Source of the DNA: Pontiella desulfatans
Lineage (GTDB): Bacteria > Verrucomicrobiota > Kiritimatiellia > Kiritimatiellales > Pontiellaceae
Reading direction: 5' to 3'
Length of the DNA stretch: 64,000 bases
Assembly: GCF_900890425.1 (NCBI RefSeq)
Contig: NZ_CAAHFG010000001.1
Coordinates: 744,001-808,000 of the forward strand
Shown here: positions 1 to 64,000 of the stretch, piece by piece
Numbering within the stretch: position 1 is the first letter of the stretch
How the letters are laid out: the number at the start of each line of letters is the position of its first letter
Program-made: the position numbers and the translations under genes
The notes under the pieces: generated by a model
Told to the model about the DNA's origin: nothing
Databases searched by the model: none
Seen by the model: only the letters and a program-made list of their open reading frames with translations

Positions 1-1031
1 GCATACTGGCTGGCTGGAACTATTTCGCGCCGAACAATAATGTGGTGAATGATTATGTGGATGACTCCACGCCTGATGTCGCGAGACCCGGGATTTTCGG
101 CTTAATCGGAGGGGAAGTGAATCCCGAATTTTCTTCGACAGGAGGTGGTTCTCGTTCCGCACCCGCTTATGACCAGATCGGGTTCGCATTCGGTGGCCTG
201 GTTGGAACCGGATCGGATGATGCCGAGGCTTCCGGCGTTCAGCTGACTCGCGATTTTGACGGGAACAACCATAGAGAACGTCTTGATTTGAAGGTCACCA
301 ACACTACCGGCGATGATATTGAAGTGAACGGTATTCATTTTGACATTAAGACGAACTTCAAAGGTGGTCAGGCTGTGACCAACTACGGAACGGTTAAAGT
401 GATTCATTTTACCCCGGTCAGCGATTTGAACGATGCTTTCGCGTGGCGGACAATCGGCGAGTCAAATTTGTATAACTTTGCCTGGCAGCATATTGACTAT
501 ACGACGGATGCTATGGCTGATGTGATTCTGGAAACCGGCGAAACCGCCTCGTTCCGTATTGAGATCGACTGGGCCGATCCCGCCGCAACCGGTGACCCAA
601 CATGGTTCGTGGATAACGTGGCCATTTCCGGTTTTGCGGTGAATCCCGGTGAGCCGGGATATTCCTCCTGGGCGGCAGAGTACGGCCTGCTGGAAGATGA
701 GAATGGGGATGATGACGATGATGGGCTGCTGAACCTCTATGAATATGGTCTGGGTGGTAATCCGACCAACGGATTTGTGGATGGGCATATTCCAGTGTTT
801 GGAAAAGCTGAGTCGGGGATGCAGTTTATTCACGTTCAGCGCAACGACGATACGAATCTGGTCTATGAACTGGAAACGTCGGTTGATCTGATTTCCGGGA
901 CATGGACCAATGCGGGTTATGAAATTTCAGGAACCAATACCCTGTTTGGAGAAGACTTTGATGAAGTCACGAATGCGGTGCCGACTGATGTTTCTCAAAA
1001 ATTCATCCGTTTAAATATTACCTCTCAGTAA
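1..1031 (+). CDS. Secreted protein with C-terminal GGNPTNG module (5' end outside window)
   Basis: The frame is open from the left edge (residues ILAGWNYF precede the first possible GTG at 42), so this is the 3' part of a longer gene. The visible part is a beta-rich extracellular segment with repeated D/N-G-T motifs, followed from about position 655 by a module of roughly 115 residues: a SWA.EYG lead-in, an acidic DDDDDGLLNLYEYG stretch resembling thrombospondin type 3 calcium loops, GGNPTNG, and an ending in QKFIRL. The same module closes the proteins at 1104, 9428 and 11127. The N-terminal phrase (LAGWNYF) resembles the VAGWDAG segment inside the 9428 protein. No catalytic domain is visible. 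It is probably a surface or secreted component of the polysaccharide locus. Its function is not recognised. Confidence 0.75.
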   Translation, partial: ILAGWNYFAPNNNVVNDYVDDSTPDVARPGIFGLIGGEVNPEFSSTGGGSRSAPAYDQIGFAFGGLVGTGSDDAEASGVQLTRDFDGNNHRERLDLKVTNTTGDDIEVNGIHFDIKTNFKGGQAVTNYGTVKVIHFTPVSDLNDAFAWRTIGESNLYNFAWQHIDYTTDAMADVILETGETASFRIEIDWADPAATGDPTWFVDNVAISGFAVNPGEPGYSSWAAEYGLLEDENGDDDDDGLLNLYEYGLGGNPTNGFVDGHIPVFGKAESGMQFIHVQRNDDTNLVYELETSVDLISGTWTNAGYEISGTNTLFGEDFDEVTNAVPTDVSQKFIRLNITSQ

Positions 1032-1103
1032 AGGTAGGAATATATAAATCAATGTAAGGAATAGGGAGATTTATACGAACGATTGAAAACAGCAGGAGGA
1101 AAA

Positions 1104-2903
1104 ATGAAAAAATCAGCGGTAATTAAGTCGTGTATATTATTAACGGGAATTTGTGCAATCGGACCCGTTTATGCCGATTTTGTCAGTGGGCCAGGCGGAG
1201 GTTCGGTCACCGAGTCCAACAATTGGAGTAAAGGTGTTTTTGATCCAACGGAAAATCCGGTGACTGTAACCTCTACCGGAGATAATGAAGATCTCATTGG
1301 TGGTGATCGAATCATGTACCTTCTCTCTGATTTTGCCACATTTAATAATTTTTCGCTCGGTGCCACTAGCAATACAAGAGGTGGCCACCTCGTAATCTCA
1401 AATGGAACTTTTACGGCAGAAAATGTGAGGATAAACCAGAATACAGGAGCGATTGCGGATGCCTGTACGCTCACACAGCTGGGAGGGACGGCAAACATTG
1501 GCGTGCTGAATATCGGGTTGAATACATCAGGCGAAGCCACCTACACGGTTGCCGGTGGGATACTCAATGTTACAGGATCCATCAACTTTACCGACGGACA
1601 GGAAAATCAGGAACATACCCTCGAGATTGATGGGCAGGGTGCTTCAAGTATAACGGTTGGAGGGGATGTTTTCCTCGGAGCAGGAACCGGCATCGCGTAT
1701 CAGAATATACGCTTCAATCTTGGACCGACCGGAATTACCCCGCTTCAAATTACCGGCAGCATTTTTGCGGATGAACAGTCGGAATATATCATCGATGGAG
1801 CCAACTACACGGGAGGCGAGAACAGTATTACGCTTTTGACTGCTGGTAACTTCTTTGCATCGCAGTCCAATTCCGTGACTGTTACGTTCCTGAATTTTAA
1901 TGATTACATTCCGTCGTTATCCTTTGTGAATAAGGAATTGACCCTCACGATCATCGATAACCCTTATCCGGAGCTGTTGGAGGATCCGAGTTTTGAAAGC
2001 CTGGTCGGCAGTGAGCCCAATTCAAATTCAGTGCCTTGGTTCACCATTGGTGAGGAAGGGGGGAATCCGAACTTTTCAGTCATCACGGAAACAGTGTCGT
2101 CCAATGTTCTTACCGGTTCAACTGCCGTGAAATTTAACTATTACTTCGATAAGGTTGCCGTCGTACAGAATACCGGTTTACAAATTGCTCCCGGTGAGTT
2201 TTTTGAACTGTCGGTCGCAAAGCTGATCACCGAGCCGAGTTCAAATACCGGGGTTCATGTCAACGCGAGTTCGGTGAACCTGACGGTCTGGACCAGCGAT
2301 AATGCAGAGTCCAATTATGTGTACCGAATCGGTTCCTTCGGCAATCTCGTGACCAACGAAAATGAATACCAGCAGTTTGTATTTCCATTCTCCACGGCCG
2401 ACCTGATCGACAACGGGGCCGAGGTAGGCGATTACATGCAGATACGTATTGCCAAAGCCAATGAAAATGCAACGCATCGCATTGTCATTGATGACGCCTC
2501 GTTCAAGCAGACGCCGGTCGTGACCAATAGCTATGCCTCCTGGGCATCGGATTGGGGCGTTGATATCGGAGCAGAATCGGAAGACTATGATCATGACGGT
2601 TTGATTAATCTGTATGAATACGGCCTCGGAGGAAATCCCACTAACGGATTTGTGAATGGAAATCTTCCAACCTTTGGAAAAGACGGAGCTGATTTTGGCT
2701 ACGTTTATGCCCAGCGCAGTGATGATCCCACATTGACCTATTATTTGGGAACTGATGATGATCTTGTTGCAGAACCGGGCTGGACCAACAGCGGATATAC
2801 GGTCGAGGGGACCAACGTCACCGGCGGAACGTTTGATGAAGTGACCAATTCAATCCCCACAGCAGATCCTCAAAAATTTATCCGGTTGTTTATAGAGAAC
2901 TGA
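1104..2903 (+). CDS. Secreted beta-helix-like protein with CBM-like and C-terminal GGNPTNG modules
   Basis: The start is ATG 1104, because AGGAGGA lies immediately upstream and the product then opens with a classical signal peptide (MKKSAVIK... ending near VYA). Residues of about 25-290 are rich in T/N/G with short periodic strands (LVISNGTF, LNIGLNTSGEATYTVAGG), like autotransporter-associated beta-helical repeats. Residues of about 295-470 begin ELLEDPSFES and resemble a CBM4/9-type jelly-roll segment also found in the 11127 protein. The last 115 residues are the shared acidic GGNPTNG module. It lies between a related secreted protein and a GH50 agarase, so a substrate-binding or surface role in galactan use is likely. 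No enzyme motif is visible. Confidence 0.75.
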   Translation: MKKSAVIKSCILLTGICAIGPVYADFVSGPGGGSVTESNNWSKGVFDPTENPVTVTSTGDNEDLIGGDRIMYLLSDFATFNNFSLGATSNTRGGHLVISNGTFTAENVRINQNTGAIADACTLTQLGGTANIGVLNIGLNTSGEATYTVAGGILNVTGSINFTDGQENQEHTLEIDGQGASSITVGGDVFLGAGTGIAYQNIRFNLGPTGITPLQITGSIFADEQSEYIIDGANYTGGENSITLLTAGNFFASQSNSVTVTFLNFNDYIPSLSFVNKELTLTIIDNPYPELLEDPSFESLVGSEPNSNSVPWFTIGEEGGNPNFSVITETVSSNVLTGSTAVKFNYYFDKVAVVQNTGLQIAPGEFFELSVAKLITEPSSNTGVHVNASSVNLTVWTSDNAESNYVYRIGSFGNLVTNENEYQQFVFPFSTADLIDNGAEVGDYMQIRIAKANENATHRIVIDDASFKQTPVVTNSYASWASDWGVDIGAESEDYDHDGLINLYEYGLGGNPTNGFVNGNLPTFGKDGADFGYVYAQRSDDPTLTYYLGTDDDLVAEPGWTNSGYTVEGTNVTGGTFDEVTNSIPTADPQKFIRLFIEN

Positions 2904-3272
2904 TTCCTGATGGTTCTGTGATGTCTCCTGCCGACGCATGTCGGCGGGGGATGTGTTCAAGAATCGAAACCTGCTTCCTTTAGTGGGGGAAGCTATTTTG
3001 ATCTCACTATCAGAACTGATAGTTGACGCAAACGTTCTGACAAACCTATTCTTCTGATCCATCATGGGGATCAACGCAGATTTCACGGGAAGATTGCCGG
3101 ATTTGTCCTCTTTCATCGTTTTTCGGTGACAAGAAACGCGTGTTTAACCGGAATCCGACTATGGAGGAGCTGCGGTTTGACCCTGAAGAGGACCGGCAGA
3201 CGCCATGTACTTATCTCGTTCAGACGACGATGGGTGGTTGAGCTCATGCTGTACTGGTTGTTGGGAGAAGAG
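2904..3272. other. Intergenic region upstream of the agarase gene
   Basis: This 369-base gap holds an imperfect hairpin soon after the preceding stop (CCTGCCGAC/GTCGGCGGG around 2925-2946, without a T-run), and the 16-bp palindrome at 3007-3022. An open frame extends upstream of the agarase through this gap, but its residues are arginine-rich and lack a signal peptide. The real start is therefore placed at 3273. Confidence 0.5.
3007..3022. promoter_or_regulatory. 16-bp palindromic site, copy 1 (CTATCAG-AA-CTGATAG)
   Basis: This is a perfect inverted repeat, CTATCAGAACTGATAG, 250 bases upstream of the agarase start. The right half CTGATAG recurs at 8551 and 17067 in the same 16-bp geometry. 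At copies 1 and 2 it is followed by a similar TTG.CGC..AA stretch and, further on, TGTCA- and CCTAT-like words. The symmetry fits a dimeric regulator's operator. The binding protein is unknown, and the nearby LuxR-type regulator at 7736 is only one candidate. Confidence 0.45.
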
Positions 3273-5330
3273 ATGATTCGAAATAGTATCGTTATGAGTA
3301 TGGCCCTCATTATGGCGGGGCGTGTATGCGCAGTGACTCCGATGCCGGAGCAAATGCTGATTGATTTTGAGCAGGGTTTTGATGAATCCCGAATGAGCGT
3401 GGATGAAGGACGCGCCCGAATTGTTGAGGTTAATGGAGGCTTCGCACTTCAGCTCGACGCGGCTCCCAATAAACGTGTAAAGGTGCGGCTCCGGCCGGAA
3501 TCCGGAACATGGAACCTGAAGGATTATGTCAACCTTGCGGTTGATTTTGAAAATCCCGGTGATCATGAGGCCTGGTTCCGAATGCTGATCAAGGATGCGG
3601 GCACGAAAGATGATTCGTGGTATCGCCCTAACCTTTCCCACAATGGATGGGTTAAGCCGGGGGAGATCCGTGTATTTCCCGCGTTGCTGGTGCGGCATAA
3701 ATATAAGAATAAGGCCGTGCGCCCTGATTATATGGATCGTTTCCCCAAAATGCATGGTTTGCCGCATGCCCAGATGCTGGTCTGGTTTGGCGTTGATGTC
3801 ACGCAGGTGAGCGAAGTGGTGATTAGTCTTGAACCGAAGGAGGTTCACCAGACGCTGCGTATTGATAATCTCCGGGGGAGTCGTCGCGCTTCACCTGAAC
3901 TACTGGAAAATGATCCCGAGGCGTTTTTTCCCTTCATTGATGTGTATGGGCAGTATATGCATGAAGAGTGGCCGGGTAAGATCCATTCCGATGAAGATCT
4001 GGTCAAAGCGCGTCTGGCGGAGAAAAAGGATTTGGCGGCCCATCCCCGTCCTATGTCGTATAACCGGTATGGCGGCTGGAAAGATGGGCCGACGTTTAAG
4101 GCAACCGGACATTTTCGTGTGGAGAAAATTGACGGAAAATGGTGGTTCATCGATCCGGAAGGAAAGCTGTTCTGGTCCGCGGGCAGCACAAGCGTCGGCC
4201 GTCCGGTGATGAAGCTGGACTTGAGCCTGAAGCGGCATTTTTACGATGGATTGCCGGATCCGTCCGATCCGGTATTGGGTGTATTCTATTCCCGGAACGG
4301 CATGGATTATGAATCGATGAGCACGGTGCTCTATAAAAAATACGGCGATAACTTTAAAACGGATGCCGACGAAATATCCCTCCGCCGTATGCGGTCCTGG
4401 GGAATGAATACCCTCGGGGCCTGGTCTAAGGTTGCTGCAGTCCAGCCGGCCGAACTGAAGATGCCGTATACCTGGATCCTCTGGGTTCCTGAAACCCTGA
4501 AGCCGGTGCATAAGCTGTATGATCCGTTTGATCCTGAATTTGAAGTCAGGCTGATAAAAGCGGTTCGGTACCATGCAGAAACCATTAACGACCCGTACTG
4601 CATCGGATATTTCTGCAACAATGAAATTCATTGGGGCGAAGACCCGCAGGAGGTGGTTCGAAATATCCTGGCCTGTGATGATGGCGTTCATGCAAAACAG
4701 GCGGCTATACGCCATATCCGCGAACGGGGCGGGGAACCATCGGAACCCGGTGATGAGGATTTACTCTCATTCTACCGCCACTTGCTGGATACCTATTACC
4801 GCCGTGCGCGATCAGCCATCAAATCAGTTGCACCCGATAAACTTTATCTAGGCAGCCGCATTCATGATGGAGCCATGCGCAAAGAAGTGGCCAGTGCGGC
4901 GGCCCGGCATTGTGACGTTGTGAGTATCAATGTGTATGAAAAAGATCTGGATCAGTTCAATATCCGGAATCCGCGTGATGTTCCGTTCTTTCCGGAAGAT
5001 AAACCGTTCATCGTAGGCGAATTCGATTTCGGGTCACTGGATCGCGGTAAGTTTTTTGCCGGTATCGGTTTTGCGGCGGACCAGCGCAATCGTGGTGAAA
5101 ACTATGTTCATTTTATGAAGAGCGGGTTGAGGAATCCGCGCTGTGTCGGTGCGCATTGGTTCAGCTATGTTGATTCTGCAACGGGAAGCCGCTATCAGGA
5201 TGCGGAGAATGCAAACTGCGGATTGATTGACTCCACGGATTCGCCCTATCCGGAACTGATCGAAGCGATTCGCGGTTTTGCTCCGGAGATGTATCCGTAT
5301 CGCAGAGATTGCAAATTGGTAACGGAATGA
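3273..5330 (+). CDS. Secreted GH50 family beta-agarase
   Basis: This is a predicted agarose/porphyran-type galactan hydrolase of about 685 residues. The start ATG 3273 is chosen because GGGAGAAG precedes it and the product opens with a signal peptide (MIRNSIVMSMALIM... cut near VCA). A carbohydrate-binding-like beta domain (about 25-210) is followed by the TIM-barrel. Family hallmarks are NRYGGWKDGP, GHFRVEKIDGKWWFIDPEG, the acid/base region FCNNEIHWG (E near 442) and the nucleophile region IVGEFDFGSLDRGKF (E near 579). The order and spacing match GH50 and differ from GH16 and GH86. It is clearly paralogous to the agarase part of the 11127 protein. Unlike the secreted neighbours it lacks the C-terminal GGNPTNG module, so it is probably periplasmic or free. 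Confidence 0.88.
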   Translation: MIRNSIVMSMALIMAGRVCAVTPMPEQMLIDFEQGFDESRMSVDEGRARIVEVNGGFALQLDAAPNKRVKVRLRPESGTWNLKDYVNLAVDFENPGDHEAWFRMLIKDAGTKDDSWYRPNLSHNGWVKPGEIRVFPALLVRHKYKNKAVRPDYMDRFPKMHGLPHAQMLVWFGVDVTQVSEVVISLEPKEVHQTLRIDNLRGSRRASPELLENDPEAFFPFIDVYGQYMHEEWPGKIHSDEDLVKARLAEKKDLAAHPRPMSYNRYGGWKDGPTFKATGHFRVEKIDGKWWFIDPEGKLFWSAGSTSVGRPVMKLDLSLKRHFYDGLPDPSDPVLGVFYSRNGMDYESMSTVLYKKYGDNFKTDADEISLRRMRSWGMNTLGAWSKVAAVQPAELKMPYTWILWVPETLKPVHKLYDPFDPEFEVRLIKAVRYHAETINDPYCIGYFCNNEIHWGEDPQEVVRNILACDDGVHAKQAAIRHIRERGGEPSEPGDEDLLSFYRHLLDTYYRRARSAIKSVAPDKLYLGSRIHDGAMRKEVASAAARHCDVVSINVYEKDLDQFNIRNPRDVPFFPEDKPFIVGEFDFGSLDRGKFFAGIGFAADQRNRGENYVHFMKSGLRNPRCVGAHWFSYVDSATGSRYQDAENANCGLIDSTDSPYPELIEAIRGFAPEMYPYRRDCKLVTE

Positions 5331-5568
5331 GTGGTATTACGCTTGGGCCTGTGCCAAGGGTGAACGCTGAAAATTTGGTGTATTCAGTCAAACGTGGAGC
5401 CCGGTTTCGTTCTAATGGTTCTCCGCTGCGGACTCCAAGGGCCATAGGCTATCGATTATAAAAGGAAATTTCTTTCTTCATCTGAAGCTGGGCGGGAGTT
5501 GTCCTGTCTTGAGATCGTGTCCGTCGATCTTCTTTTCTTTAGTCGGACATTTGGTTACGTTATTTGAT

Positions 5569-7713
5569 ATGCGAAGAAAAAGGAAAATAGTGTTTTGGAT
5601 CCTGGTCCTGTTGTTATCAGGTCTGACTCCGGCAATCAGTCAGGTGACGGGTGCAGTTGATCTCAGTTTTTCTGATGAGGCCGGTGAAACGTCAGTACAG
5701 AAAGAATCCTACAGCAGAAGGTTTCTGCCGGGGCGGATCCGGGGCCTGAAGGCGGAGCAGGAAATGCTGCGGAAACAAATTTCTGCACTTCCTCAGCATA
5801 CCCCGAAACCGCTGTCCGACCGGCGTGGATATCATTCCGTGCCGATCGAGATCCCGTCGGATGATGTGCAACGAATTGACATACAGTTTGCATTTCATTC
5901 TAAACTGGATTCAATTGCTCTTATGCCGGCGCTGGTTGCTGCAGATACCGGGCTTGAATCATATGCCTTTCCCAAACGCTTTAAAATTGAGGTGCTGGAA
6001 AATCGCGGGGTGTGGATTGGTGGAGATCCTGGTCGGTGGGAAGAGCGTCCTGATGAGGCCGAGTGGGTCGAAGTGGTCAACTGGATGAACCGGGACTTTC
6101 CTGATCCTGGCCCTTATCCGGTTTTTTTCGAATGTTCGGGTCAGAAAGTATATCAGGTCCGCATATCGTTCCCGAAGGGAAGTGCTGCATCTATGGGGGA
6201 TTTTCACGCGCTCGGTGAACTCTACCTTTTCCGCCGCGACATGAAGGAGCGAATGAGTGACAACATGATGGGATGGGGAGCTGATGTGAAAGTTAATGCA
6301 TCCAATTCTCTATCTAAACCTCCGTTGTGGGATGTGCAGTATCTAAAAGATGGTTTTGCCGGTCTTGGGCTTCCTCTCAGCGAAGAAATTGCCGCTGTGG
6401 ATGACCTCATGATTTACTGGGATGATGGAGAACCCTGTGCTCCCGTCGAGATAATGTTGGATCTGGGTGAGGTGCGGCAGGTTGGAGGGTTGCACATTTG
6501 GCCGGCGGAGGCTCCGCATGGGATGGAGGTTCCACTGTTTGGTTTCCCGGGAAAGGTGAAGGTGGAGTTTTCTGCGGATCGGAATTTTAAAGAAGTCCGC
6601 ATGGCGGAAGTCAGCAATGCCCGCCAGCAGATGTATCGGGACAATCTCCTGATAATGGCTACGCGCGCCTACGAAGCCCGATATGTCAGGGTGACGCTGG
6701 ATGATTTTACGATGTACCAGAACCGTAAAATTCTCGGATTGGGTGAAATACGGGTTGGAGAATACAATACGGTTTGGTCGACGGGCTGCGCGATATCGGG
6801 AACCGGCCTGCCCGAATGGGCCTTGGACCAGCTTCCCCGGCTTGTCGATGGGTTCAGCCGGGGCCGTCGAATTCTGTCGGAATCGGAACGGATCAAAGGC
6901 CTGGCTATGCGCCGCCCGTTAGACATGCGTCTGAAGGAAGTGGAACGGGAACTGGTCCTTGCTGAAAATGCATGGCGCGTTCTGCAGCTTCGGCTCAGTA
7001 TAGCCGGCGGTGTTCTGCTCCTGTTGGTGTTGTTTCTGGTATGGCGCAGTCAGCAGCGGAAACGTAAAAAGGAATTGAGCACATTAAGGCAGCGCATCAC
7101 CCGGGATCTGCATGATGATGTGGGCAGCAGTCTCGGTGGTATTTCGCTGATGTCCACCAAGCTTGAGACGATGGCTGTTAATCAAACGGTTAAAGAAGAG
7201 CTTGGGGGCCTGGCCCTAATGGCGCGCGAGGCCTGCTCATCCCTGCGTGAGGTGGTTTGGCTCACCGACCAGGAGGTGATTCTTCTGCCGGCCCTGCTGG
7301 AGAAAATGATGGAACGGGCTCAACGTACGTTGTACGGGATGGATCTTACGGTTGATATCGGTTCAAACATTCCGGAGGTGGAAGTGGGATGGAATGTCAA
7401 ACGGCATCTGATCATGTTTTTCCGTGAGGCCATTCATAATTGCGCCCGGCATTCAAATGCGGACAGGGCGGAGATTTCGGTATGTGCAGACAACGTGGAG
7501 CTTCAGATTTCCATTCGGGACTATGGCTGCGGGTTTGACCCGGCTGAAAAGAATAAGGGCTGGGGTCTTGAGAGTATGAAAAAAAGGGGGGAAGAGTTGG
7601 GGGGCGATGTCTCCTTGATCTCGGCCCTTGGAGAAGGTACGTCTGTGATTTTACGTGTGCCGCTGAGTAAACTCTCGAAAGAACCCGCTAAAGCGTATAA
7701 AACATCGAACTGA
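5569..7713 (+). CDS. Membrane sensor histidine kinase with discoidin-like periplasmic domains
   Basis: The protein has about 714 residues. ATG 5569 gives a clean signal/anchor segment (MRRKRKIVFWILVLLLSG). Two galactose-binding-like (F5/8 type C) beta domains occupy roughly 80-240 and 265-410, the second ending with the typical ARYVRVTLDDF and LGLGEIRVGE. A transmembrane helix lies near 475-498 (GGVLLLLVLFLVW). The cytoplasmic part is a NarL/LytS-class kinase. The HisKA_3 box RDLHDDVGSSLGG has the phosphoacceptor His at 515. The HATPase part shows FREAIHNCARHS (N box), DYGCGFDP and GWGLESMKKR (G boxes). The response regulator follows after 22 bases. Its position inside an agarase/sulfatase locus suggests that it senses galactan fragments. 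The ligand is inferred only. Confidence 0.88.
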   Translation: MRRKRKIVFWILVLLLSGLTPAISQVTGAVDLSFSDEAGETSVQKESYSRRFLPGRIRGLKAEQEMLRKQISALPQHTPKPLSDRRGYHSVPIEIPSDDVQRIDIQFAFHSKLDSIALMPALVAADTGLESYAFPKRFKIEVLENRGVWIGGDPGRWEERPDEAEWVEVVNWMNRDFPDPGPYPVFFECSGQKVYQVRISFPKGSAASMGDFHALGELYLFRRDMKERMSDNMMGWGADVKVNASNSLSKPPLWDVQYLKDGFAGLGLPLSEEIAAVDDLMIYWDDGEPCAPVEIMLDLGEVRQVGGLHIWPAEAPHGMEVPLFGFPGKVKVEFSADRNFKEVRMAEVSNARQQMYRDNLLIMATRAYEARYVRVTLDDFTMYQNRKILGLGEIRVGEYNTVWSTGCAISGTGLPEWALDQLPRLVDGFSRGRRILSESERIKGLAMRRPLDMRLKEVERELVLAENAWRVLQLRLSIAGGVLLLLVLFLVWRSQQRKRKKELSTLRQRITRDLHDDVGSSLGGISLMSTKLETMAVNQTVKEELGGLALMAREACSSLREVVWLTDQEVILLPALLEKMMERAQRTLYGMDLTVDIGSNIPEVEVGWNVKRHLIMFFREAIHNCARHSNADRAEISVCADNVELQISIRDYGCGFDPAEKNKGWGLESMKKRGEELGGDVSLISALGEGTSVILRVPLSKLSKEPAKAYKTSN

Positions 7714-7735
7714 ATGTGTGAATAAAGGAGACGCT

Positions 7736-8371
7736 ATGATCCCCATCACCCTGTGGATTGTTGAAGATGATGCCGGTTACCGGCGTATGCTGCAGCAGAT
7801 TTTAAACTGGACCGACCATATTACCTGTGAAGAGATTTTTCCTTCCTGCATTGAGTTTTTCGATGCGCTGAAAAGCGAAAAACATCCGGATATGGTGCTG
7901 ATGGATCTCGGGCTGCCTGAAATGGGGGGCGTGGAAGGCATTAAAAAGCTGGCCCAGGTAGCGCCCGACATTACGGTAATGGTGCTGAGCGTTTTTCAGG
8001 ATAAAGAAAACGTATTGCAGGCGCTGGAGGCCGGGGCAAGCGGGTACCTGCTGAAAACCGCTTCTGATGAAGATATCGTCAAAGGCATCAATGATATATT
8101 TATGGGCAAGGCCTCCCTCAGCCCGGCGGTTGCAAAAATTGTGCTGGATTCCATGCAGCAGCCGGTTCCGGAAAAACAGTTTGATCTTTCCGAGCGCGAA
8201 ATCCAGGTACTCGAAAAGCTTGCTGACGGCCTGGCATCCAAAGAAATTGCCGGATTACTCGGCATCAGCACCCCCACGGTAAATTTTCATCTCAAGAACA
8301 TCTACAAGAAACTGGATGTGCCGTCTCAGTCCGGCGCCGTAGCCAAAGCGCTTCGCTCAAATATTATTTAG
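7736..8371 (+). CDS. LuxR/NarL-family response regulator
   Basis: This is the cognate regulator of the kinase immediately upstream. ATG 7736 is preferred over GTG 7718 because AAAGGAG lies at 7724-7730. The receiver domain has the acidic pair VEDD near the N-terminus, the phosphoacceptor in LMDLGLP (D57) and the conserved Lys in YLLKTA. The C-terminal helix-turn-helix is typical of GerE/LuxR proteins: LSEREIQVLEKLADGLASKE followed by PTVNFHLKNIYKKL. The length of 211 residues is normal. It is likely to control the surrounding polysaccharide genes, and the repeated 16-bp palindrome is a plausible but unproven target. Confidence 0.92.
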   Translation: MIPITLWIVEDDAGYRRMLQQILNWTDHITCEEIFPSCIEFFDALKSEKHPDMVLMDLGLPEMGGVEGIKKLAQVAPDITVMVLSVFQDKENVLQALEAGASGYLLKTASDEDIVKGINDIFMGKASLSPAVAKIVLDSMQQPVPEKQFDLSEREIQVLEKLADGLASKEIAGLLGISTPTVNFHLKNIYKKLDVPSQSGAVAKALRSNII

Positions 8372-8674
8372 CCCTTTTCCGTAAACGTCTTTGCTGCTGA
8401 TTGGGCTTTGTTCCATCGGGCAGTCGAGCTCCAGTTATAACGGTGAATTCATACGGTTACCGATTTTTCCTTCGGGCTTTTTGTTAACGAATATCATTTT
8501 AAATGGTGTTCTGTTCCATAGAGAGCACCTTTGCTTACCTCCTATTAATTCTGATAGTTGCGCGAAAACTGTCAGCATCTGTATACCTATATCCAACATC
8601 AATCAGCTGTTTTCATGAGGTTGAGGATGTAGGTCCAGTGAATCGTGGAAATGATAAAATAGAAGAGGTATATA
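8372..8674. other. Intergenic region upstream of the PEP-CTERM gene
   Basis: This gap of about 300 bases contains the second copy of the palindromic site (8542-8557). It includes short open frames without ribosome-binding sites or recognisable products, which I take as non-coding. An AGAAGAGG stretch just before 8675 can serve as the ribosome-binding site of the next gene. Confidence 0.5.
8538..8557. promoter_or_regulatory. Palindromic site, copy 2
   Basis: The 20 bases CCTCCTATTAATTCTGATAG are identical to 17054-17073. The inner 16 bases share the symmetric layout of the site at 3007. It lies 117 bases upstream of the PEP-CTERM gene. Confidence 0.45.
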
Positions 8675-9409
8675 ATGAGAAATATAGGAATGATAATTGC
8701 GGCATTAACGGTTGCAGGTGCGGTGCAGGCGGATATAGTGGGATCCTGGTATGCATTTGATGCTGCCAACAACTCCCAGCACACGGAAGCAGCGGACTCG
8801 ACCGCATCAGGCTGGACCGCAAATTTGACAACCAGTGAGAGAGGTTCGCAACAGGTTGCGGCCACTCAGTCGGCCACGCTGGATGCCGGGGCGACCGGCC
8901 CGGTCGTTGATCCGGGGTTGGGTGACATATCCGGCCTGCAGGCCAACATAGCCAATACAGGCAATGCGACCACAACCTTTACGTTCCTGAACAGCACCGG
9001 CGCGGATGTTGATTTGGAGAACTTTTTCTATGATTACAAAAAAACCGCGGCAGGTGCCGGTACATCGGATACCACGGATTGGGGCGATATTGATCTGATC
9101 GCTGTTTCAGGAATCACGGGTGCGACAGACGGATCGACCTTGCATTCCAGAGATATCGGTACCCCTAATTATTTCAGCCAGGGTGTTGATATCGATCTGT
9201 CCGGTTATTCCATTGCGAATGGAGCCACCGCGACATTTACCATGGTGGTGACCTGGGATGGCTCAACGGCCCCCGCCGATCCGACCTGGCACAAGTCTGT
9301 CACGTACGACAATATCGCATTGACCGCAATTCCGGAGCCAACCACGCTTGGTTTGGTGACCGCGTTCGGTGGAGCGGTTCTTTTTATCCGTCGCAAAATC
9401 GCGCTCTAA
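8675..9409 (+). CDS. PEP-CTERM exosortase-sorted secreted protein
   Basis: This 244-residue protein has an N-terminal signal peptide (MRNIGMIIAALTVAGAVQA). The body is low in Lys and rich in Thr, Ala, Gly and Asp, with beta-strand character. The C-terminal tripartite sorting signal is clear: PEP in IPEPTTLG, a hydrophobic helix (VTAFGGAVLFI) and a terminal RRK cluster. PEP-CTERM signals are processed by an exosortase (EpsH/XrtA), which is not in this window. It precedes the 9428 gene by 18 bases and is probably co-transcribed with it. The fold is unknown. The contrast with its neighbours, which use the GGNPTNG C-terminal module instead, is notable. Confidence 0.87.
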   Translation: MRNIGMIIAALTVAGAVQADIVGSWYAFDAANNSQHTEAADSTASGWTANLTTSERGSQQVAATQSATLDAGATGPVVDPGLGDISGLQANIANTGNATTTFTFLNSTGADVDLENFFYDYKKTAAGAGTSDTTDWGDIDLIAVSGITGATDGSTLHSRDIGTPNYFSQGVDIDLSGYSIANGATATFTMVVTWDGSTAPADPTWHKSVTYDNIALTAIPEPTTLGLVTAFGGAVLFIRRKIAL

Positions 9410-9427
9410 ACAACGAGGAGAAATGAG

Positions 9428-11041
9428 ATGATGAAATGGAAGTATATTGTAAGTGCAGTCGTGGCAGTATCTACGGGGTCCGCAATGGCGGAACAGGGAA
9501 TTATCAGCGTCAACTATGCGGCGAATACTGCTAATGCTGACCAAACCATCGATGCCGGAGAAACCTATGGAATTTCGGCCCTGGGTACGGTGGTGAGTAA
9601 CTGGCATAATGTTGGATACAATGCGGTGGGTGATGCAATCTGGGATGATGGCTCAACCAGCACCGTAGGTGCTGTAGTGAGTGCACCCGGCGGGATGTCG
9701 ACGCATCATGGAACTAACACCAATATGGCCAATACCGTCCTGTATGCCGGGCCTACGCGTTGGGGAGGGAACGATCCCTCATTTACCATTTTCGGGATGG
9801 CCAATAATTTCTCAAACGGGTACAGCGTTATCGTCTATTTGACCGGTAAGAGCTGGTCAGGGGATGCGACGATCAGCGACGGTACGACTACGTACTACTA
9901 TAATACTCCCAATACGTACGCCACCAACTTGATTGAGACCACGAACACGACAGGGGTAACTGTTCCTCAGGCGACCTATGCCGTCTTTAAAAACCTCAGT
10001 GCAAATGCACTTCAATTTACGCTGAGTGGTGTTGCTAATGGGACCTCCATCGGAGGCTTCCAGATTATCGGTGAAAAGGGATCCTTCGAAGTGCCGCCTC
10101 CGGCCGGTGTTGTTGCCGGCTGGGATGCCGGAGCTACACTCAGTTATAAACTGCCCGACGCGGTCGGTAATATGTGGGGCGGCCCCTGGCCGGCCAATGC
10201 CTTTGCAGGATCACTGGACGGCACCTTTGGAACCCAGGCCGGTGCCACGGATCTGTTCACCATGTCGACTGTGCTCAATAACGTGACAAACGGGAACGAA
10301 ACAATAAATATCACGGTCAGCTATGAAGATGCAGTTCCGGTGCGCATTGATTCTCTTCATTTTGACATTGGCCGACAATCAAATGCATTCGATACGGTAA
10401 CGCTCTATGAACTCACCGGGCCGACCACGAATGCTGTTACGAACCTGATCTACACCGCAAGCGGTCTTCCGGTTACGGGTTCAACGGGTAACTTTAATGA
10501 TATTGATATTATGCTGACCAATATTTCCGACAATGTGCTGGCCGACGGCCAAAACCTGCGGTTCCTGTTGGTGGGATCCGGCGCGGTATCCAATGATGCT
10601 AATATTTATCTGGATAATACCGCCTTCTTCGGGGAACCGATCAGTCATTATGAAGGCTGGGCTTATACTTATGGGGATATCGGTTCGGATACTGACGATC
10701 CGGATGGCGACGATCTGAATAACTTTGGCGAATATGCCTTCGGAGGAAATCCGACTAATGGAAACAACGTGGGTTATCTTCCCTATGCCGCAGGTCAGGC
10801 AACGGATGGCATGACCAACTATATTGAATATGTCTATACCAAACGGGTAACTGACGGCAGCTCGGTTAACTATAAAATAGAACAGCGGTTCGATCTGTCC
10901 TTAGGGGACTGGACCAACAGCACAGATGCTATTGAAATGGGAACGGGTATCGTGGTTTCCAACCAGTTTGAATCGGTTACCAACTGGATTCCGACGGATG
11001 GAAAAACGACTGAATTCCTGCGGGTAAATGCAGAACAGTAG
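9428..11041 (+). CDS. Secreted two-domain protein with C-terminal GGNPTNG module
   Basis: The start has a strong ribosome-binding site (GAGGAGA) and a signal peptide cut near AMA. Residues of about 20-210 start with IISVNYAANTA...ETYGISALGTVVSNW. This segment is paralogous to a central domain of the 11127 polypeptide (IISVNVFHNAG...ETYGISSLGTVVGNW), so it is a recurring non-catalytic module. A second beta domain begins at PPPAGVVAGWDAG (about 220), like the protein at the left edge. The last 115 residues carry the acidic DPDGDDLNNFGEYAFGGNPTNG module. No catalytic motif is seen. A glycan-binding or cell-surface scaffold role is inferred from the neighbours. Confidence 0.78.
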   Translation: MMKWKYIVSAVVAVSTGSAMAEQGIISVNYAANTANADQTIDAGETYGISALGTVVSNWHNVGYNAVGDAIWDDGSTSTVGAVVSAPGGMSTHHGTNTNMANTVLYAGPTRWGGNDPSFTIFGMANNFSNGYSVIVYLTGKSWSGDATISDGTTTYYYNTPNTYATNLIETTNTTGVTVPQATYAVFKNLSANALQFTLSGVANGTSIGGFQIIGEKGSFEVPPPAGVVAGWDAGATLSYKLPDAVGNMWGGPWPANAFAGSLDGTFGTQAGATDLFTMSTVLNNVTNGNETINITVSYEDAVPVRIDSLHFDIGRQSNAFDTVTLYELTGPTTNAVTNLIYTASGLPVTGSTGNFNDIDIMLTNISDNVLADGQNLRFLLVGSGAVSNDANIYLDNTAFFGEPISHYEGWAYTYGDIGSDTDDPDGDDLNNFGEYAFGGNPTNGNNVGYLPYAAGQATDGMTNYIEYVYTKRVTDGSSVNYKIEQRFDLSLGDWTNSTDAIEMGTGIVVSNQFESVTNWIPTDGKTTEFLRVNAEQ

Positions 11042-11066
11042 AATGGTTTGATCAGTCGAGAGAAAG

Positions 11067-11096
11067 CACTGTCTGGAAACGGGCAGTGTTTTTTTT
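11067..11096 (+). terminator. Rho-independent terminator after the 9428 gene
   Basis: The stem CACTGTC/GGCAGTG (one G-U pair) with an eight-base loop is followed by eight consecutive T's. It lies 26 bases after the stop codon and separates the PEP-CTERM operon from the sulfatase-agarase gene. Confidence 0.8.
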
Positions 11097-11126
11097 AAGA
11101 ACTATGTAAAAGAGTGGAGAGAGAAG

Positions 11127-14100
11127 ATGTGGAAAAGAATTGCAGCATTGTCTGCAGCCTTATTCATTGCGGTTGCCGGATATGGACAGGTTTCCAGCGA
11201 CCTGAATGTCGTTCTGATTATCTGCGATGATCTGAATGATTATGAAGGCTTTTTCGGCGGGCATCCGCAGGCGCTGACGCCGAATATGGATGCGCTGGCG
11301 GCTTCCGGCATCACCTTCATCAATGCCCACAGCAGCGCACCCATTTGCGCCCCCAGCCGTTCATCCTTTATGACGGGCATATACCCGCACACATCCGGCA
11401 ACTATGCCTTTGGCACATGGTATGAAAATGAGGTGCTGAGCAATTCAAAAACCCTGATGCATTATTTCCGCGATAACGGCTATGGCGCTTACGGTACCGG
11501 AAAAATAATGCATCACCGCCTGAATAGTGAATGGACGGAATACGGTAGTTTTGGCCGAGCCGGGCCGGTGGCGTTTGACGGGACCGATGTCGCGGCTCAT
11601 CCGGGCGTACCGTCACCGTTTAATGAAATCGGCATTCTGAATGGAACGGTCTGTTCGCTGACCAATGTTCCGAGTGTCAACGGTTATACGGGTTGGTATA
11701 ATTCCAACTGGGCCGGTTCGGGACCCTATCACTACATTGATGATACGAATCGTGATCCCATGCAGGACGAAGAGTCGGCTATCTGGGCGACGAACAAAAT
11801 TGCACAGCTCGATGCGCAGGGTACGGACACTAATTTTTTCCTTACGATTGGTTTTTCAAATCCGCACACCCCGCTCGTTGCACCCCAGAAATATTTTGAT
11901 CTGTTTCCGACCAATACGCTGGTGCTGCCGCCGCGTATTTCAAACGATTTGGCCGACTGTTATTTTACAGATAATTTCGGTACCAATACCGGCGGTCAGG
12001 TTGCATACCGGGCCATGCAGGATTCCTGGCCGACCTTTGAAGCGGGGCTGAAAGTGTATCTTCAGGCCTATCTGGCCTGTGTAGCATTTGTTGATGACCA
12101 GGTCGGCGTCGTAATGAATGCCCTCGACAGCAGTCGCTTTGCATCCAATACGATGGTGATTCTTACCAGCGATCACGGCTATGATTTCGGAGAAAAGGAA
12201 AGCATTGCCAAAGACACGCTGTGGGAAAACAGCACCCGTGTGCCGATGGTCTTCCGCGTTCCCGGCCTTGAAGCCCAGGCTGGAAAGACGGTGGATGAAC
12301 CCGTCGCTTTGATTGATCTCTATCCAACGATTATGGATCTGTGCGGCCTTACCGGCGATACCAAAAAGAATGCCTCCGGTGCCGATCTGGATGGGCACAG
12401 CATGAAGCCGTTGCTGGTGGATCCGGATGCCGGTATCTGGACCGGTCCCGATGTGGCCCTTTCCATGGTCACGAGCTACGGCGGATTGCCGGAACAGCAG
12501 AACTATTCCGTTCGCTCGAAAAACTGGCGCTACATCCGCTATGAAGACGGGCAGGAAGAACTCTACGACACGACGAATGACCCGCACGAATGGACGAATG
12601 TGGTCGATTCGGCCGATTCGGCCGTGCAGGCCAAGCGTGATGAAATGGAGGCAGAACTCTTTACATTGGTTCCCGGGTTTCTTTCAACAAACGATAACCT
12701 GTTAAACGATCCCGGTTTTGAAAGTATTTCCGTCTCAGAGCCCGATGCGGGAACTGCCCCCTGGTTTAGCATTAATGAAGATAATGTGTGGTCCTATCGT
12801 CAGGACGGAGCCTATAAACATTCCGATACGCAGTCTTTGACCTTTAAGCAGGTGTGGGATGTCGGGTCGGTCGCACAGAATCTCCCGGTGCCTCTGGCCT
12901 CCAACACAACGTATCATGCCTCATTCTGGATGCTCAGCCATAGTCCCGGAGCGCTCAATGGGTCATCCACCATTGAACTTGAGCTGTTCAGTTGTCCGAC
13001 GGTTGATGGAACCTACTCGCATAGAGGATCCTTTGTGGTGGGTCAGAACAGTACGTCGAATACATGGGAACAGTTCTCCGGTACGATTGATGAAGCTGCA
13101 CTGGCCGGTTTTGAAGGAGAGTTTCTTCAATTCCGAATTTCACGCCCTGCCGGTGGAATTAAATACCTGATCAATGTGGATGATGTGGTGTTAACCGCTG
13201 AATCGATTGCACCGCCTGAACCGCCGTCTTCCACCAATACCGGCAATATCATCAGTGTGAATGTCTTTCACAATGCGGGGCCGGGCTGGAACTTTGATAA
13301 AGAAACGCTCGAAACCAATGAAACGTATGGTATCTCATCACTGGGCACGGTTGTGGGAAACTGGAATAACACCAATGCCGCGATGTCCAACCTCGTATGG
13401 GAGGATGGTAATCCAAGCTCGGTAAGTTTCTCCAAATCGGCAAGTACCTATGCGACCTGGAAAGCCGCTCACAATGACACGCCTTTGCGGGCCGGTGTCG
13501 TGGCCTGGACCAATGGGTCGGCAACCGTCACCCTGAATAATCTTAATGCCAATTTTACCAACGGCTATGCCGCGATTGTGTATCTGAGCGGTGAAGAGGC
13601 CAATGCCGGTGCGCGAATTAGCGACGGTACCTCGACCTTCTGGTATAAAACGGCGACCCCGGCATCGGGAATACTTACACGAACCTTCGATATAACAGAC
13701 GCGGATGGAATCGATGAAGCCAGCTATGCGGTATTCGGCAGTGCGGCCAATCCGCTCACGAACGATGTGGTAACCCTTACGCTGGATAGCGCGATGGGCG
13801 GTTCGGCCTTTATCAGTGGTGTACAGCTCATCGAAGCGTCATCCGTTCCCATTGTTGAACCGACTCTTTCCGATCTGTCGTTAATCGATTTTGACAGCCC
13901 GCTCAGCCCCGGGCAGTTGGTGGTAGAAGAGGGGGGCGCGACCGTGGTTTCATCGAACGGCACCAGTGCATTGCAATTGACCGCTGCCGTGGGGGAACGG
14001 GTTAAGGTTCGACTTCGCCCGGCATCGGGGAGCTGGGACTTGATGGATTATGTCAATATGACGATGGATTTCCAAAATCCAGGCAATAATGAAGTCTGGG

Positions 14101-16943
14101 TTCGTATTCTGATTAAAGATTCCAGTACAGGTGCAAACGATATCTTTTATATGCCCAGCTGTTCGCACAATGCCTGGGTGCAACCGGCCGAAACGCGTAT
14201 CTTTAATGCGATGATGCCGAGACACAAGTTCAAGGGTCCCGGCCAAGTGCCAGGATATACTGACCTGTTTCCTAATATGAATGGTCTGCCGCATGCCCAG
14301 CCGCTCGTCTGGTATGGTGTGGATGTCTCGCAGATCACAGAAGTGGTCCTGCAGCTCGAACCGCAGGAGTATGCGCAGACGGTGCAGATTGATAACCTGC
14401 GCGGAAAGCGCCGTGCTGCGCCACTGGCACTGGAATCAGATCCTACAACGAACAGTACCTTCTTTCCGTTTATCGATGAATACTTCCAGTATAAGCATGA
14501 AGACTGGCCGGGAAAAATTTCATCCGATGCTGATCTGACAGCGGCGAAAGCGGCCGAAGATGCCGACATGGCCGCCCATCCAAGAACGATGGAATATAAT
14601 GAGTACGGCGGTTGGGCCAATGGGCCGACGCTACCGGCTACCGGTCATTTCCGGACTGAAAAAATTGATGGAAAATGGTGGTTTGTTGATCCGGCCGGTA
14701 AGTTGTTCTGGTCGCTGGGCTGCACGGATGTCGGACTGACCGAGGAGTTGATAGATGTATCCAGCCTGAAAAACCATTTCTATGAGGCGCTTCCTGCACG
14801 GAGCGATCCGGTGTATGGCGCATTTTATACCCCTACGGGTTCAGGCCTTCCTTCCGGGGACTATTTTAAATCGTTCTATCCCATCCTCTACAAAAAATAC
14901 GGTGCTGATTTTGAAACCGACTTTCACGAACGCTCACTTGAGCGCGCCCGCAACTGGGGGCTGAATACACTGGGCGCCTGGTCTGGTGGATCGAATGGCC
15001 AGCCGGCCGGACTGGAAACGCCCTACGTAAAAATTATTTGGACTCCGGGCGTTACGATACCGACTATGGACAAGCTGAATGATCCGTTTGATGCTGATTT
15101 CCGTAATGATGTGATTACTGCGATCGGGTGGACCGGCGATGCCAAAGACGATCCCTATTGTATTGGGTTCTTTGACCAGAATGAAATCGAATGGGGCAAT
15201 GATGCGGAACAGGAAGCACGCGATATCATGGAACAGTGCGGCTCCGGCCTCGCCGCCAAAGTGGCCATGGTCGATTTCATGGAGACGGCCTACGGCTCTA
15301 TCTCAGCCGCAAACGCGGCCTGGGGCTCTTCCTATGGAAGCTTTAACGACCTGCTGCCCGCGCTGGGTAGCGGAAGCTTTAACTGGTCTGGTGCCGGCGG
15401 GGATATGAAGGCTTTTTATGCGCATCTGACGGATACCTATTACCGTGAATTCCGGGCCGCAATGAAGTCGGTGGCTCCTCAGAAGCTTTATGTTGGAAGC
15501 CGGATTAAAGGATCGACCATGCTGAAGGAAGTTGCATCAGCAGCGGCTGCGCATTGTGATGTGGTCAGTTTCAATATCTACCAAAAGGACCTCTATGAAT
15601 TTCAGGGGGTAACGGCGGAGAATAAGCCGTTTTTCCCGGAAGATAAGCCGTTTTTTGTGGGCGAATTCAACTTCGGGGCACTGGACCGAGGGAAATTCTG
15701 GACGGGCATTGAATATGCGGCGGATCAGCGCAACCGCGGCGAGGCGTATAGGCATTATGTCCGCAGTGGACTTGAGGATCCGCGATGTGTCGGCGCGCAC
15801 TGGTTCTCCTATATAGATGGGCCGCTGGCCGGGCGACCTAAGGATTCCGAGAATGCCGCCAAGGGCCTGGTCGACGGCTGTGACACGCCGCATCAGTCGA
15901 TGGTGGATGCTATCCGCACGGTCAGTGCGACGATGTATGATTATCGCTATGCGGACTCTGTTTACACCCCCCCGGAAGTTTCGCCTCTATTGGCCAATTG
16001 GCAGTTTGACGAGGCGGCCGGAGCCATTTCTACAGCACACAACGCGGCCGGGTTGGCGGTGTGGACTGACGAGGCGGACTGGATGTTGAATGGTAATGGA
16101 CAGGCCGAGGTTTCAGGCGTGGTGAATGAGCGTCATGCCGCACCTTTTACAGCGGTAACAAATGGGAATGTCTTCATGCGGATTGACTATGCCGTGTGGA
16201 ACTTTGATGGCGACTGCCAGATCCGCGCCGGGTTTGAACTGGATAACCAGGAGGTGTATGTGCGGCTTCGAGGCCGGGCGAATAATGCCTTCTTCGGCGT
16301 GGGTAATGCCAACGATCAGGGTATCTCAGGGAATTCGGCTGACGGAATGAGCCTTATTCTGGGAGTTAATCTGGATGCAGATACCTTTTCGTTGTGGTGG
16401 GATGACGGGCGAAACGGAACGTACATGCTTCTTTATGCCGATACCGCGTTGAGCATTGCTGCGGCCTCGGTTGCTGCGCCGTATTTCCGAAATACGCAAT
16501 TCACCGGGGTAAATGCAGTCGGAATAGACATGCTGCTTTATGGTACGAATTTTAATGATGTTGCGAACTTCAGTCTTTCACCGTATCAAATCTGGATGTC
16601 GGGGTATCAGCTTACCGGAACTGATGATGACGGGGATGGTCTGAATAACCTCGCCGAGTTTGCGCTGGGCGGTAATCCGACGAACCCGTCTGAGAACGGC
16701 TATGTTCCAGTATTTGGAAAAGGGATGTCCAATATGGTCTATGTCTATCCGCGCCGCAAAGATGCCGGATTGACCTACTGGCTGGAGACCAGCACGAACC
16801 TGGTTTCCGGTTCATGGACCAATGCTGGATACAGCGAGATTCCGGATGTCGGGACATATGATATGGATTTTGAAGCGGTCACGAATGAAGTGCAGGACGG
16901 GGAACCGCAGACATTTATTCGCTTGCGGGTTAAAGAAGATTGA
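11127..16943 (+). CDS. Giant secreted sulfatase-GH50 agarase fusion
   Basis: This single 1938-residue secreted polypeptide has a signal peptide ending near GYG. Domains in order are as follows. The S1-type sulfatase spans about 25-520, with metal ligands DD in IICDDLND and the Cys-type formylglycine motif CAPSR at C74. A CBM4/9-like jelly roll starting LLNDPGFES spans about 524-695. The module shared with the 9428 protein spans about 705-905. The GH50 agarase spans about 917-1608, with FDQNEIEWG (E near 1348) and FVGEFNFGALDRGKFW (E near 1513). A LamG-like beta domain spans about 1620-1820, and the acidic GGNPTN C-terminal module ends the protein. All catalytic motifs are intact in both enzymes. 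It would desulfate and cleave a sulfated agar- or porphyran-like galactan. It requires a formylglycine-generating or anaerobic maturase encoded elsewhere. Confidence 0.9.
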   Translation: MWKRIAALSAALFIAVAGYGQVSSDLNVVLIICDDLNDYEGFFGGHPQALTPNMDALAASGITFINAHSSAPICAPSRSSFMTGIYPHTSGNYAFGTWYENEVLSNSKTLMHYFRDNGYGAYGTGKIMHHRLNSEWTEYGSFGRAGPVAFDGTDVAAHPGVPSPFNEIGILNGTVCSLTNVPSVNGYTGWYNSNWAGSGPYHYIDDTNRDPMQDEESAIWATNKIAQLDAQGTDTNFFLTIGFSNPHTPLVAPQKYFDLFPTNTLVLPPRISNDLADCYFTDNFGTNTGGQVAYRAMQDSWPTFEAGLKVYLQAYLACVAFVDDQVGVVMNALDSSRFASNTMVILTSDHGYDFGEKESIAKDTLWENSTRVPMVFRVPGLEAQAGKTVDEPVALIDLYPTIMDLCGLTGDTKKNASGADLDGHSMKPLLVDPDAGIWTGPDVALSMVTSYGGLPEQQNYSVRSKNWRYIRYEDGQEELYDTTNDPHEWTNVVDSADSAVQAKRDEMEAELFTLVPGFLSTNDNLLNDPGFESISVSEPDAGTAPWFSINEDNVWSYRQDGAYKHSDTQSLTFKQVWDVGSVAQNLPVPLASNTTYHASFWMLSHSPGALNGSSTIELELFSCPTVDGTYSHRGSFVVGQNSTSNTWEQFSGTIDEAALAGFEGEFLQFRISRPAGGIKYLINVDDVVLTAESIAPPEPPSSTNTGNIISVNVFHNAGPGWNFDKETLETNETYGISSLGTVVGNWNNTNAAMSNLVWEDGNPSSVSFSKSASTYATWKAAHNDTPLRAGVVAWTNGSATVTLNNLNANFTNGYAAIVYLSGEEANAGARISDGTSTFWYKTATPASGILTRTFDITDADGIDEASYAVFGSAANPLTNDVVTLTLDSAMGGSAFISGVQLIEASSVPIVEPTLSDLSLIDFDSPLSPGQLVVEEGGATVVSSNGTSALQLTAAVGERVKVRLRPASGSWDLMDYVNMTMDFQNPGNNEVWVRILIKDSSTGANDIFYMPSCSHNAWVQPAETRIFNAMMPRHKFKGPGQVPGYTDLFPNMNGLPHAQPLVWYGVDVSQITEVVLQLEPQEYAQTVQIDNLRGKRRAAPLALESDPTTNSTFFPFIDEYFQYKHEDWPGKISSDADLTAAKAAEDADMAAHPRTMEYNEYGGWANGPTLPATGHFRTEKIDGKWWFVDPAGKLFWSLGCTDVGLTEELIDVSSLKNHFYEALPARSDPVYGAFYTPTGSGLPSGDYFKSFYPILYKKYGADFETDFHERSLERARNWGLNTLGAWSGGSNGQPAGLETPYVKIIWTPGVTIPTMDKLNDPFDADFRNDVITAIGWTGDAKDDPYCIGFFDQNEIEWGNDAEQEARDIMEQCGSGLAAKVAMVDFMETAYGSISAANAAWGSSYGSFNDLLPALGSGSFNWSGAGGDMKAFYAHLTDTYYREFRAAMKSVAPQKLYVGSRIKGSTMLKEVASAAAAHCDVVSFNIYQKDLYEFQGVTAENKPFFPEDKPFFVGEFNFGALDRGKFWTGIEYAADQRNRGEAYRHYVRSGLEDPRCVGAHWFSYIDGPLAGRPKDSENAAKGLVDGCDTPHQSMVDAIRTVSATMYDYRYADSVYTPPEVSPLLANWQFDEAAGAISTAHNAAGLAVWTDEADWMLNGNGQAEVSGVVNERHAAPFTAVTNGNVFMRIDYAVWNFDGDCQIRAGFELDNQEVYVRLRGRANNAFFGVGNANDQGISGNSADGMSLILGVNLDADTFSLWWDDGRNGTYMLLYADTALSIAAASVAAPYFRNTQFTGVNAVGIDMLLYGTNFNDVANFSLSPYQIWMSGYQLTGTDDDGDGLNNLAEFALGGNPTNPSENGYVPVFGKGMSNMVYVYPRRKDAGLTYWLETSTNLVSGSWTNAGYSEIPDVGTYDMDFEAVTNEVQDGEPQTFIRLRVKED

Positions 16944-17053
16944 TTCGGGCCGTTTCATATAACCGAACGGCCTGAAACATGTCTGGAGTATGATGGAATA
17001 TTCATCCCGATCCGTTGGTTTATGGGTTGTTGAAATCCGCTGGCCGGAAGAAG

Positions 17054-17073
17054 CCTCCTATTAATTCTGATAG
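17054..17073. promoter_or_regulatory. Palindromic site, copy 3
   Basis: It is identical over 20 bases to 8538-8557. It lies about 110 bases after the end of the sulfatase-agarase gene, with no gene of the same locus downstream. It may have lost its target or may belong to a dispersed element rather than being an operator. Confidence 0.4.
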
Positions 17074-17464
17074 ATGTCATTTCCGGCATTCTCTGTCACT
17101 ATATATCCCAGTCTGAACTCCGACTGGATTTAATACTCCGGGAGGTAGGGGAAAGGCACTCTCGATGGAATGTTTTGAGGAGGCGATGGTGAATAGAAAA
17201 AAAAGGGGTCAGTCCTCGGATTTAAGTATTTTACTGCCACCCCTGCCATTTGTGACGCTGCTCCGTTCCCGCCATTCTTCCAATCTTTGAAAAAGCTTCT
17301 ACTGGATTTCGAGAAAGATACCAGTTCTATTATTTCATCATTTCTCAGCGCGGGGGAGTGGAGCAGGAACCAGTAATTTAATGTTCTAGATGCGGTCTCC
17401 CCCTTTCCTCGCACCCTGTCCCATTTCATAAATCCCTTGTTCCATTTTCTCTGCCCTCCGTGGG

Positions 17465-17775
17465 CAGGGAATTCTCCCTGATCCGAATCTTCTTTCTGCG
17501 AAATCAGCGTGATCAGCGGTTTAAACTCCCTCTCCGCGTCTTTGCGCCTTTGTGCAAAATAATCCTGCTGTTTTCTGTCCGCTGCCCTCCGTCCTCTGTG
17601 ATCCTCTGAGCCCTCTGTGGTGAAATTCTTCCCTTCGTGTTCTTCCCATCTTCGTGGTTAAACACCCCTTTGCGCCTCAGCGCCTTTGCGCGAAATAATC
17701 CCTCCGGTTTTCTCCATTTCTCTGTGGAAAATCACCCTTTGTGTCCTTCGATTCTTCGTGGTGAATCCACCCCCG
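17465..17775. repeat. Tandem of short CTTTGCG / CTTCGTGG phrase repeats
   Basis: There are about ten consecutive degenerate units with a T/C-rich plus strand, such as CTCCGCGTCTTTGCGCCTTTG, CCTCTGTGATCCTCTGAG, CATCTTCGTGGTTAAAC and CGCCTCAGCGCCTTTGCG. They match single arms of the palindromes found at 41612, 43494, 44671 and 61277, but here they are all in one orientation and do not fold back on each other. The stretch is non-coding. Confidence 0.65.
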
Positions 17776-17826
17776 TTTGAAAAAACATCTATAAGTAGGA
17801 GCATCTCTCTTTTTTGACGTGAGCAT

Positions 17827-18924
17827 ATGAACTTGATTCTAAATCGTAACTTTGAACTGCCCGCCGACGACTGGTATCAGCTCGCGCCGCTGGGCGAATT
17901 CCCGCACAACGGTGCCGGGATCACCCAGCTGATCGATTCCGACGCCTGCACCCGCATGGTAGCCGCGTTTGAAAACGCGCGCGGCCAGTCGGAAAACTTT
18001 CCCGGCCTGCTGATCGACTTTGATCACTTTTCCCTCGATGCCGAAAAGCATTCCGAAGCTGCCGGCTGGATTACGGATCTACAGTTCCGCGAAGGCGGGG
18101 ACTCCGCTGGCCTGTATGCCAACATCCGCTGGAGCGACATCGGCGAGGCCGCCGTAAAGGGCGGGCGCTATCGCTTCCTTTCGCCCGTATGGGCCAAAGC
18201 GGATTGTGAGGATCTTGGCGACAACCGCCTTCGCCCGGTTCGCCTGCTCAATGCCGCCGTTACCAACGACCCCAATTTGAAGGGAATTTTGCCCCTTTCC
18301 AATCGTTCCCCGCTTGTCCGCCATAGCCCTTTGGGCGACGGCGGATTTGAAAACGCTTCTTCTAATAAGAAACCCGATTTAACACAGGAGGAATTAATGA
18401 AAGCCATTGTCGATGCCTTGCTCAAGAAGCTGGATCTCCCGCCGGAGGCCGATGCTGAAGTGATTCAGTCCGCCATTGAAAACATCACTCCGCCCGCCGA
18501 AGTCGAAGCGTTGCTTAACCGCGCCGAAACCGCTGAAACTAAAATTACCGATCTCGAAAAGGCGCAGCTCGAAGCAGATGCCGATGCCTTTCTCGACGAA
18601 TATACCGACGTCATCGAAAACCGCGCCGAAGTCCGCGAGCAGTTTGTCGCCAACCGCACCGTAACCGAAGCCCTCTTCAAAAACCTGAAAACCCCCACGC
18701 CCCAGGATTCAGCATCAAGTATCCAGCATCGAGATTCCGCTACGCGGAAGCCCCTCCACAACCGCGATTCCAAAATCAAGGCGACGCATAATCGCGACGC
18801 CCAGCCCAGCGGCGAGGCCCGGGCCGTCAAGATCCGCAACCGCGCCAGCGAAATCCAGAAGACCGAAGGCGTGGGCTACACCGATGCCTTCCGCCGCGCC
18901 GAACAGGAGATGTCCGAAGGGTAG
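17827..18924 (+). CDS. Mu-like phage head protease/scaffold (I protein family)
   Basis: The 365 residues have the N-terminal protease domain typical of Mu gp I-like proteins: PGLLIDFDHFSLD, EAAGWI, YANIRWSD and YRFLSPVW (about 60-145). This is followed by a coiled-coil, acidic scaffold part (about 190-270) with EVEALLNRAETAETK. In phage Mu this enzyme cleaves scaffold during prohead maturation. It is followed by decoration and major capsid genes, as in Mu-like cassettes. Residues of about 297-330 (SIQHRDSATRKPLHNRDSK) are encoded by a run of repeat phrases (ATTCAGCATCAAGTATCCAG...) inserted in frame in the linker. No strong ribosome-binding site is visible before the ATG. Confidence 0.75.
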   Translation: MNLILNRNFELPADDWYQLAPLGEFPHNGAGITQLIDSDACTRMVAAFENARGQSENFPGLLIDFDHFSLDAEKHSEAAGWITDLQFREGGDSAGLYANIRWSDIGEAAVKGGRYRFLSPVWAKADCEDLGDNRLRPVRLLNAAVTNDPNLKGILPLSNRSPLVRHSPLGDGGFENASSNKKPDLTQEELMKAIVDALLKKLDLPPEADAEVIQSAIENITPPAEVEALLNRAETAETKITDLEKAQLEADADAFLDEYTDVIENRAEVREQFVANRTVTEALFKNLKTPTPQDSASSIQHRDSATRKPLHNRDSKIKATHNRDAQPSGEARAVKIRNRASEIQKTEGVGYTDAFRRAEQEMSEG

Positions 18925-19016
18925 GGCGTGCTCTCCGAGCGCGCCGTCCTGCAGCCATGAACCAATCAACCCTCACTCATCAATCATCAACCAAATAGAA
19001 ACCGGAGGTTTCCCCC

Positions 19017-19403
19017 ATGTCCCAAACCAATGTAAAAACCGGCCCTATCAAACATGTTTGCGCCACCGACCTGTCCGCAGCAAAAGATCGGCTGGTAAAG
19101 CTGACTACGACAGGGATGGCCCTGCCTCAATACGATGACCTTCCGCACTATTTGGTTTTAGAAGGCGCAGCTGCGGGGGAAACGGGTTCCTTCCTGCCGC
19201 TGTCACCGCTGCAGAATATTCGCGTCCCTCTCGTAGGAACCTGCGTTGCCGGTCAAACCCTCATCTTGAGCGAATCTTCCGGGGCCGTAAAGGTGATCGA
19301 TGCCGAAGCAGACTTTACCGAAGTTGGTATCGCGGAGGAGAGCGGAGTGGACGGCCAGCTCGTCCTTGTTCGCCCGATCAGCCCGCGCTACATCGTCACC
19401 TAA
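19017..19403 (+). CDS. Phage head decoration-like protein (DUF2190-like)
   Basis: This 128-residue protein has a good ribosome-binding site (CGGAGG). It is beta-rich and Gly/Val-rich, with no cysteine pairs or catalytic motifs. Its size, its position between the protease and the major capsid gene, and segments such as GTCVAGQTLILSES fit the small capsid decoration/stabilising proteins of Mu-like and lambda-like phages. The assignment rests mainly on gene order. Confidence 0.6.
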   Translation: MSQTNVKTGPIKHVCATDLSAAKDRLVKLTTTGMALPQYDDLPHYLVLEGAAAGETGSFLPLSPLQNIRVPLVGTCVAGQTLILSESSGAVKVIDAEADFTEVGIAEESGVDGQLVLVRPISPRYIVT

Positions 19404-19574
19404 CGTATCGCGGGCGTCCCGCCTGCCCAGCCGCTATGAACCCAAATTTCAATAATCCAAATCCCGCTCCGCAGAGCACTTTGTTTTCTTTGCGCTCTTT
19501 GCGGTTAAACAAAATCAGTCCGCACCGCCTCGGTGTTTTTCAGTGGTTCCATTTAAACAAGTAAGGAGTAAATC
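19404..19574. repeat. Spacer with single CTTTGCG-type repeat arm
   Basis: The gap between decoration and capsid genes contains TTTCTTTGCGCTCTTTGCGG (about 19486-19505) followed by TTAAAC, a single arm of the same family as the palindromes in the lipid cluster. It is followed by CCGCACCGCCTCGGTG, a phrase also seen around 21310. The ribosome-binding site AAGGAGTAA for the capsid gene is at its end. Confidence 0.55.
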
Positions 19575-20516
19575 ATGTCCCGCCTTTCTGAAATCAGTAC
19601 CAATCCCATGCTTCGCCAGTTCGCCCAGGGTGCCGCGCAAAGCGCCATCATGCCCGTGGCCGACTTCATCGCCCCGACCATCGAGGTGCCCACCTCGACC
19701 GGGCGGTATAAGAAATACACCGAAAAGAACCGCTTCCACATTCCGAAGACGCTTCGCACCCTCGGTGGCCGTGCGTCCGAGCTGCGCTTTGAAGTGTCCG
19801 ACGAAACCTACAACTGTGAACCGCATGCCCTCGACTACCCGGTCGACAACCTGGAGCAGCTCGAGTCCCAGGGGCTGGAAAACATGCTGCGCGAAGGCGC
19901 CGTCGCCGTGGCCGAAGTCGCCGCGCTGGCCCATGAAAAATCGGTCATCGATCTCGCGGTCGAAGCCGTGGGGCCCGGCAGCGACCTCACGTGGAACGAC
20001 GCCGCCGATCCCGTGGCCGATATCGACGACGCCATCCTCGATGTCATCAAAACCTGTAAGTATGGTTCGCTCATGGGCGTCGGCGTACTGTTCGGTGCCA
20101 GCGCATGGAACGTGTTCAAAAACCAGGCCAAGGTACGCGGACGTTTCGTCGTCGGTTCCGGTGCCCGTACCGGCGTCGGTCTCGCCGTGCCCACCCAGGC
20201 CAATGCCGGCCAGATGTTCATCGGCTCGCCGGAAGTCCGCACCAGTTACATGGTGTACGACGACGCGCCCGAAGGCATCGACGAGGATATCAACTTCCTG
20301 CTCGACTCCGCCGTCCTTGTGTTCGCCCGCAAGGCGCAGCCTTCCCGGCGTGACCCGTCGTTCATGAAAACCTTCCGCCTCATGAACCAGTTCATGGTGC
20401 CGGGATCCTACATGCGTGACGACGGCCGCGTCGAAGTCGCCAAGTTCGACTGGTCCGAGGACGTCAAGGTGTGCAACAACGCCGCCGCCCACCGCCTCAA
20501 CATCGCATCGGCCTAG
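19575..20516 (+). CDS. Phage major capsid protein (Mu-like cassette, HK97-fold predicted)
   Basis: The 313-residue protein has a strong ribosome-binding site. It starts MSRLSEISTNPMLRQFAQGA, then IMPVADFIAPTIEVPTSTGRYKKY, with later GVLFGASAWNVF, a helical EKSVIDLAVEAVGPGS stretch and a C-terminal FDWSEDVKV. These are the features of major capsid proteins following a protease and decoration protein in Mu-like head modules. It is intact and of full length. Expression as an empty capsid or a domesticated compartment is possible, because no packaging or tail genes are nearby. Confidence 0.75.
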   Translation: MSRLSEISTNPMLRQFAQGAAQSAIMPVADFIAPTIEVPTSTGRYKKYTEKNRFHIPKTLRTLGGRASELRFEVSDETYNCEPHALDYPVDNLEQLESQGLENMLREGAVAVAEVAALAHEKSVIDLAVEAVGPGSDLTWNDAADPVADIDDAILDVIKTCKYGSLMGVGVLFGASAWNVFKNQAKVRGRFVVGSGARTGVGLAVPTQANAGQMFIGSPEVRTSYMVYDDAPEGIDEDINFLLDSAVLVFARKAQPSRRDPSFMKTFRLMNQFMVPGSYMRDDGRVEVAKFDWSEDVKVCNNAAAHRLNIASA

Positions 20517-20525
20517 TTGCTGTAG

Positions 20526-20592
20526 CCGGGGTCGCTGACCCCGGTCATTTGTGCAGCCGGCCTTGCCCTGTAGCCGGGGCCCATGACCCCGG
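20526..20592. repeat. Two GTAGCCGGGG...CCCCGG hairpin repeats
   Basis: Two REP-like hairpins lie right after the capsid gene: CCGGGGTC-gct-GACCCCGG (20526-20544), and CCGGGG at 20574 paired with CCCCGG at 20587. Each is introduced by TGTAGC. They are followed by an ACCTAAC/CCTAAAACCTA phrase. The first could act as a terminator-like barrier, but no T-run follows. Confidence 0.65.
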
Positions 20593-20633
20593 ACGCTTTT
20601 ACCCTAATACCTAACCCCTAAAACCTAGTGCCT

Positions 20634-21047
20634 ATGTGGAACGAAGTGACAGCATCCTCCATCCTATCCGCCTTCAGCCCCTCCCTGACTGCGGACTATC
20701 AACAATGGCTCGTTGATAATCCCGGCAAGGTCGGGCGGTTGGATGAGATCGTTGATATGGTGGTGGGGGAGTTCCGTGCCGCGCTTGAATCCAACCCGGA
20801 AACCGTGATGGATACGACTGCCGGCACTTTACCCCCGTCCTGCCTGCGCCACGCATCCAATATCATCATCTTCCAGTTGAAAGGGGAGATGGAGCAGACG
20901 CTCACCGAGGCCGAAAACGCTGCCGCCATCCGCGCCGACGTCTTCCTGCGCGGCATCTGGATGGAATCCATCCCCGCCGGTTCAGCCGCCGTTACTCAGA
21001 CCCCGTCCTATGCCGGCCCGCACGAATTCCAGGAGTTCGCCCAATGA
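20634..21047 (+). CDS. Small phage head/connector-like protein (gp36-like position)
   Basis: The start is set at ATG 20634 (MWNEVTAS); GTG 20628 is two codons earlier. The product of about 137 residues is mostly helical, with conserved-looking Trp and Leu positions (ILSAFSPSLTADYQQWL, GRLDEIVDMVVGEFR). Its place directly after the capsid gene and its size match the DUF1320/gp36-type head-completion proteins of Mu-like modules. Sequence evidence alone is weak. It overlaps the next reading frame by four bases. Confidence 0.5.
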   Translation: MWNEVTASSILSAFSPSLTADYQQWLVDNPGKVGRLDEIVDMVVGEFRAALESNPETVMDTTAGTLPPSCLRHASNIIIFQLKGEMEQTLTEAENAAAIRADVFLRGIWMESIPAGSAAVTQTPSYAGPHEFQEFAQ

Positions 21048-21733
21048 ATCTTTTCTCTTTGAGGTCTATGCGTTCCTTCGCGGCAAATAAATCCCGCCCG
21101 CATCGTTCCCATGTTTTGTCTTCGTGCTTCTTGAGCCTCTTAGTGGCCATCAAATCCCGCCCGCACCGGCCCTTGTTCTCCTTGCGCTCCTTTGTGGCAA
21201 ATAAAAATACCCGCCTGCACCGTTTTCGTGTACTTAGTGTTTTTCGTGGTTCAAGCCCTCGCCCGCACCGGCTCTTGTCTTCGTGCTTCTTGCGCCTCTT
21301 TGTGGCCATCAAAAATATCCCGCACCGCCTCCGTCTCTCCGTGCCCTCCGTGGTAAAGAAAGCAGCATCCAAGCATCCAGTATCCAGCATCCAGCTCCTC
21401 TCCGCTCTCTGCCTCTTCGTGGCAATCATCATTCCTGTAGTGGCCCCGGCCTCAACAACCGCGCCCCCAACACCCGTCGAGCAAGGCATCACGCCACCGC
21501 CGTTCCCAACATCCATCGTGGAAACCAACGAAGCCGACGGCCTAATCCTGGCCTCACCAACACCCGTCGTCTACGTCACCAACACCGTCTACATCATTCC
21601 CTCCAACACCGTCATCCGGATCCAGGTCCGCGACCGCCTCGACTCCGGCGACTGGTTTGAGCCCGTCGTATTCAAATCCCGCACCGACTACAAATTCTTC
21701 CGCGTCCTCTTCGAAACCGAGGCCACCCCGTGA
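21044..21733 (+). CDS. Repeat-derived ORF fused to a short beta-strand tail
   Basis: The start codon overlaps the stop of the 20634 gene (ATGA), so translation is plausible. The first 125 or so residues are translated repeat phrases (CTTTGAGG, TTCGTGCTTCTTG, CCGCACCG) giving an Arg/Ser/Phe-rich, low-information sequence such as SFAANKSRPHR and SCFLSLLVAIKSRPHRP with a period near 70 bases. A hydrophobic stretch (LLSALCLFVAIIIPVVAPA, about 126-145) could serve as a signal or anchor. The last 80 residues (VVYVTNTVYIIPSNTVIRIQ...DWFEPVVFKSRTDYKFFRV) look like a genuine folded domain. The original gene was probably the C-terminal part, with its 5' region overrun by repeats. Confidence 0.4.
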   Translation: MNLFSLRSMRSFAANKSRPHRSHVLSSCFLSLLVAIKSRPHRPLFSLRSFVANKNTRLHRFRVLSVFRGSSPRPHRLLSSCFLRLFVAIKNIPHRLRLSVPSVVKKAASKHPVSSIQLLSALCLFVAIIIPVVAPASTTAPPTPVEQGITPPPFPTSIVETNEADGLILASPTPVVYVTNTVYIIPSNTVIRIQVRDRLDSGDWFEPVVFKSRTDYKFFRVLFETEATP

Positions 21734-22020
21734 ACCCATCGAATGTAGGACATGCTTCCAGATTGTCTTCACCCGCACTGCAACGTACCGCAGGCGGCCC
21801 GCCTGCCACGTCCGCGCAGCCTGCCCGTTTCCGTCCGTGTTTGTCCGTGGCCCCCTCCGATTTATCGCTCATCTCCGCGCGCACCCTCTCCGCCATCCTG
21901 CGCGATGAGCAACTCGGCGAATCCGCCGCCCGCAAACAAAACAACCGGACACTAAAGAACCGGCTCCGCAGCTACATCCAACACCACCGCATCCCGGAAC
22001 CGGAAGGAGCCAATTCATGA
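21730..22020 (+). CDS. Short hypothetical ORF with repeat-derived N-terminus
   Basis: The GTG start overlaps the previous stop by four bases. The N-terminal half (NVGHASRLSS...AGGPPATSAQPAR) is the translation of another dispersed phrase (GTAGGACATGCTTCCAGATT), of a kind common in repeat-rich genomes. The C-terminal half (LSAILRDEQLGESAARKQNNRTLKNRLRSYI) is helical and Arg-rich and may be the remnant of the original small phage gene. It overlaps the next gene by four bases. The function is unknown. Confidence 0.35.
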   Translation: MNPSNVGHASRLSSPALQRTAGGPPATSAQPARFRPCLSVAPSDLSLISARTLSAILRDEQLGESAARKQNNRTLKNRLRSYIQHHRIPEPEGANS

Positions 22021-22238
22021 AATCCTGCGAATCTCTTTCCGACGGTTGCCAACAACGCTTCGACCGCATCGACGAAAAGCTGGAGGAAATCCACACCCAC
22101 GCCGTCAAAACCAATGGCCGCGTAACCAAGCTCGAACGCACAACGTTGATTTTGGTCACTTCCCTTGTCATTTTCTTATCGACCAACCCCGAGGGTTTTA
22201 TCTCGGTTCTGAAGCTGGTCGGCTTTTGGATTAAATAA
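22017..22238 (+). CDS. XhlA/holin-accessory-like small membrane protein
   Basis: The 73 residues contain a helical, charged N-terminal half (CQQRFDRIDEKLEEIHTHAVKTN) with coiled-coil spacing and a C-terminal transmembrane helix (LILVTSLVIFLS). This architecture matches haemolysin XhlA-like phage proteins that work with holins. It overlaps the upstream ORF by four bases. A 5'-truncated paralogue lies at 22843-23041. Confidence 0.55.
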   Translation: MKSCESLSDGCQQRFDRIDEKLEEIHTHAVKTNGRVTKLERTTLILVTSLVIFLSTNPEGFISVLKLVGFWIK

Positions 22239-22403
22239 CCTGTTCCGGAAATTACCACCCTTGTTTTATCGGGCTGTTCACGTTGACAAAAACCCTGTAA
22301 TACAGTACACCTTTCAGGGTGAAACCGTTCTCCAGAACGACGTTTCTGGGCGAATGCCCATGTCGCCTGAAGTAGCGATTTCCTGTTAACAGTGGAGAAG
22401 TCG

Positions 22404-22817
22404 ATGGATGATATGGGGATTATAATGGTGGTTGCCGGGGTGAAAATTGTGTTTTCGGCCGTGGTCGGTTCGTTGATCGGGGCCTTGTTTCTTCAGGGCG
22501 CATCGAAGATGGTCTGTAAGTTTTCGCCGCCGTACGGCACGGCCTACGGGGCCTGTTTCTGGTCATCCATTGCGGGTGGATTTGTCGGGTTGATCCTTGG
22601 TTTTGCCTTGGCTGCGGAATCGGAAGAGGCCGCGGTAATCGTTCCGTTGGTAATCGGCTTTTTCATTTCGTCTGGCATCGTGGGTGGGATGCTCAAGAAT
22701 ACGGACAGCGAGTCCATCGGCTTCGGCAAAGGAATGGGGGTGGTTTTGGTTCAGACGCTGTTGGTCGTCGCGGTACTCATCCTTCCCTTGGTGTTGATTT
22801 CGTCCTTGGCTGGGTAG
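22404..22817 (+). CDS. Small integral membrane protein of unknown function
   Basis: This protein of about 138 residues has four hydrophobic segments (VVAGVKIVFSAVVGSLIGALF, AYGACFWSSIAGGFVGLILGFALA, AVIVPLVIGFFISSGIVGGML, VVLVQTLLVVAVLILPLVLI) and short charged loops. The start is ATG 22404 or GTG 22392, and GGAGAAG lies between them, so ATG 22413 is also possible. It lies between the XhlA-like gene and its broken copy. I do not recognise a family, although a phage- or mobile-element-linked membrane protein is likely from context. Confidence 0.5.
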   Translation: MDDMGIIMVVAGVKIVFSAVVGSLIGALFLQGASKMVCKFSPPYGTAYGACFWSSIAGGFVGLILGFALAAESEEAAVIVPLVIGFFISSGIVGGMLKNTDSESIGFGKGMGVVLVQTLLVVAVLILPLVLISSLAG

Positions 22818-22842
22818 GGCTTAGGGTCAATCCGCTACGACC

Positions 22843-23041
22843 TCCCCGACGGCTGCCAACAACGCTTCGATCGTATCGACGAAAAGCTCGAAGATATCCA
22901 CACCCACGCCGTCAAAACCAACGGCCGCGTCACCAAATTGGAGCGTTGGTCTTTGGTATTCATCACCGCACTTGTGGTCTTTCTTTCGACGAATCCAGAT
23001 GGGGTGTTGAGAGCCCTAAAGTTCATCCCTTGGCTGAAATA
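22843..23041 (+). pseudogene. 5'-truncated copy of the XhlA-like gene
   Basis: From DGCQQRFDRIDEKLEDIHTH to the stop after KFIPWLK the frame is closely similar to the gene at 22017, including the transmembrane helix (VFITALVVFLS). The upstream in-frame TAG and the lack of any ATG, GTG or TTG with a ribosome-binding site show that the first codons are gone. It is followed by a short match to the leader of the 27882 gene (TTGATTTCCCGGCTTTAA near 23108), so a two-gene phage cassette has been duplicated here in pieces. Confidence 0.75.
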
Positions 23042-23125
23042 GTCCTGTGTCGCGCCCCGGAACGAACGTGCAGGAAGCTTTGAGTGTCATCCCATTCTTG
23101 TCCGTCGGTTTGATTTCCCGGCTTT

Positions 23126-23331
23126 AAATCGAAGGATCAAAACGCTTTTTTCGGTTCCCGCCTACCTGATTCGGGTCGATTATGGAATCGGCGGTCGCGT
23201 TGAAAGAGCCGTCGGCCACGAGTGCGTTCAGATGCGGATGAAAACCGAGGTGTTCACCGATGGTGTGGATGGTCATGCCGGCACCGAGAATGCCTTCGGG
23301 CAGTTTCAGGATTTTAAGAAAGGGTGCTTGT
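23126..23331 (-). pseudogene. IS91-type (Y2) transposase fragment
   Basis: On the minus strand, without a start codon, the frame reads LPEGILGAGMTIHTIGEHLG followed by FHPHLNALVADGSFN. This is the HxH-containing core typical of IS91-like and related Y2 transposases (variants of QTFG.....HPHLHALV.DG). Only about 60 codons remain and no terminal repeats are visible. It marks the place as a former rolling-circle insertion site. Confidence 0.6.
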
Positions 23332-23376
23332 TTTCGATTCGATACCTTTTTGCATCTTAGCAGAATATCCGTATAA

Positions 23377-23405
23377 TTGACTTCCGGTAATTCAGTTATT
23401 ATATC
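23377..23405 (+). promoter_or_regulatory. Candidate sigma70 promoter of the ankyrin gene
   Basis: TTGACT (23377-23382) and TATATC (23400-23405) are separated by 17 bases. The pair lies 38 bases before the ATG, in an AT-richer leader. A GGGGGG stretch near 23431 may serve as the ribosome-binding site. Confidence 0.45.
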
Positions 23406-23442
23406 TACAGCATAACAGTTGCATCTCTAATGGGGGGGTTAT

Positions 23443-25701
23443 ATGTCCTGTAGCGCATCAGATAATTCATGGTACTTTGCCGAAGATATCGCCACAAATA
23501 GACGGCAGGTTGTTATACCGATTCCTAAATGCTCTATCGGTGATACAAAATTCGGAACTCTTCTTTTTTCAGATAAATTTCGTTATTTAACACAGGCGGT
23601 TCACGGAACCGGATTTTTCAGGCTGGATTCCGACCCGAATCCCTGTCTGATGATACGGCTCGACGGCTTCGTTAATGAGTTAATCGACGCTGAAATCCGG
23701 ATCGGATTCTCCTTTTACCGCACAGCAACCGGAGGAGTGTTCGGCATCTATGTCAGCATGATGTCAGATTCCCTCAAACGCGCATTGGAGAATGAATGTC
23801 CTTTTCTGGAAATGCTTCACGGCCTAGATGAGGTGGACACCACTGTGAAGCTGATTCAGGATGCGATTTCACAGAAAGAAATGACCATCACACTCGCAGA
23901 TGAAAGCAGCAGTACGAGCTCTTGGTATGACCCGGCCACGGGAGAGTCATGCGAGGCTGTAGCTCCTATGGGGTGCTATGATATAAACTTACAATTATCG
24001 GAAGAATGTCGGTCAAAACTCATGGGGGAAATGGAATCGCTGCTCGAATATCACAACAGCCTTCCTGCGTATGAACGCGATTATTACAGCTCGGCACAGT
24101 TGATATATGATTGCATGCCGATGGGGACAAACCCCATTCTGCCCCTGGATTCACATGATGCTGCACCAACAAAACCGTCCGGGGAACCGGTCGCAGACTC
24201 AGCGGGAACGCATACTTTTGAGCCCATTAAAATGCCGAAACCTCTGGGCTTCTGGGAAAAACTTTTTCCCTTTACGAGAAATGCGGCAACCCGCGAATTT
24301 AAAGATCTCATCCTGAATATGGATGCCAGGTTTGAAGGTGAAGCCCGGAGACTTATTGAAGCCGGCGCAGACATCAATGCAGCGCCTTCCGGAGGGACAA
24401 CGGCCTTAATCAAGGCTGCCACAATGGAGCTTGAAGATGTGGTTCGGTTTCTGGTCTTTGCAGGGGTAAACTTGGATGCCGTTAATGCAAGCGGAGAAAC
24501 CGCGCTGATGCTCGCAGTAATAACTAAATCAGAAACTGTTATCCGCATTCTGGCAGAAGCCGGTGCCAACCTTGAGGCTGCCGACAATAAAGGAAAACGT
24601 GCCATTCATTTTGCGGCAATGATAAGTAATCTGCCTGCTGCTCAGGCATTACTGAGCCTGGGAGCTAATGTTGATGTCCATGATAACGAGGGGGCTACAC
24701 CGCTTACAACGGCTCTGCTGCTGCAGGACACCGCACTGCTGGAGGTGCTCATTGATGCAGGGACAGACGTTAACCAGGCGGATGACAGCGGAACCACCCT
24801 GCTGATGGCAGCGGCAGGCCTCGGAGATGAACAGACCGTGGATCTGTTGATGAAAAAGGGCGCATCCATTGCCCCAGCCAATAAAGATGGATCAACCGCA
24901 CTTTCAATGGCAATATACGATGATCACATGCAAATTGCCCGAACTTTGGTTAATGCACTGAAAGAACAGAATGAAGAGATCGATTGCTGCCAGCTTCTCA
25001 GAATCTGCGTTCTTGCAGACAAACAAGAAACCCTCTCTTTTCTCATAGAGGAAGGAGCGGATGTTAACGGGGATCTGCACAATGGAACGACACCATTAAT
25101 GTTGGCGGCATACTACGGGCATTCGAAAATTTCGGAAATCCTTATTGAGGCCGGCTCAGATGTGTCGAAAAAGGATAAGTCTGGATATGATGCGTTGCTG
25201 TATGCCGTCCTTCGCGGCGTGCCTGATGTCGTATCTCAACTGATTAATGCTGGAGCAAAAGCTTGCGGCAACTATAAGGCCACATACGAGGAATTTTCAT
25301 TGAGTTTGTTGGCCATCAACCTGCTGAGGTTAAGAGCCGGCATTGTGCGTGCCGCTACCGGCAAGGATACGCCCGAGGGTCTGCCTCCGACAACGGTTCC
25401 AAAGGATCTACACCTGAAAGTTGCTGAACTGGCGTTTGAATCATCCTCATTCCGAAACATGTTCTGGTATTCCGGAGCGGTTGGCGTTGCACGGGGAGCC
25501 CAGCCTAAAAATGAAAAAATCGATTCCGAGCTGAGCGAAGTGATACAGAACTGCTCAAAACTAACCCACCTCGAGGCGCTTACTGCAAATCTTAAATTTG
25601 AAGGAACCCTTGACATGAATGCCTTGTCAGAGAGCTTAAGCTACTCAGAAACGCTCAGATTTTTAAAAGAAGCGGGTTGCGAATATTTCTATACATATTA
25701 G
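23443..25701 (+). CDS. Ankyrin-repeat protein with unique N-terminal domain
   Basis: The 752-residue cytoplasmic-type protein has no signal peptide. Residues 1-260 form an unrecognised domain. From about 290 to 610 there are about nine ankyrin repeats with the usual G.TAL..A......V..L...GA....... pattern: GGTTALIKAATMELEDVVRF, GETALMLAVITKSETVIRIL, GTTPLMLAAYYGHSKISEIL. The C-terminal 130 residues are unrelated to the repeats. Ankyrin repeats bind protein partners. The composition is plainer and more AT-rich than that of the flanking chromosome. Its location between a transposase relic and phage-derived repeats suggests accessory cargo. A defence or effector role is possible but not supported by motifs. 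Confidence 0.75.
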   Translation: MSCSASDNSWYFAEDIATNRRQVVIPIPKCSIGDTKFGTLLFSDKFRYLTQAVHGTGFFRLDSDPNPCLMIRLDGFVNELIDAEIRIGFSFYRTATGGVFGIYVSMMSDSLKRALENECPFLEMLHGLDEVDTTVKLIQDAISQKEMTITLADESSSTSSWYDPATGESCEAVAPMGCYDINLQLSEECRSKLMGEMESLLEYHNSLPAYERDYYSSAQLIYDCMPMGTNPILPLDSHDAAPTKPSGEPVADSAGTHTFEPIKMPKPLGFWEKLFPFTRNAATREFKDLILNMDARFEGEARRLIEAGADINAAPSGGTTALIKAATMELEDVVRFLVFAGVNLDAVNASGETALMLAVITKSETVIRILAEAGANLEAADNKGKRAIHFAAMISNLPAAQALLSLGANVDVHDNEGATPLTTALLLQDTALLEVLIDAGTDVNQADDSGTTLLMAAAGLGDEQTVDLLMKKGASIAPANKDGSTALSMAIYDDHMQIARTLVNALKEQNEEIDCCQLLRICVLADKQETLSFLIEEGADVNGDLHNGTTPLMLAAYYGHSKISEILIEAGSDVSKKDKSGYDALLYAVLRGVPDVVSQLINAGAKACGNYKATYEEFSLSLLAINLLRLRAGIVRAATGKDTPEGLPPTTVPKDLHLKVAELAFESSSFRNMFWYSGAVGVARGAQPKNEKIDSELSEVIQNCSKLTHLEALTANLKFEGTLDMNALSESLSYSETLRFLKEAGCEYFYTY

Positions 25702-25842
25702 TGTCGACCCTTTTCGTGAGGCCATGTCCGGGCTTGGCCGCAAAGACAGACTCAAGCATCCGCGCAGGGGTCAGCGCAGGGGTCACCCATTAGAGGTTCC
25801 GGTCAAACACAAAATACCCTTCCACAGCGCAGGGGTCAGCGC

Positions 25843-26126
25843 AGGGGTCAGAACGCTTTTCTCGTCATTATCCACGGTGAAATCCGATCACCCACCAACC
25901 TCGAAACCATCACTTTGTAGTATCACCATTTGATTTCCCGACTTTAAGTAGGAGGTAGTAACCATGCTTAAAGTCATACTCGCAAAAATCGGAATCAGCC
26001 TGTTCCGCTGCCTGCCGCTGGAGCAGATCGTGGCCAAGCTGATGACCGGGGCAATACAGAAACTGCTGAAGACCCGCAAGGCCACCAAGGTGGTGGATCG
26101 TGTCCGCAAGACCGTCACCCACCTGG
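25843..26126 (+). repeat. Direct repeat, copy 1 (partner 27761-28042)
   Basis: This segment is nearly identical over its first 190 bases to 27761-28042 and more diverged after that. It includes the leader ending TTTAAGTAGGAGG and the first 55 codons of the small MLKVILAK gene. It is preceded by several GCAGGGGTCA units (about 25763-25850), a tandem phrase also present at the start of copy 2 (GGGGGTCA). Confidence 0.85.
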
Positions 26127-26212
26127 TTTCGGTAGTCAGTATCCGATCCGTCCAATCCGTCTTATGCGTCCCACCCGCCTCCGATTTACATGCGGACTCC
26201 CATTGCACTTGA
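25964..26212 (+). pseudogene. 3'-disrupted copy of the MLKVILAK small gene
   Basis: The first 54 or so residues (MLKVILAKIGISLFRC...RKATKVVDRVRKTVTHL) match the intact gene at 27882. After VTHL the sequence diverges abruptly into a Ser/Val/Pro-rich tail (VSVVSIRSVQSVLCVPP). The nucleotides there are repeat phrases (ATCCGATCCGTCCAATCCGT), so the original C-terminal half was replaced. The ribosome-binding site and start are conserved, so a short product may still be made. Confidence 0.65.
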
Positions 26213-26350
26213 TCCCCATCATATTCTGTATAAACTGGAATATTGTCTGTACTGTGTGCGGACAGCATAGGCCCTGGGGTGGGGCTTCGCCATTTCTGGA
26301 TTTGTGCAGGAAGGTGACTTGGTGTTAACAACTAAACCGGATGGGGAAAT

Positions 26351-26830
26351 ATGGGAAACGATATCGTTAAAGGAATCAAGCTGGCAACTTTTGCGCTGTT
26401 GGTAGGGGGCGCTGTGCTCGGAACAACGGGTTGCGGAGGAGACGATGATGGAGGAAGCAGCGGCTCCGCTGGCGCCGGCAGCTCTCAAGAGGTGGATTCC
26501 GGAAGTCTTATTGGGTCGGAGTGGTACTGGTCGGGAAGAATCAGATTTGAGGATGGTGGGGTGATTGAGAACCTGCGGGCATGCGACCATGAGTACTACT
26601 ATACAAACGAATCATGGCGGTGGGAAATGGCAGGAGACAATGTCGTGGTTGTTTATGAATATGACTATGATGTGTCTTCTTATGTTTATCACTATAAGGT
26701 CACCTACACAATGTCAGTGGTTGATCTAGATCGTGGATTTATGGATGGGTGTGCCGATACGGAATCTTGGAGGGATGGTGTAAAGCAAACGTCTTCCCAT
26801 GCTCCTTCGACATGGTTGAGGATCGATTAG
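26351..26830 (+). CDS. Small lipoprotein with CGGDDDGG tether (1)
   Basis: The 159 residues have a signal peptide with a lipobox-like TTGC (Cys near 34), followed by GGDDDGGSSGS, a typical flexible surface tether. The mature part is beta-rich with many aromatic residues (SEWYWSGRIRFEDGG, YYYTNESWRWEM, VVVYEYDYDV). This suggests a small calycin- or META-like sandwich of unknown function. A second lipoprotein with the same tether lies at 27012 in the opposite direction. Confidence 0.65.
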   Translation: MGNDIVKGIKLATFALLVGGAVLGTTGCGGDDDGGSSGSAGAGSSQEVDSGSLIGSEWYWSGRIRFEDGGVIENLRACDHEYYYTNESWRWEMAGDNVVVVYEYDYDVSSYVYHYKVTYTMSVVDLDRGFMDGCADTESWRDGVKQTSSHAPSTWLRID

Positions 26831-27011
26831 GTTTTGAGGCCCAATCTCTCATGGCTGAAATAGGGGCAGGGGCAGGGGCACGGGGCAGGGGTTAGTCCTA
26901 TGAAATAATGCTTTCCACATCTCCGCCCTCTGTTGTCCACGCTATTGTGGTAACGGTCAAGTTTGCTTCAAGAGCAAGTCGAGGACTCTGCAATCAGTTG
27001 TCGCAGTCGGA

Positions 27012-27440
27012 CTAATAATGTTCGTATTCACCTCGAAATTTGAAAATAAATGTTCCAGTAAACCTTTCATCAATTACGCCGTCGGCAGTCGTGGTGATAT
27101 TTAGTGTCAGGGTGTCACCGTTGACGGTGGCGCTTCCCTCACTATAATAGTCCATTCCGCTCCATATTTGGCTGTAATAAAAAGAAACCCCTCCTGATAC
27201 CTTAGTGCAGACTCCGGATACGGTGAATTTTTGCGTGAAAAAATCAATCAGTATTCTATCTCCATACCCATTGAAGGCGACCTCGAAATACGGATCATCA
27301 TTGTTAACCCAGAAGGTTCCAGAAAGATCTCTTTCGCCCCCGTCATCATCGCCGCCACAGCCAGTCAACATGAAGACAAGGCCAATGCTCAGCGCGATCA
27401 TTGAAGATCGCCTTGTAACTGTTTTCCATGCCGTTTTCAT
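27012..27440 (-). CDS. Small lipoprotein with CGGDDDGG tether (2)
   Basis: The 142 residues start MKTAWKTVTRRSSMIALSIG, with lipobox MLTGC (Cys near 28) and then GGDDDGGERD. The mature domain begins LSGTFWVNNDDPYFEVAFNG and is beta-rich (YYSEGSATVNGDTLTLNI), like small lipocalin-type or DUF-lipoprotein domains. On the minus strand AGGAGGTGC lies just upstream of the ATG as a strong ribosome-binding site. The tether is identical to that of the 26351 protein while the bodies differ. The function is unknown. Confidence 0.65.
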   Translation of the reverse strand: MKTAWKTVTRRSSMIALSIGLVFMLTGCGGDDDGGERDLSGTFWVNNDDPYFEVAFNGYGDRILIDFFTQKFTVSGVCTKVSGGVSFYYSQIWSGMDYYSEGSATVNGDTLTLNITTTADGVIDERFTGTFIFKFRGEYEHY

Positions 27441-27760
27441 CTAGCACCTCCTGTATATGCAATTTTTTCTATGGCACATTGAGTTTGTAGAAGCGGCCTG
27501 AATGGTTGGTGAAATCGGTAGCGCAGAAAGCTTCTTGAAACCTCTATCTCACATTCGACCCTCAAACCGCTTCGCTTTCACTACTCCTGTCTTTAGATGT
27601 ATGCAAGGACATAATACGGGCTGAGTCCTATGAAATGATGTTGCCTCCGTATACTCTGCGACCTATGTGGTGAAGTTCTAAAAAGGGTATCCGCGTTCAT
27701 TGGCGTCCATTCGCGGTGCCACGTGATTTCCCTCCTTCAAATAAGGAGTCAATACCATGC
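27441..27760. other. Non-coding stretch with repeat phrases
   Basis: This stretch of about 320 bases lies between the minus-strand lipoprotein and direct repeat copy 2. It holds the lipoprotein leader, a GAGTCCTATGAAATGATG phrase (27629) matching 26894 (TAGTCCTATGAAATAATG), and a CCGCGTTCATTGGCGTCCATTCGCGGTG-type phrase near 27690. No gene is seen. Confidence 0.5.
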
Positions 27761-28042
27761 GGGGGTCAGAACGCTTTTCTCGTCATTTTCCACGGTGAAA
27801 TCCGATCACCCACCAACCTCGAAACCATCACTTGGTAGCATCACCATTTGATTTCCCGGCTTTAAGTAGGAGGTAAAAACCATGCTTAAAGTCATACTCG
27901 CAAAAATCGGAATCAGCCTGTTCCGCTATCTGCCGTTGGAGCAGATCGTGGCCAAGCTGCTCACATCCGTCATCCAGAAGCTGCTGGCGTCCCGCCGGGC
28001 CACCAAGTTGGTCGCCCGGGTCCGCAAGACCGTAACCCACCT
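27761..28042 (+). repeat. Direct repeat, copy 2
   Basis: This is the partner of 25843-26126. It carries the intact leader with TAAGTAGGAGG and the 5' half of the complete small gene at 27882. The spacing of about 1.9 kb between copies encloses the two lipoprotein genes. Confidence 0.85.
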
Positions 28043-28205
28043 CAACGAGCTGACCGCCCTCATCGAGCCCATGCTCGACGACCAGGCCGTCACCGGCGAC
28101 GAGGCCCGTTCCATGTACGACCACGTCAACCAGACGCGCCTTGAAATTCTCCAGACCTGGAGCAAAGGCAAATCCGCCAAAGAACTCGAAGCCCAACTTC
28201 CATAG
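27882..28205 (+). CDS. Small phage-associated helical protein
   Basis: The 107 residues have an excellent ribosome-binding site (GTAGGAGG). The N-terminal part is an amphipathic, cationic helix (MLKVILAKIGISLFRYLPLEQ) and the rest is helical (NELTALIEPMLDDQAVTGDEARSMYDHVNQT). It is the intact version of the broken copy at 25964. A fragment of the same leader follows the truncated XhlA-like gene, so it probably belonged next to that gene in the parental phage cassette. The family is not recognised. Membrane association or a lysis/head-assembly accessory role is possible. Confidence 0.55.
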   Translation: MLKVILAKIGISLFRYLPLEQIVAKLLTSVIQKLLASRRATKLVARVRKTVTHLNELTALIEPMLDDQAVTGDEARSMYDHVNQTRLEILQTWSKGKSAKELEAQLP

Positions 28206-28228
28206 AGGGATTCAGAATCGGCAGGGAG

Positions 28229-28253
28229 GGGAGCGTTCACGCGCTCCCTTTTT
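28229..28253 (+). terminator. Rho-independent terminator after the 27882 gene
   Basis: The stem GGGAGCG (28229-28235)/CGCTCCC (28242-28248) with a six-base loop is followed by TTTTT. It lies 23 bases after the stop codon. Confidence 0.75.
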
Positions 28254-28506
28254 CGTGTGTTTGTACCGTGTTTGTGGGTGGTTGGTACCAACCAATCGAT
28301 TTCCAGGGCCAACACACGGGCACCTGAAAAACTTTTTTTTCTGCGAGAATGCTTCTTGAGCCCGCAAATTCGGGGTGTTGTACCCCTAAGTTCGCGTTGG
28401 TGTGTTTGTACTTGTGTTTGTTTTTGTTGGTGGTTTTCAGGACTTTTTCAAACGGTCGCATCAATTTCTTTAAAACACCATAATCCCACAAAACCCCTAA
28501 AAATAA
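28254..28506. other. Non-coding stretch between phage relic and tRNA
   Basis: This T/G-rich sequence contains the 16-base palindrome TGGTTGGTACCAACCA at 28279-28294 and poly-T/poly-A runs. No gene is seen. Because phage-type genes end just before it and a tRNA gene follows, it may hold an old attachment-site boundary, but I see no duplicated tRNA 3' end within the window. Confidence 0.4.
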
Positions 28507-28530
28507 AGGCCGGAACGTGTGTTCCGGCCT
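28507..28530 (-). terminator. Terminator of the initiator tRNA gene
   Basis: A perfect 10-bp stem AGGCCGGAAC/GTTCCGGCCT with a GTGT loop starts seven bases beyond the tRNA 3' end on the minus strand. On that strand it is followed by a T-rich stretch (TTATTTTTAG). Confidence 0.8.
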
Positions 28531-28536
28531 TGAAAT

Positions 28537-28613
<77 letters not shown>

Positions 28614-28638
28614 ATCTTTTCTCGTTAAGAGGCGGTAG

Positions 28639-28666
28639 AAAGTAGCGGTTTTCTGGGGCGATGCAA
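28639..28666 (-). promoter_or_regulatory. Candidate promoter of the tRNA-fMet gene
   Basis: On the minus strand TTGCAT (28666-28661) and TACTTT (28644-28639) are separated by 16 bases. They end 25 bases before the first tRNA base. Confidence 0.5.
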
Positions 28667-28790
28667 GTGGGAAAGTGATTTTTTTTTGATTCCGGTTGGT
28701 TGGGTGGGTGATTTGCCTGATTTTTGCGGGGATTCTTGACGGGGCGGGTTAGGTTGTTTACGTTTCGCGTTCATTTTCAAGGAGTGTCCC

Positions 28791-29465
28791 ATGCCAAAGA
28801 TCCAGATTATGCCATCCATTCTAGCCGCTGATTTCGGCCGTTTGGCCGAGGGGTGCAAACGCGCGGAGGAGGCCGGTGCCGACCAGATTCATGTGGATGT
28901 GATGGACGGAGTGTTTGTTCCGAACATTTCCTTCGGCCCGGATGTGGTGAGGATGTCGGCGGCGAATGTGAAGATTCCCCAGAATGTGCATCTGATGGTG
29001 CAGCGTCCGCAGGATCATCTGGAGAAATTCGTGACGGCGGGGTCGGATACGATCCAGATCCACATTGAGGCCAAGTGCGATGTTCCCGAAACCCTGGCCG
29101 CCATCCGCGCCATGGGCAGGCGCCCGGCCATTACCCTGAATCCGGAAACCCCGGTGGAGAGTATTTTCGAGTGCTTGGAAAACCGTTGGGTGGACGAGGT
29201 GTTGGTGATGTCGGTGCATCCGGGGTTCGGTGGGCAGAGCTATATCGCCTACGTCGAGGAAAAGTGCGCCACCATCCGGCGCATGGCCGATTGGGTGGAT
29301 CTTGCGATCGACGGGGGCATCGATGACCAGACGGTGGCCCGTGCGGCCGCGGTGGGGTGCAATCTGTATGTCGCCGGATCCTATCTCTTTAAGCAGGACG
29401 ACATGGCGGCAGCCATCGCCGACCTGCGCAAGCAGGCGGAAGAGGCCTACTGTTCCTCTCTGTAG
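28791..29465 (+). CDS. rpe: Ribulose-phosphate 3-epimerase
   Basis: This enzyme interconverts D-ribulose 5-phosphate and D-xylulose 5-phosphate in the pentose phosphate pathway. The length of 224 residues is typical. It shows the diagnostic PSILAADFGRL, HVDVMDGVFVPNISFGP (metal His and Asp), HLMV, VMSVHPGFGGQ and IDGGID motifs of the TIM-barrel. AAGGAG lies eight bases before the ATG. It ends convergently with the symporter gene, with only four bases between the stop codons. Confidence 0.95.
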   Translation: MPKIQIMPSILAADFGRLAEGCKRAEEAGADQIHVDVMDGVFVPNISFGPDVVRMSAANVKIPQNVHLMVQRPQDHLEKFVTAGSDTIQIHIEAKCDVPETLAAIRAMGRRPAITLNPETPVESIFECLENRWVDEVLVMSVHPGFGGQSYIAYVEEKCATIRRMADWVDLAIDGGIDDQTVARAAAVGCNLYVAGSYLFKQDDMAAAIADLRKQAEEAYCSSL

Positions 29466-29469
29466 TCGG

Positions 29470-30930
29470 TTATTTTTTCCACACGGTCAGTTCGTTCGGT
29501 GCCGGTGCCGAATTGAAGAACCGGCTGGCGAGCAGGGCAGTCCCGAAGGCGACGAGGAACGAAACGGGGAAATAATAGACCCAGTGCGCCTCGACCATCT
29601 TCTGGAGCCAGAGGGTTGCCGGAACGGAAACCGCGAGGCCCACAAGCCATCCTTGGAAGTTGCCCTTGCGCGTCAGTACGCCCATCAGGAACAGGGCCAG
29701 CACCGGTGCGCTGAACAGGCTCATGAACGAGGCGAACGCCTTGATGATGCCGCCGATGGTTGAAACGTAGAAGGCTAAGGATGTTGCCGCAACGCCCAAG
29801 CCGACAGTTATGATTCGTGCGAGGGCAACATCCGTGATTCGTGAATCGTGAGGCGTGATTTTAAAATCATTGATCAAGACAGTGGCAATGGAGTTGATGC
29901 CGGAGTCCATCGACGACATGGCGGCGGCGAAGACGGCGGTGATGAGCAGGCCGGAGATGCCCTGGGGAAGATAGTGGATAATGTAGTAGGGCATCACTTT
30001 GTCGGATCCGATGCCGTTCACTATTTCTGTTCCATGGAAAAAGGCGAACAGGCCGAGTCCAATGAAGAGCAACAGGCCGATAATGAAGAAGTCGGTGCAG
30101 GCATTGAAGGCGACGGACTTGACGGTCTTTTTTAGCGATCCGGTGGCCATGAGTCGCTGGACGGTGACCTGGTCGGTGCCATAGTCCTGCATGAGCTGGA
30201 AAAAGAAGGAGATGGCGACCACCGGACCGGACATGGCGAAGAGGTTGAACTTCCAGTCGGCAATGTGCAGCCGTCCGGCCTCCTTGGCGAGGGCGAAGAT
30301 TTCCGCCGTCCCGCCCTCGACGCCATTGCCCAGGCTGACCGCCACCCAGATGGCGCCGCCGATGAGGATGACGAATTGGATGACGTCCGTCCACACCACG
30401 GCGGCGAGCCCGCCTAGCGCGGTGTAGGCGGTGGCGAGGATGCCCATCATGCAGATGCAACCCCAGAGCGGGATGCCGGTGACGATCGACATCGCCATGG
30501 CCGGGGCGTAGACCACCGTGCCGAGCCAGCCGAGGCGAGCGAGCACGAACAGTCCCGCCACGCCATAGCGGGCGGGTTGGCCGAAGCGTTTTTCAATATA
30601 CTCATAGGACGTGGTGACCTGGAGCCGGTGGTAGATCGGGTAGAAGAGCAAAAGGATGAACGGCGCCACGACCGGGCTCATGATGCAGACGATGATGAGC
30701 GCAATATTTTCGGAGTAGGCCGTGCCCGGCAGGCCGAGATAGGTGACGGCGCTGGTGAGCGAGGCATACATGCTCATGGCCACGGCCAGCCATGGAAGCT
30801 TGCGCCCGCCAAGGAAAAACATTTCCCCGCTCTCCTGCTTCCTAGCGAAGAATACTCCAATGCCCAGCATGCCGGCGAGATAAATCGCCAGCACGAGATA
30901 ATTCAGCGTTCCGAATTGCACCGTTTGCAT
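29470..30930 (-). CDS. Sodium/solute symporter (SSS family)
   Basis: The 486-residue integral membrane protein has about 13 hydrophobic helices. Typical SSS features include LAIYLAGMLGIGVFFARK, the GGRKLPWLAVAMSMYASLTSAVTYLGLPG segment around the first sodium-site helix, YEYIEKRFG, and AAAMSSMDSGINSIATVLINDF, which matches the conserved helix 8 sodium-binding motif. It imports a small solute with sodium. It starts three bases after the stop of the iron alcohol dehydrogenase, so the two form one minus-strand operon and the substrate is probably an alcohol, aldehyde or sugar acid handled by that enzyme. The substrate cannot be named from sequence. Confidence 0.9.
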   Translation of the reverse strand: MQTVQFGTLNYLVLAIYLAGMLGIGVFFARKQESGEMFFLGGRKLPWLAVAMSMYASLTSAVTYLGLPGTAYSENIALIIVCIMSPVVAPFILLLFYPIYHRLQVTTSYEYIEKRFGQPARYGVAGLFVLARLGWLGTVVYAPAMAMSIVTGIPLWGCICMMGILATAYTALGGLAAVVWTDVIQFVILIGGAIWVAVSLGNGVEGGTAEIFALAKEAGRLHIADWKFNLFAMSGPVVAISFFFQLMQDYGTDQVTVQRLMATGSLKKTVKSVAFNACTDFFIIGLLLFIGLGLFAFFHGTEIVNGIGSDKVMPYYIIHYLPQGISGLLITAVFAAAMSSMDSGINSIATVLINDFKITPHDSRITDVALARIITVGLGVAATSLAFYVSTIGGIIKAFASFMSLFSAPVLALFLMGVLTRKGNFQGWLVGLAVSVPATLWLQKMVEAHWVYYFPVSFLVAFGTALLASRFFNSAPAPNELTVWKK

Positions 30931-30933
30931 GGG

Positions 30934-32124
30934 CTAGAGGTAGAGCGTTGCGTCGCCATCGACCGGTGGTGCAAGGGATTCTTCGAGAATGGAGGCGAGT
31001 TCCTCGTCGGTGAGAACAATGGGATTGCCTTTCATGCTGCTCGCATTCCTCGCCTTTTCCACGATAGCCGGAATGTCGGATTCGGACACGCCGTATTCGC
31101 TGAGGCCGGGCACAAACATTTGTGCGGCGATTCCTTTGAGATGTTCGAGCGCCTGTTCGATGGTCGCGTTTTCATCCTGCATCATGATTCGGGCGGCTTC
31201 ATGGAATTTGTCCAGGGCGGGGTTTTGCGGGTCGCGTTGGATCATCGCATCGTAATTTGTTCTGGTGGTGGCCTGTAGTAGGGCGGCGCAGACCATGCCG
31301 TGGGGTACATTGAACATGCCGCCAAGGGGGCCGGCGAAACCGTGGATGGCCCCGAGGCCGGCATTGGCCAGCGCAAGGCCGCCGCAGAGGCTTCCGAATG
31401 CCATGTCGGTTCGCGCGGCAATGTCGTCGCCATGGATGTAGCACCGGTAGAGTGAGCGGGAGACCCGCCTGAGCCCTTCGCGGCAGATGCCGTCCGTGAG
31501 TGGATTGGCTTTTTTCGATACAAAGGCCTCAAAGAGTTGGATGAAGGCGTCGAGACCGGTGCTGGCGGTGACTTCCGGAGGCATGGAGAGCGTGAGCTCC
31601 GGATCGACCAGCGCGACGGTGGGCAGCATCCGGGGGTGGCGCATGCTGACCTTGACCTTGTGCTCCGGGGACAGCAACACCGAGTTGCGCGTAACTTCCG
31701 CACCGGTTCCGGCGGTGGTCGGGATGGCGATGCAAGGGGCGGGATCTTCGGTGAGGGGCTCGCCCTTGCCGATAACTTCGAGATAGTCCATCAGGTCGCG
31801 CGTATTGGTGAGCAGGGCGGCGATGGCCTTGCCGGCATCGATCACGCTGCCGCCGCCGAAGGCGACAACGTGGTCGCAACCCTGTTCGCGGGCCTGGGCG
31901 GCGAGGGTGGCGATGCGGCCGGAGGTGGGCTCGCCAGAGATCGAGAACGCCGCCGGGCAGGTTCCGGCTTCCTTCAATAGTTGGAAGACCGGCCCGATGC
32001 GCTCGGCGTTCCGGCCAGTGATAAAGGCTGTTTTTTTGCCGAGTCCGGCGGCCAGGGCTGGAAGTTCCTGCAGCTTGCCCGCCCCGAAAACAATGCGTTG
32101 GGCGGTGGCGAATTCAAAGTCCAT
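30934..32124 (-). CDS. Iron-containing alcohol dehydrogenase
   Basis: The 396-residue NAD(P)-dependent group III dehydrogenase shows VAFGGGSVIDAGKAIA (nucleotide binding), CIAIPTTAGTGAEVTRNSV, and the metal-binding cluster with Asp in TGLDAFIQLFEA and His residues in GAIHGFAGPLGGMFNVPHG. AGGAG lies seven bases upstream of the ATG. It is the first gene of the two-gene operon with the symporter. The substrate is probably a short alcohol, aldehyde or polyol. The last residues are unremarkable. Confidence 0.92.
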   Translation of the reverse strand: MDFEFATAQRIVFGAGKLQELPALAAGLGKKTAFITGRNAERIGPVFQLLKEAGTCPAAFSISGEPTSGRIATLAAQAREQGCDHVVAFGGGSVIDAGKAIAALLTNTRDLMDYLEVIGKGEPLTEDPAPCIAIPTTAGTGAEVTRNSVLLSPEHKVKVSMRHPRMLPTVALVDPELTLSMPPEVTASTGLDAFIQLFEAFVSKKANPLTDGICREGLRRVSRSLYRCYIHGDDIAARTDMAFGSLCGGLALANAGLGAIHGFAGPLGGMFNVPHGMVCAALLQATTRTNYDAMIQRDPQNPALDKFHEAARIMMQDENATIEQALEHLKGIAAQMFVPGLSEYGVSESDIPAIVEKARNASSMKGNPIVLTDEELASILEESLAPPVDGDATLYL

Positions 32125-32196
32125 GCAAATACTCCTTTAGTTCCGCGTATCTTCGCCTTGCCATGGTTTGCGTGTCAAACGAATTGGTCCCAGAGG

Positions 32197-32236
32197 AGTC
32201 ACGTCCGCGCTCACGATCGTGAGCGCGGACGTGACT
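32197..32236. repeat. 40-bp perfect palindrome between divergent genes
   Basis: The half-site AGTCACGTCCGCGCTCACGA is followed without spacer by its exact reverse complement, giving 20 bp per arm and no loop. It lies between the divergently transcribed dehydrogenase (start 32124) and FmdB gene (start 32328), so it is not in a terminator position. It could be a cruciform-forming REP-type element or a regulatory site. Confidence 0.85.
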
Positions 32237-32268
32237 GAAGAGGTTTCACGGCCCTGCCAAGAATGATT

Positions 32269-32296
32269 TTGACAATAGGGGCGAATGCGCTACATT
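32269..32296 (+). promoter_or_regulatory. Sigma70-type promoter of the fmdB-like gene
   Basis: TTGACA (32269-32274) and TACATT (32291-32296) are separated by 16 bases and lie 31 bases before the ATG at 32328. The pattern TACATTCCG resembles the TATATTCCG promoter near the right edge of the window. Confidence 0.6.
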
Positions 32297-32327
32297 CCGC
32301 CTCTTTCTTTGAATGCAGGAGTATTTC

Positions 32328-32609
32328 ATGCCTACATACGACTATGAGTGCAATGCGTGCGGCCACCATTTCGAGGCTTTCCAGAGCATGTCGGCCGATC
32401 CGTTGACAGAGTGTCCGAAGTGCGACGGGCAGGTGAACCGCCTGATCGGCGGTGGCGCAGGCTTTTTGTTCAAAGGTTCCGGCTTCTATCAAACCGACTA
32501 TCGCAGTTCCGGATACCAAAAGGAGGCCGCCGCCGACAAGCCCAAAGCCGACGCCCCTAAAAAGGATAAAAAGACCGCTTCCAAAAAAGATGTGAAAAAG
32601 GCACAGTAA
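32328..32609 (+). CDS. FmdB-family zinc ribbon protein
   Basis: This protein of about 93 residues starts at ATG 32328 (MPTYDYEC) because GGAG lies just upstream; an earlier in-frame ATG at 32313 adds five residues. The N-terminal CxxC (CNAC) and CPKC pairs form the zinc ribbon typical of the FmdB/CxxC_CXXC_SSSS family. The body continues GGGAGFLFKGSGFYQTDYRS, which is standard for the family. The tail is Lys/Ala-rich and disordered (ADKPKADAPKKDKKTASKK). The family is named after a putative amide-operon regulator, but its real role is unsettled. Confidence 0.88.
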   Translation: MPTYDYECNACGHHFEAFQSMSADPLTECPKCDGQVNRLIGGGAGFLFKGSGFYQTDYRSSGYQKEAAADKPKADAPKKDKKTASKKDVKKAQ

Positions 32610-32674
32610 CCCACCAATTGCGATTTCTGGTTGGGATGGTTTGTGTAACTGAATAAACGAAGGATTATTGGACT

Positions 32675-34414
32675 ATGAAGGATAAGAAGGAATTCTACAA
32701 TTTGCTGTCGGGACTTGATGGGCAGCCCTATTCCGAATACCAACAGCTGGTCGGCGATTTCGATTTCTCGCGCTACGTCATCAAATGTACCGGTATCGAC
32801 TTCGAGTCTGAAGAGCTCGCGAGTCCGGTTTTCAGCATCCGCATTCCGCAGACCATTGCCGAGATTCCCGAATACCTGTTCGATAGCCCGGTGCGCCGCA
32901 CAGCGATGGAAGACCTGCTCCTCCGCCGCCTGGCCTCCAATATCAACAAGATCGCCAACTACGACCATAACGGCGTTGCCCGCCGTCACGTCGGGGTTTC
33001 GGCACCGAACCAGAAGATTCTTCCCCGCAACGCGCTGCTCCTGACCAAGGAGTACATCGAGGTGCGCCTCGAGGTGTCCCTGCCGGTTCAGTCGGTCGTG
33101 GTTGATGGAGAGCATATTCTTTCGATCGATGGCGAAATGGCCCAGCAGATTTTCTTTGAAGACCTGCCGGAAGTCGTTAGCAACAGTCTGCTCTATTGCA
33201 ACATCGAAGCCGCCGATGCCGATGAACACGTGAACAACATGGAAGATGCCGACCGTCTGCGCCAGTACCTCGGCGCCAGTGGCCAGGTGGCCTTCGTTGC
33301 CGAAGGAGCGCTCGTTACCCGCCTGCCTGGGCAGGACATTCCGGACTACGAACGCCTCTCCCCGGTCGAGGTGGATGCTTCCCTGGTCGAGGAAGTGGAA
33401 GTTCCGCATGCCGGCACGGTAAGCGGTCTTGGGATTCCGAACGGCCTTACCCTCATCCTTGGCGAGTCCAATAGCGGTCGCGTTGACCTGATGGATGCCA
33501 TTGCGCAGGGCATTTACAACCATGTTCCCGGCGATGGGCGTGAGCACGTCGTTACCGTTGCCGATGCCGTGAACATCCGCTCGGAAGTCGGTCGTTCCAT
33601 CCAGCAGGTGGATATTTCCGCCTTCGCAAAAGCGCTCCCGGATGGCGGAAACCCGGCATCCTATTCCAGCAAGTCGTCCGGTTCCTTCTCCTCGCAGGCC
33701 GCTTCCACCGTCGAGGCCCTCGAGGCCGGTGCCCGTGTTCTGCTGTTTGACGAGCACAGCTCCTCGTCCACCTTCCTTTCGTCCGATACCCGCGTTAGTT
33801 CGCTGATTGGCGAGTCCAGCCGCAATACGCTGGCCGCCCGCGCACGCCAGATGGTGGACGAACTGGGTATTTCGATCGTTGTGGCCGGCAGCAGCCTGGT
33901 GGCCGAATTCATTCCGATCGCCGACAAGGTGCTCAAGGTTGAAAACTTCTGTGTCTCCGATATCACCGAGGTAGCCAAGGCGCTCGATATCGTTCCGTCC
34001 ACCGTGGCCGACAGCACCGTGAACCTTGGCACCATGCTCAGCCGTTCGCGCTGGATCATGCCGAGCTCGATCGATCCGAGCGTGGGCCGCGATGACCTCG
34101 TGATCGAGTCCGACGAAGGGGACTACCTCCAGTTCGGACGTTCCATTGTGGATCTCGATGCCGTCCGCCAGATTGCCGACGCCGACCAGGCGCGCGCCAT
34201 TGGATTCGTCCTCTACTACGCCAAACTCCGCTACATGGACGAAGGCTATCCGTTGCGCGAAATCCTCGACCTCGTCGACCGCGACCTCTCGAACGAGGGC
34301 CTCAACGCCCTCATTCGCGATCCGCGCGGCGACCTGGCGCGCCCGCGCCGCTACGAAGTTGCCGCCGCGCTCAACCGCCTGCCGGCCTTCCGCGTCTCGC
34401 ACGTGACCGAATAA
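32675..34414 (+). CDS. Predicted ABC-class ATPase (COG3044-like) with degenerate nucleotide-binding motifs
   Basis: This 579-residue cytoplasmic protein is recognisable as the 'predicted ATPase of the ABC class' family by long conserved blocks such as GIYNHVPGDGREHVVTVADAV, VDISAFAKALP, SQAASTVEALEAGARVLLFDE and VDELGISIVVAGSS. The catalytic motifs are altered. The Walker A position reads GESNSGRVD (263-271) instead of G-x4-GK[ST], and the Walker B region reads LLFDEHSSSST where the family normally has DEDTSATN. The signature-like segment is also Ser-rich. The scaffold is therefore kept while ATP hydrolysis is probably lost. A ribosome-binding site (AAGGATTATTGG) precedes the ATG. The family has no firm function. 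Confidence 0.78.
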   Translation: MKDKKEFYNLLSGLDGQPYSEYQQLVGDFDFSRYVIKCTGIDFESEELASPVFSIRIPQTIAEIPEYLFDSPVRRTAMEDLLLRRLASNINKIANYDHNGVARRHVGVSAPNQKILPRNALLLTKEYIEVRLEVSLPVQSVVVDGEHILSIDGEMAQQIFFEDLPEVVSNSLLYCNIEAADADEHVNNMEDADRLRQYLGASGQVAFVAEGALVTRLPGQDIPDYERLSPVEVDASLVEEVEVPHAGTVSGLGIPNGLTLILGESNSGRVDLMDAIAQGIYNHVPGDGREHVVTVADAVNIRSEVGRSIQQVDISAFAKALPDGGNPASYSSKSSGSFSSQAASTVEALEAGARVLLFDEHSSSSTFLSSDTRVSSLIGESSRNTLAARARQMVDELGISIVVAGSSLVAEFIPIADKVLKVENFCVSDITEVAKALDIVPSTVADSTVNLGTMLSRSRWIMPSSIDPSVGRDDLVIESDEGDYLQFGRSIVDLDAVRQIADADQARAIGFVLYYAKLRYMDEGYPLREILDLVDRDLSNEGLNALIRDPRGDLARPRRYEVAAALNRLPAFRVSHVTE

Positions 34415-34489
34415 TTCGGTCGAAGGGCAAAAGTCCGAAGGTCGAATGTCGCTTGCGGTGTTCGGCCTTTTTATTTTGGGGGATGGTTG

Positions 34490-34945
34490 ATGAAACTGGT
34501 GGTTCAACGGGTTAGGCAGGCCTCGGTTTCCGTGGACGGGGAGCGGATCTCTGAAATTGGGCAGGGGCTGCTGGTGTTGGTCGGGGTGTCGCACGACGAC
34601 ACATCTTTCGATGCCCGGTTCCTGGCCAAGAAAACCGCCAACCTGCGTATCTTTGAGGATGACGAGGGGAAGATGAACCTTTCCGTTGGCGACGTCGGTG
34701 GCGAAATCCTTTCCGTTAGCCAGTTCACGCTCTATGGAGACTGCAACAAGGGCAATCGCCCCAGCTTCATCCATGCCGCCCGGCCGGAGAAGGGGGCGGC
34801 GCTGTTCAGTGAGTATGTTCTGGCGCTCGATGCCCTCGGCTTCAAGCCGCACACCGGGCAGTTCGGCGCCGACATGAAGGTCGAACTCCTCAACGATGGC
34901 CCCGTCACGATCATTGTCGAGTCGACCGGGCGGACGAGGGCGTGA
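34490..34945 (+). CDS. dtd: D-aminoacyl-tRNA deacylase
   Basis: This enzyme hydrolyses D-aminoacyl-tRNA (notably D-Tyr) and recycles mischarged tRNA. The length of 151 residues is typical. Diagnostic motifs are MKLVVQRV.QASV at the N-terminus, LLVLVGV, the active-site loop SVSQFTLYGD with the catalytic Thr, and KGNRPSF...A. The C-terminal GxP (Gly-cisPro) motif appears as NDGPVTI. ATG 34490 is preferred over upstream TTG 34487. Confidence 0.95.
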   Translation: MKLVVQRVRQASVSVDGERISEIGQGLLVLVGVSHDDTSFDARFLAKKTANLRIFEDDEGKMNLSVGDVGGEILSVSQFTLYGDCNKGNRPSFIHAARPEKGAALFSEYVLALDALGFKPHTGQFGADMKVELLNDGPVTIIVESTGRTRA

Positions 34946-34959
34946 CCTACGCGGAATCC

Positions 34960-34987
34960 TTGACAAAGCTGGACGCGTTCCTATTGT
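34960..34987 (+). promoter_or_regulatory. Promoter of the AbrB/PIN toxin-antitoxin operon
   Basis: TTGACA (34960-34965) and TATTGT (34982-34987) are separated by 16 bases. The pair lies 36 bases before the antitoxin ATG. It is probably autoregulated by the antitoxin, as is usual for such pairs. Confidence 0.6.
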
Positions 34988-35023
34988 AAGGAGCGAAGGT
35001 AAGGAATTGGTTTGGAGGTAAGA

Positions 35024-35257
35024 ATGGTTGCGACGATGACATCCAAGGGGCAGCTGACCATACCGGTCGAGGCTCGGCGTAGGCTGGGACTGAAGGCCGG
35101 CACGAAGGTTGATCTGGTTACCACCGAGGACGGGCGGTTGGAGCTGATTCCTCTAACGGATTCCGTGAAGGGGCTCAAGGGCATGGTGCCGAAGCCGGAA
35201 AAACCATTGTCCCTTGAGGAAATGGAACAGGCGATTGCTGGCGGGAGCGCTTCGTGA
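35024..35257 (+). CDS. AbrB/MazE-type antitoxin
   Basis: The 77 residues start at ATG 35024, where GGAGGTAAG is the ribosome-binding site. The SpoVT-AbrB swapped-hairpin domain is obvious: MTSKGQLTIPVEARRRLGLKAGTKVDLVTTEDGRLELIP. The C-terminal tail (MVPKPEKPLSLEEMEQAI) is the toxin-binding part. The stop overlaps the GTG start of the PIN toxin gene, so the two are translationally coupled. Confidence 0.92.
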   Translation: MVATMTSKGQLTIPVEARRRLGLKAGTKVDLVTTEDGRLELIPLTDSVKGLKGMVPKPEKPLSLEEMEQAIAGGSAS

Positions 35258-35652
35258 CTGGTCTGGATACCAATGTTCTGGTGCGCTACATTGTCCAGGA
35301 CGATCCGAAGCAATCCAAGCTGGCCACCGAGTGCATTGAGCAACGGTGTACTTCTGAATCCCCGGGTTTTGTGAATCTGGTGGTGTTGTGCGAGTTGACC
35401 TGGGTGCTGGCAAGGGGCTATGGCTATGGGCGTGATACCGTTGCAGCCGTGTTGCGCGGTATTCTTTCTTCGCCGGAGTTGCGCGTTGAGGGCGATGAAG
35501 CGGCATGGCAGGCATTGAAGGTGTATGAGCAGGGTACGGCCGGATTTGCGGATGGTCTCATTGGAATTCAAAATCGCCGAGCCGGAGCTTCGGCAACGGT
35601 GACCTTCGACCGCAAGGCGGCGAAGGATGCCTGTTTCGAGTTGTTGAAATAA
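35254..35652 (+). CDS. VapC-like PIN-domain toxin
   Basis: This 132-residue probable ribonuclease has the PIN-domain acidic residues in GLDTNVLVRYI, the Glu in CELTWVL, and later Asp residues in FADGLIG and TFDRKAA. It uses a GTG start within the antitoxin stop region. It pairs with the AbrB-type antitoxin upstream, a common VapBC arrangement. It sits between dtd and argH without other mobile genes. Confidence 0.92.
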   Translation: MTGLDTNVLVRYIVQDDPKQSKLATECIEQRCTSESPGFVNLVVLCELTWVLARGYGYGRDTVAAVLRGILSSPELRVEGDEAAWQALKVYEQGTAGFADGLIGIQNRRAGASATVTFDRKAAKDACFELLK

Positions 35653-35694
35653 AGAGGTGGATGGTCCGGGAGTCCGGCGGAAGGGTTTAAGGTT

Positions 35695-37071
35695 ATGGCA
35701 AAACAAAAGACGACGGTAGGAACAATTAATAATGAAACGCTGGCGTTTACCGCCGGGCGGGATGTGGAGCTGGATCAAGCGTTGATCACGGTTGATTGCA
35801 TTGGTACCGCCGCACACGTGACGATGCTCTCGAAGATGCCGCTCAAGCCGGCGCTCATTACCGAGGCCGAGCGCAAGCAGGTGATCGAAGGGTTGGTGGA
35901 GATCATTGGCCTGGCTCAGGATAACAAGTTCAAGATCAAGCTGGCCGACCAGGATGTGCATCTGGCCGTTGAGCGAACGCTCACGAAAAAGCTGGGCGAC
36001 CTCGGCAAGAAAATCCACACCTGCCGCAGCCGCAACGATCAGGTGGCCGTCGATCTCCGCCTCTATGCCAAGGAGCAGATTCTTGCAACCTTGGAGGAGG
36101 CCGCCGCGTTGGTGGCCGCGCTGGTTTCGTTCGGGAAGAAGCACGAAGCGGTTCCGATGGTGGGGCGCACCCACATGCAGCCGGGCATGCCCTCGAGCGT
36201 GGGGCTGTGGGCGACCGCCCATGCCGAGAGCCTGCTCGACGACTGCGTTTCGCTCGTCAACGCCTACGAACTGAACGACCAATGTCCGCTGGGTTCCGCC
36301 GCCTCCTACGGCGTTCCGCTGCCGATCGATCGCCAACTGACCTCCGACCTGCTCGGCTTCAGCCGCCCAACCCACAATGTGCTCTATGCCAACAACGGGC
36401 GCGGCAAGATGGAAAACATTGTCTTGAGTGCCATGAGTCAGGTGATGCTGACGCTCTCGCGGCTGGCGCAGGATTTCATGCTCTTCACCATGCCTGAATT
36501 CAACTATTTCCTGCTACCTGCCGAGTTTTGCACGGGGAGCTCCATCATGCCTCAAAAGCAGAATCCCGATGTGTGCGAACTGGTTCGCGCCAAGGCCTCG
36601 CGGGTCAAGGCCGCCGAGCTGGGCGTCTACGACCTCATCAAGGGCTCGCCCACGGGCTATAACCGCGATCTGCAGGAAGCCAAGGAACTGTTCATGGAAG
36701 GCATGGCCACCACGCGCGCCTGCCTGCGTATCGTTACCCCGATGATCAAGGCCACCAAGGTGAATGCAAAGGCATTGATCGACGGCTTCTCGCCGGATGT
36801 TTTCGCCACCGACCGCGCGCTTGAGCTGGTGGGCGAGGGGATGCCCTTCCGCGATGCCTACCACTATATCAAGGAAAACCTCCACGAGCTCGAAAGCATC
36901 GATCCGGTTGAGGCGATCCAGCTCAAGACCCACCTCGGCGCGCCGTTCGGCCTCGACTGGGACTATTTCACGGATCGGACTGCGGCCGTCAAGGAAACCG
37001 TCCGCGAGGAGCGCAAGGTATTCAACCGGGCCGTCACCAAATTGCTGGGGGTCGGATATCCGTTGGCGTGA
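35695..37071 (+). CDS. argH: Argininosuccinate lyase (divergent)
   Basis: This enzyme cleaves argininosuccinate to arginine and fumarate. The 458 residues belong to the fumarase/aspartase superfamily. The conserved regions HTCRSRNDQVAVDLRLY, GRTHMQPGMPSS (catalytic His) and the flexible catalytic loop GSSIMPQKQNPDVCELVRAK (catalytic Ser) are all present. The usual N-terminal WGGRF is replaced by FTAGRDVELD, and the region after the Thr-His motif differs from classical ArgH. I therefore call it a divergent member; a related lyase with another substrate is less likely. Confidence 0.82.
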   Translation: MAKQKTTVGTINNETLAFTAGRDVELDQALITVDCIGTAAHVTMLSKMPLKPALITEAERKQVIEGLVEIIGLAQDNKFKIKLADQDVHLAVERTLTKKLGDLGKKIHTCRSRNDQVAVDLRLYAKEQILATLEEAAALVAALVSFGKKHEAVPMVGRTHMQPGMPSSVGLWATAHAESLLDDCVSLVNAYELNDQCPLGSAASYGVPLPIDRQLTSDLLGFSRPTHNVLYANNGRGKMENIVLSAMSQVMLTLSRLAQDFMLFTMPEFNYFLLPAEFCTGSSIMPQKQNPDVCELVRAKASRVKAAELGVYDLIKGSPTGYNRDLQEAKELFMEGMATTRACLRIVTPMIKATKVNAKALIDGFSPDVFATDRALELVGEGMPFRDAYHYIKENLHELESIDPVEAIQLKTHLGAPFGLDWDYFTDRTAAVKETVREERKVFNRAVTKLLGVGYPLA

Positions 37072-37130
37072 TGAGTGAGGCTTGAGGGGATCACGGGGGC
37101 CTTGGGCGTCGTCCGGGGCAGGCCTTGCGG

Positions 37131-37721
37131 CTAAAAGGGCAGGGTGGTGCCGACGAAGAATTTAACCGAGTTGAGCGGGACGTTGGGTTCGGCCATGCCG
37201 AGGTTGGAAATGTGGTGGTAGCGGATTTCTAGGTTGACCTCGTGCGTGCCGGAAACCATGAACTTGGTGCCGAGGCCGACCTGGTAGTTCCCGCAGATGT
37301 CCGAGCCGACTCCCTCGATGTCGGCCATCACATATTCCGGCCCCCCGCCAATCATGAAGTAGGGCTCGCCGATGGCGGTTTGCGGGAAGATCCACGCGGC
37401 CAGGAAGTTGAGCCCGATAATGCCGAAATCGTTCGAGTCCTGGTTGTCTGAATCTTCGACGATGATCGAAAGCGGGGTTTCCATCCAGAATTCATGCCTG
37501 CCGCGGATCCATCCGGCATCCTTTTCGTAGAAAACCCGCGCATGCCGGAAGAGAATATCGACGGTGCGGACTTCCTGGTCGGTGTCGCCGAATCCCTTGA
37601 TGGACGTCCCGCCCCCCAGAAATAGCTGGTTGTAGTGGGTTTTGGCCTCCTCGGCCAAGCTCGCGAAGGTTGATGCCAGGTAAATCAATAGAATTGCGGG
37701 GCGTGTTTTCATGTTTTCCAT
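37131..37721 (-). CDS. PagL-like outer-membrane lipid A deacylase / acyloxyacyl hydrolase family protein
   Basis: The 196 residues have a signal peptide (cut near SLA) and a beta-barrel composition with an aromatic C-terminal residue (GTTLPF), as in outer-membrane proteins. The C-terminal segment IRYHHISNLGMAEPNVPLNS contains the H-x-S-N arrangement that carries the catalytic His and Ser of PagL lipid A 3-O-deacylases, in the expected penultimate strand. Overall similarity to PagL is otherwise low. It is transcribed toward argH, convergently. Lipid A or surface-lipid remodelling is a reasonable role, next to a lipid biosynthesis cluster. Confidence 0.65.
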   Translation of the reverse strand: MENMKTRPAILLIYLASTFASLAEEAKTHYNQLFLGGGTSIKGFGDTDQEVRTVDILFRHARVFYEKDAGWIRGRHEFWMETPLSIIVEDSDNQDSNDFGIIGLNFLAAWIFPQTAIGEPYFMIGGGPEYVMADIEGVGSDICGNYQVGLGTKFMVSGTHEVNLEIRYHHISNLGMAEPNVPLNSVKFFVGTTLPF

Positions 37722-37743
37722 CTGGGGTTCAGGGTGTTTTCAG

Positions 37744-37772
37744 TTGTAATGAAATCACCGGCTATATATTAT
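37744..37772 (+). promoter_or_regulatory. Candidate promoter of the lipid biosynthesis cluster
   Basis: TTGTAA (37744-37749) and TATTAT (37767-37772) are separated by 17 bases in an AT-rich divergent intergenic region. They lie 55 bases before the first acyl carrier protein gene. No other strong promoter is visible inside the tightly packed cluster downstream. Confidence 0.4.
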
Positions 37773-37826
37773 TCGTTCTTTATTTTTAAAGGTTATTTAT
37801 GCCATGCGCAATAAAGGAGATTTGGA

Positions 37827-38087
37827 ATGCAACGTGATAGAATCATTGAACTCGTTAACGAGGTATTCCTGGAAGATTTTGAAATGGAACCGAACCAGCT
37901 GGTTCCGGAAGTCCACCTGTTCACCGAACTCGGGCTCGATAGCCTGGATGTGGTGGACCTGGTGGTGGCCTTGCAGAAAAAATTCGATGTGTCCATCCGC
38001 GACGACGAACGCATCCGCGATATCCGGACCCTGAATGACCTCTACGACTTTATCGAGACCCTCGGCACGGAAATGGATTCCGAATAA
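37827..38087 (+). CDS. Acyl carrier protein 1
   Basis: This 86-residue four-helix carrier has the phosphopantetheine site in ELGLDSLDVVDLV (Ser39). A strong AAGGAGA lies before the ATG. It is the first gene of the plus-strand lipid/polyene-like cluster and is followed after ten bases by a PlsC-like acyltransferase. It carries growing or starter acyl chains as thioesters. It differs from the housekeeping AcpP by the short acidic helix 2 region and by its context. Two more carrier proteins occur at 52065 and 60988. Confidence 0.92.
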   Translation: MQRDRIIELVNEVFLEDFEMEPNQLVPEVHLFTELGLDSLDVVDLVVALQKKFDVSIRDDERIRDIRTLNDLYDFIETLGTEMDSE

Positions 38088-38097
38088 TCCGGCCGGC

Positions 38098-38847
38098 ATG
38101 CTGCTCCGCCTCCAGACTGTTTGGCTGAACCTTTCGTTCTATTTCCTTTTCCTCGCCGTTTCGGCCCTGCTCATTCCTGTTCTTATTGTGATCGGAGTTG
38201 TGTTTGTTCCGTTCGGCCCGTGGCGCAGGACCATGGGGCGCACCCGTTTCCTCATCAAGGTCTATGGCCACGTGATGATGGTGATGGGCGTTCCCCTGCT
38301 GCGCGTGAAGGGCGAGCGGATGCATGGCAAGCCGCCGCAACCGTGCATCTACATCTGCAACCACCGCTCCGCCTGCGATGCCTTCACCATGGCCATGCTA
38401 CCGGGCGAAATCGTTCAGGTGGTGAATGTCTGGCCGTTCAAGCTGCCCGTGCTCGGGTTCTTTGCAAAGTTTGCGGGCTACATGAGCATCCGCGAAATGC
38501 CGCCGGAGGAATTCATGCGGCGCGGTGAAAAATTCCTGGAGCAGGGGGTTTCCATTGCGGCCTTCCCGGAAGGCACGCGCGCCACCTCCCGCCAGATGGG
38601 CTCGTTCCATGGCGCCTTGTTCCGGTTGGCCTTGAGAACCGGGGCTCCGATTGTTCCCGTTTGTCTTTCCGGCACCGAAAAGTCGCCGCCCAAGGGGACG
38701 TTGGTCTTGCAACCCACCACCATCCGGGTGCGGCCGCTCAAACCCGTTATGCAGGAAACCTATCGCGACATGTCCCCGTTCAAGCTGAAAAACCTGGTGC
38801 GCGGGCTCATTGCCGAAGAACTGGATCGAATGGAGCTGGCCGGATGA
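38098..38847 (+). CDS. PlsC-like 1-acylglycerol-3-phosphate acyltransferase family protein
   Basis: This membrane-anchored acyltransferase of about 249 residues has its start at ATG 38098, ten bases after the carrier protein stop. The N-terminus is a hydrophobic helix pair (LSFYFLFLAVSALLIPVLIVIGVVFVPFG). The catalytic H-x4-D box is NHRSACD, and the second block is FPEGTRA; both are standard for the LPLAT/PlsC family. It probably transfers the cluster's acyl product to a lipid or glycerol acceptor. Similar genes occur in aryl-polyene clusters. The 3' end overlaps the next start (ATGA). Confidence 0.88.
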   Translation: MLLRLQTVWLNLSFYFLFLAVSALLIPVLIVIGVVFVPFGPWRRTMGRTRFLIKVYGHVMMVMGVPLLRVKGERMHGKPPQPCIYICNHRSACDAFTMAMLPGEIVQVVNVWPFKLPVLGFFAKFAGYMSIREMPPEEFMRRGEKFLEQGVSIAAFPEGTRATSRQMGSFHGALFRLALRTGAPIVPVCLSGTEKSPPKGTLVLQPTTIRVRPLKPVMQETYRDMSPFKLKNLVRGLIAEELDRMELAG

Positions 38848-40127
38848 CTTCCTTTGCCCGAAACGATGCCCTCGAGTTTGCCTCTCCGGATGATGTCCGG
38901 GCGGCGCAGGAGCAACTGCTTCGGCGGCATTTGGAATATTGTGTTGAAGCGTCCCCGTTCTACCGGGAGCAGCTCGCCGGGCTGGATCTCGGAGCGGTCT
39001 CCCTGGAGGAGCTGCCACTCACCGATAAAATGGCGGTTTCGATTCGCAATTCGGAGTTTGTTGCCGTGGACCCCGAAAAGGTGGCGGACATCGTTTTTTC
39101 ATCCGGAACCACGGGGTGGCCAACGAAAATCATGTATACGCAGGGGGATCTGGAGCGACTCGCCTATAACGAAGAGCGCGCGTTCAATGCCTGCGGCATA
39201 ACCTCCTCCGACATTGTCCTGCTCACCTGCACAATGGATCGCTGCTTCATTGCGGGACTGGCCTATTTCCTGGGCGCCCGCGCGGTCGGCGCCGCCGCCA
39301 TCCGCAATGGCCACGGCACGATGGAGGGGCATGGCGAGGTGCTCAAGCACGCCAGCCCGACCGTGATTGTCGGCGTGCCCTCGTTCCTGCGAAAGCTGGG
39401 GGAACACCTGTCGGCAAAGGGAATCGATTTGCCCGGCTCTTCCGTTGAGAAGCTCGTCTGCATCGGCGAGCCGCTGCGCGATGCCGCCATGGCGGCGCTC
39501 TCCGTGGCGACCGATCTTGAGCGCATCTGGGGCGCAAAGGTCTATTCCACCTATGCTTCGTCGGAAACCGTAACCACCTTCTGCGAATGCACCGAGCAGG
39601 CGGGCGGCCACCTGCATCCCGCGTTGGGGCTGGTGGAAATCCTCGATGAGGCGGGCAACGAAGTGCCCGATGGCGAACCCGGCGAAGTGGTCGTCACCCC
39701 CCTCGGAGTGCAGGGCATGCCGCTGGTGCGCTACCGCACCGGCGACATCAGTTTTATCAACCTCGCCCCCTGCGCCTGCGGGCGAACCTCGGCGCGCCTG
39801 GGGCCGATCATCGGGCGCAAGCTGCAGCTGCTGAAAGTGCAGGGAACGAGTCTTTATCCGCAATCCGTCTTTACCGCGCTCGACGAGATGCCGGAGGTGA
39901 GCGAATATTACCTGGAGGTTTTATCGGACGGTCCGCTTTCGGATCGCTTGGTGGTGCACCTCGCGTTCAGCGCCCGCCCGGTCGAGGTTGATGTTGTGCT
40001 GCGCCGCCTGCAGGCGCGTTTGCGGGTGAAGCCCGAAGTGATTATCGAGCCCATGGCGGATATCCGCCGCGTTGTGTTTACACCGGAGTCGCGCAAGCCC
40101 GTCCGGTTCATTGATTTGAGAGGATAG
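38844..40127 (+). CDS. PaaK-like AMP-forming acyl/aryl-CoA (or ACP) ligase
   Basis: This 427-residue member of the phenylacetate-CoA ligase branch of adenylate-forming enzymes starts at ATG 38844, overlapping the acyltransferase stop. The P-loop is VFSSGTTGWPTK. Also present are STYASSETVTTFCECTEQ (acceptor/ATP contacts), GMPLVRYRTGDIS and the C-terminal hinge GRKLQLLKVQGTSLYPQSV. It probably activates an aromatic or short acid starter and loads it on the carrier protein. No ammonia-lyase or chorismate-lyase for making an aromatic starter is visible in the window. Confidence 0.85.
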   Translation: MTSFARNDALEFASPDDVRAAQEQLLRRHLEYCVEASPFYREQLAGLDLGAVSLEELPLTDKMAVSIRNSEFVAVDPEKVADIVFSSGTTGWPTKIMYTQGDLERLAYNEERAFNACGITSSDIVLLTCTMDRCFIAGLAYFLGARAVGAAAIRNGHGTMEGHGEVLKHASPTVIVGVPSFLRKLGEHLSAKGIDLPGSSVEKLVCIGEPLRDAAMAALSVATDLERIWGAKVYSTYASSETVTTFCECTEQAGGHLHPALGLVEILDEAGNEVPDGEPGEVVVTPLGVQGMPLVRYRTGDISFINLAPCACGRTSARLGPIIGRKLQLLKVQGTSLYPQSVFTALDEMPEVSEYYLEVLSDGPLSDRLVVHLAFSARPVEVDVVLRRLQARLRVKPEVIIEPMADIRRVVFTPESRKPVRFIDLRG

Positions 40128-40129
40128 CC

Positions 40130-41599
40130 ATGTCGTGCCATGCATTTTGCGATGAAGCCGGGTTCAGCCTGGAGGAAATCAAGGCGGCCGCCGCGGACGG
40201 CCGGCTCCTGACCATGGAAATCGAATGCAGCCGTGTCTGCAACTTCCGATGCCCCTACTGCTACCAGGATGCCGAAACCCACAACGAGTTGACCCTCGAC
40301 GAAATCAAGGCGCTGGTGCTCCAGGCGCGCGACCTTGGGGCGCAGGGCATCATTATCCTCGGTGGCGAGCCGATGATCTATCCGCACATCTTCGAGGTCA
40401 TCGAATACATCTGCGAAAGCGGCATGAAGGTCGAACTCTTCACCAACGGCTCGAACATCACCGCCGAAAACGCGCAGCGTCTTGCCGATCTCGACGTGAA
40501 GGTGGTGCTGAAGCTCAACTCGCGCAATCCCGAGGTGCAGAACAAGCTCTGCGGCATTCCCAACGCCCACGCCATCATCAGTTCGGCTTTTGGGAATCTG
40601 AAGAGCGCCGGCTATGGCGACGGTGGAAAGCCCATGGCCGCCAGCTCGATCATCAGTGCGCTGAACTATGACGAACTGGAGGAAATGTGGAACTGGTTGC
40701 GCGACCAGCGGATCGACCCCTACTTCGAAATGATCACCCCGCAGGGCGGGGCGGTCGAAAACGATTGGGTCTACGAGGATCCCAAGAAGGTCGAGGAGCT
40801 GTTCGAAAAGTTTGCCGAGTCCGACCGGAAGCGGTTCGGGGTGGACTGGAAACCGCAGCCGCCGCTTGCGGGCGAGCGCTGCATGCGCCACCAGTTTTCG
40901 TGCTACGTCGATGCCGTCGGGAACGTCATGCCCTGCGTCGGTGTCGACATCCCGGTCGGGAACATTCGCGAAAAGCCGCTCAAGCAGGTGCTTGCCGAAA
41001 GCGAAGTCATCCAGGATCTGCGCAACCACCTCCAGGAAATCAAGGGGCCATGCGCCGAATGCCCGGAAAAGGAGGGATGCTACGGGTGCCGCGGCGCGGC
41101 CTACCAAATGACCGGCGACTATCTCGCGTCCGATCCGCTCTGCTGGAAAAACATCGACAAGCAGCACGAGATCGACCGTTTGCCGATCGCCGCCGAAGGC
41201 CTGATCCCGCAGCAAGCGCCGATGCAGATGGTGGAGTCGCTTCTTTTCCTGGGCGAGCGACGGGCCTTGGTCCAAACGGTTGTTGGAGAATCGAACCTCT
41301 TCCTGGATGAGGACGGTAACCTGGAGGAAGTGGCTTATATCGAGATGGTGGCCCAGGCGGCCGCGCTGTTCAACGGGTTCCGTACCCGGCACCGCGACGA
41401 AGATCCCGCCGGCTTCCTGCTTGGCGCCAAGGGTTTCACGTTCCATGGCAACGTGCAGGCAGGGGACCGGCTGGTGGTCGAGGCCACCAAGGACACCGGC
41501 TTCGGTGCGTTCAGCATTGTGAATGGCCGGGTCTTGCGGGGGGAAGAGTGCATGGCCGAAGGCCAGATCAAAATCTACCACGAAGAGGCCTCCGCATGA
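40130..41599 (+). CDS. Radical SAM/SPASM enzyme fused to a hotdog 3-hydroxyacyl-ACP dehydratase domain
   Basis: The 489 residues form two domains. Residues 25-345 are radical SAM: the [4Fe-4S] ligands are C37, C41 and C44 in CNFRCPYC, the GGEP motif is present, and a Cys-rich SPASM/twitch-like C-terminal part (about 255-335, CMRHQFSCYVDAVGNVMPC and CAECPEKEGCYGC) would bind auxiliary clusters. Residues of about 355-485 begin LIPQQAPMQMVESL and continue VQTVVGESNLFLD...YIEMVAQAAALF, the layout of ApeP/FabA-like hotdog dehydratases found in aryl-polyene clusters. The domains are joined in frame with no internal stop or start. The start follows the ligase gene by two bases. A radical step acting on a carrier-bound chain coupled to dehydration is inferred. 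Confidence 0.85.
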   Translation: MSCHAFCDEAGFSLEEIKAAAADGRLLTMEIECSRVCNFRCPYCYQDAETHNELTLDEIKALVLQARDLGAQGIIILGGEPMIYPHIFEVIEYICESGMKVELFTNGSNITAENAQRLADLDVKVVLKLNSRNPEVQNKLCGIPNAHAIISSAFGNLKSAGYGDGGKPMAASSIISALNYDELEEMWNWLRDQRIDPYFEMITPQGGAVENDWVYEDPKKVEELFEKFAESDRKRFGVDWKPQPPLAGERCMRHQFSCYVDAVGNVMPCVGVDIPVGNIREKPLKQVLAESEVIQDLRNHLQEIKGPCAECPEKEGCYGCRGAAYQMTGDYLASDPLCWKNIDKQHEIDRLPIAAEGLIPQQAPMQMVESLLFLGERRALVQTVVGESNLFLDEDGNLEEVAYIEMVAQAAALFNGFRTRHRDEDPAGFLLGAKGFTFHGNVQAGDRLVVEATKDTGFGAFSIVNGRVLRGEECMAEGQIKIYHEEASA

Positions 41600-42282
41600 A
41601 CACCATGTTTAAACCACGGAACACACAGAACACACGGAAGAGAAAAAGTCTAATCATTCCGTGTATTCTGTGTATTCCGTGGTTCATCTCAATCACTTGC
41701 ATTGCGGAGGAGGGGCAGGCGGCGCTGCTGCAGGACCTGGAAAAAAGCTTTTCCTCGATCCAAACGGTGCAGACCAACTTTAAGCAGGAAAAGGCGCTCA
41801 AGATCTTCAAGCGCACCATCCGGATGGATGGGCGGCTGGTGCTCGAAAACCCGGGCAAGATGGCGTGGCGCATCAACTCGCCCATCCGCTATGTGCTGAT
41901 CCTCAACGGCGAGCACGCCATCCAGTGGGACGAAGACAGCAACCAGATCCAGAAGCAGAAAACCTCCGGCGATCCCGTCTTCGAAGAAGTGATCGGCCAA
42001 ATTGAAAAATGGTTCTCCGGCGAGTTTGCCTCGCTGCTGGACGACTACGACCTGACCGTGAAAAGCCGGCAACCGCCCGTGCTTCAATTTGTTCCAAAGG
42101 CCGACGGCATGGTGGGCAAGGTGATCAAGAGCCTGACCATCAACGTGCGCGACGACCGCACCTACGTTGAGCAAATCGTGATCGAGGACATGGGGGGCGA
42201 CACCACCTCCATCACCTTCATCGACACGGTGCTCAACGCCCCGGTTCCCGAAAAGGAGTGGGAGGTTGGCCAGGATGGGTGA
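41596..42282 (+). CDS. LolA-like outer-membrane lipoprotein carrier of the cluster
   Basis: This protein of about 228 residues overlaps the previous stop (ATGA). The mature part (AALLQDLEKSFSSIQTVQTNFKQEK, MDGRLVLENPGKMAWRINSP, VLILNGEHAIQWDEDSNQI) is a typical LolA/LppB fold, periplasmic and predicted to carry lipids. Such proteins accompany MMPL exporters in aryl-polyene clusters. The signal peptide is odd: residues 6-32 (KPRNTQNTRKRK then SLIIPCILCIPWFIS) are encoded by the two arms of a 73-base palindrome (41612-41684). The positively charged n-region and the hydrophobic h-region thus come from opposite strands of the same repeat phrase. Confidence 0.85.
   Translation: MNTMFKPRNTQNTRKRKSLIIPCILCIPWFISITCIAEEGQAALLQDLEKSFSSIQTVQTNFKQEKALKIFKRTIRMDGRLVLENPGKMAWRINSPIRYVLILNGEHAIQWDEDSNQIQKQKTSGDPVFEEVIGQIEKWFSGEFASLLDDYDLTVKSRQPPVLQFVPKADGMVGKVIKSLTINVRDDRTYVEQIVIEDMGGDTTSITFIDTVLNAPVPEKEWEVGQDG
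41612..41684. repeat. Palindromic repeat P1 inside the lolA-like signal-peptide region
   Basis: The arms 41612-41639 and 41657-41684 are complementary at 26 of 28 positions, with a 17-base spacer. The left arm starts AACCACGGAACACACAGAAC. It is in frame and encodes the n- and h-regions of a signal peptide. Confidence 0.9.
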
Positions 42283-44659
42283 GGGGCGTTTTCCAGCCTT
42301 GTTCAATCATTTTCTTTCACACCCGCGCCGGGTTGCCGCGGGTGTTGCCCTGCTGGTGTTGCTCTCCGCCGCCGGTCTGCTCTTCATTCCCTTCCGCCAT
42401 TCCATGGAAGTCATGCTGCCCTCCGGCAGCGACACGCAGAAGGCCGTCGGCTTTTTGCAGGATATCGATTTCTCGGCCAAGGTGGCCGTTTCCTTTTCGC
42501 TGAAAGAGGGCGGGGCCGACCCGGCCGGACTCTTTGCGGCGGTCGATGGATTTGTCGACTCGCTCGAACCGCCGATGATCACCCAGGTGCTCAGCACGGT
42601 CGATGAACAACAGATGATCCGCGACATCGGCGTGTTCCTCGAACGCGCCCCCGAGCTGCTGGGGCCGGGCGGGCTGGCCGAACTGGAGAAGAACACCACC
42701 CGCGAGGGGGTCGCCAAAAGCCTGCGCAAAAAATATGTGCAGTTGCTCAAGCCCGAGGGGTCGTTCATGGCCGCCATGATCCAGCGCGACCCGCTCGATA
42801 TCCAAATGGCGATGATCGAAAAGATCCGCGCGCTCTCCTCGTCGTTCGGCTACGACATGCGCATCGAAAAAGGCCACCTCGTCAGCGCCGACGGCAAGCA
42901 GGTCCTGCTGGTGCTCGAAACCGACATTCCCTTCACCGATGCCGGTGGCTCGCACGCGTTGGTCGGATATCTGACCGAACGCATGGAGGCCCTGCCGCCT
43001 GCGATCGATGCCGAGATGGTCTGCGGCCACCTGCACACCATCAGCAACGAAAAGGTGATCCGCCACGACATCAGCCTAACCGTCACCATTGCCTCCGTTG
43101 CCTTCGTGCTGCTCTTCCTCTTGTTCTTCCGCGATCTCCGCGCCAACCTCATCTTCATCGTTCCGTTCGCGGCCTTGCTCGTTGCCGTCAACCTTGCCGC
43201 ACTCCTGCTCGGAACCCTATCGCCGATGATGCTCGGCTTCGGCTCGGTGGTCAGCGGGATTGCGGTCGACTATGGCATCCATGTCTATGTCGCCGTCCGC
43301 CGTTCCAGCTCCGCCCTGGAAGCCGTCCGTTCGGTGGCCAAGCCGATCATGCTCGGTGCGCTCACCACGGCAGGGGTCTTCGCCGCCTTTTATTCCAGCA
43401 CGATTCCCGGCTACCACCAGCTCGCCACCTTCGCCCTGCTCAGCGTCGTCTTTTCCGTCCTCGGCGCGCTCTTCATCCTGCCGGTCTATTTGAAACCGCG
43501 AAAGAACGCAGGGAACGCAAAACACACACAGTCGCAAAGCAATCTTTGTGTTCCTTGCGCTCTTTCGCGGTTAAATAATCCGTACGTCATACTCGCTGCT
43601 TTCATTGTGCTTTTGGCGGCGGCGGTTCCGGTGGCGCTTCAAGTTGAATTCGATTCCGACATCATGGGGCTCGATGGCACCGAACGGCACATCATCGAGA
43701 CCGAGCAACGCTTCGCGGAATCCTTCGGCGGCGGTAGCGCCGGGCAGGCGGTCGCGGTGGTGGCCGATGCCGACTATGAAAAAGCCTTGGCGAAAAACGA
43801 CCGGGTCTACGATGCGCTGCCCGATCGGCTCGCCAGCTTCAGCGCCATCTGGAAATCGCATGCGAACCGCCGGGCCAACGCCGAAAACTGGAACGCCTTC
43901 TGGAGCGAAGCCAAGGTGGCCAACCTAAAGACGCTCTTTGCCGAAGAGGGCGAGCCGTATGGGTTCGCCGTCGATGCCTTTGAACCGTTCTTCCAATCGC
44001 TGGAGCTTCCGGAAGTCGATCCCGCCGATCCGAAGGACAATGTGCTGTTCGGGCAGCTGAAGCAGCGCTTCGTGGCGACGGTCGATGGCGAAACGCGGGT
44101 CTTTTCCTTTTTCCCCGATGAGCCCGAACTGATTCAGGCGCTGGCCGGCCTGGAGGATGTGCTGCTGATTTCCCGCACCGCGATCTCGGAGTCGCTGGCG
44201 GAGGACTATACCCGCGAGTTTGGGCGCATCACCTTGGTGGCGCTCGGGTTGGTGTTGCTGATGAGTGCCATTCTGCTGAAGAACGTCCGCAAGGTGTTGA
44301 TCGTGCTGGCACCGGCCGCGGCGGGGGTGGCAAGTGTGGCGGCGCTGGTGCGGCTGGTCGGAACGGAGTTGAACGTGATGAACCTGGTTTCGGGCATCAT
44401 CGTCATTGGCCTCTGCGTCGATTATGGCATTTTCAAGGTGCACGCCTTCACCCATTCGCTCAACCTCGGCACCCGTACCGCCATCTCGCTTTCCGCCGGC
44501 ACCACGCTGATCGGGGCGGGGGCGCTGCTCTTCACGATGCACCCGGCGCTGTTTGCGGTGGGCCTCACGCTCGTCGGTGGCATCTCGGCCGGCTATGCCA
44601 CCTCGATGCTCGTCGTCCCCGCCCTCTGCTCCCTCTTTTTACAGGAGAAGCAGGCATGA
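42275..44659 (+). CDS. MMPL/RND-family lipid exporter
   Basis: This inner-membrane transporter of about 794 residues starts at ATG 42275, overlapping the lolA-like gene by eight bases; TTG 42266 is an alternative. Each half has one helix, a large periplasmic domain and a bundle of five to six helices. The first bundle contains VVSGIAVDYGIHVYVAVRR and the second GIIVIGLCVDYGIFKVHAF, the repeated proton-relay region of MMPL proteins. It is probably the exporter for the cluster's lipid, handing it to the LolA-like carrier. The loop between the halves (near 410-435, KPRKNAGNAKHTQSQSNLCV) is encoded by an in-frame palindromic repeat (43494-43572). Confidence 0.9.
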   Translation: MGEGRFPALFNHFLSHPRRVAAGVALLVLLSAAGLLFIPFRHSMEVMLPSGSDTQKAVGFLQDIDFSAKVAVSFSLKEGGADPAGLFAAVDGFVDSLEPPMITQVLSTVDEQQMIRDIGVFLERAPELLGPGGLAELEKNTTREGVAKSLRKKYVQLLKPEGSFMAAMIQRDPLDIQMAMIEKIRALSSSFGYDMRIEKGHLVSADGKQVLLVLETDIPFTDAGGSHALVGYLTERMEALPPAIDAEMVCGHLHTISNEKVIRHDISLTVTIASVAFVLLFLLFFRDLRANLIFIVPFAALLVAVNLAALLLGTLSPMMLGFGSVVSGIAVDYGIHVYVAVRRSSSALEAVRSVAKPIMLGALTTAGVFAAFYSSTIPGYHQLATFALLSVVFSVLGALFILPVYLKPRKNAGNAKHTQSQSNLCVPCALSRLNNPYVILAAFIVLLAAAVPVALQVEFDSDIMGLDGTERHIIETEQRFAESFGGGSAGQAVAVVADADYEKALAKNDRVYDALPDRLASFSAIWKSHANRRANAENWNAFWSEAKVANLKTLFAEEGEPYGFAVDAFEPFFQSLELPEVDPADPKDNVLFGQLKQRFVATVDGETRVFSFFPDEPELIQALAGLEDVLLISRTAISESLAEDYTREFGRITLVALGLVLLMSAILLKNVRKVLIVLAPAAAGVASVAALVRLVGTELNVMNLVSGIIVIGLCVDYGIFKVHAFTHSLNLGTRTAISLSAGTTLIGAGALLFTMHPALFAVGLTLVGGISAGYATSMLVVPALCSLFLQEKQA
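43494..43572. repeat. Palindromic repeat P2 inside the MMPL exporter gene
   Basis: The arms 43494-43521 and 43545-43572 are complementary at 25 of 28 positions, with a 23-base spacer. The left arm starts AACCGCGAAAGAACGCAGGG. It lies exactly between the two membrane halves of the exporter and keeps the frame open. Confidence 0.9.
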
Positions 44660-45411
44660 GGTTTCTTAAACAGAAGGCCGCAAAGTACGCAAAGGGGGAT
44701 AGGGCCTGCCTGTCTTTGCGTACTTTGCGATCTTCTGTCGGACTAATTCTGATGTTCTTGACCGGGTGCGCCACGGTGCCGTTCGAGGCGGCGCCCAAGG
44801 GCGATTTCCGGGAGGCGGAACCCTCCGGCGTTGTGGAAACGTTCGGCGCGGCGGTTGCCCAGGAGTTCGAACTGCTCGAAAGCGTGGTCTTTCGGTTTTT
44901 CACCCAGGGCTTCACCGGGCTCGGCTACCTTTCCATCGAACCGGCCAACGAAGCCTACGCGCTCTCGTGCATGACGCCGGCGGGGATTTCGCTGTTCGGT
45001 TTGCAAGGCAAGGGCGAGGTGGTGGAGCCGCTCTTTGTTCCGCCGCAGATGGAAAAACACCAGGACAAAATCTTCGCCGCCATCGGGCAGGATCTGCGGC
45101 GAATCTATTTGAACTGGGTGCCTCCCGAAAACGCAGCGGTGAAACACCGCAAGCGGAGCATGGTTTTCGTGCATAAGGCGGACGGCGAAACCATCGAGTG
45201 GGTTTTTTCCGGACAACGGCAACGGTTGACTGAAAAACGCTTTGCCCGGGGCTGGAGGACGGATGCCGTCGTGCGCTACTACGACTATGAAGAGCACGGC
45301 GGAAAGTTGTATCCGATGGGCGTGGTTCTGTATAACAAGCGTTTCCACTACCGAATGGTTTTCCGCGTGAAGGAGATTTATCCGTTTAAGGACGATAAGG
45401 AGGCAAAATGA
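44656..45411 (+). CDS. DUF3261-like outer-membrane lipoprotein of the export module
   Basis: The 251 residues overlap the exporter stop by four bases. The lipobox is FLTGC (Cys38). The mature part (VFRFFTQGFTGLGYLSIEP, YALSCMTPAGISLFGL, VRYYDYEEHGGKLYPMGVVLYN) has the size, beta content and position of the DUF3261 lipoproteins found after LolA and MMPL genes in aryl-polyene clusters. Residues 5-27 of the signal region (QKAAKYAK ... LSLRTLRSS) are encoded by palindromic repeat P3, giving an unusually long n-region. It is expected to receive the exported lipid at the outer membrane. Confidence 0.75.
   Translation: MRFLKQKAAKYAKGDRACLSLRTLRSSVGLILMFLTGCATVPFEAAPKGDFREAEPSGVVETFGAAVAQEFELLESVVFRFFTQGFTGLGYLSIEPANEAYALSCMTPAGISLFGLQGKGEVVEPLFVPPQMEKHQDKIFAAIGQDLRRIYLNWVPPENAAVKHRKRSMVFVHKADGETIEWVFSGQRQRLTEKRFARGWRTDAVVRYYDYEEHGGKLYPMGVVLYNKRFHYRMVFRVKEIYPFKDDKEAK
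44671..44737. repeat. Palindromic repeat P3 inside the lipoprotein signal-peptide region
   Basis: The arms 44671-44694 and 44714-44737 are complementary at 22 of 24 positions, with a 19-base spacer. The left arm starts CAGAAGGCCGCAAAGTACGC. It encodes the positively charged n-region before the lipobox. Confidence 0.9.
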
Positions 45412-45499
45412 TTGGATTCAAAAAGTTGAACGCCCTGCGTGCATCTTCGAAGGCAACATTTTGCATCAAATGATTTTGCAAAACAAAGTAGGTAGTTAG

Positions 45500-45847
45500 G
45501 TGAGAAAAGAAATAGACGCTTTATTGAAAAACTTCGTTTCGGACGGCGATGCCGCCTCGGCCGAGCTGGCGTTCCCCGCTGGCTTTTCCGGTTTCCAGGG
45601 GCACTTCCCGGAACAGCCGGTGCTGCCGGGCGTCTGCCAACTGACGCTGGCCATGGTGATGGCGGACCGCATGTGCGGCAAACGCATGAAAATGGGGGCC
45701 GCAACCAATGCCAAGTTTGTTGCGATGGTGGTTCCGGATCAGCCGTTGGAAATCAAGTGTACGTTGGCCGATGGCACGCTCAGCGCCAGCCTGACCTCGA
45801 AGGGCGAGCGGGTGGGCCAGTTTAAGTTGAAGGTGGAACATGCGTAG
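45500..45847 (+). CDS. FabZ/ApeI-like hotdog 3-hydroxyacyl-ACP dehydratase
   Basis: The 115 residues have a GTG start with GTAGGTAG upstream. The central helix motif is GFQGHFPEQPVLPGVCQLTLAM, with the catalytic His35 of the FabZ GHFP box. The acidic residue that normally follows on the helix (E in FabZ PGVLILEAMAQ) is replaced by Thr, so dehydration might need another acid or the partner hotdog protein. It follows the lipoprotein gene after an 88-base gap that contains no gene. It is analogous to the ApeI-type dehydratase of aryl-polyene clusters. Confidence 0.82.
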   Translation: MRKEIDALLKNFVSDGDAASAELAFPAGFSGFQGHFPEQPVLPGVCQLTLAMVMADRMCGKRMKMGAATNAKFVAMVVPDQPLEIKCTLADGTLSASLTSKGERVGQFKLKVEHA

Positions 45848-46319
45848 GAAAAAGCACTATTTCAAGCGCGAGCCGGGCGCTCCCGATCCGCTGGAGTTTT
45901 CCTTCCAGCGGCGTGCCCGTTTCGGGGAAGTGGATGCCATGGCGGTGATGTGGCATGGCCACTATGCGACCCTGTTCGAAGAGGCCTCTTCCGAGCTGCG
46001 GCGCCTCAGCGGCCTGGGCTATGAGGATTTCTTTGCGGCGGAGGTCTATGCGCCGATCGTCCAGCTGCACGTCGATTATTTCAGCTCCTTGCTGCTCGAC
46101 GAACTCTTCACCGTCAAGGCGCGCATGCTGTGGACGGATGCCGCCCGCATCAATATCGAGTATGAAGTGCACAAGGAAGACGGGAGCCTGGCCGCGACGG
46201 GATTCACGGTTCAGCTCTTCAGTTCGGCGACGACGGGGGAGCCGTGTTTCACGGTGCCGCCGTTGCTCGAAAAACAGCAGGAGCTTTGGAAGGGCGGCCG
46301 GCTGGGAGGTGGGGAATGA
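45840..46319 (+). CDS. 4-hydroxybenzoyl-CoA thioesterase-family acyl thioesterase
   Basis: This 159-residue hotdog enzyme overlaps the dehydratase by eight bases. The hallmark RFGEVDAMAVMWHGHYATLFEEA contains the catalytic-type Asp followed by the V-M-W-H-x-x-Y segment of YbgC/4HBT thioesterases. It probably releases or edits carrier-bound acyl chains. Such a gene is regular in aryl-polyene clusters. Confidence 0.87.
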   Translation: MRRKKHYFKREPGAPDPLEFSFQRRARFGEVDAMAVMWHGHYATLFEEASSELRRLSGLGYEDFFAAEVYAPIVQLHVDYFSSLLLDELFTVKARMLWTDAARINIEYEVHKEDGSLAATGFTVQLFSSATTGEPCFTVPPLLEKQQELWKGGRLGGGE

Positions 46320-47443
46320 ACAAGGTGGTTATTACGGACTATGATCTGATTACACCCTATGGCCTCGGTGCCCATGTCTGCTGGCAGGGGCTGCTCAGCG
46401 GCGTGAGCGCACTGGCCGAACTCGACCGGTTCGATACCTCCGAGTTCAAAAGCAGCATGGGCGGGATTGTCCCCGGGCTTTCCTACCACGCCGGCCAGTC
46501 GTTGGTAGTGCAGATGCTCGAAAAAGTGCTGGAGGGGAAGCGGATTCCGAAGGATGCCAAACTCTCCATCGCCACGCTCAACGGCGAGATGGACAAGGTG
46601 GAGGAAAAGGTGCTCCACGACCGCGGCGAGCCGCACGATAGCTGCATGACGGTGCTGCTGGAGGCCGCCCGGCAACTCACGGGCGTGGAGGACGAAGGGG
46701 TGGTGGTTTCTTCGGCATGCGCCTCCTCGACCGTTGCCTTGGGCCTGGCGGCCTCGGCCATCCGCTCGGGCGAAATCGATTGCGCGGTGGTGGTTTCCTG
46801 CGATCCGGTCACCGAATTCCTCTATTCCGGTTTTTCTTCGCTGATGGCGCTCGATTCGGGGGCCTCCAGTCCGTTCGATGAAAAGCACGACGGGTTGACC
46901 ATTGGCGAGGCGGCGGGCTATGCCGTGCTGATGAGCGATGTGCGCGCGAGAGAGGAAGGCTGCGCCAACCTCGGCGAGCTGCTCGGGTGGGGCATGAGCA
47001 ACGATGCCAACCACATGACCGGCCCGTTGCGCGACGGTTCCGGCCTGGCGCGTTCGATCCATATCGCGCTGAAGGTCGCCGGCATCGATGAAGCGCAAAT
47101 CGACTTCATCGCCGCGCACGGCACCGGTACGATCTATAACGACTTGATGGAAATGTCGGCGTTCCATACCGTCTTTTCCTCGCCCCGCCCGACCTATTCG
47201 GTGAAAGGCGGCATTGGCCACACCATGGGGGCCGCCGGGCTGGTGGAAGCCATGCTGGCGTTGAAAACCTTTGAAACCGGGATGGTTCCCCCTTCGGTCC
47301 GGATGAAGAATCCGGAAGCCTCGGCGGCCGGCTGGGTGCTTGACCGACCGATGGAGCTGGAGGCCGATTATGTGCTTTCAACCAATGCCGGATTTGGCGG
47401 CGTGAATGCCTCGCTGGTTTTGAAGAGGGGAGGTGCCCAATGA
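46316..47443 (+). CDS. Beta-ketoacyl-ACP synthase 1 (FabF-like, complete)
   Basis: The 375 residues start at ATG 46316, overlapping the thioesterase stop. The catalytic triad is intact: Cys135 in SSACASST, His268 in AAHGTGTIYND, and Lys297/His302 in KGGIGHTMGAAG. It is shorter than FabF, mainly in the N-terminal cap. It is a type II condensing enzyme for chain extension, and the adjacent short ketosynthase-like protein (47440) is its likely partner as a chain-length factor. Confidence 0.9.
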   Translation: MNKVVITDYDLITPYGLGAHVCWQGLLSGVSALAELDRFDTSEFKSSMGGIVPGLSYHAGQSLVVQMLEKVLEGKRIPKDAKLSIATLNGEMDKVEEKVLHDRGEPHDSCMTVLLEAARQLTGVEDEGVVVSSACASSTVALGLAASAIRSGEIDCAVVVSCDPVTEFLYSGFSSLMALDSGASSPFDEKHDGLTIGEAAGYAVLMSDVRAREEGCANLGELLGWGMSNDANHMTGPLRDGSGLARSIHIALKVAGIDEAQIDFIAAHGTGTIYNDLMEMSAFHTVFSSPRPTYSVKGGIGHTMGAAGLVEAMLALKTFETGMVPPSVRMKNPEASAAGWVLDRPMELEADYVLSTNAGFGGVNASLVLKRGGAQ

Positions 47444-48003
47444 GCATCGAGGTGATCGGGTGTGGATGGCTGACCCAGGATTCCTATGGTTCGGACAAGC
47501 TGAACCGCTCGGTGGAGTGGGCTTCCCGCACCGCGTTGCGCGGGATCGGCAAGGAGGATGGGCTCTTTGCCTATCCGGTGAAAAACTTCGGGCGCTTCCC
47601 GGCGATTGCCCAGCGCGTCTGCTATGTGACGGCGCTGGCGCTGCAGGATGCGGGGCTGGAATATGCCAAGGGCGAGAAGCAGGACATCGGTTTGCTGGGC
47701 ATGGATGAATATGGCTGCGAGCAGGCCAACTTCGACTATTTCAACGACTATGTGGACGGCGGCCGCTCCATGGCGCGCGCCAATCTGTTCATCTACACGC
47801 TCCCCTCAAGCCCGCTGGCCGAAGCCGCCGTGCATTTCGGTTTGCAGGGGCCGCTCTTCTACTACCGCAACCAGCAGGCCTCGGTCGGGGAGTTGATGGT
47901 GACCGCGCGCAGAATGATTGAGGACGGCCAGGCCCAGCAGGTGCTCGTCTATGAACTCGGAAGCGAAATCGATCGTTGCTTTGTTGTGGGAGATAAAGGT
48001 TAA
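47440..48003 (+). CDS. Short ketosynthase-like (chain-length-factor) protein, probably 3'-truncated
   Basis: The 187 residues overlap KS1 by four bases. The sequence follows the N-terminal thiolase half (IEVIGCGWLTQDSYG, VCYVTALALQDAGL, DIGLLGMDEYG), with PLAEAAVHFGLQGPLFYYRNQQ where a catalytic KS has its Cys; no Cys is present. It resembles the 62539 protein but stops early at VVGDKG, precisely where base composition drops at the edge of the TIR gene. It is therefore likely that the C-terminal end was lost when that gene inserted. Confidence 0.7.
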   Translation: MSIEVIGCGWLTQDSYGSDKLNRSVEWASRTALRGIGKEDGLFAYPVKNFGRFPAIAQRVCYVTALALQDAGLEYAKGEKQDIGLLGMDEYGCEQANFDYFNDYVDGGRSMARANLFIYTLPSSPLAEAAVHFGLQGPLFYYRNQQASVGELMVTARRMIEDGQAQQVLVYELGSEIDRCFVVGDKG

Positions 48004-48022
48004 AAACCATGGGAGTTGAATT

Positions 48023-50524
48023 ATGAAGGCGTTTTTGTCGCATTCGTCAATTGATAAGGAATTTGTTGGAAGTGTTGAGAAAAGGCTAACTCGGACTAAG
48101 AGCATATTTGATAAAACATGTTTTGATAATGGGAAGGAGTTCGAGGCAAGTATTCTTGAGCATCTTGATAGAAGTTCAATATTTGTTTTTTTTGCCAGTT
48201 CATCTTCTTTGCAGTCATTTTGGTGTAAGTATGAAATTGATGAAGCTTTTTATCGTAAGTTACAGGGGCGGATTAAGAAATGTTTGGTATTTATAATTGA
48301 TGAAGAAATCGATCCTTTGGACATACCTGATTGGATGCGGCGCGCACTTGTTACAACCGAGAATTCCCCGAGTGTAATTGCGCGGAATATCGAACGTCAC
48401 TTAGAATCGCTATCTTCAAAGTACACCGATAAGTATTTTTTCGGTAGAGCTCAGGATCGCGAGCGTCTAGAAGATCTTGCTGTTCCGATTGGTATGGATC
48501 CTCCCAAAGTTATTTCGATTACAGGATTGCCTGGTTATGGACGACGAACGCTGATTAAGAGGAGTGTGAATGAGATATATACCTTGGATGCTATTACTGA
48601 GATTTATATTGAAAACGGTGACTCGTTATTTGAGTTGTGTGCAAAATTGGTGGATAAAGTTGAGCCTTACTCGTGTGTTGAAGAATTGAAGGAAATCCTA
48701 AGCACACTCTCTCTTTTGGATGAAGAAGGTTTAAGACAGCGTATTGTTGATAACCTTGAAAGATTGGTGACTTCTCGAGAATTGCCTGTTTTCGTTGATG
48801 CTGGAGGACTGTTGGATGACGACGGGAACCTTTGTCCAGAGTATTTGAGGCTCTTTTTCAATATTCCTGATTCTGCAGATATTTATGTAATATTGATATT
48901 AACGAGAAAGTTGCGTTTTAACTCTAAGTTCGATGTGCCAAGTCTTTCCATAATTCAACTATCGGACAAGGCAACAAAGCAACTTCTCCTCAGTCTCGCG
49001 AACGATTACGATGTTTCCTATAATGCTGAGCAAATAAATGAGTTGTCTGAATATATTGGTGGATATCCACCGGCTGCATACTTTGCGATTAAGCAAGCTG
49101 AGGAGTATGGCGCTGAATTACTCCTGTCTGATAAGCATAGCTTAGTACAGTTTAGTACAAGAAAGTTTATTCAGCATTTACAGGATAAAAAAATGGGAAA
49201 AGTCGAAGAAGCTCTATTGAGTGTTCTCGCAATGTATTCCCCTCTTCCTCTATCGGTGATCTCAGCTCTCTATCAAGACAACATGGAAGCTGGTCATGAT
49301 GCTCTTTACTCTCTTATGGATCATTCCTTAGTTTATTGTGATAAAAATGGGTGCTATTCCATCGCCCAGCCCGTTAGGGATGCTGCTGTTAAGCTGTTTG
49401 GGTGGCCTAGTAAAGATGATTTGAGAAAGGTTGGCGCTGCAATCCTCGAGATTGTGGAAGACGCAAAAAATCATCAATTACTGGATCTTTCTCGAATCCT
49501 ATTCCGGATAGGAATGGAAGTGAAGGATAGTGAATCTATAAGGCAAGGCGTAAAATTACGTAGTGATTATATTAGATTGGTTGAAGATGCGTACCACCAA
49601 CGAGACTATGGTAAATCAATCGAGTATGCGTTCGAGGCATTGAAAGAGTTGCCGGATAACATAAGACTTCGGGAATTCACAGTTCGGGCATTTGTTCAGT
49701 TGGGAAGCTGGAATGAAGCTGAAGTTCAGCTATCCGAGATGAAGCGAATTGCGCGACCTCGTGATGTTTATTTTCTTGAAGGTTTCTATAACAGAAAAAG
49801 AGGTCGGATTCGTAATGCGATAGAGAGTTACAAGATGTCATCCGAGTATGGAAAGAAAGGGGCTGCATTAAATCGTGAATTGGCTCATTGCCATATGGTC
49901 GAACGCAATTTTTCAGAAGCGGAGAGGTACATAGATAAAGCGATTAAGGCAAGACCCGAAAATAATGTTGTACTCGACATCGCTGCAAATATTTACATTA
50001 AGAGTGGGAATGAGGAAAAAGCACGAGAGGTGCTGGATAAGCTTAGTGTACTGGATAAAGGCGATCATTATAACTTGCGCCTATCAACATTTCTTTTTGC
50101 TCAGGGATTATATCTAGAGTCTGAAACTGCTGCAAAAGAGGCTCTGAGGTATGGTGGTGAACGCTTTTTTGCGGCTCGAGTTCAACTGGTTAAATGCATG
50201 ATTCGGATAAATGCCAGACCTGAACTCACTAATGTTGAAATTGAACGTTTGGATTCGGATTTTAATAATAGAAACTTGGATGTTCGGTTGTCGCTAAAAG
50301 TCAACTTTCTATTAACCCAAAGTAAGGCGAAAGCTGCCTATGACCTGCTTGATAAATTTGTGGATAAGCAATGTATACAATATAGGCATCACCGCAAAAT
50401 GTGTTTAGAAAAGTTGGTTTCCAATAAGTCAATCCCGTATGAGGAGCGTAAGAAGTTTGAGGAAGAGTTGGCTTTTCTGTCGGCAAGCGGAACTGTCGAT
50501 GTGTTAACAGAACTGGATATATAG
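48023..50524 (+). CDS. TIR-STAND NTPase-TPR defence-type protein
   Basis: This 833-residue protein has the N-terminal TIR domain MKAFLSHSSIDKEFV ... SSLQSFWCKYEIDEAF with the NADase-type Glu at 71. The STAND/NB-ARC-like part starts FFGRAQDRERLEDL (about 140). Its P-loop is GLPGYGRRTL (168-177), with Arg in place of the usual Lys, and its Walker B-like strand is LPVFVDAGGLLDD (254-266). The C-terminal part (about 515-760) is TPR-like helical repeats (RDYGKSIEYAFEALKELPDN, NFSEAERYIDKAIKARPEN). Such proteins sense infection and deplete NAD+. Codon use is visibly AT-rich against the GC-rich cluster around it, so it looks horizontally acquired. Confidence 0.85.
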   Translation: MKAFLSHSSIDKEFVGSVEKRLTRTKSIFDKTCFDNGKEFEASILEHLDRSSIFVFFASSSSLQSFWCKYEIDEAFYRKLQGRIKKCLVFIIDEEIDPLDIPDWMRRALVTTENSPSVIARNIERHLESLSSKYTDKYFFGRAQDRERLEDLAVPIGMDPPKVISITGLPGYGRRTLIKRSVNEIYTLDAITEIYIENGDSLFELCAKLVDKVEPYSCVEELKEILSTLSLLDEEGLRQRIVDNLERLVTSRELPVFVDAGGLLDDDGNLCPEYLRLFFNIPDSADIYVILILTRKLRFNSKFDVPSLSIIQLSDKATKQLLLSLANDYDVSYNAEQINELSEYIGGYPPAAYFAIKQAEEYGAELLLSDKHSLVQFSTRKFIQHLQDKKMGKVEEALLSVLAMYSPLPLSVISALYQDNMEAGHDALYSLMDHSLVYCDKNGCYSIAQPVRDAAVKLFGWPSKDDLRKVGAAILEIVEDAKNHQLLDLSRILFRIGMEVKDSESIRQGVKLRSDYIRLVEDAYHQRDYGKSIEYAFEALKELPDNIRLREFTVRAFVQLGSWNEAEVQLSEMKRIARPRDVYFLEGFYNRKRGRIRNAIESYKMSSEYGKKGAALNRELAHCHMVERNFSEAERYIDKAIKARPENNVVLDIAANIYIKSGNEEKAREVLDKLSVLDKGDHYNLRLSTFLFAQGLYLESETAAKEALRYGGERFFAARVQLVKCMIRINARPELTNVEIERLDSDFNNRNLDVRLSLKVNFLLTQSKAKAAYDLLDKFVDKQCIQYRHHRKMCLEKLVSNKSIPYEERKKFEEELAFLSASGTVDVLTELDI

Positions 50525-50754
50525 TTCACTGTTCTCTTGGGAGGTTTGATCCGGTGTGCCTTCATGATGTTCATTTTAATCTTGTGGTACTCTCTGAGGC
50601 ATAATGAAGCTTAAGTTGTATTGTTCAAATGCTTCTCGGGTTCCGCAAGGATTACGGTTTCCTTCTCATTTGCATGGCTTACCTTTTTTGAGATCACTAT
50701 CTTCTAAATATACTTCAATATTATTCGTCGAAAAGACGTGATGGGAACGGTGGA
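50525..50754. other. AT-rich tail of the TIR gene insertion
   Basis: About 230 bases between the TIR gene and the condensation-like gene keep the AT-rich composition until about 50740 and then turn GC-rich. No direct repeat, inverted repeat or integrase is visible at the two composition boundaries (about 47985 and 50740). No gene is seen. Confidence 0.5.
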
Positions 50755-52050
50755 TTGACAAAGACGGGGAAATATTATCTGGGGGGATTGGACTGGATGA
50801 TCCAGACCATGTGGCGCGCCACCATGCGCCACACGGGCGGGGTTGGCAACGCCTCCCAGATTGTGTTGCAGCTCTCGGGTATGCTGGATGAGGGGTTGTT
50901 CTCCGCTGCGGTGCGCGAGTTCGCCAAGGCCTTCCCCGTCCTGGACGGCCGCGAGTCGCGCATGGGGTCGGTGTTGCCCTTTTGGCGGATGCCGCGGAAG
51001 CCGGAGCCCCCGCAGATCCGCGTGGACGTCCACCGCATCAAAGCCACCGCGGTGTTCCAAACGCTGGAGGCTCTGGTCAACACACCGTTCCGCAGTCGCA
51101 ATGAATATGTCGTGTTCCACCTGCTTTATCCCTCCGAAGGCGGTTGCCTCGTTGCCCTCACCTTCGACCATCGCCTGCTCGATGCCCGCGGAGCGGAGCA
51201 GTTCTTGCTGCTGCTTAGCCGTTTTTTTTCCGGGGAGGTTGCGCTGGGCGCGATCGATGCCATGCCCGACCCTTCGCCGCAAGGGCTTGTTGCCCCGATC
51301 AAGGAAGGGATTTCAAGCGCGCGTTGCGTGGGCGAGACGGTGCACCGGAACGTGATTGGTTCGGGCATGATCCGGCTCGACGAAGGCGGCAAGGCCAAGG
51401 GAAACCGTGGGCGCTTCCTGCTGCATACGCTCACCGAGCAGGAAACTTCGGACTGGCTGGGCCGGGTTGACCGCGACGCCGGCTACCTCATGTTCATGCC
51501 CTACGCCCTGGCAGCGGCCAGCACGGCGTTCGGGAAGATTGCAGCGCTGAAAAAAAGAAGCGGCAGCTTCATCGTCCCTTGCACAACCGACCTGCGCCCG
51601 ACGGGGCTCTCGTGGAAAAACACCTTTTTCAACCACTGCTCGATCTTCTTTTTCAAGGTCGATGCCGCGGTGGCCAACGACCGGGCGGAACTGATTGCCC
51701 GGTTCAAGAGCCAGTTTTTCAACCAGACCAAGGCCGGCTTCCCCCGCCAGTTCGAGCGCTTCATGGCGTTGATGCGCCTGGTGCCGCTCCCGCTGTTCGA
51801 AGGGTTGAACGCGTGGAACCACGCTTCGTTCAGCCTTGGCTCGGTGGGCAAAAGCCTGTTCGAAGGCGAAACCTTTTGTGGCCATGCAATTAAAAAGCTC
51901 TACCACATGCCCCTCATTCCGCCCCAGGTGGGGCTGGGCTTTTTCTTTAGCCAGATCAACGGGCGGCTCACCTTAGGCATGGCCTGGCGCGATGGCGCGC
52001 TCACCGATCGGGAAATCAAGGACGTGGAAGCCGCCTTCCTCGCTTTTTAA
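50755..52050 (+). CDS. Condensation-domain-like acyltransferase
   Basis: The 431 residues (TTG 50755; ATG 50797 after GGGGGG is an alternative start) belong to the CoA-dependent acyltransferase/condensation superfamily. The active-site motif is TFDHRLLDARG (His139, Asp143), equivalent to HHxxxDG. Other family landmarks are IVPCTTDLRP and FNHCSIFFF, which resemble the solvent-channel strands of NRPS C domains and wax-ester synthases. It stands alone, without adenylation or carrier domains, and is followed after 14 bases by acyl carrier protein 2. It may transfer an acyl chain from that carrier to an amine or alcohol. Confidence 0.72.
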   Translation: MTKTGKYYLGGLDWMIQTMWRATMRHTGGVGNASQIVLQLSGMLDEGLFSAAVREFAKAFPVLDGRESRMGSVLPFWRMPRKPEPPQIRVDVHRIKATAVFQTLEALVNTPFRSRNEYVVFHLLYPSEGGCLVALTFDHRLLDARGAEQFLLLLSRFFSGEVALGAIDAMPDPSPQGLVAPIKEGISSARCVGETVHRNVIGSGMIRLDEGGKAKGNRGRFLLHTLTEQETSDWLGRVDRDAGYLMFMPYALAAASTAFGKIAALKKRSGSFIVPCTTDLRPTGLSWKNTFFNHCSIFFFKVDAAVANDRAELIARFKSQFFNQTKAGFPRQFERFMALMRLVPLPLFEGLNAWNHASFSLGSVGKSLFEGETFCGHAIKKLYHMPLIPPQVGLGFFFSQINGRLTLGMAWRDGALTDREIKDVEAAFLAF

Positions 52051-52064
52051 AGGATATATGCACG

Positions 52065-52307
52065 ATGGAAAAAATTGAGACCGAACTAAGGGAACGGATC
52101 GCCGGCATCCTTTCATTGGAAACCGACGGGCTGGATATGGAGGCGCCGTTGCACACGCTGGGGCTCGACTCGATGCGCATGGTTGAAATCCTGGTGTTCA
52201 TCGAAACGCACTATGGAATCGATCTGATGAAGTCGGGGATGCAGCGCGAAGACATCGCCTCCATCGCCGCGTTGGCGCGCTCGATCGAACGGATGAAATC
52301 GGCATAG
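52065..52307 (+). CDS. Acyl carrier protein 2
   Basis: This 80-residue carrier has the phosphopantetheine attachment site TLGLDSMRMVEI (Ser36). It lies between the condensation-like acyltransferase and the FAD oxidoreductase. The DSM rather than DSL motif and the DLMKSGMQREDIASI region differ from carriers 1 and 3, suggesting a dedicated partner such as the neighbouring acyltransferase or ligase. Confidence 0.9.
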   Translation: MEKIETELRERIAGILSLETDGLDMEAPLHTLGLDSMRMVEILVFIETHYGIDLMKSGMQREDIASIAALARSIERMKSA

Positions 52308-52321
52308 GGAGAGGACGGGTA

Positions 52322-53425
52322 ATGGCGGTAGAGGTTTTCGATGTTGCAGTGGTAGGGGCCGGCGCGAGTGGCGTGCCGGCCGCCGTTGCCGCTGCGCGCG
52401 AAGGCGCGCGGGTTGCCCTGCTCGAAAAAACGTCTTCCGTTGGCGGGGCCATGTGTGCCGGACTCGGGTTCCCGGTTTGCGGCCTGTTCCTCGCCGATAC
52501 CGAAGAGCCGCAAGCAACCAACGAAGGCTTGGCCAGCGAGTTTATCCAGTCAGCATCGGCCAAGGTTGAACGCCGGGGGCGGGTACATTTGTTCCGTTGC
52601 GGCGCCAGGAAATTCGCGGAAACCTATGAGCGCTGGATTAAGGCGGAGTCCAGCATCCGGCTCTATGCCGACGCTGGAGATCTTCGCGTTGGAGAAGCCG
52701 AAGGCCGAATCTCAAGGCTGGGTTTTGGTGACATCGAGATTGAAGTTGGTGCCGTTGTCGACTGCACAGGCTGCGCGGCTGTTGTGCGCAACAGTTCCGC
52801 TTTAACCATCGTCCCCGAAGAACCGGCGCTGGCGGGTTTCCTCGTCCGGCTTCGGGACGTAGAATTTAACGATATGCTACCCATCAAAGTGCCGCACACA
52901 CTCTGGCGTGCCGTCGACACGGAGCGACTTCCGTTGGCTGCTCGCTACACGGTTTTCGATGAAGGGGTTCTTAAGATCAGCGTCGGGAAAGGAGCGTCCG
53001 CCGAATGGTTGGCCTCCGAAATCCTGCGGGAATTAAAAGCCGAACTGCCGGAATTCCAAAAAGTGGAAATCGAACAAACCTCCGGCGTGGCACTGCAACG
53101 CGAAGGCATTCGCCTGAAGGGCAAAACCGTACTTTCGGAAGAGGATGTCCGAACGGGCCGCGGCTTCGCAAACAGTGCGGCGCGCGGTTGCTGGCCGATG
53201 GAGTTCTGGGATGCCGAACGCGGCGTTCGATATGCCTATGTCGAGGGGGGCGGCTCGTACGACATTCCGATGGGCGCGCTGAAGTCGGAAAACATCGCAA
53301 ACCTCTGGGCGGCGGGCCGCGCCATTTCGGCCGATTCAATGGCGCTCTCGTCTGCGCGGGTGATCGGCACCTGCATCGCCACCGGCGAGGCCGCCGGGCG
53401 CGCGGCGGCAAGGGAGGCGGCATGA
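52322..53425 (+). CDS. FAD-dependent oxidoreductase (FAD_oxidored-like)
   Basis: The 367 residues carry the Rossmann dinucleotide motif VAVVGAGASGVPAAVAAAREG, followed by EKTSSVGGAMCAGLGFPVCG and an ATG-type C-terminal region (NLWAAGRAISADSMALSSARVIG). This is the pattern of the FAD_oxidored/HcaE-like flavoproteins. It could introduce or reduce double bonds on carrier-bound chains. It overlaps the following ligase by four bases. No Fe-S or membrane segments are visible. Confidence 0.82.
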   Translation: MAVEVFDVAVVGAGASGVPAAVAAAREGARVALLEKTSSVGGAMCAGLGFPVCGLFLADTEEPQATNEGLASEFIQSASAKVERRGRVHLFRCGARKFAETYERWIKAESSIRLYADAGDLRVGEAEGRISRLGFGDIEIEVGAVVDCTGCAAVVRNSSALTIVPEEPALAGFLVRLRDVEFNDMLPIKVPHTLWRAVDTERLPLAARYTVFDEGVLKISVGKGASAEWLASEILRELKAELPEFQKVEIEQTSGVALQREGIRLKGKTVLSEEDVRTGRGFANSAARGCWPMEFWDAERGVRYAYVEGGGSYDIPMGALKSENIANLWAAGRAISADSMALSSARVIGTCIATGEAAGRAAAREAA

Positions 53426-54786
53426 ATATCGTCGACCTGATCCGTTCCGAGACCGCCGGATTGCCCGAAAACAAAATTGCGGTCCGCACCGATGGCGGCG
53501 ACCTGTCCTACCGCGGCCTTTTTGAAGCCGTGGATGAAACCGCCGCCGCCCTGAAGCTGCGGGGCGTGGATGCATTCGATGTGGTTGGCCTGGCCTTCCC
53601 GGATGGCGTGGACTACATCGTTTTAAGCCTGGCCATTCTTTCGGTCGGTGCGGTGATCGTTCCCGTCCCGCATGGGGTTGCAACCGAGGTGGTCGAGGAC
53701 ATTCTGGAAAAGACCTCCTCTTCCTGGCTATTGGTTCCGGAAGGCAACGGCTTCCGCTTGGACAAGCGGGAGCCGGCCGTTGCGCTTCCGGATGAGTTCC
53801 AGACCCTGCAACCGGCCTTCATCCGGTTTTCCTCGGGCACGACAAGCACTAGCAAAGGCGTATTGCTGAGCCACCCGGAAATTGCCGAGCGCACCCGCGT
53901 GGCCGACCAGGCGTTGCGGATCACTCCCGCCGACACGGTGGTTTGGCTGCTTTCGATGAGTTTCCATTTCGTGGTGACGATCCTGCTGTTCCTGCGGCGT
54001 GGCGCAACGATTAATCTGTGCAACGAAACCTTCCCGTGTTCGCTCCTCGCGGCGGTGCAACGGGGTGGCACCTTTATCTACGGCACACCGTTCCATTTCC
54101 GTGCGTTGGCGGAAAACGGGTCGATTGGTGCGGAAGCCCTGGCCGGCATCCGCATGGCTGTTTCCACCGCCATGAAACTGCCGGCCGAAACCGCGTCGGC
54201 CTTTCTGGAAAAATTCGGAGTCGCCTTGAAGGAAGCCTATGGCCTGATCGAGGCCGGCCTGCCGTTCGTGAACACGGGAGGGGAAGGGGATTCCGTGGGC
54301 TGCCCGTTGCCGGGCTTCGAAGTGGAAATCCGCGATGCCGATGAAAACCAGGTGGGCGAAGTTTGGCTGCGCGGGCCGGGCATGTATTCGGCCTATCTGC
54401 ATCCGTGGCGCGTTCGCCGGCCGGACGAGTGGTTCGCAACGGGCGATGTGGGCATGCTCGATGCGGTCGGGGCGCTGCATCTGCTGGGACGCACCAAGAA
54501 CCTGATCAATTTTGCCGGGATGAAGGTGTTTCCGTACGAGGTCGAGGCGGTGCTGGCCCGGTGCGCAGGCGTGGAGGCCTCGCTCGTCTATGCCCGCCCG
54601 CATCCGCACTACGGCCAGCTGCCTTGCGCCAAGGTGGTGGCCCCCGGTCTGGCGGAGGAGGCGCTGCGGCGCTTTTGCTACGAGCATCTCGAAAGCTACA
54701 AGGTGCCCAAGAACATTGAAATCGTCGAGCACCTCGAACGGACGGCGAGCGGAAAAATCAAGCGAGAGGAAGCGACGTGCTTTTAA
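53422..54786 (+). CDS. AMP-forming acyl-CoA/ACP synthetase
   Basis: The 454 residues start at ATG 53422. The adenylation P-loop is RFSSGTTSTSKGVLLSH, with later KEAYGLIEAGL, EWFATGDVG and the C-terminal KVFPYEVEAVLA and TASGKIKREE containing the catalytic Lys. It belongs to the fatty-acyl/4-coumarate ligase group, distinct from the PaaK-like ligase at 38844. The cluster thus activates two different acids, or one on each carrier. The length is slightly short but complete. Confidence 0.9.
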   Translation: MNIVDLIRSETAGLPENKIAVRTDGGDLSYRGLFEAVDETAAALKLRGVDAFDVVGLAFPDGVDYIVLSLAILSVGAVIVPVPHGVATEVVEDILEKTSSSWLLVPEGNGFRLDKREPAVALPDEFQTLQPAFIRFSSGTTSTSKGVLLSHPEIAERTRVADQALRITPADTVVWLLSMSFHFVVTILLFLRRGATINLCNETFPCSLLAAVQRGGTFIYGTPFHFRALAENGSIGAEALAGIRMAVSTAMKLPAETASAFLEKFGVALKEAYGLIEAGLPFVNTGGEGDSVGCPLPGFEVEIRDADENQVGEVWLRGPGMYSAYLHPWRVRRPDEWFATGDVGMLDAVGALHLLGRTKNLINFAGMKVFPYEVEAVLARCAGVEASLVYARPHPHYGQLPCAKVVAPGLAEEALRRFCYEHLESYKVPKNIEIVEHLERTASGKIKREEATCF

Positions 54787-54831
54787 ACTTTAAAATAGAT
54801 ACGCTCTGGAAATTGAACAAAGGATGAAACC

Positions 54832-56106
54832 ATGAAGATTAAGCTGATCTACCCCAAATGGCCGAAAATGCCGAACCAACCCCAGTTCCACCTGCCGCCC
54901 CATGGCCCGGTGGTTTTTGCCGCCACCATTCCGGATGACGTCGAAATCTCGTTCACCGACGAGCATGTGCAAACGCTGGACTTCAACGAAGCGTGCGACC
55001 TGGTTTTCATCTCCTGCATGCTCACCTGCCAGATCCCGCGCGGTTGGGAAATTGCCGACCAATTCCGGGCAATGGGCAAGAAGGTGGTGATGGGCGGGAT
55101 CGCCACCCATCTGCATGCCGAGGAATCGATGACCCACGCCGACTCGGTGTTCCTGGGCGAAGCCGAAGGCCGCACCGAACAGGTGCTCAAGGATTTCGAG
55201 AGCGGCGCGCTGAAGCCCGTCTACGACTACCGCAACAACTATCCGGACACCGCGCTTATCGGCCCCGCCCGGCGCGACATCCTCGACCGCGAGCTCTACA
55301 ATTTCCGCGGCGTCCAGATGGTCGACCTGATCCACGCCTCGCGCGGTTGCCGTTTCAAATGTTTCCCGTGCTGCACGCCGTATCTCGGTGGATGCCAGTT
55401 CCGCCCGCGCCCGATCGACAAGGTGATCGAGGAGATGGCCGGCGTCGACAACAACCGCTTCTTCGTGGTCGATAACTCGCTCGCGCAGGACGACGAGTGG
55501 GAAAAGGAATTGTTCAAGGCGATGATCCCGCTCAAGAAAAAGTGGGTGTCGCACCCGATCAAGGACAACGACGAAATCCTCGACCTCGCGGCGGAGGCTG
55601 GTTGCTGGTATGTCTACCAGGCCGTCTTCGACACCTCGGACGTCATCCGCAACCGCATCAAGCGTTTGAAGGATCGCGGCATCGGGGTGGAGGGCACGAT
55701 CATCCTCGGCACCGACGACCACGACGAGGATGGCATCAAACGCCTGGTGGATTTCCTGCTGGAGGTCGAACTCGACCTGGCCGAATTCACGGTGATGACC
55801 CCGTTCCCGCACACGCCGATCCGCGACGAAATGGAGAAGGATGGCCGCATCCTGCACAACGATTGGAAAAAATATACCGGCGCGGAGACGGTCTTCAAGC
55901 CGGCGAAGATGTCGCCCGAAAAGCTCGACGAGATGCACCAGTATGCGTGGGACACGTTCTATGGTCCCGGCGGCAAGGAGCTGGCGATGGGCAAGCTCTA
56001 TATGGACGTGATCCAGCGCGAGGTCGCCGATGGAACCTACAAGTCGCCGCGCCTGCGCCGCAAGCAGTGGCAGTCCGACGAGGCGGCTGTGAAGATGGAT
56101 AGCTGA
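54832..56106 (+). CDS. B12-binding-like radical SAM enzyme 2
   Basis: The 424 residues have an N-terminal Rossmann-like cobalamin-binding-type domain (KVVMGGIATHLHAEE, SVFLGEAEGR; the DxHxxG ligand motif is not seen) and a radical SAM core with C173, C177 and C180 in CRFKCFPC. Continuing blocks FFVVDNSLAQDD, VEGTIILGTDDHDED and LAEFTVMTPFPHTPI are typical of the class of B12 radical SAM enzymes of lipid and bacteriochlorophyll pathways. It probably methylates or rearranges a lipid or intermediate. It is followed without spacing by an AlbA_2-type gene. Confidence 0.85.
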   Translation: MKIKLIYPKWPKMPNQPQFHLPPHGPVVFAATIPDDVEISFTDEHVQTLDFNEACDLVFISCMLTCQIPRGWEIADQFRAMGKKVVMGGIATHLHAEESMTHADSVFLGEAEGRTEQVLKDFESGALKPVYDYRNNYPDTALIGPARRDILDRELYNFRGVQMVDLIHASRGCRFKCFPCCTPYLGGCQFRPRPIDKVIEEMAGVDNNRFFVVDNSLAQDDEWEKELFKAMIPLKKKWVSHPIKDNDEILDLAAEAGCWYVYQAVFDTSDVIRNRIKRLKDRGIGVEGTIILGTDDHDEDGIKRLVDFLLEVELDLAEFTVMTPFPHTPIRDEMEKDGRILHNDWKKYTGAETVFKPAKMSPEKLDEMHQYAWDTFYGPGGKELAMGKLYMDVIQREVADGTYKSPRLRRKQWQSDEAAVKMDS

Positions 56107-57486
56107 ATGAAAGAACACCAGAACATGGAGTGGAAGGAATCATGGCATGATGAATATCTGAAATGGATATGTGGTTTTGCCAACGCCAAGGGGGGGCGGC
56201 TTGTTATCGGAATGGGTGACGATGGTTCGGTGGTCGGTCTCCCTAATGCAAGGAAACTGCTCGAGGATCTTCCCAATAAAATCCGTGACCTGCTAGGTAT
56301 TATGGTTGCTGTGAACCTGAAGACGTCGGGAGGCAGAGACTATCTGGAGTTGGACGTCGAAGCTTATCCGGCTCCCGTCAGTTTGCGGGGGCGTTATTAT
56401 TTTCGAAGCGGCAGCACCAAGCAGGAACTGAAGGGGGCTGCACTTGATAAATTTCTCCTTCAAAAGCAGGGCAGGCATTGGGACGGCGTTCCCGTACCCT
56501 TTTTGAAGGCCGAAGATCTCTCTAAGGAGGCTCTTGACGGGTTTCGTCTCCGTGCTGCGGAAAGCAAACGCATGGAGGCGGCGGATCTTGTCGGCAGTGG
56601 GGAGCTGCTGGTCGAAAGATTGAAGCTTCAAGAAGGGGATTATCTCAAAAAAGCCGCAATCCTGCTGTTCTATCCGGATCCAGAAAAATTTGTTACAGGG
56701 GCTTTTCTTAAGATTGGATTTTTCCGCACCGATTCGGATTTGCGTTTTCAGGATGAAGTTCATGGAGACCTGTTCTCGCAAGTAGGCAAAGCGCTTGATT
56801 TTCTGCTGACAAAGTACACAGAAGCGACCATTTCATACAGGGGCGCCCAGCGTGTAGAGCGTTATCCTGTGCCCGCAGAAGCTCTACGGGAAGCCCTCCA
56901 CAATGCAGTTGTTCACAAGGATTATTCCAGTGGGGCGCCGGTCCAGATCAGGGTTTACACGGATAAAATAACCATCTGGAATCCGGGGGGGCTTCCGGTC
57001 GATTGGAGTATCGACCAGCTTCTTGAAAAACATGCGTCACACCCTTTTAATCCCGACATTGCCAATGTGTTTTTTCGGGCGGGCATGATTGAGGCATGGG
57101 GGCGTGGCATCGAGATGATTATGGATTCCTGCCAAGCTGCGGGATTGCCCAGACCGAAGATACGCGGCGATGCGGGGGGGATATGCGTTGAATTACCTTT
57201 TGCTCCCGCTGAACTGCCAGCAGAAGTAGAGTGCGCGCCAGTGAATGATCCGAAGGGAAGTGCTCTGGAGGCTACCCAAGAAACTACCCAAGAAACTACC
57301 CAAGAAAAGATCGTTGCGATTCTGAAAGAGAACCCCGAAACCACGAGGAACGAACTCGCATCCCGGATCGGCATTACGCCTGATGGCATCAAATATCATC
57401 TGACCAAGCTTCGGGTGGCGGGATTGATCAGGCATGTCGGGCCGACGAAGGCTGGGCGCTGGGAAGTTATGGAGGATGATGGATGA
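56107..57486 (+). CDS. AlbA_2 / HATPase-like DNA-binding regulator
   Basis: The 459 residues contain an N-terminal AlbA_2 (Schlafen-like) domain (MEWKESWHDEYLKWICGFANAKGGRLVIGMGDDG), a central part ending ALREALHNAVVHKDYS...ITIWNPGGLP (HATPase_c_4, as in COG2865 'divergent AAA' regulators), a low-complexity linker with TQET repeated, and a C-terminal winged helix (NELASRIGITPDGIKYHLTKLRVAGLIRHVG). The start immediately follows the stop of radical SAM 2, and the stop overlaps the start of radical SAM 3. It is therefore embedded in the operon as a regulator or as former cargo. Confidence 0.85.
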   Translation: MKEHQNMEWKESWHDEYLKWICGFANAKGGRLVIGMGDDGSVVGLPNARKLLEDLPNKIRDLLGIMVAVNLKTSGGRDYLELDVEAYPAPVSLRGRYYFRSGSTKQELKGAALDKFLLQKQGRHWDGVPVPFLKAEDLSKEALDGFRLRAAESKRMEAADLVGSGELLVERLKLQEGDYLKKAAILLFYPDPEKFVTGAFLKIGFFRTDSDLRFQDEVHGDLFSQVGKALDFLLTKYTEATISYRGAQRVERYPVPAEALREALHNAVVHKDYSSGAPVQIRVYTDKITIWNPGGLPVDWSIDQLLEKHASHPFNPDIANVFFRAGMIEAWGRGIEMIMDSCQAAGLPRPKIRGDAGGICVELPFAPAELPAEVECAPVNDPKGSALEATQETTQETTQEKIVAILKENPETTRNELASRIGITPDGIKYHLTKLRVAGLIRHVGPTKAGRWEVMEDDG

Positions 57487-58862
57487 GTGACAACTCGAAA
57501 ATACTATTGATCTCCACCAACTGGGAAACATCGCCGTATCCGGTCTATCCGATCGGGATGGGCATGGTGGCCGCCGCGCTGAAGCGGGCCGGCCACCAGG
57601 TGGAACTGTTCGACTTCCTGCAAAGCGGGTGCTCCTTCGATGCGCTGAAGGAGCGTGTTGCCGCCGTGCGGCCGGATGTGGTGGGGCTTTCGCTGCGCAA
57701 CATCGACAATGTGAATGCCGTCAACGAGCACCGCTACATCGATAGTGTGAAACAGATTGCCGAAAGCGTGCGCCAAACCAGCCCGGCCCCCATCATTCTT
57801 GGAGGCTCCGCCTTTTCCATCATGCCCGAGGAAATCCTGGCGAAGGTCGGAGCGGATTATGGCGTGGTCGGCGAGGGCGAAGTGCTGATGTGCAGCTTCA
57901 TGGAATTGCTGGAGGCCGGGCAGCTGCCGGCGGAACGCATTCTGCGCGCCCCCCAGAATCTTGAGAAGGATGCGATTCCGTCGGCGTATTATGAACCCGC
58001 CATGGTCGATTACTACATGGCGCACGGGAAGACGATTTCGATCCAGACCAAGCGCGGCTGCGATAAGCACTGCATCTACTGCTCCTATCCCTTTCTGGAG
58101 GGACGGAATTTCCGGATGCGTAACGCGGTGGATGTGGTTGACGATATTGAGCGGTTGGTGGCGGACCGCGAGGACAGCTATATCTTTTTTGTCGATTCGG
58201 TGTTCAATGACAACGGGGGGAACTATCGCGACATCGTTCATGAAATGCACCGGCGGGAACTTTGCATTCCGTGGACGGCCTATATCTCGCCGGGCGGGGA
58301 GCTCGACGACGAAATGTTCGCGCTGATGAAAGCGACCGGATTCGATGCCGCCGAGATCGGCGCGGACGCCGCTAGCGATATCGCGCTCAAAGGCATCGGC
58401 AAGGATTTTACCTGGCAGGATGTCATCGATTGCAACGACCTATTCCGGCGCCATGGCATCACGACCGCGCATTACTACATGTTCGGCGGGCCGGGCGAAA
58501 CGAAGGAGACGGTGCTCGAAGGCATTGAAAACATTCGCAACCTGGAACAGACCGCCAACTTCATGTTCATGGGCATCCGCATCCTGCCGGGCACCGGGCT
58601 GATGAAGATTGCGCAGCGCGAAGGGCTGGTGACGGATAAGACCGACATCGTTGAACCGATCTACTACATCTCGAAGGAGGTCGATCGCGATTGGCTCGAA
58701 ACCACGCTGACCGAGGGCTTTGCCGATAAGTTTAACTGCGTTTTCCCGCCCGACGCGCTCGACGACAAGTTGCACCTCCTGCACAAGCTAGGCTACGGCG
58801 GCACCGCCTACGACATGCTCATCGGCGCCGGAAAACGCAAGCGGCGCAAGCGTACAACCTAG
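57483..58862 (+). CDS. B12-binding-like radical SAM enzyme 3
   Basis: The 459 residues have an N-terminal cobalamin-type domain (PIGMGMVAAALKRAGHQVELFD, IILGGSAFSIMPEEIL, GEGEVL) and a radical SAM core with C193, C197 and C200 in CDKHCIYC, followed by AHYYMFGGPGETKETVLEGIEN. It belongs to the broad BchE/ladderane-associated type of B12 radical SAM proteins used in lipid clusters. The pair with radical SAM 2 suggests two successive radical modifications of the acyl chain. The exact reaction cannot be deduced. Confidence 0.85.
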   Translation: MSDNSKILLISTNWETSPYPVYPIGMGMVAAALKRAGHQVELFDFLQSGCSFDALKERVAAVRPDVVGLSLRNIDNVNAVNEHRYIDSVKQIAESVRQTSPAPIILGGSAFSIMPEEILAKVGADYGVVGEGEVLMCSFMELLEAGQLPAERILRAPQNLEKDAIPSAYYEPAMVDYYMAHGKTISIQTKRGCDKHCIYCSYPFLEGRNFRMRNAVDVVDDIERLVADREDSYIFFVDSVFNDNGGNYRDIVHEMHRRELCIPWTAYISPGGELDDEMFALMKATGFDAAEIGADAASDIALKGIGKDFTWQDVIDCNDLFRRHGITTAHYYMFGGPGETKETVLEGIENIRNLEQTANFMFMGIRILPGTGLMKIAQREGLVTDKTDIVEPIYYISKEVDRDWLETTLTEGFADKFNCVFPPDALDDKLHLLHKLGYGGTAYDMLIGAGKRKRRKRTT

Positions 58863-58881
58863 GTTTCATTGGATTAGTATC

Positions 58882-60060
58882 TTGAACGAAGTTCTATCAG
58901 ATTCCGTATGGTGCGTGGTTCCCGTTTATAACAACGGCGGGACGGTTGAGGCCGTTGCGCGCGCGTGCCGGGAGCAGCTCGACCACGTGCTGGTGGTGGA
59001 CGACGGCTGCACGGACGTGGATGTGGGCGCGCTGTTCGAAGGTTCGGATATCGAGGTGCTTCGGCACGAGTCCAACATGGGCAAGGGGCAGGCGATTCTG
59101 TCGGCGCTGGAGTTTGTCCATGGGCGTGGCGGGAAATGGATGGTCACCGTCGATGCGGATGGGCAGCACGATCCGGGCGATATCCCAAAGTTTTTTCCGG
59201 CCATGCAGGCACATCCGGACAGCATCATGATCGGCGCGCGCGATTTTTCGGGCGAGAACATTCCGGGGGGCAGCCGGTTTGGCCGCAAGTTTTCCAACTT
59301 CTGGATCAAGCTGGAGTGCGGGACGACCGTTTCGGATTCGCAAAGCGGCTTCCGGGTCTATCCGGTGGAGCTGCTCACCCAAATGAAGCTGAAGGGGAGC
59401 CGCTACGATTTCGAGGTGGAGGTGCTGACCAAGGCGGTTTGGCACGGACTCAAATTGGTGGACGTGCCGATCGGCGTCCACTATCCACCGAAAGACGAGC
59501 GCATTTCCCACTTCGACCAGTGGAAGGACAATGTGCGTTTGTCGGGGCGGCATACGTTGCTGGTTGCACGTCGCCTGGTGCCGTGGCCGCACAAGAAACT
59601 GGTGAAGCCGGACTCCACGGATTGGAAATATTTGCTCAAGCACCCCGGCAAGTTTCTCGCAATGCTGCTGAAGGAAAACTCAACGCCGGTTGAGCTTGGA
59701 GTCGCTGCCGGAGTTGGGATTCTTTTGGCGACGCTTCCGTTGATTGCCTGCCACACCATCGCAATTCTCTATGTCTCGACCAAACTCAACCTCAACCGGC
59801 TGCTGGCACTGAACATCCAGCATCTTTGCGCGCCGCCGTTGGTGCCGATGGCCTGCATCGCCTTGGGATTCTACATGCGCAACGGGCATTGGCTGGGCAT
59901 GGAGGAGCTGAAAACGTTCGCCTCCAACCTGCACCAGCATCTGCTGAATTGGTTGGTCGGATCGCTGGTGCTGGCTCCTGTATTGGCGATTGTTGGCGGA
60001 TTGATCGTGTTCTTCATTGCAAATGGATTGCAACGGAAGGGGGCGGTTGGCCATGCCTGA
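58882..60060 (+). CDS. GT2 glycosyltransferase fused to DUF2062 membrane domain
   Basis: The 392 residues begin with TTG 58882 since no ATG precedes the conserved VWCVVPVYNNGGTVE. The GT-A domain shows VVDDGCTD, VTVDADGQHDP (the DxD) and DSQSGFRVYP, as in dolichyl-phosphate-mannose-synthase-like enzymes. From about 245 the C-terminus has four hydrophobic helices, the DUF2062 type. GT2 enzymes with an appended membrane domain are recurrent in aryl-polyene clusters and probably glycosylate the lipid. The 3' end overlaps the LpxL-like gene by eight bases. Confidence 0.87.
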   Translation: MNEVLSDSVWCVVPVYNNGGTVEAVARACREQLDHVLVVDDGCTDVDVGALFEGSDIEVLRHESNMGKGQAILSALEFVHGRGGKWMVTVDADGQHDPGDIPKFFPAMQAHPDSIMIGARDFSGENIPGGSRFGRKFSNFWIKLECGTTVSDSQSGFRVYPVELLTQMKLKGSRYDFEVEVLTKAVWHGLKLVDVPIGVHYPPKDERISHFDQWKDNVRLSGRHTLLVARRLVPWPHKKLVKPDSTDWKYLLKHPGKFLAMLLKENSTPVELGVAAGVGILLATLPLIACHTIAILYVSTKLNLNRLLALNIQHLCAPPLVPMACIALGFYMRNGHWLGMEELKTFASNLHQHLLNWLVGSLVLAPVLAIVGGLIVFFIANGLQRKGAVGHA

Positions 60061-60949
60061 AGCAAACCCACCGCGGCAACGTGGCAACCGTTTGGGCATC
60101 TGGTTTTTCAAAACCCTGATGCGGATTTCCGGATTGCGTGGCGCCTATGCACTGCTCTATCCGGTCTGTCTCCACTATGCCATTTTCGACCGTTCCGCCG
60201 TGCGGTCGGCCTTGCCCTACCTTTCGCGCCGCTTTCCGGAAATGTCGGCGTTCCGAAAGTGGGGGATGGCCTACCGGCTGTTTATCTCGCAGGGCAAGAA
60301 TCTGATCGACCGCCATGCGCTGGTGGCCGGGGCGGTTGAGTTCGATACCGCCATCGAAGGTTATGAACAGGTGAAAGCCCTCAGCGACGGCAGGCAAGGG
60401 TTCATTCTGCTGACCTCGCACGTTGGAAACTGGCAAACGGTGATGGATTCGCTCCGGAAGCTGAACCGGACCGTGCATCTGCTGATGAAGCCGGAAATGA
60501 ACGTGGCGGTGCGCGACGCGGTGCAGGTCGATGCCGAGGAGTCGCGCATCCGGATTATTTCGCCGGATCAGCAGATGGGCGGCGTGCTCCAGGTGATGGA
60601 TGCCCTGGAGCAGGGCGATATTGTCTCGATCATGGGCGACCGCGCCTATGGGGCCGACAGCGTGCAGGTCGATTTCATGGGGGCGAAGGTGCATTTTCCC
60701 TACAGCGCATTCCATATCGCCGCCGCGGCCAAGTGCCCGGTGGTGGTGCTTCTTTCAAGCAAGGAGGGCGTGAACGCCTATTCGGTCAACATGGCCGAGG
60801 TGCTCTGGCCCAACCTGCAGCGCGGGCTCGACCGCCGGGCGCAGTTGGCGGAATGGGTGCAGAAATATGCCGACATTCTCGAAAACTATTTGTTGGCTCA
60901 CCCGCTTCAATATTTTATTTTTCACGACATATGGATGGATGCGGACTAG
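60053..60949 (+). CDS. LpxL/LpxM-like lipid A-type acyltransferase
   Basis: The 298 residues have an N-terminal hydrophobic region and then LLTSHVGNWQTV, where the family normally shows H-x4-E or H-x4-D; here the sixth position is Gln. Other blocks (MGDRAYGADSVQVDFMGAKVHFPYSAFHIA and VVVLLSSKEG) are standard. It presumably acylates the sugar-lipid made by the GT2 neighbour. The Gln may be characteristic of the polyene-cluster subfamily and is not necessarily inactivating. Confidence 0.82.
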   Translation: MPEANPPRQRGNRLGIWFFKTLMRISGLRGAYALLYPVCLHYAIFDRSAVRSALPYLSRRFPEMSAFRKWGMAYRLFISQGKNLIDRHALVAGAVEFDTAIEGYEQVKALSDGRQGFILLTSHVGNWQTVMDSLRKLNRTVHLLMKPEMNVAVRDAVQVDAEESRIRIISPDQQMGGVLQVMDALEQGDIVSIMGDRAYGADSVQVDFMGAKVHFPYSAFHIAAAAKCPVVVLLSSKEGVNAYSVNMAEVLWPNLQRGLDRRAQLAEWVQKYADILENYLLAHPLQYFIFHDIWMDAD

Positions 60950-60987
60950 ACTGCGTCCTTATTGATTTAAACAGGAAGGAAGATCGA

Positions 60988-61266
60988 ATGGATAAGGAAA
61001 CGAAACTGGCGGAGATTCGCGAAAAGCTCAAAGTGTTGTTGGTCGATCAACTGGCGCTTGAGGATGTAACGCCCGAAGAGATCGAGGACGATAGCGAACT
61101 CTTTGGCGAAGGGCTTGGCCTGGACTCGCTCGACGCCGTGGAAATCGTCGTGATGCTCCAGCGCAACTTCAACCTCGAAGTCAAGGACATGGAGAAGAAC
61201 CGCGAGGTCTTCCGCACCATCGGCACGCTCGCCGACTATGTCTACGAAAAGACCGAAGAAGCATAA
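60988..61266 (+). CDS. Acyl carrier protein 3
   Basis: This 92-residue carrier has AGGAAGGAAG upstream. The phosphopantetheine site is GLGLDSLDAVEIV (Ser47), with the acidic IEDDSELFGEG before it, as in polyene-type carriers. It precedes the second ketosynthase pair and probably serves it. Confidence 0.92.
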   Translation: MDKETKLAEIREKLKVLLVDQLALEDVTPEEIEDDSELFGEGLGLDSLDAVEIVVMLQRNFNLEVKDMEKNREVFRTIGTLADYVYEKTEEA

Positions 61267-61276
61267 CTTCGTTATT

Positions 61277-61344
61277 TGGCCACGAAGGAGCGCAAAGAAC
61301 ACAGAACAAACAATCCATGTGTTCTTTGCGTTCGTTTGTGGCCA
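61277..61344. repeat. Palindromic repeat P4 between carrier protein 3 and ketosynthase 2
   Basis: The arms 61277-61303 and 61318-61344 are complementary at 24 of 27 positions, with a 14-base spacer. The left arm starts TGGCCACGAAGGAGCGCAAA. It is in a 106-base intergenic gap, 10 bases after a stop, and may act as an attenuator or mRNA-stabilising hairpin inside the operon. Confidence 0.9.
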
Positions 61345-61372
61345 TTGAATAACCTGAAGGGAACGGGGGCCA

Positions 61373-62542
61373 ATGGGGAACATTCTAATAACAGGAATGG
61401 GCGTGGTTTCGGCCGCCGGGGTCGGGGTGGCCGAATCGGTTGCATCGATGGCGGCCGGCGAGCGCAACGTTGGCCCGGTTTCGGTGTTCGATTCGCCGAT
61501 CGACCTGCCGGTGTTCGAGGTCAAAAGCCTGCCGCCGCGCACCGAACCCGGAAAGATGCGTACCCTCGATCTGCTGGAAATGGCGGTCGATGAAGCAATG
61601 GCCCAGGCCGGACTCGGCTCGCTCGAGGGGCTGCGAGTGGGCGTTGCGATGGGAACCACCGTCGCTTGCCAGCTCAACGATCTTGGTTTCTATTCCACGT
61701 TCCGCGCCAAGCGTTCCGCCGCGATGGATTCGGTGGATGGTTTCCTGGAGGGGAATCTGGCCGAAGCAACCGCCCGGCGGTTGGGGGCCATCGGCCCCAA
61801 GCTGGTGGTGGCCAACGCCTGTTCTTCCGGAACCGACTCCATCGGCGCGGCCCTGAGCTGGCTCAAGGCCGGCCTGTGCGATATCGCCTTTGCCGGCGGT
61901 TCCGACGAGATGAACCGCATTCCGCTCTGTGGATTCAACGCCCTCGGTGTCGCCAGCGATAAACCCTGCATGCCGTTCGACGGCAACCGCACGGGCCTGA
62001 ACCTCGGGGAAGGGGCCGGCGTGTTGATTCTCGAGACCGCCGAAAGCGCCGCCCGGCGCGGTGCTGAAGCCAACCTGCGGGTTTGCGGCTACGGCTCCTA
62101 TGCCGATGCCTACCATCTCACCGCGCCGCATCCCGAAGGGGAGGGGCTGGTGCGCGCCATCGAAATGGCGCTGGGCCAGGCGGGTATTTCGAAGGATGAA
62201 ATCGCCTTCGTGAATGCCCATGGAACATCGACCCCGGACAACGACAAGGTCGAGGGCCGCACGTTGCTGAAACTGTTCGGCGCCGGCATCAAGGTGCTGT
62301 CCACCAAAGGCTACACCGGCCACACGCTGGGCGGGGCCGGCGGGATCGAGGCCGTCTTTTCCGCCGCCGGACTCGCCGAAGGCTGGATTCCCGGAAGTGC
62401 CGGCTTCGAGACGGTCGATGAGGAAATCGGTTTGGTTCCAACAACCGGTAAAACCGAGATCACCGGAAACTATGCGCTCTCCACCTCGCTCGCCTTCGGC
62501 GGCAACAATGCGGCGTTGGTGCTGGGACGGGACGACTCATGA
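61373..62542 (+). CDS. Beta-ketoacyl-ACP synthase 2 (FabF-like, complete)
   Basis: The 389 residues carry the intact triad Cys150 (VANACSSGTDS), His283 (NAHGTSTPDND) and Lys312/His317 (STKGYTGHTLGGAG). An NH2-terminal ILITGMGVVSA opening and the GEGAGVLILE block are typical of type II condensing enzymes. It is followed, with a four-base overlap, by a short ketosynthase-like protein, as in KS/chain-length-factor pairs of type II polyketide and aryl-polyene systems. Confidence 0.92.
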   Translation: MGNILITGMGVVSAAGVGVAESVASMAAGERNVGPVSVFDSPIDLPVFEVKSLPPRTEPGKMRTLDLLEMAVDEAMAQAGLGSLEGLRVGVAMGTTVACQLNDLGFYSTFRAKRSAAMDSVDGFLEGNLAEATARRLGAIGPKLVVANACSSGTDSIGAALSWLKAGLCDIAFAGGSDEMNRIPLCGFNALGVASDKPCMPFDGNRTGLNLGEGAGVLILETAESAARRGAEANLRVCGYGSYADAYHLTAPHPEGEGLVRAIEMALGQAGISKDEIAFVNAHGTSTPDNDKVEGRTLLKLFGAGIKVLSTKGYTGHTLGGAGGIEAVFSAAGLAEGWIPGSAGFETVDEEIGLVPTTGKTEITGNYALSTSLAFGGNNAALVLGRDDS

Positions 62543-63303
62543 AGGTTTTAGGAACAGGTTTGGTTTGTGCGCGGGGGCGGGGAGCGGAGGCCGCTTCGCG
62601 GGAGTGGCGGGAGCCGACGTTTCTTGAGGTGCCGTTCCAGGACGAGCCGTTCCCGGCTTACGTCATCGATGCGGAAACGCTGAAGGATCCGGTGTTGAAG
62701 GGCATGCGCCGCGCCGATCGCTTTTCCAAGATGGCGACGTTGGCGGCTTGCGATGCCGTGGCCGATAGCGGGCAGGCGGTCGAGGATTCCGATCGGGTCG
62801 GGATCATTTTTGCAACGGCGCTGGGGCCGCACAACACGACGTTCAAGTTCCAGGACGACATCATCGACTATGGCGATGCCGGCGTTTCGCCCACCATTTT
62901 TTCCAACTCGGTGCACAATGCCGCGGTTTCCTACATTTCGCGTACGTTGAAGATCAAGGGTCCCACCTGGACGGTGACCGGATTCGAAAACCCTTTCGAG
63001 GAAGCGGTGCTGCTTGCGCAGGCCTGGCTCGAGGAAGGCCGGTGCGACCAGGTGCTGCTGGGAGGCGGCGACGAGTGCGGTACGGTCATGGAATATATTT
63101 GTTCCCAAAAGCTATTGATCGCCACCGATGGCCGGATTACGGCGGATGCCTATGTGCCGGGCGAGGGCGCCGCCTTTTTCCTGGTGGGGAAAGGCGATGG
63201 AAATCTACTGGCGGGTGCGGACGAGGCCTGGACTCCGCTCTTCGGAAACATGCTTACGGGTTCGGCGCTGGCCTGCGCGGCGTCGTTGATGAGTGAAAAC
63301 TAA
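62539..63303 (+). CDS. Short ketosynthase-like (chain-length-factor) protein
   Basis: The 254 residues overlap KS2 by four bases. The thiolase-fold N-terminal half is clear (VGIIFATALGPHNTTFKF, FSNSVHNAAVSYISRTLKIKGP, QVLLGGGDECG). The active-site Cys region reads TVTGFENPFEEAV with no Cys. The C-terminal domain of a normal KS is absent. It corresponds in length to the short KS-N-like partners of aryl-polyene clusters and probably controls chain length as a heterodimer with KS2. Confidence 0.8.
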   Translation: MKVLGTGLVCARGRGAEAASREWREPTFLEVPFQDEPFPAYVIDAETLKDPVLKGMRRADRFSKMATLAACDAVADSGQAVEDSDRVGIIFATALGPHNTTFKFQDDIIDYGDAGVSPTIFSNSVHNAAVSYISRTLKIKGPTWTVTGFENPFEEAVLLAQAWLEEGRCDQVLLGGGDECGTVMEYICSQKLLIATDGRITADAYVPGEGAAFFLVGKGDGNLLAGADEAWTPLFGNMLTGSALACAASLMSEN

Positions 63304-63322
63304 AATAGTTAGGAGAAGATCA

Positions 63323-63868
63323 ATGACATTAAGTAGAAGGCGGATGGTTGCTCTTGGTGCGGTTTCCTGTTTGCCAGGTCTGGGTGCCTTTGCCGCTGAG
63401 AAAGGCACCTATTTCACGACGGCCAACATTTGGTACGAGGTGCCGCAAAAAATCTATTCCACCAACTACCACGTGGGGCGGATTATTCCCGCCGGTTCCG
63501 AGATCGAGGTTTCCTCCATCAGCCGGAACCGAGTCGCGTTCAAGGTGAAGGGCAATGATGCGGAGTATCTGTGGACGTTCTTTGTGAAGCACAGCTCGCT
63601 GGATTTCGAAAAGGAATTCGCCCGCCTGTTTTCCAAGACCAACACGTTTTCCGAGCTGGCCAAGAAGCTGGACGAGAAGACCCTTTCCGCCATCCAGAAA
63701 GGCAAGGTTGAGGATGGCATGGCGCGCGAAGCCGTGCTGGCGTCCTATGGCTATCCGCCCTCGCACCGCACGCCGGATCTCGACGACGATGTCTGGGTCT
63801 ACTGGATCAATCGCTTTAAAACCAGAAGTGTGAATTTTGAGGACGGGAAGGTCGCTCCGTCCGAGTAG
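63323..63868 (+). CDS. Secreted protein with BamE-like C-terminal region
   Basis: The 181 residues start at ATG 63323 with AGGAGAAG upstream. The N-terminus (LSRRRMVALGAVSCLPGLGAFAAE) is a signal peptide with an RRR cluster, so Tat or Sec export is possible. After a beta-rich domain, residues of about 128-175 (IQKGKVEDGMAREAVLASYGYPPSH..VWVYWINR) resemble the SmpA/BamE pattern G-M-x-x-x-x-V-x-x-x-x-G-x-P. It follows the cluster after 19 bases and may be its last visible gene, with an envelope role. The function is not established. Confidence 0.6.
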   Translation: MTLSRRRMVALGAVSCLPGLGAFAAEKGTYFTTANIWYEVPQKIYSTNYHVGRIIPAGSEIEVSSISRNRVAFKVKGNDAEYLWTFFVKHSSLDFEKEFARLFSKTNTFSELAKKLDEKTLSAIQKGKVEDGMAREAVLASYGYPPSHRTPDLDDDVWVYWINRFKTRSVNFEDGKVAPSE

Positions 63869-63947
63869 AATGCCGGGGTGGAAACGCACGGCTTCCGGGG
63901 GCTTTCCGGGGAGGGGAACCGGGATGAAAAATTTCTCCATCCTCCGG

Positions 63948-63976
63948 TTGACACACCCCGGGGCCATGCGTATATT
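63948..63976 (+). promoter_or_regulatory. Near-consensus sigma70 promoter at the right edge
   Basis: TTGACA (63948-63953) and TATATT (63971-63976) are separated by exactly 17 bases. It directs transcription rightward out of the window, which suggests that a new transcription unit begins beyond 64000 and that the lipid operon ends near 63868. Confidence 0.7.
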
Positions 63977-64000
63977 CCGTGCTTCTTTCATTGGGCGATT

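Follow-up and report, generated by a model that had tools for sequence, protein, structure and literature searches.

A radical SAM/SPASM enzyme fused to an ApeP-like hotdog domain in a conserved operon of the 'ladderane-type' lipid kind

Two described systems resemble the locus analysed here. The first is the split dehydratase of ape clusters, whose subunits ApeI and ApeP form a heterodimer sharing a single active site (PMC8041823). The second is the cluster kind reported by Rattray et al. from K. stuttgartiensis, Desulfotalea psychrophila, Geobacter and Pelobacter (PMC2649909). Ladderane biosynthesis has been an open question for some two decades; no substrate has been assigned to the radical SAM genes in its candidate clusters. 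In the window, by which we mean the whole 64,000-nucleotide stretch of Pontiella desulfatans DNA under analysis, elements of both systems meet in a single polypeptide: a radical SAM/SPASM enzyme continues into an ApeP-like hotdog domain. Both domains and the cluster kind are already known, and the new part is their fusion, of which no description was found in the literature searched, largely outside subscription journals. The fusion is widespread, yet apparently an undescribed part of 'ladderane-type' lipid clusters in anaerobic bacteria.

Architecture and distribution of the fusion protein

The fusion gene occupies positions 40130-41599 of the forward strand and is, as originally predicted, one uninterrupted frame of 489 residues, with an ATG start, no internal stop and a stop codon at 41597-41599. 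Its N-terminal part (residues 1-347, 40130..41170, with domains at about 12-347) is assigned by Pfam, AlphaFold2 and fold comparison. Radical_SAM matches residues 32-164 (E 9e-22) and SPASM residues 251-312 (E 6e-9), each scoring higher than its curated cut-off, which bears out the radical SAM motif and cysteine-rich SPASM region recognised from the letters alone. The motif reads C37-N-F-R-C41-P-Y-C44 (CX3CX2C), and seven conserved SPASM cysteines follow at 251, 269, 308, 311, 317, 320 and 338. The ligand positions are strikingly constant: cysteines 37, 41, 44, 251, 269, 308, 311, 317 and 320 are kept in 82/82 homologues and C338 in 81/82. At 311-317-320 the spacing is CX5CX2C; the canonical SPASM spacing is CX5CX3C. 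The nearest structures to this part of the model are the peptide-modifying SPASM enzymes SuiB, PqqE and anSME (Z 23-26), and among the 25 best-scoring named NCBIfam radical SAM equivalogs the protein stays far below cut-off, with AhbD the best at 135.6 of 500 bits.

The C-terminal part (residues 350-489, 41177..41596) was examined in an AlphaFold2 model built as a single chain from 65 homologues (mean pLDDT 91.3, pTM 0.89); a single-sequence model was set aside at a pLDDT of 39.6. Residues 370-484 run strand-strand-helix-four strands, a hotdog fold, with the domain boundary at about residue 349, close to the start near 355 first proposed. Could the two parts nevertheless be made separately? 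An internal start was rejected: the linker is free of ATG and GTG codons up to M365, a residue already inside the hotdog, and no ribosome site is obvious ahead of its sole TTG (codon 351). A linker start codon with a loose Shine-Dalgarno sequence occurs in just 7/82 homologues, where the codons differ and no common place is evident.

The fusion is not a chance event of one genome, because full-length fused homologues are found in many phyla. A tblastn scan of genome contigs returned 356 relatives, of which the best 80 are all fused; these were chosen by full-length similarity, so that 82 fused of 82 overstates the fused share. Their titles name Kiritimatiellota, Verrucomicrobiota/Lentisphaerota, Planctomycetota, Omnitrophota, Nitrospirota and Desulfobacterota-type assemblies, with the proviso that titles of metagenome-assembled genomes can be wrong. 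In a less biased phylum sample of 195 genomes, 17 gave a match at 1e-20, including two with distant relatives. Among the other 15, the match spans both parts in twelve. Of the last three, the first is truncated by a contig edge yet includes the hotdog, another shows a decayed radical SAM domain, and the third is unfused. The domain order, originally thought to fit no standard family, is thus repeated across five or more phyla, as part of a single conserved operon of the published 'ladderane-type' FAS/PKS kind. In one locus (L058 9944-12181) the frame even continues into LolA (746 aa), which is either a triple fusion or an assembly error.

The hotdog domain and its predicted partner

Fold comparison of residues 351-489 ranks ApeP (6qsr_B, from the ApeI:ApeP heterocomplex 6QSR) as the top hotdog, with Z 19.9 and rmsd 2.9 over 139 residues. 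FabZ structures trail by less than one Z unit; therefore, structure alone cannot separate ApeP from FabZ. This separation is provided by phmmer, which places 6qsr_B first for the fusion protein (1.5e-6 versus 0.003). The ApeP-like nature of the domain is thus upheld by phmmer and fold ranking, though the Pfam ApeP-like model PF22817 stays sub-threshold on the window hotdog (15.0 of 27 bits). Glu405 is present in 82/82 homologues and Gln409 in 81/82, and in phmmer alignments Glu405 lines up with the corresponding Glu in both ApeP and anammox FabZ. The catalytic His is absent from the fused hotdog: in the alignment to ApeP and FabZ, the FabZ His position is a gapped, non-His stretch. The expectation of a hotdog dehydratase was therefore right in type but not in completeness, as the domain looks like one subunit of a heterodimer rather than a whole enzyme.

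Where, then, might the missing residue come from? A forward-strand ORF at 45500..45847, in the same operon, encodes an ApeI-like hotdog subunit (GHFP, His35), whose best match is 6qsr_A, the other chain of complex 6QSR. Its homologues keep the GHF His in 48/48 cases, whereas Glu at the FabZ position is found in 3/48 and missing in the remaining 45. By tblastn, this ApeI gene was detected in 45 of the 49 loci with at least 6 kb of downstream sequence, four having no detectable ApeI. With Glu on the fused hotdog and His on the product of ORF 45500-45847, the active site is likely split between the two, and by analogy with 6QSR we infer that they form an ApeI/ApeP-type heterodimer. That the C terminus of the fusion acts as a dehydratase half is highly probable, and is the better supported assignment of the two parts.

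The operon and its variants in relatives

The window genes of the operon listed next all lie on the forward strand. Upstream of the fusion gene are an acyl carrier protein (ACP, 37827..38087, Pfam PP-binding), a PlsC-type acyltransferase (38098..38847, start inferred, Pfam Acyltransferase) and an adenylate-forming, FlxY/phenylacetate-CoA-ligase-like ligase (PCL, 38841..40127), which reaches 422 bits on NF053551 (FlxY) at a cut-off of 520. The ATG of a LolA-like gene (41596..42282) overlaps the fusion-gene stop (ATGA), and is followed by an MMPL/RND-type lipid exporter (42266..44659), a small lipoprotein-like protein placed at the ApeN/DUF3261 position by operon position and synteny only, without a Pfam match (44656..45411), and the ApeI-like gene. 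Next come a 4HBT thioesterase-like protein (45840..46319), a ketosynthase (46316..47443) and a short ketosynthase-like protein (KSx, 47440..48003), which may be a chain-length-factor-like partner. Further along lie a second acyl carrier protein (52065..52307), two B12-binding radical SAM proteins, B12b (54832..56106) and B12a (57483..58862, 635 bits on the NCBI equivalog TIGR04072, rSAM_ladder_B12, cut-off 360), and a family 2 glycosyltransferase with DUF2062 (58882..60060).

Gene clustering of 80 loci from several phyla yields the order KR-PDS-KS-ACP-LPLAT-PCL-fusion-LolA-MMPL-DUF3261-ApeI-TE-KS-KSx-B12b-B12a-GT2, in which names are those of the window gene, except that KR and the phytoene-desaturase-like PDS were named by sequence look. 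The window keeps this order from ACP through KSx. KR and PDS genes lie together elsewhere in the same genome, about 3.5 Mb from the window operon (contig C1, 4316301-4318594), and this KR is 93% identical to that of locus L022. Counting this remote pair, the ladderane-type FAS set is complete: radical SAM, B12-binding radical SAM, PCL, PDS-like protein, ketosynthase paralogues, glycosyltransferase and membrane exporter. An ApeH-type ligase and an ApeB methyltransferase were not recognised among the window genes searched. The link to a cluster for carrier-bound chains, originally read from the window alone, is reinforced by the FAS/PKS operon, with which the fusion tracks across phyla.

Two further genes interrupt the window operon. 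A low-GC TIR-NLR-like gene (48023-50524; TIR, NTPase and TPR; PADLOC TIR-NLR 1.9e-29) sits between KSx and an acyltransferase-like gene, which are directly adjacent in L022. A Schlafen/AlbA_2, HATPase and HTH gene (56107-57486) separates B12b from B12a, which are adjacent in most other loci reaching that far. B12b has orthologues of 66-83% identity in seven further genomes of the phylum sample, distant ones among them; against about 41-61% for the fusion protein, it is clearly the better conserved of the two. Strict coupling between them was rejected, because a close B12b orthologue is missing from six genomes of that sample in which the fusion occurs; the radical step would therefore not strictly depend on B12b.

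The architecture differs in anammox-class genomes, where the radical SAM protein has no hotdog in 8 of the 11 matching genomes. Of the six neighbourhoods without the hotdog that were inspected, five share the order deacetylase-like, KS, KS, unassigned gene, KS, KSx, PCL, radical SAM, B12a, (KR), ACP, FabZ, unassigned gene, MMPL, PDS, GT. The published listing from Kuste3351 to Kuste3335 has the same order, with SAM methylases at the two unassigned places (PMC4790861). Judged by gene order rather than direct comparison, the unfused protein is probably the Kuste3343 counterpart. Here the PCL and B12-binding radical SAM neighbours persist beside the unfused enzyme, and the FabZ of one such cluster (G372) has both His and Glu. 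In the sixth neighbourhood (G414, L162 9405-10799) a C-terminal ACP domain replaces the hotdog (PF00550, 8.4e-10). Elsewhere, the two parts are simply neighbours: in G245, radical SAM and ApeP are encoded separately, by adjacent genes about 95 bases apart; AGGAGG precedes the second, whose product passes the PF22817 cut-off (28.3 bits). In G148 the radical SAM gene adjoins PCL and a B12-binding radical SAM gene. This genome was rejected as a case of the enzyme without any FAS/PKS genes, since another of its contigs, C29, bears KS, KR, ACP, a B12-binding radical SAM gene and, on its own, an ApeP-like hotdog that has the Glu but lacks the His. The reverse loss is seen in G016 (L104 8934-10223), where CX3CX2C and the Pfam Radical_SAM match are gone while SPASM and hotdog are kept; B12a had no match in this genome at 1e-15.

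In a quick tree search without bootstrap, the unfused and ACP-fused proteins form one clade against the fused ones (SH-aLRT 99), a pattern that a single fusion or a single fission would account for. Choosing between the two by rooting was rejected, as the branch to the outgroup is too long (length 5) for the root to be sure. The original prediction had gone further and coupled a radical reaction directly to dehydration. Since the domains part company in relatives, two activities on one carrier-protein assembly fit better than one obligatorily coupled reaction.

Proposed function and comparison with known systems

How might the two activities work together? We consider the fusion to be a half-dehydratase subunit that carries a radical enzyme for carrier-bound chains or starters, a reading that as a whole is the best explanation and probably correct. 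It would be a two-function subunit of an anaerobic ladderane-type or aryl-polyene-like lipid assembly line. Its hotdog would contribute the Glu half of a heterodimeric 3-hydroxyacyl-ACP dehydratase and ORF 45500-45847 the catalytic His; the composite active site would then dehydrate the chain after each round of ketosynthase and ketoreductase. The N-terminal part would carry out a reductively initiated 5'-deoxyadenosyl-radical reaction on an ACP-held substrate, either the chain or a PCL-activated starter, and may work together with the neighbouring PCL and B12-binding radical SAM enzymes. That this part acts on carrier-bound substrates is somewhat favoured by the neighbours, by the attachment of an ACP-using enzyme and by the ACP fusion; the evidence for a link to ACP comes from a single ACP-fused relative, present in one assembly, and from gene neighbourhood. 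As to the reaction type, an oxidative, dehydrogenation-like step would fit the SPASM region and the AhbD/NirJ-type similarity (far below cut-off), but this is a guess. More speculative still, and rather unlikely as a whole, is that the radical domain is an oxygen-independent, ACP-dependent chain modifier (e.g. a desaturase or ring-forming enzyme) acting between extension rounds and exchanging chains with the attached dehydratase, the anammox orthologue performing the corresponding step toward ladderanes.

The fusion might instead be a scaffold or stoichiometry device only, with the ApeP half dehydrating the chain and the radical part serving an unrelated step, be it an aryl or acyl starter with PCL or protein modification, without a shared substrate. 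We regard this as unlikely, though with a real claim to attention: the domains are separate in relatives, PCL directly adjoins the radical SAM gene in fused and anammox-class unfused clusters, the ApeH-ApeI ligase-dehydratase fusion in Acinetobacter is a published precedent (PMC8041823), and the nearest structures modify peptides. However, the alternative fusion partner in G414 is itself an acyl carrier protein, and an unsystematic look at the neighbourhoods noticed no precursor peptide gene.

Two narrower alternatives concern one part each. Hotdog domains can bind acyl-ACP without dehydration, and the lack of a FabZ-type His would suit a catalytically dead docking or dimerisation module that recruits the radical enzyme to ACPs while another enzyme dehydrates. 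This is improbable given the (nearly) invariant Glu405 and Gln409, the complementary His of an operon partner that has mostly lost Glu, and the ordinary FabZ with both residues in anammox-class clusters where the radical enzyme is unfused. Least probable of all, the radical domain could be a true ladderane-pathway enzyme, a chain desaturase or ring-forming one, in an organism that makes ladderane or ladderane-like lipids, as the orthologue at the Kuste3343 place and the TIGR04072 match of B12a would suggest. Against this, Desulfotalea psychrophila has a similar cluster, yet ladderanes were not detected (PMC2649909), and heterologous expression of K. stuttgartiensis genes gave no ladderanes, with the Kuste3342 and Kuste3343 proteins not detected there (PMC4790861).

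For our preferred half-dehydratase reading, the wider meaning lies in what the fusion says about its orthologues. Many non-anammox bacteria join an orthologous radical SAM enzyme to half a dehydratase, and one relative joins it to an ACP domain, which points to carrier-bound substrates; the non-anammox fusion proteins are also more tractable for testing the radical SAM enzymes of ladderane clusters. The published ApeI/ApeP split dehydratase would likewise extend to anaerobes of several phyla.

Finally, we would compare the fusion with the known systems. It shares with ApeI:ApeP of Xenorhabdus doucetiae (6QSR) the hotdog fold and the complementary Glu and His on two subunits, and with ape clusters a type II PKS/FAS-like operon that holds the genes for both subunits alongside those for LolA, MMPL and acyltransferase. 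However, the ApeP half here sits behind a radical SAM/SPASM enzyme, and FlxY/PCL and B12-binding radical SAM genes stand in place of a recognised ApeH-type ligase and ApeB methyltransferase. In ApeH-ApeI of Acinetobacter baumannii, too, half of a dehydratase is joined to a further enzyme of its own assembly line (PMC8041823), but there it is the other half, ApeI, and the partner is a ligase instead of a radical enzyme. With SuiB, PqqE, anSME and AhbD/NirJ the protein has the core barrel, CX3CX2C and the cysteine-rich SPASM region in common, and differs in its lipid/PKS neighbourhood and extra hotdog domain. The likeness to the Kuste3343 type is judged from gene order and clear sequence similarity in anammox-class genomes; in contrast to the fusion, that enzyme stands unfused at about 350-380 aa, in the company of a FabZ with both catalytic residues.
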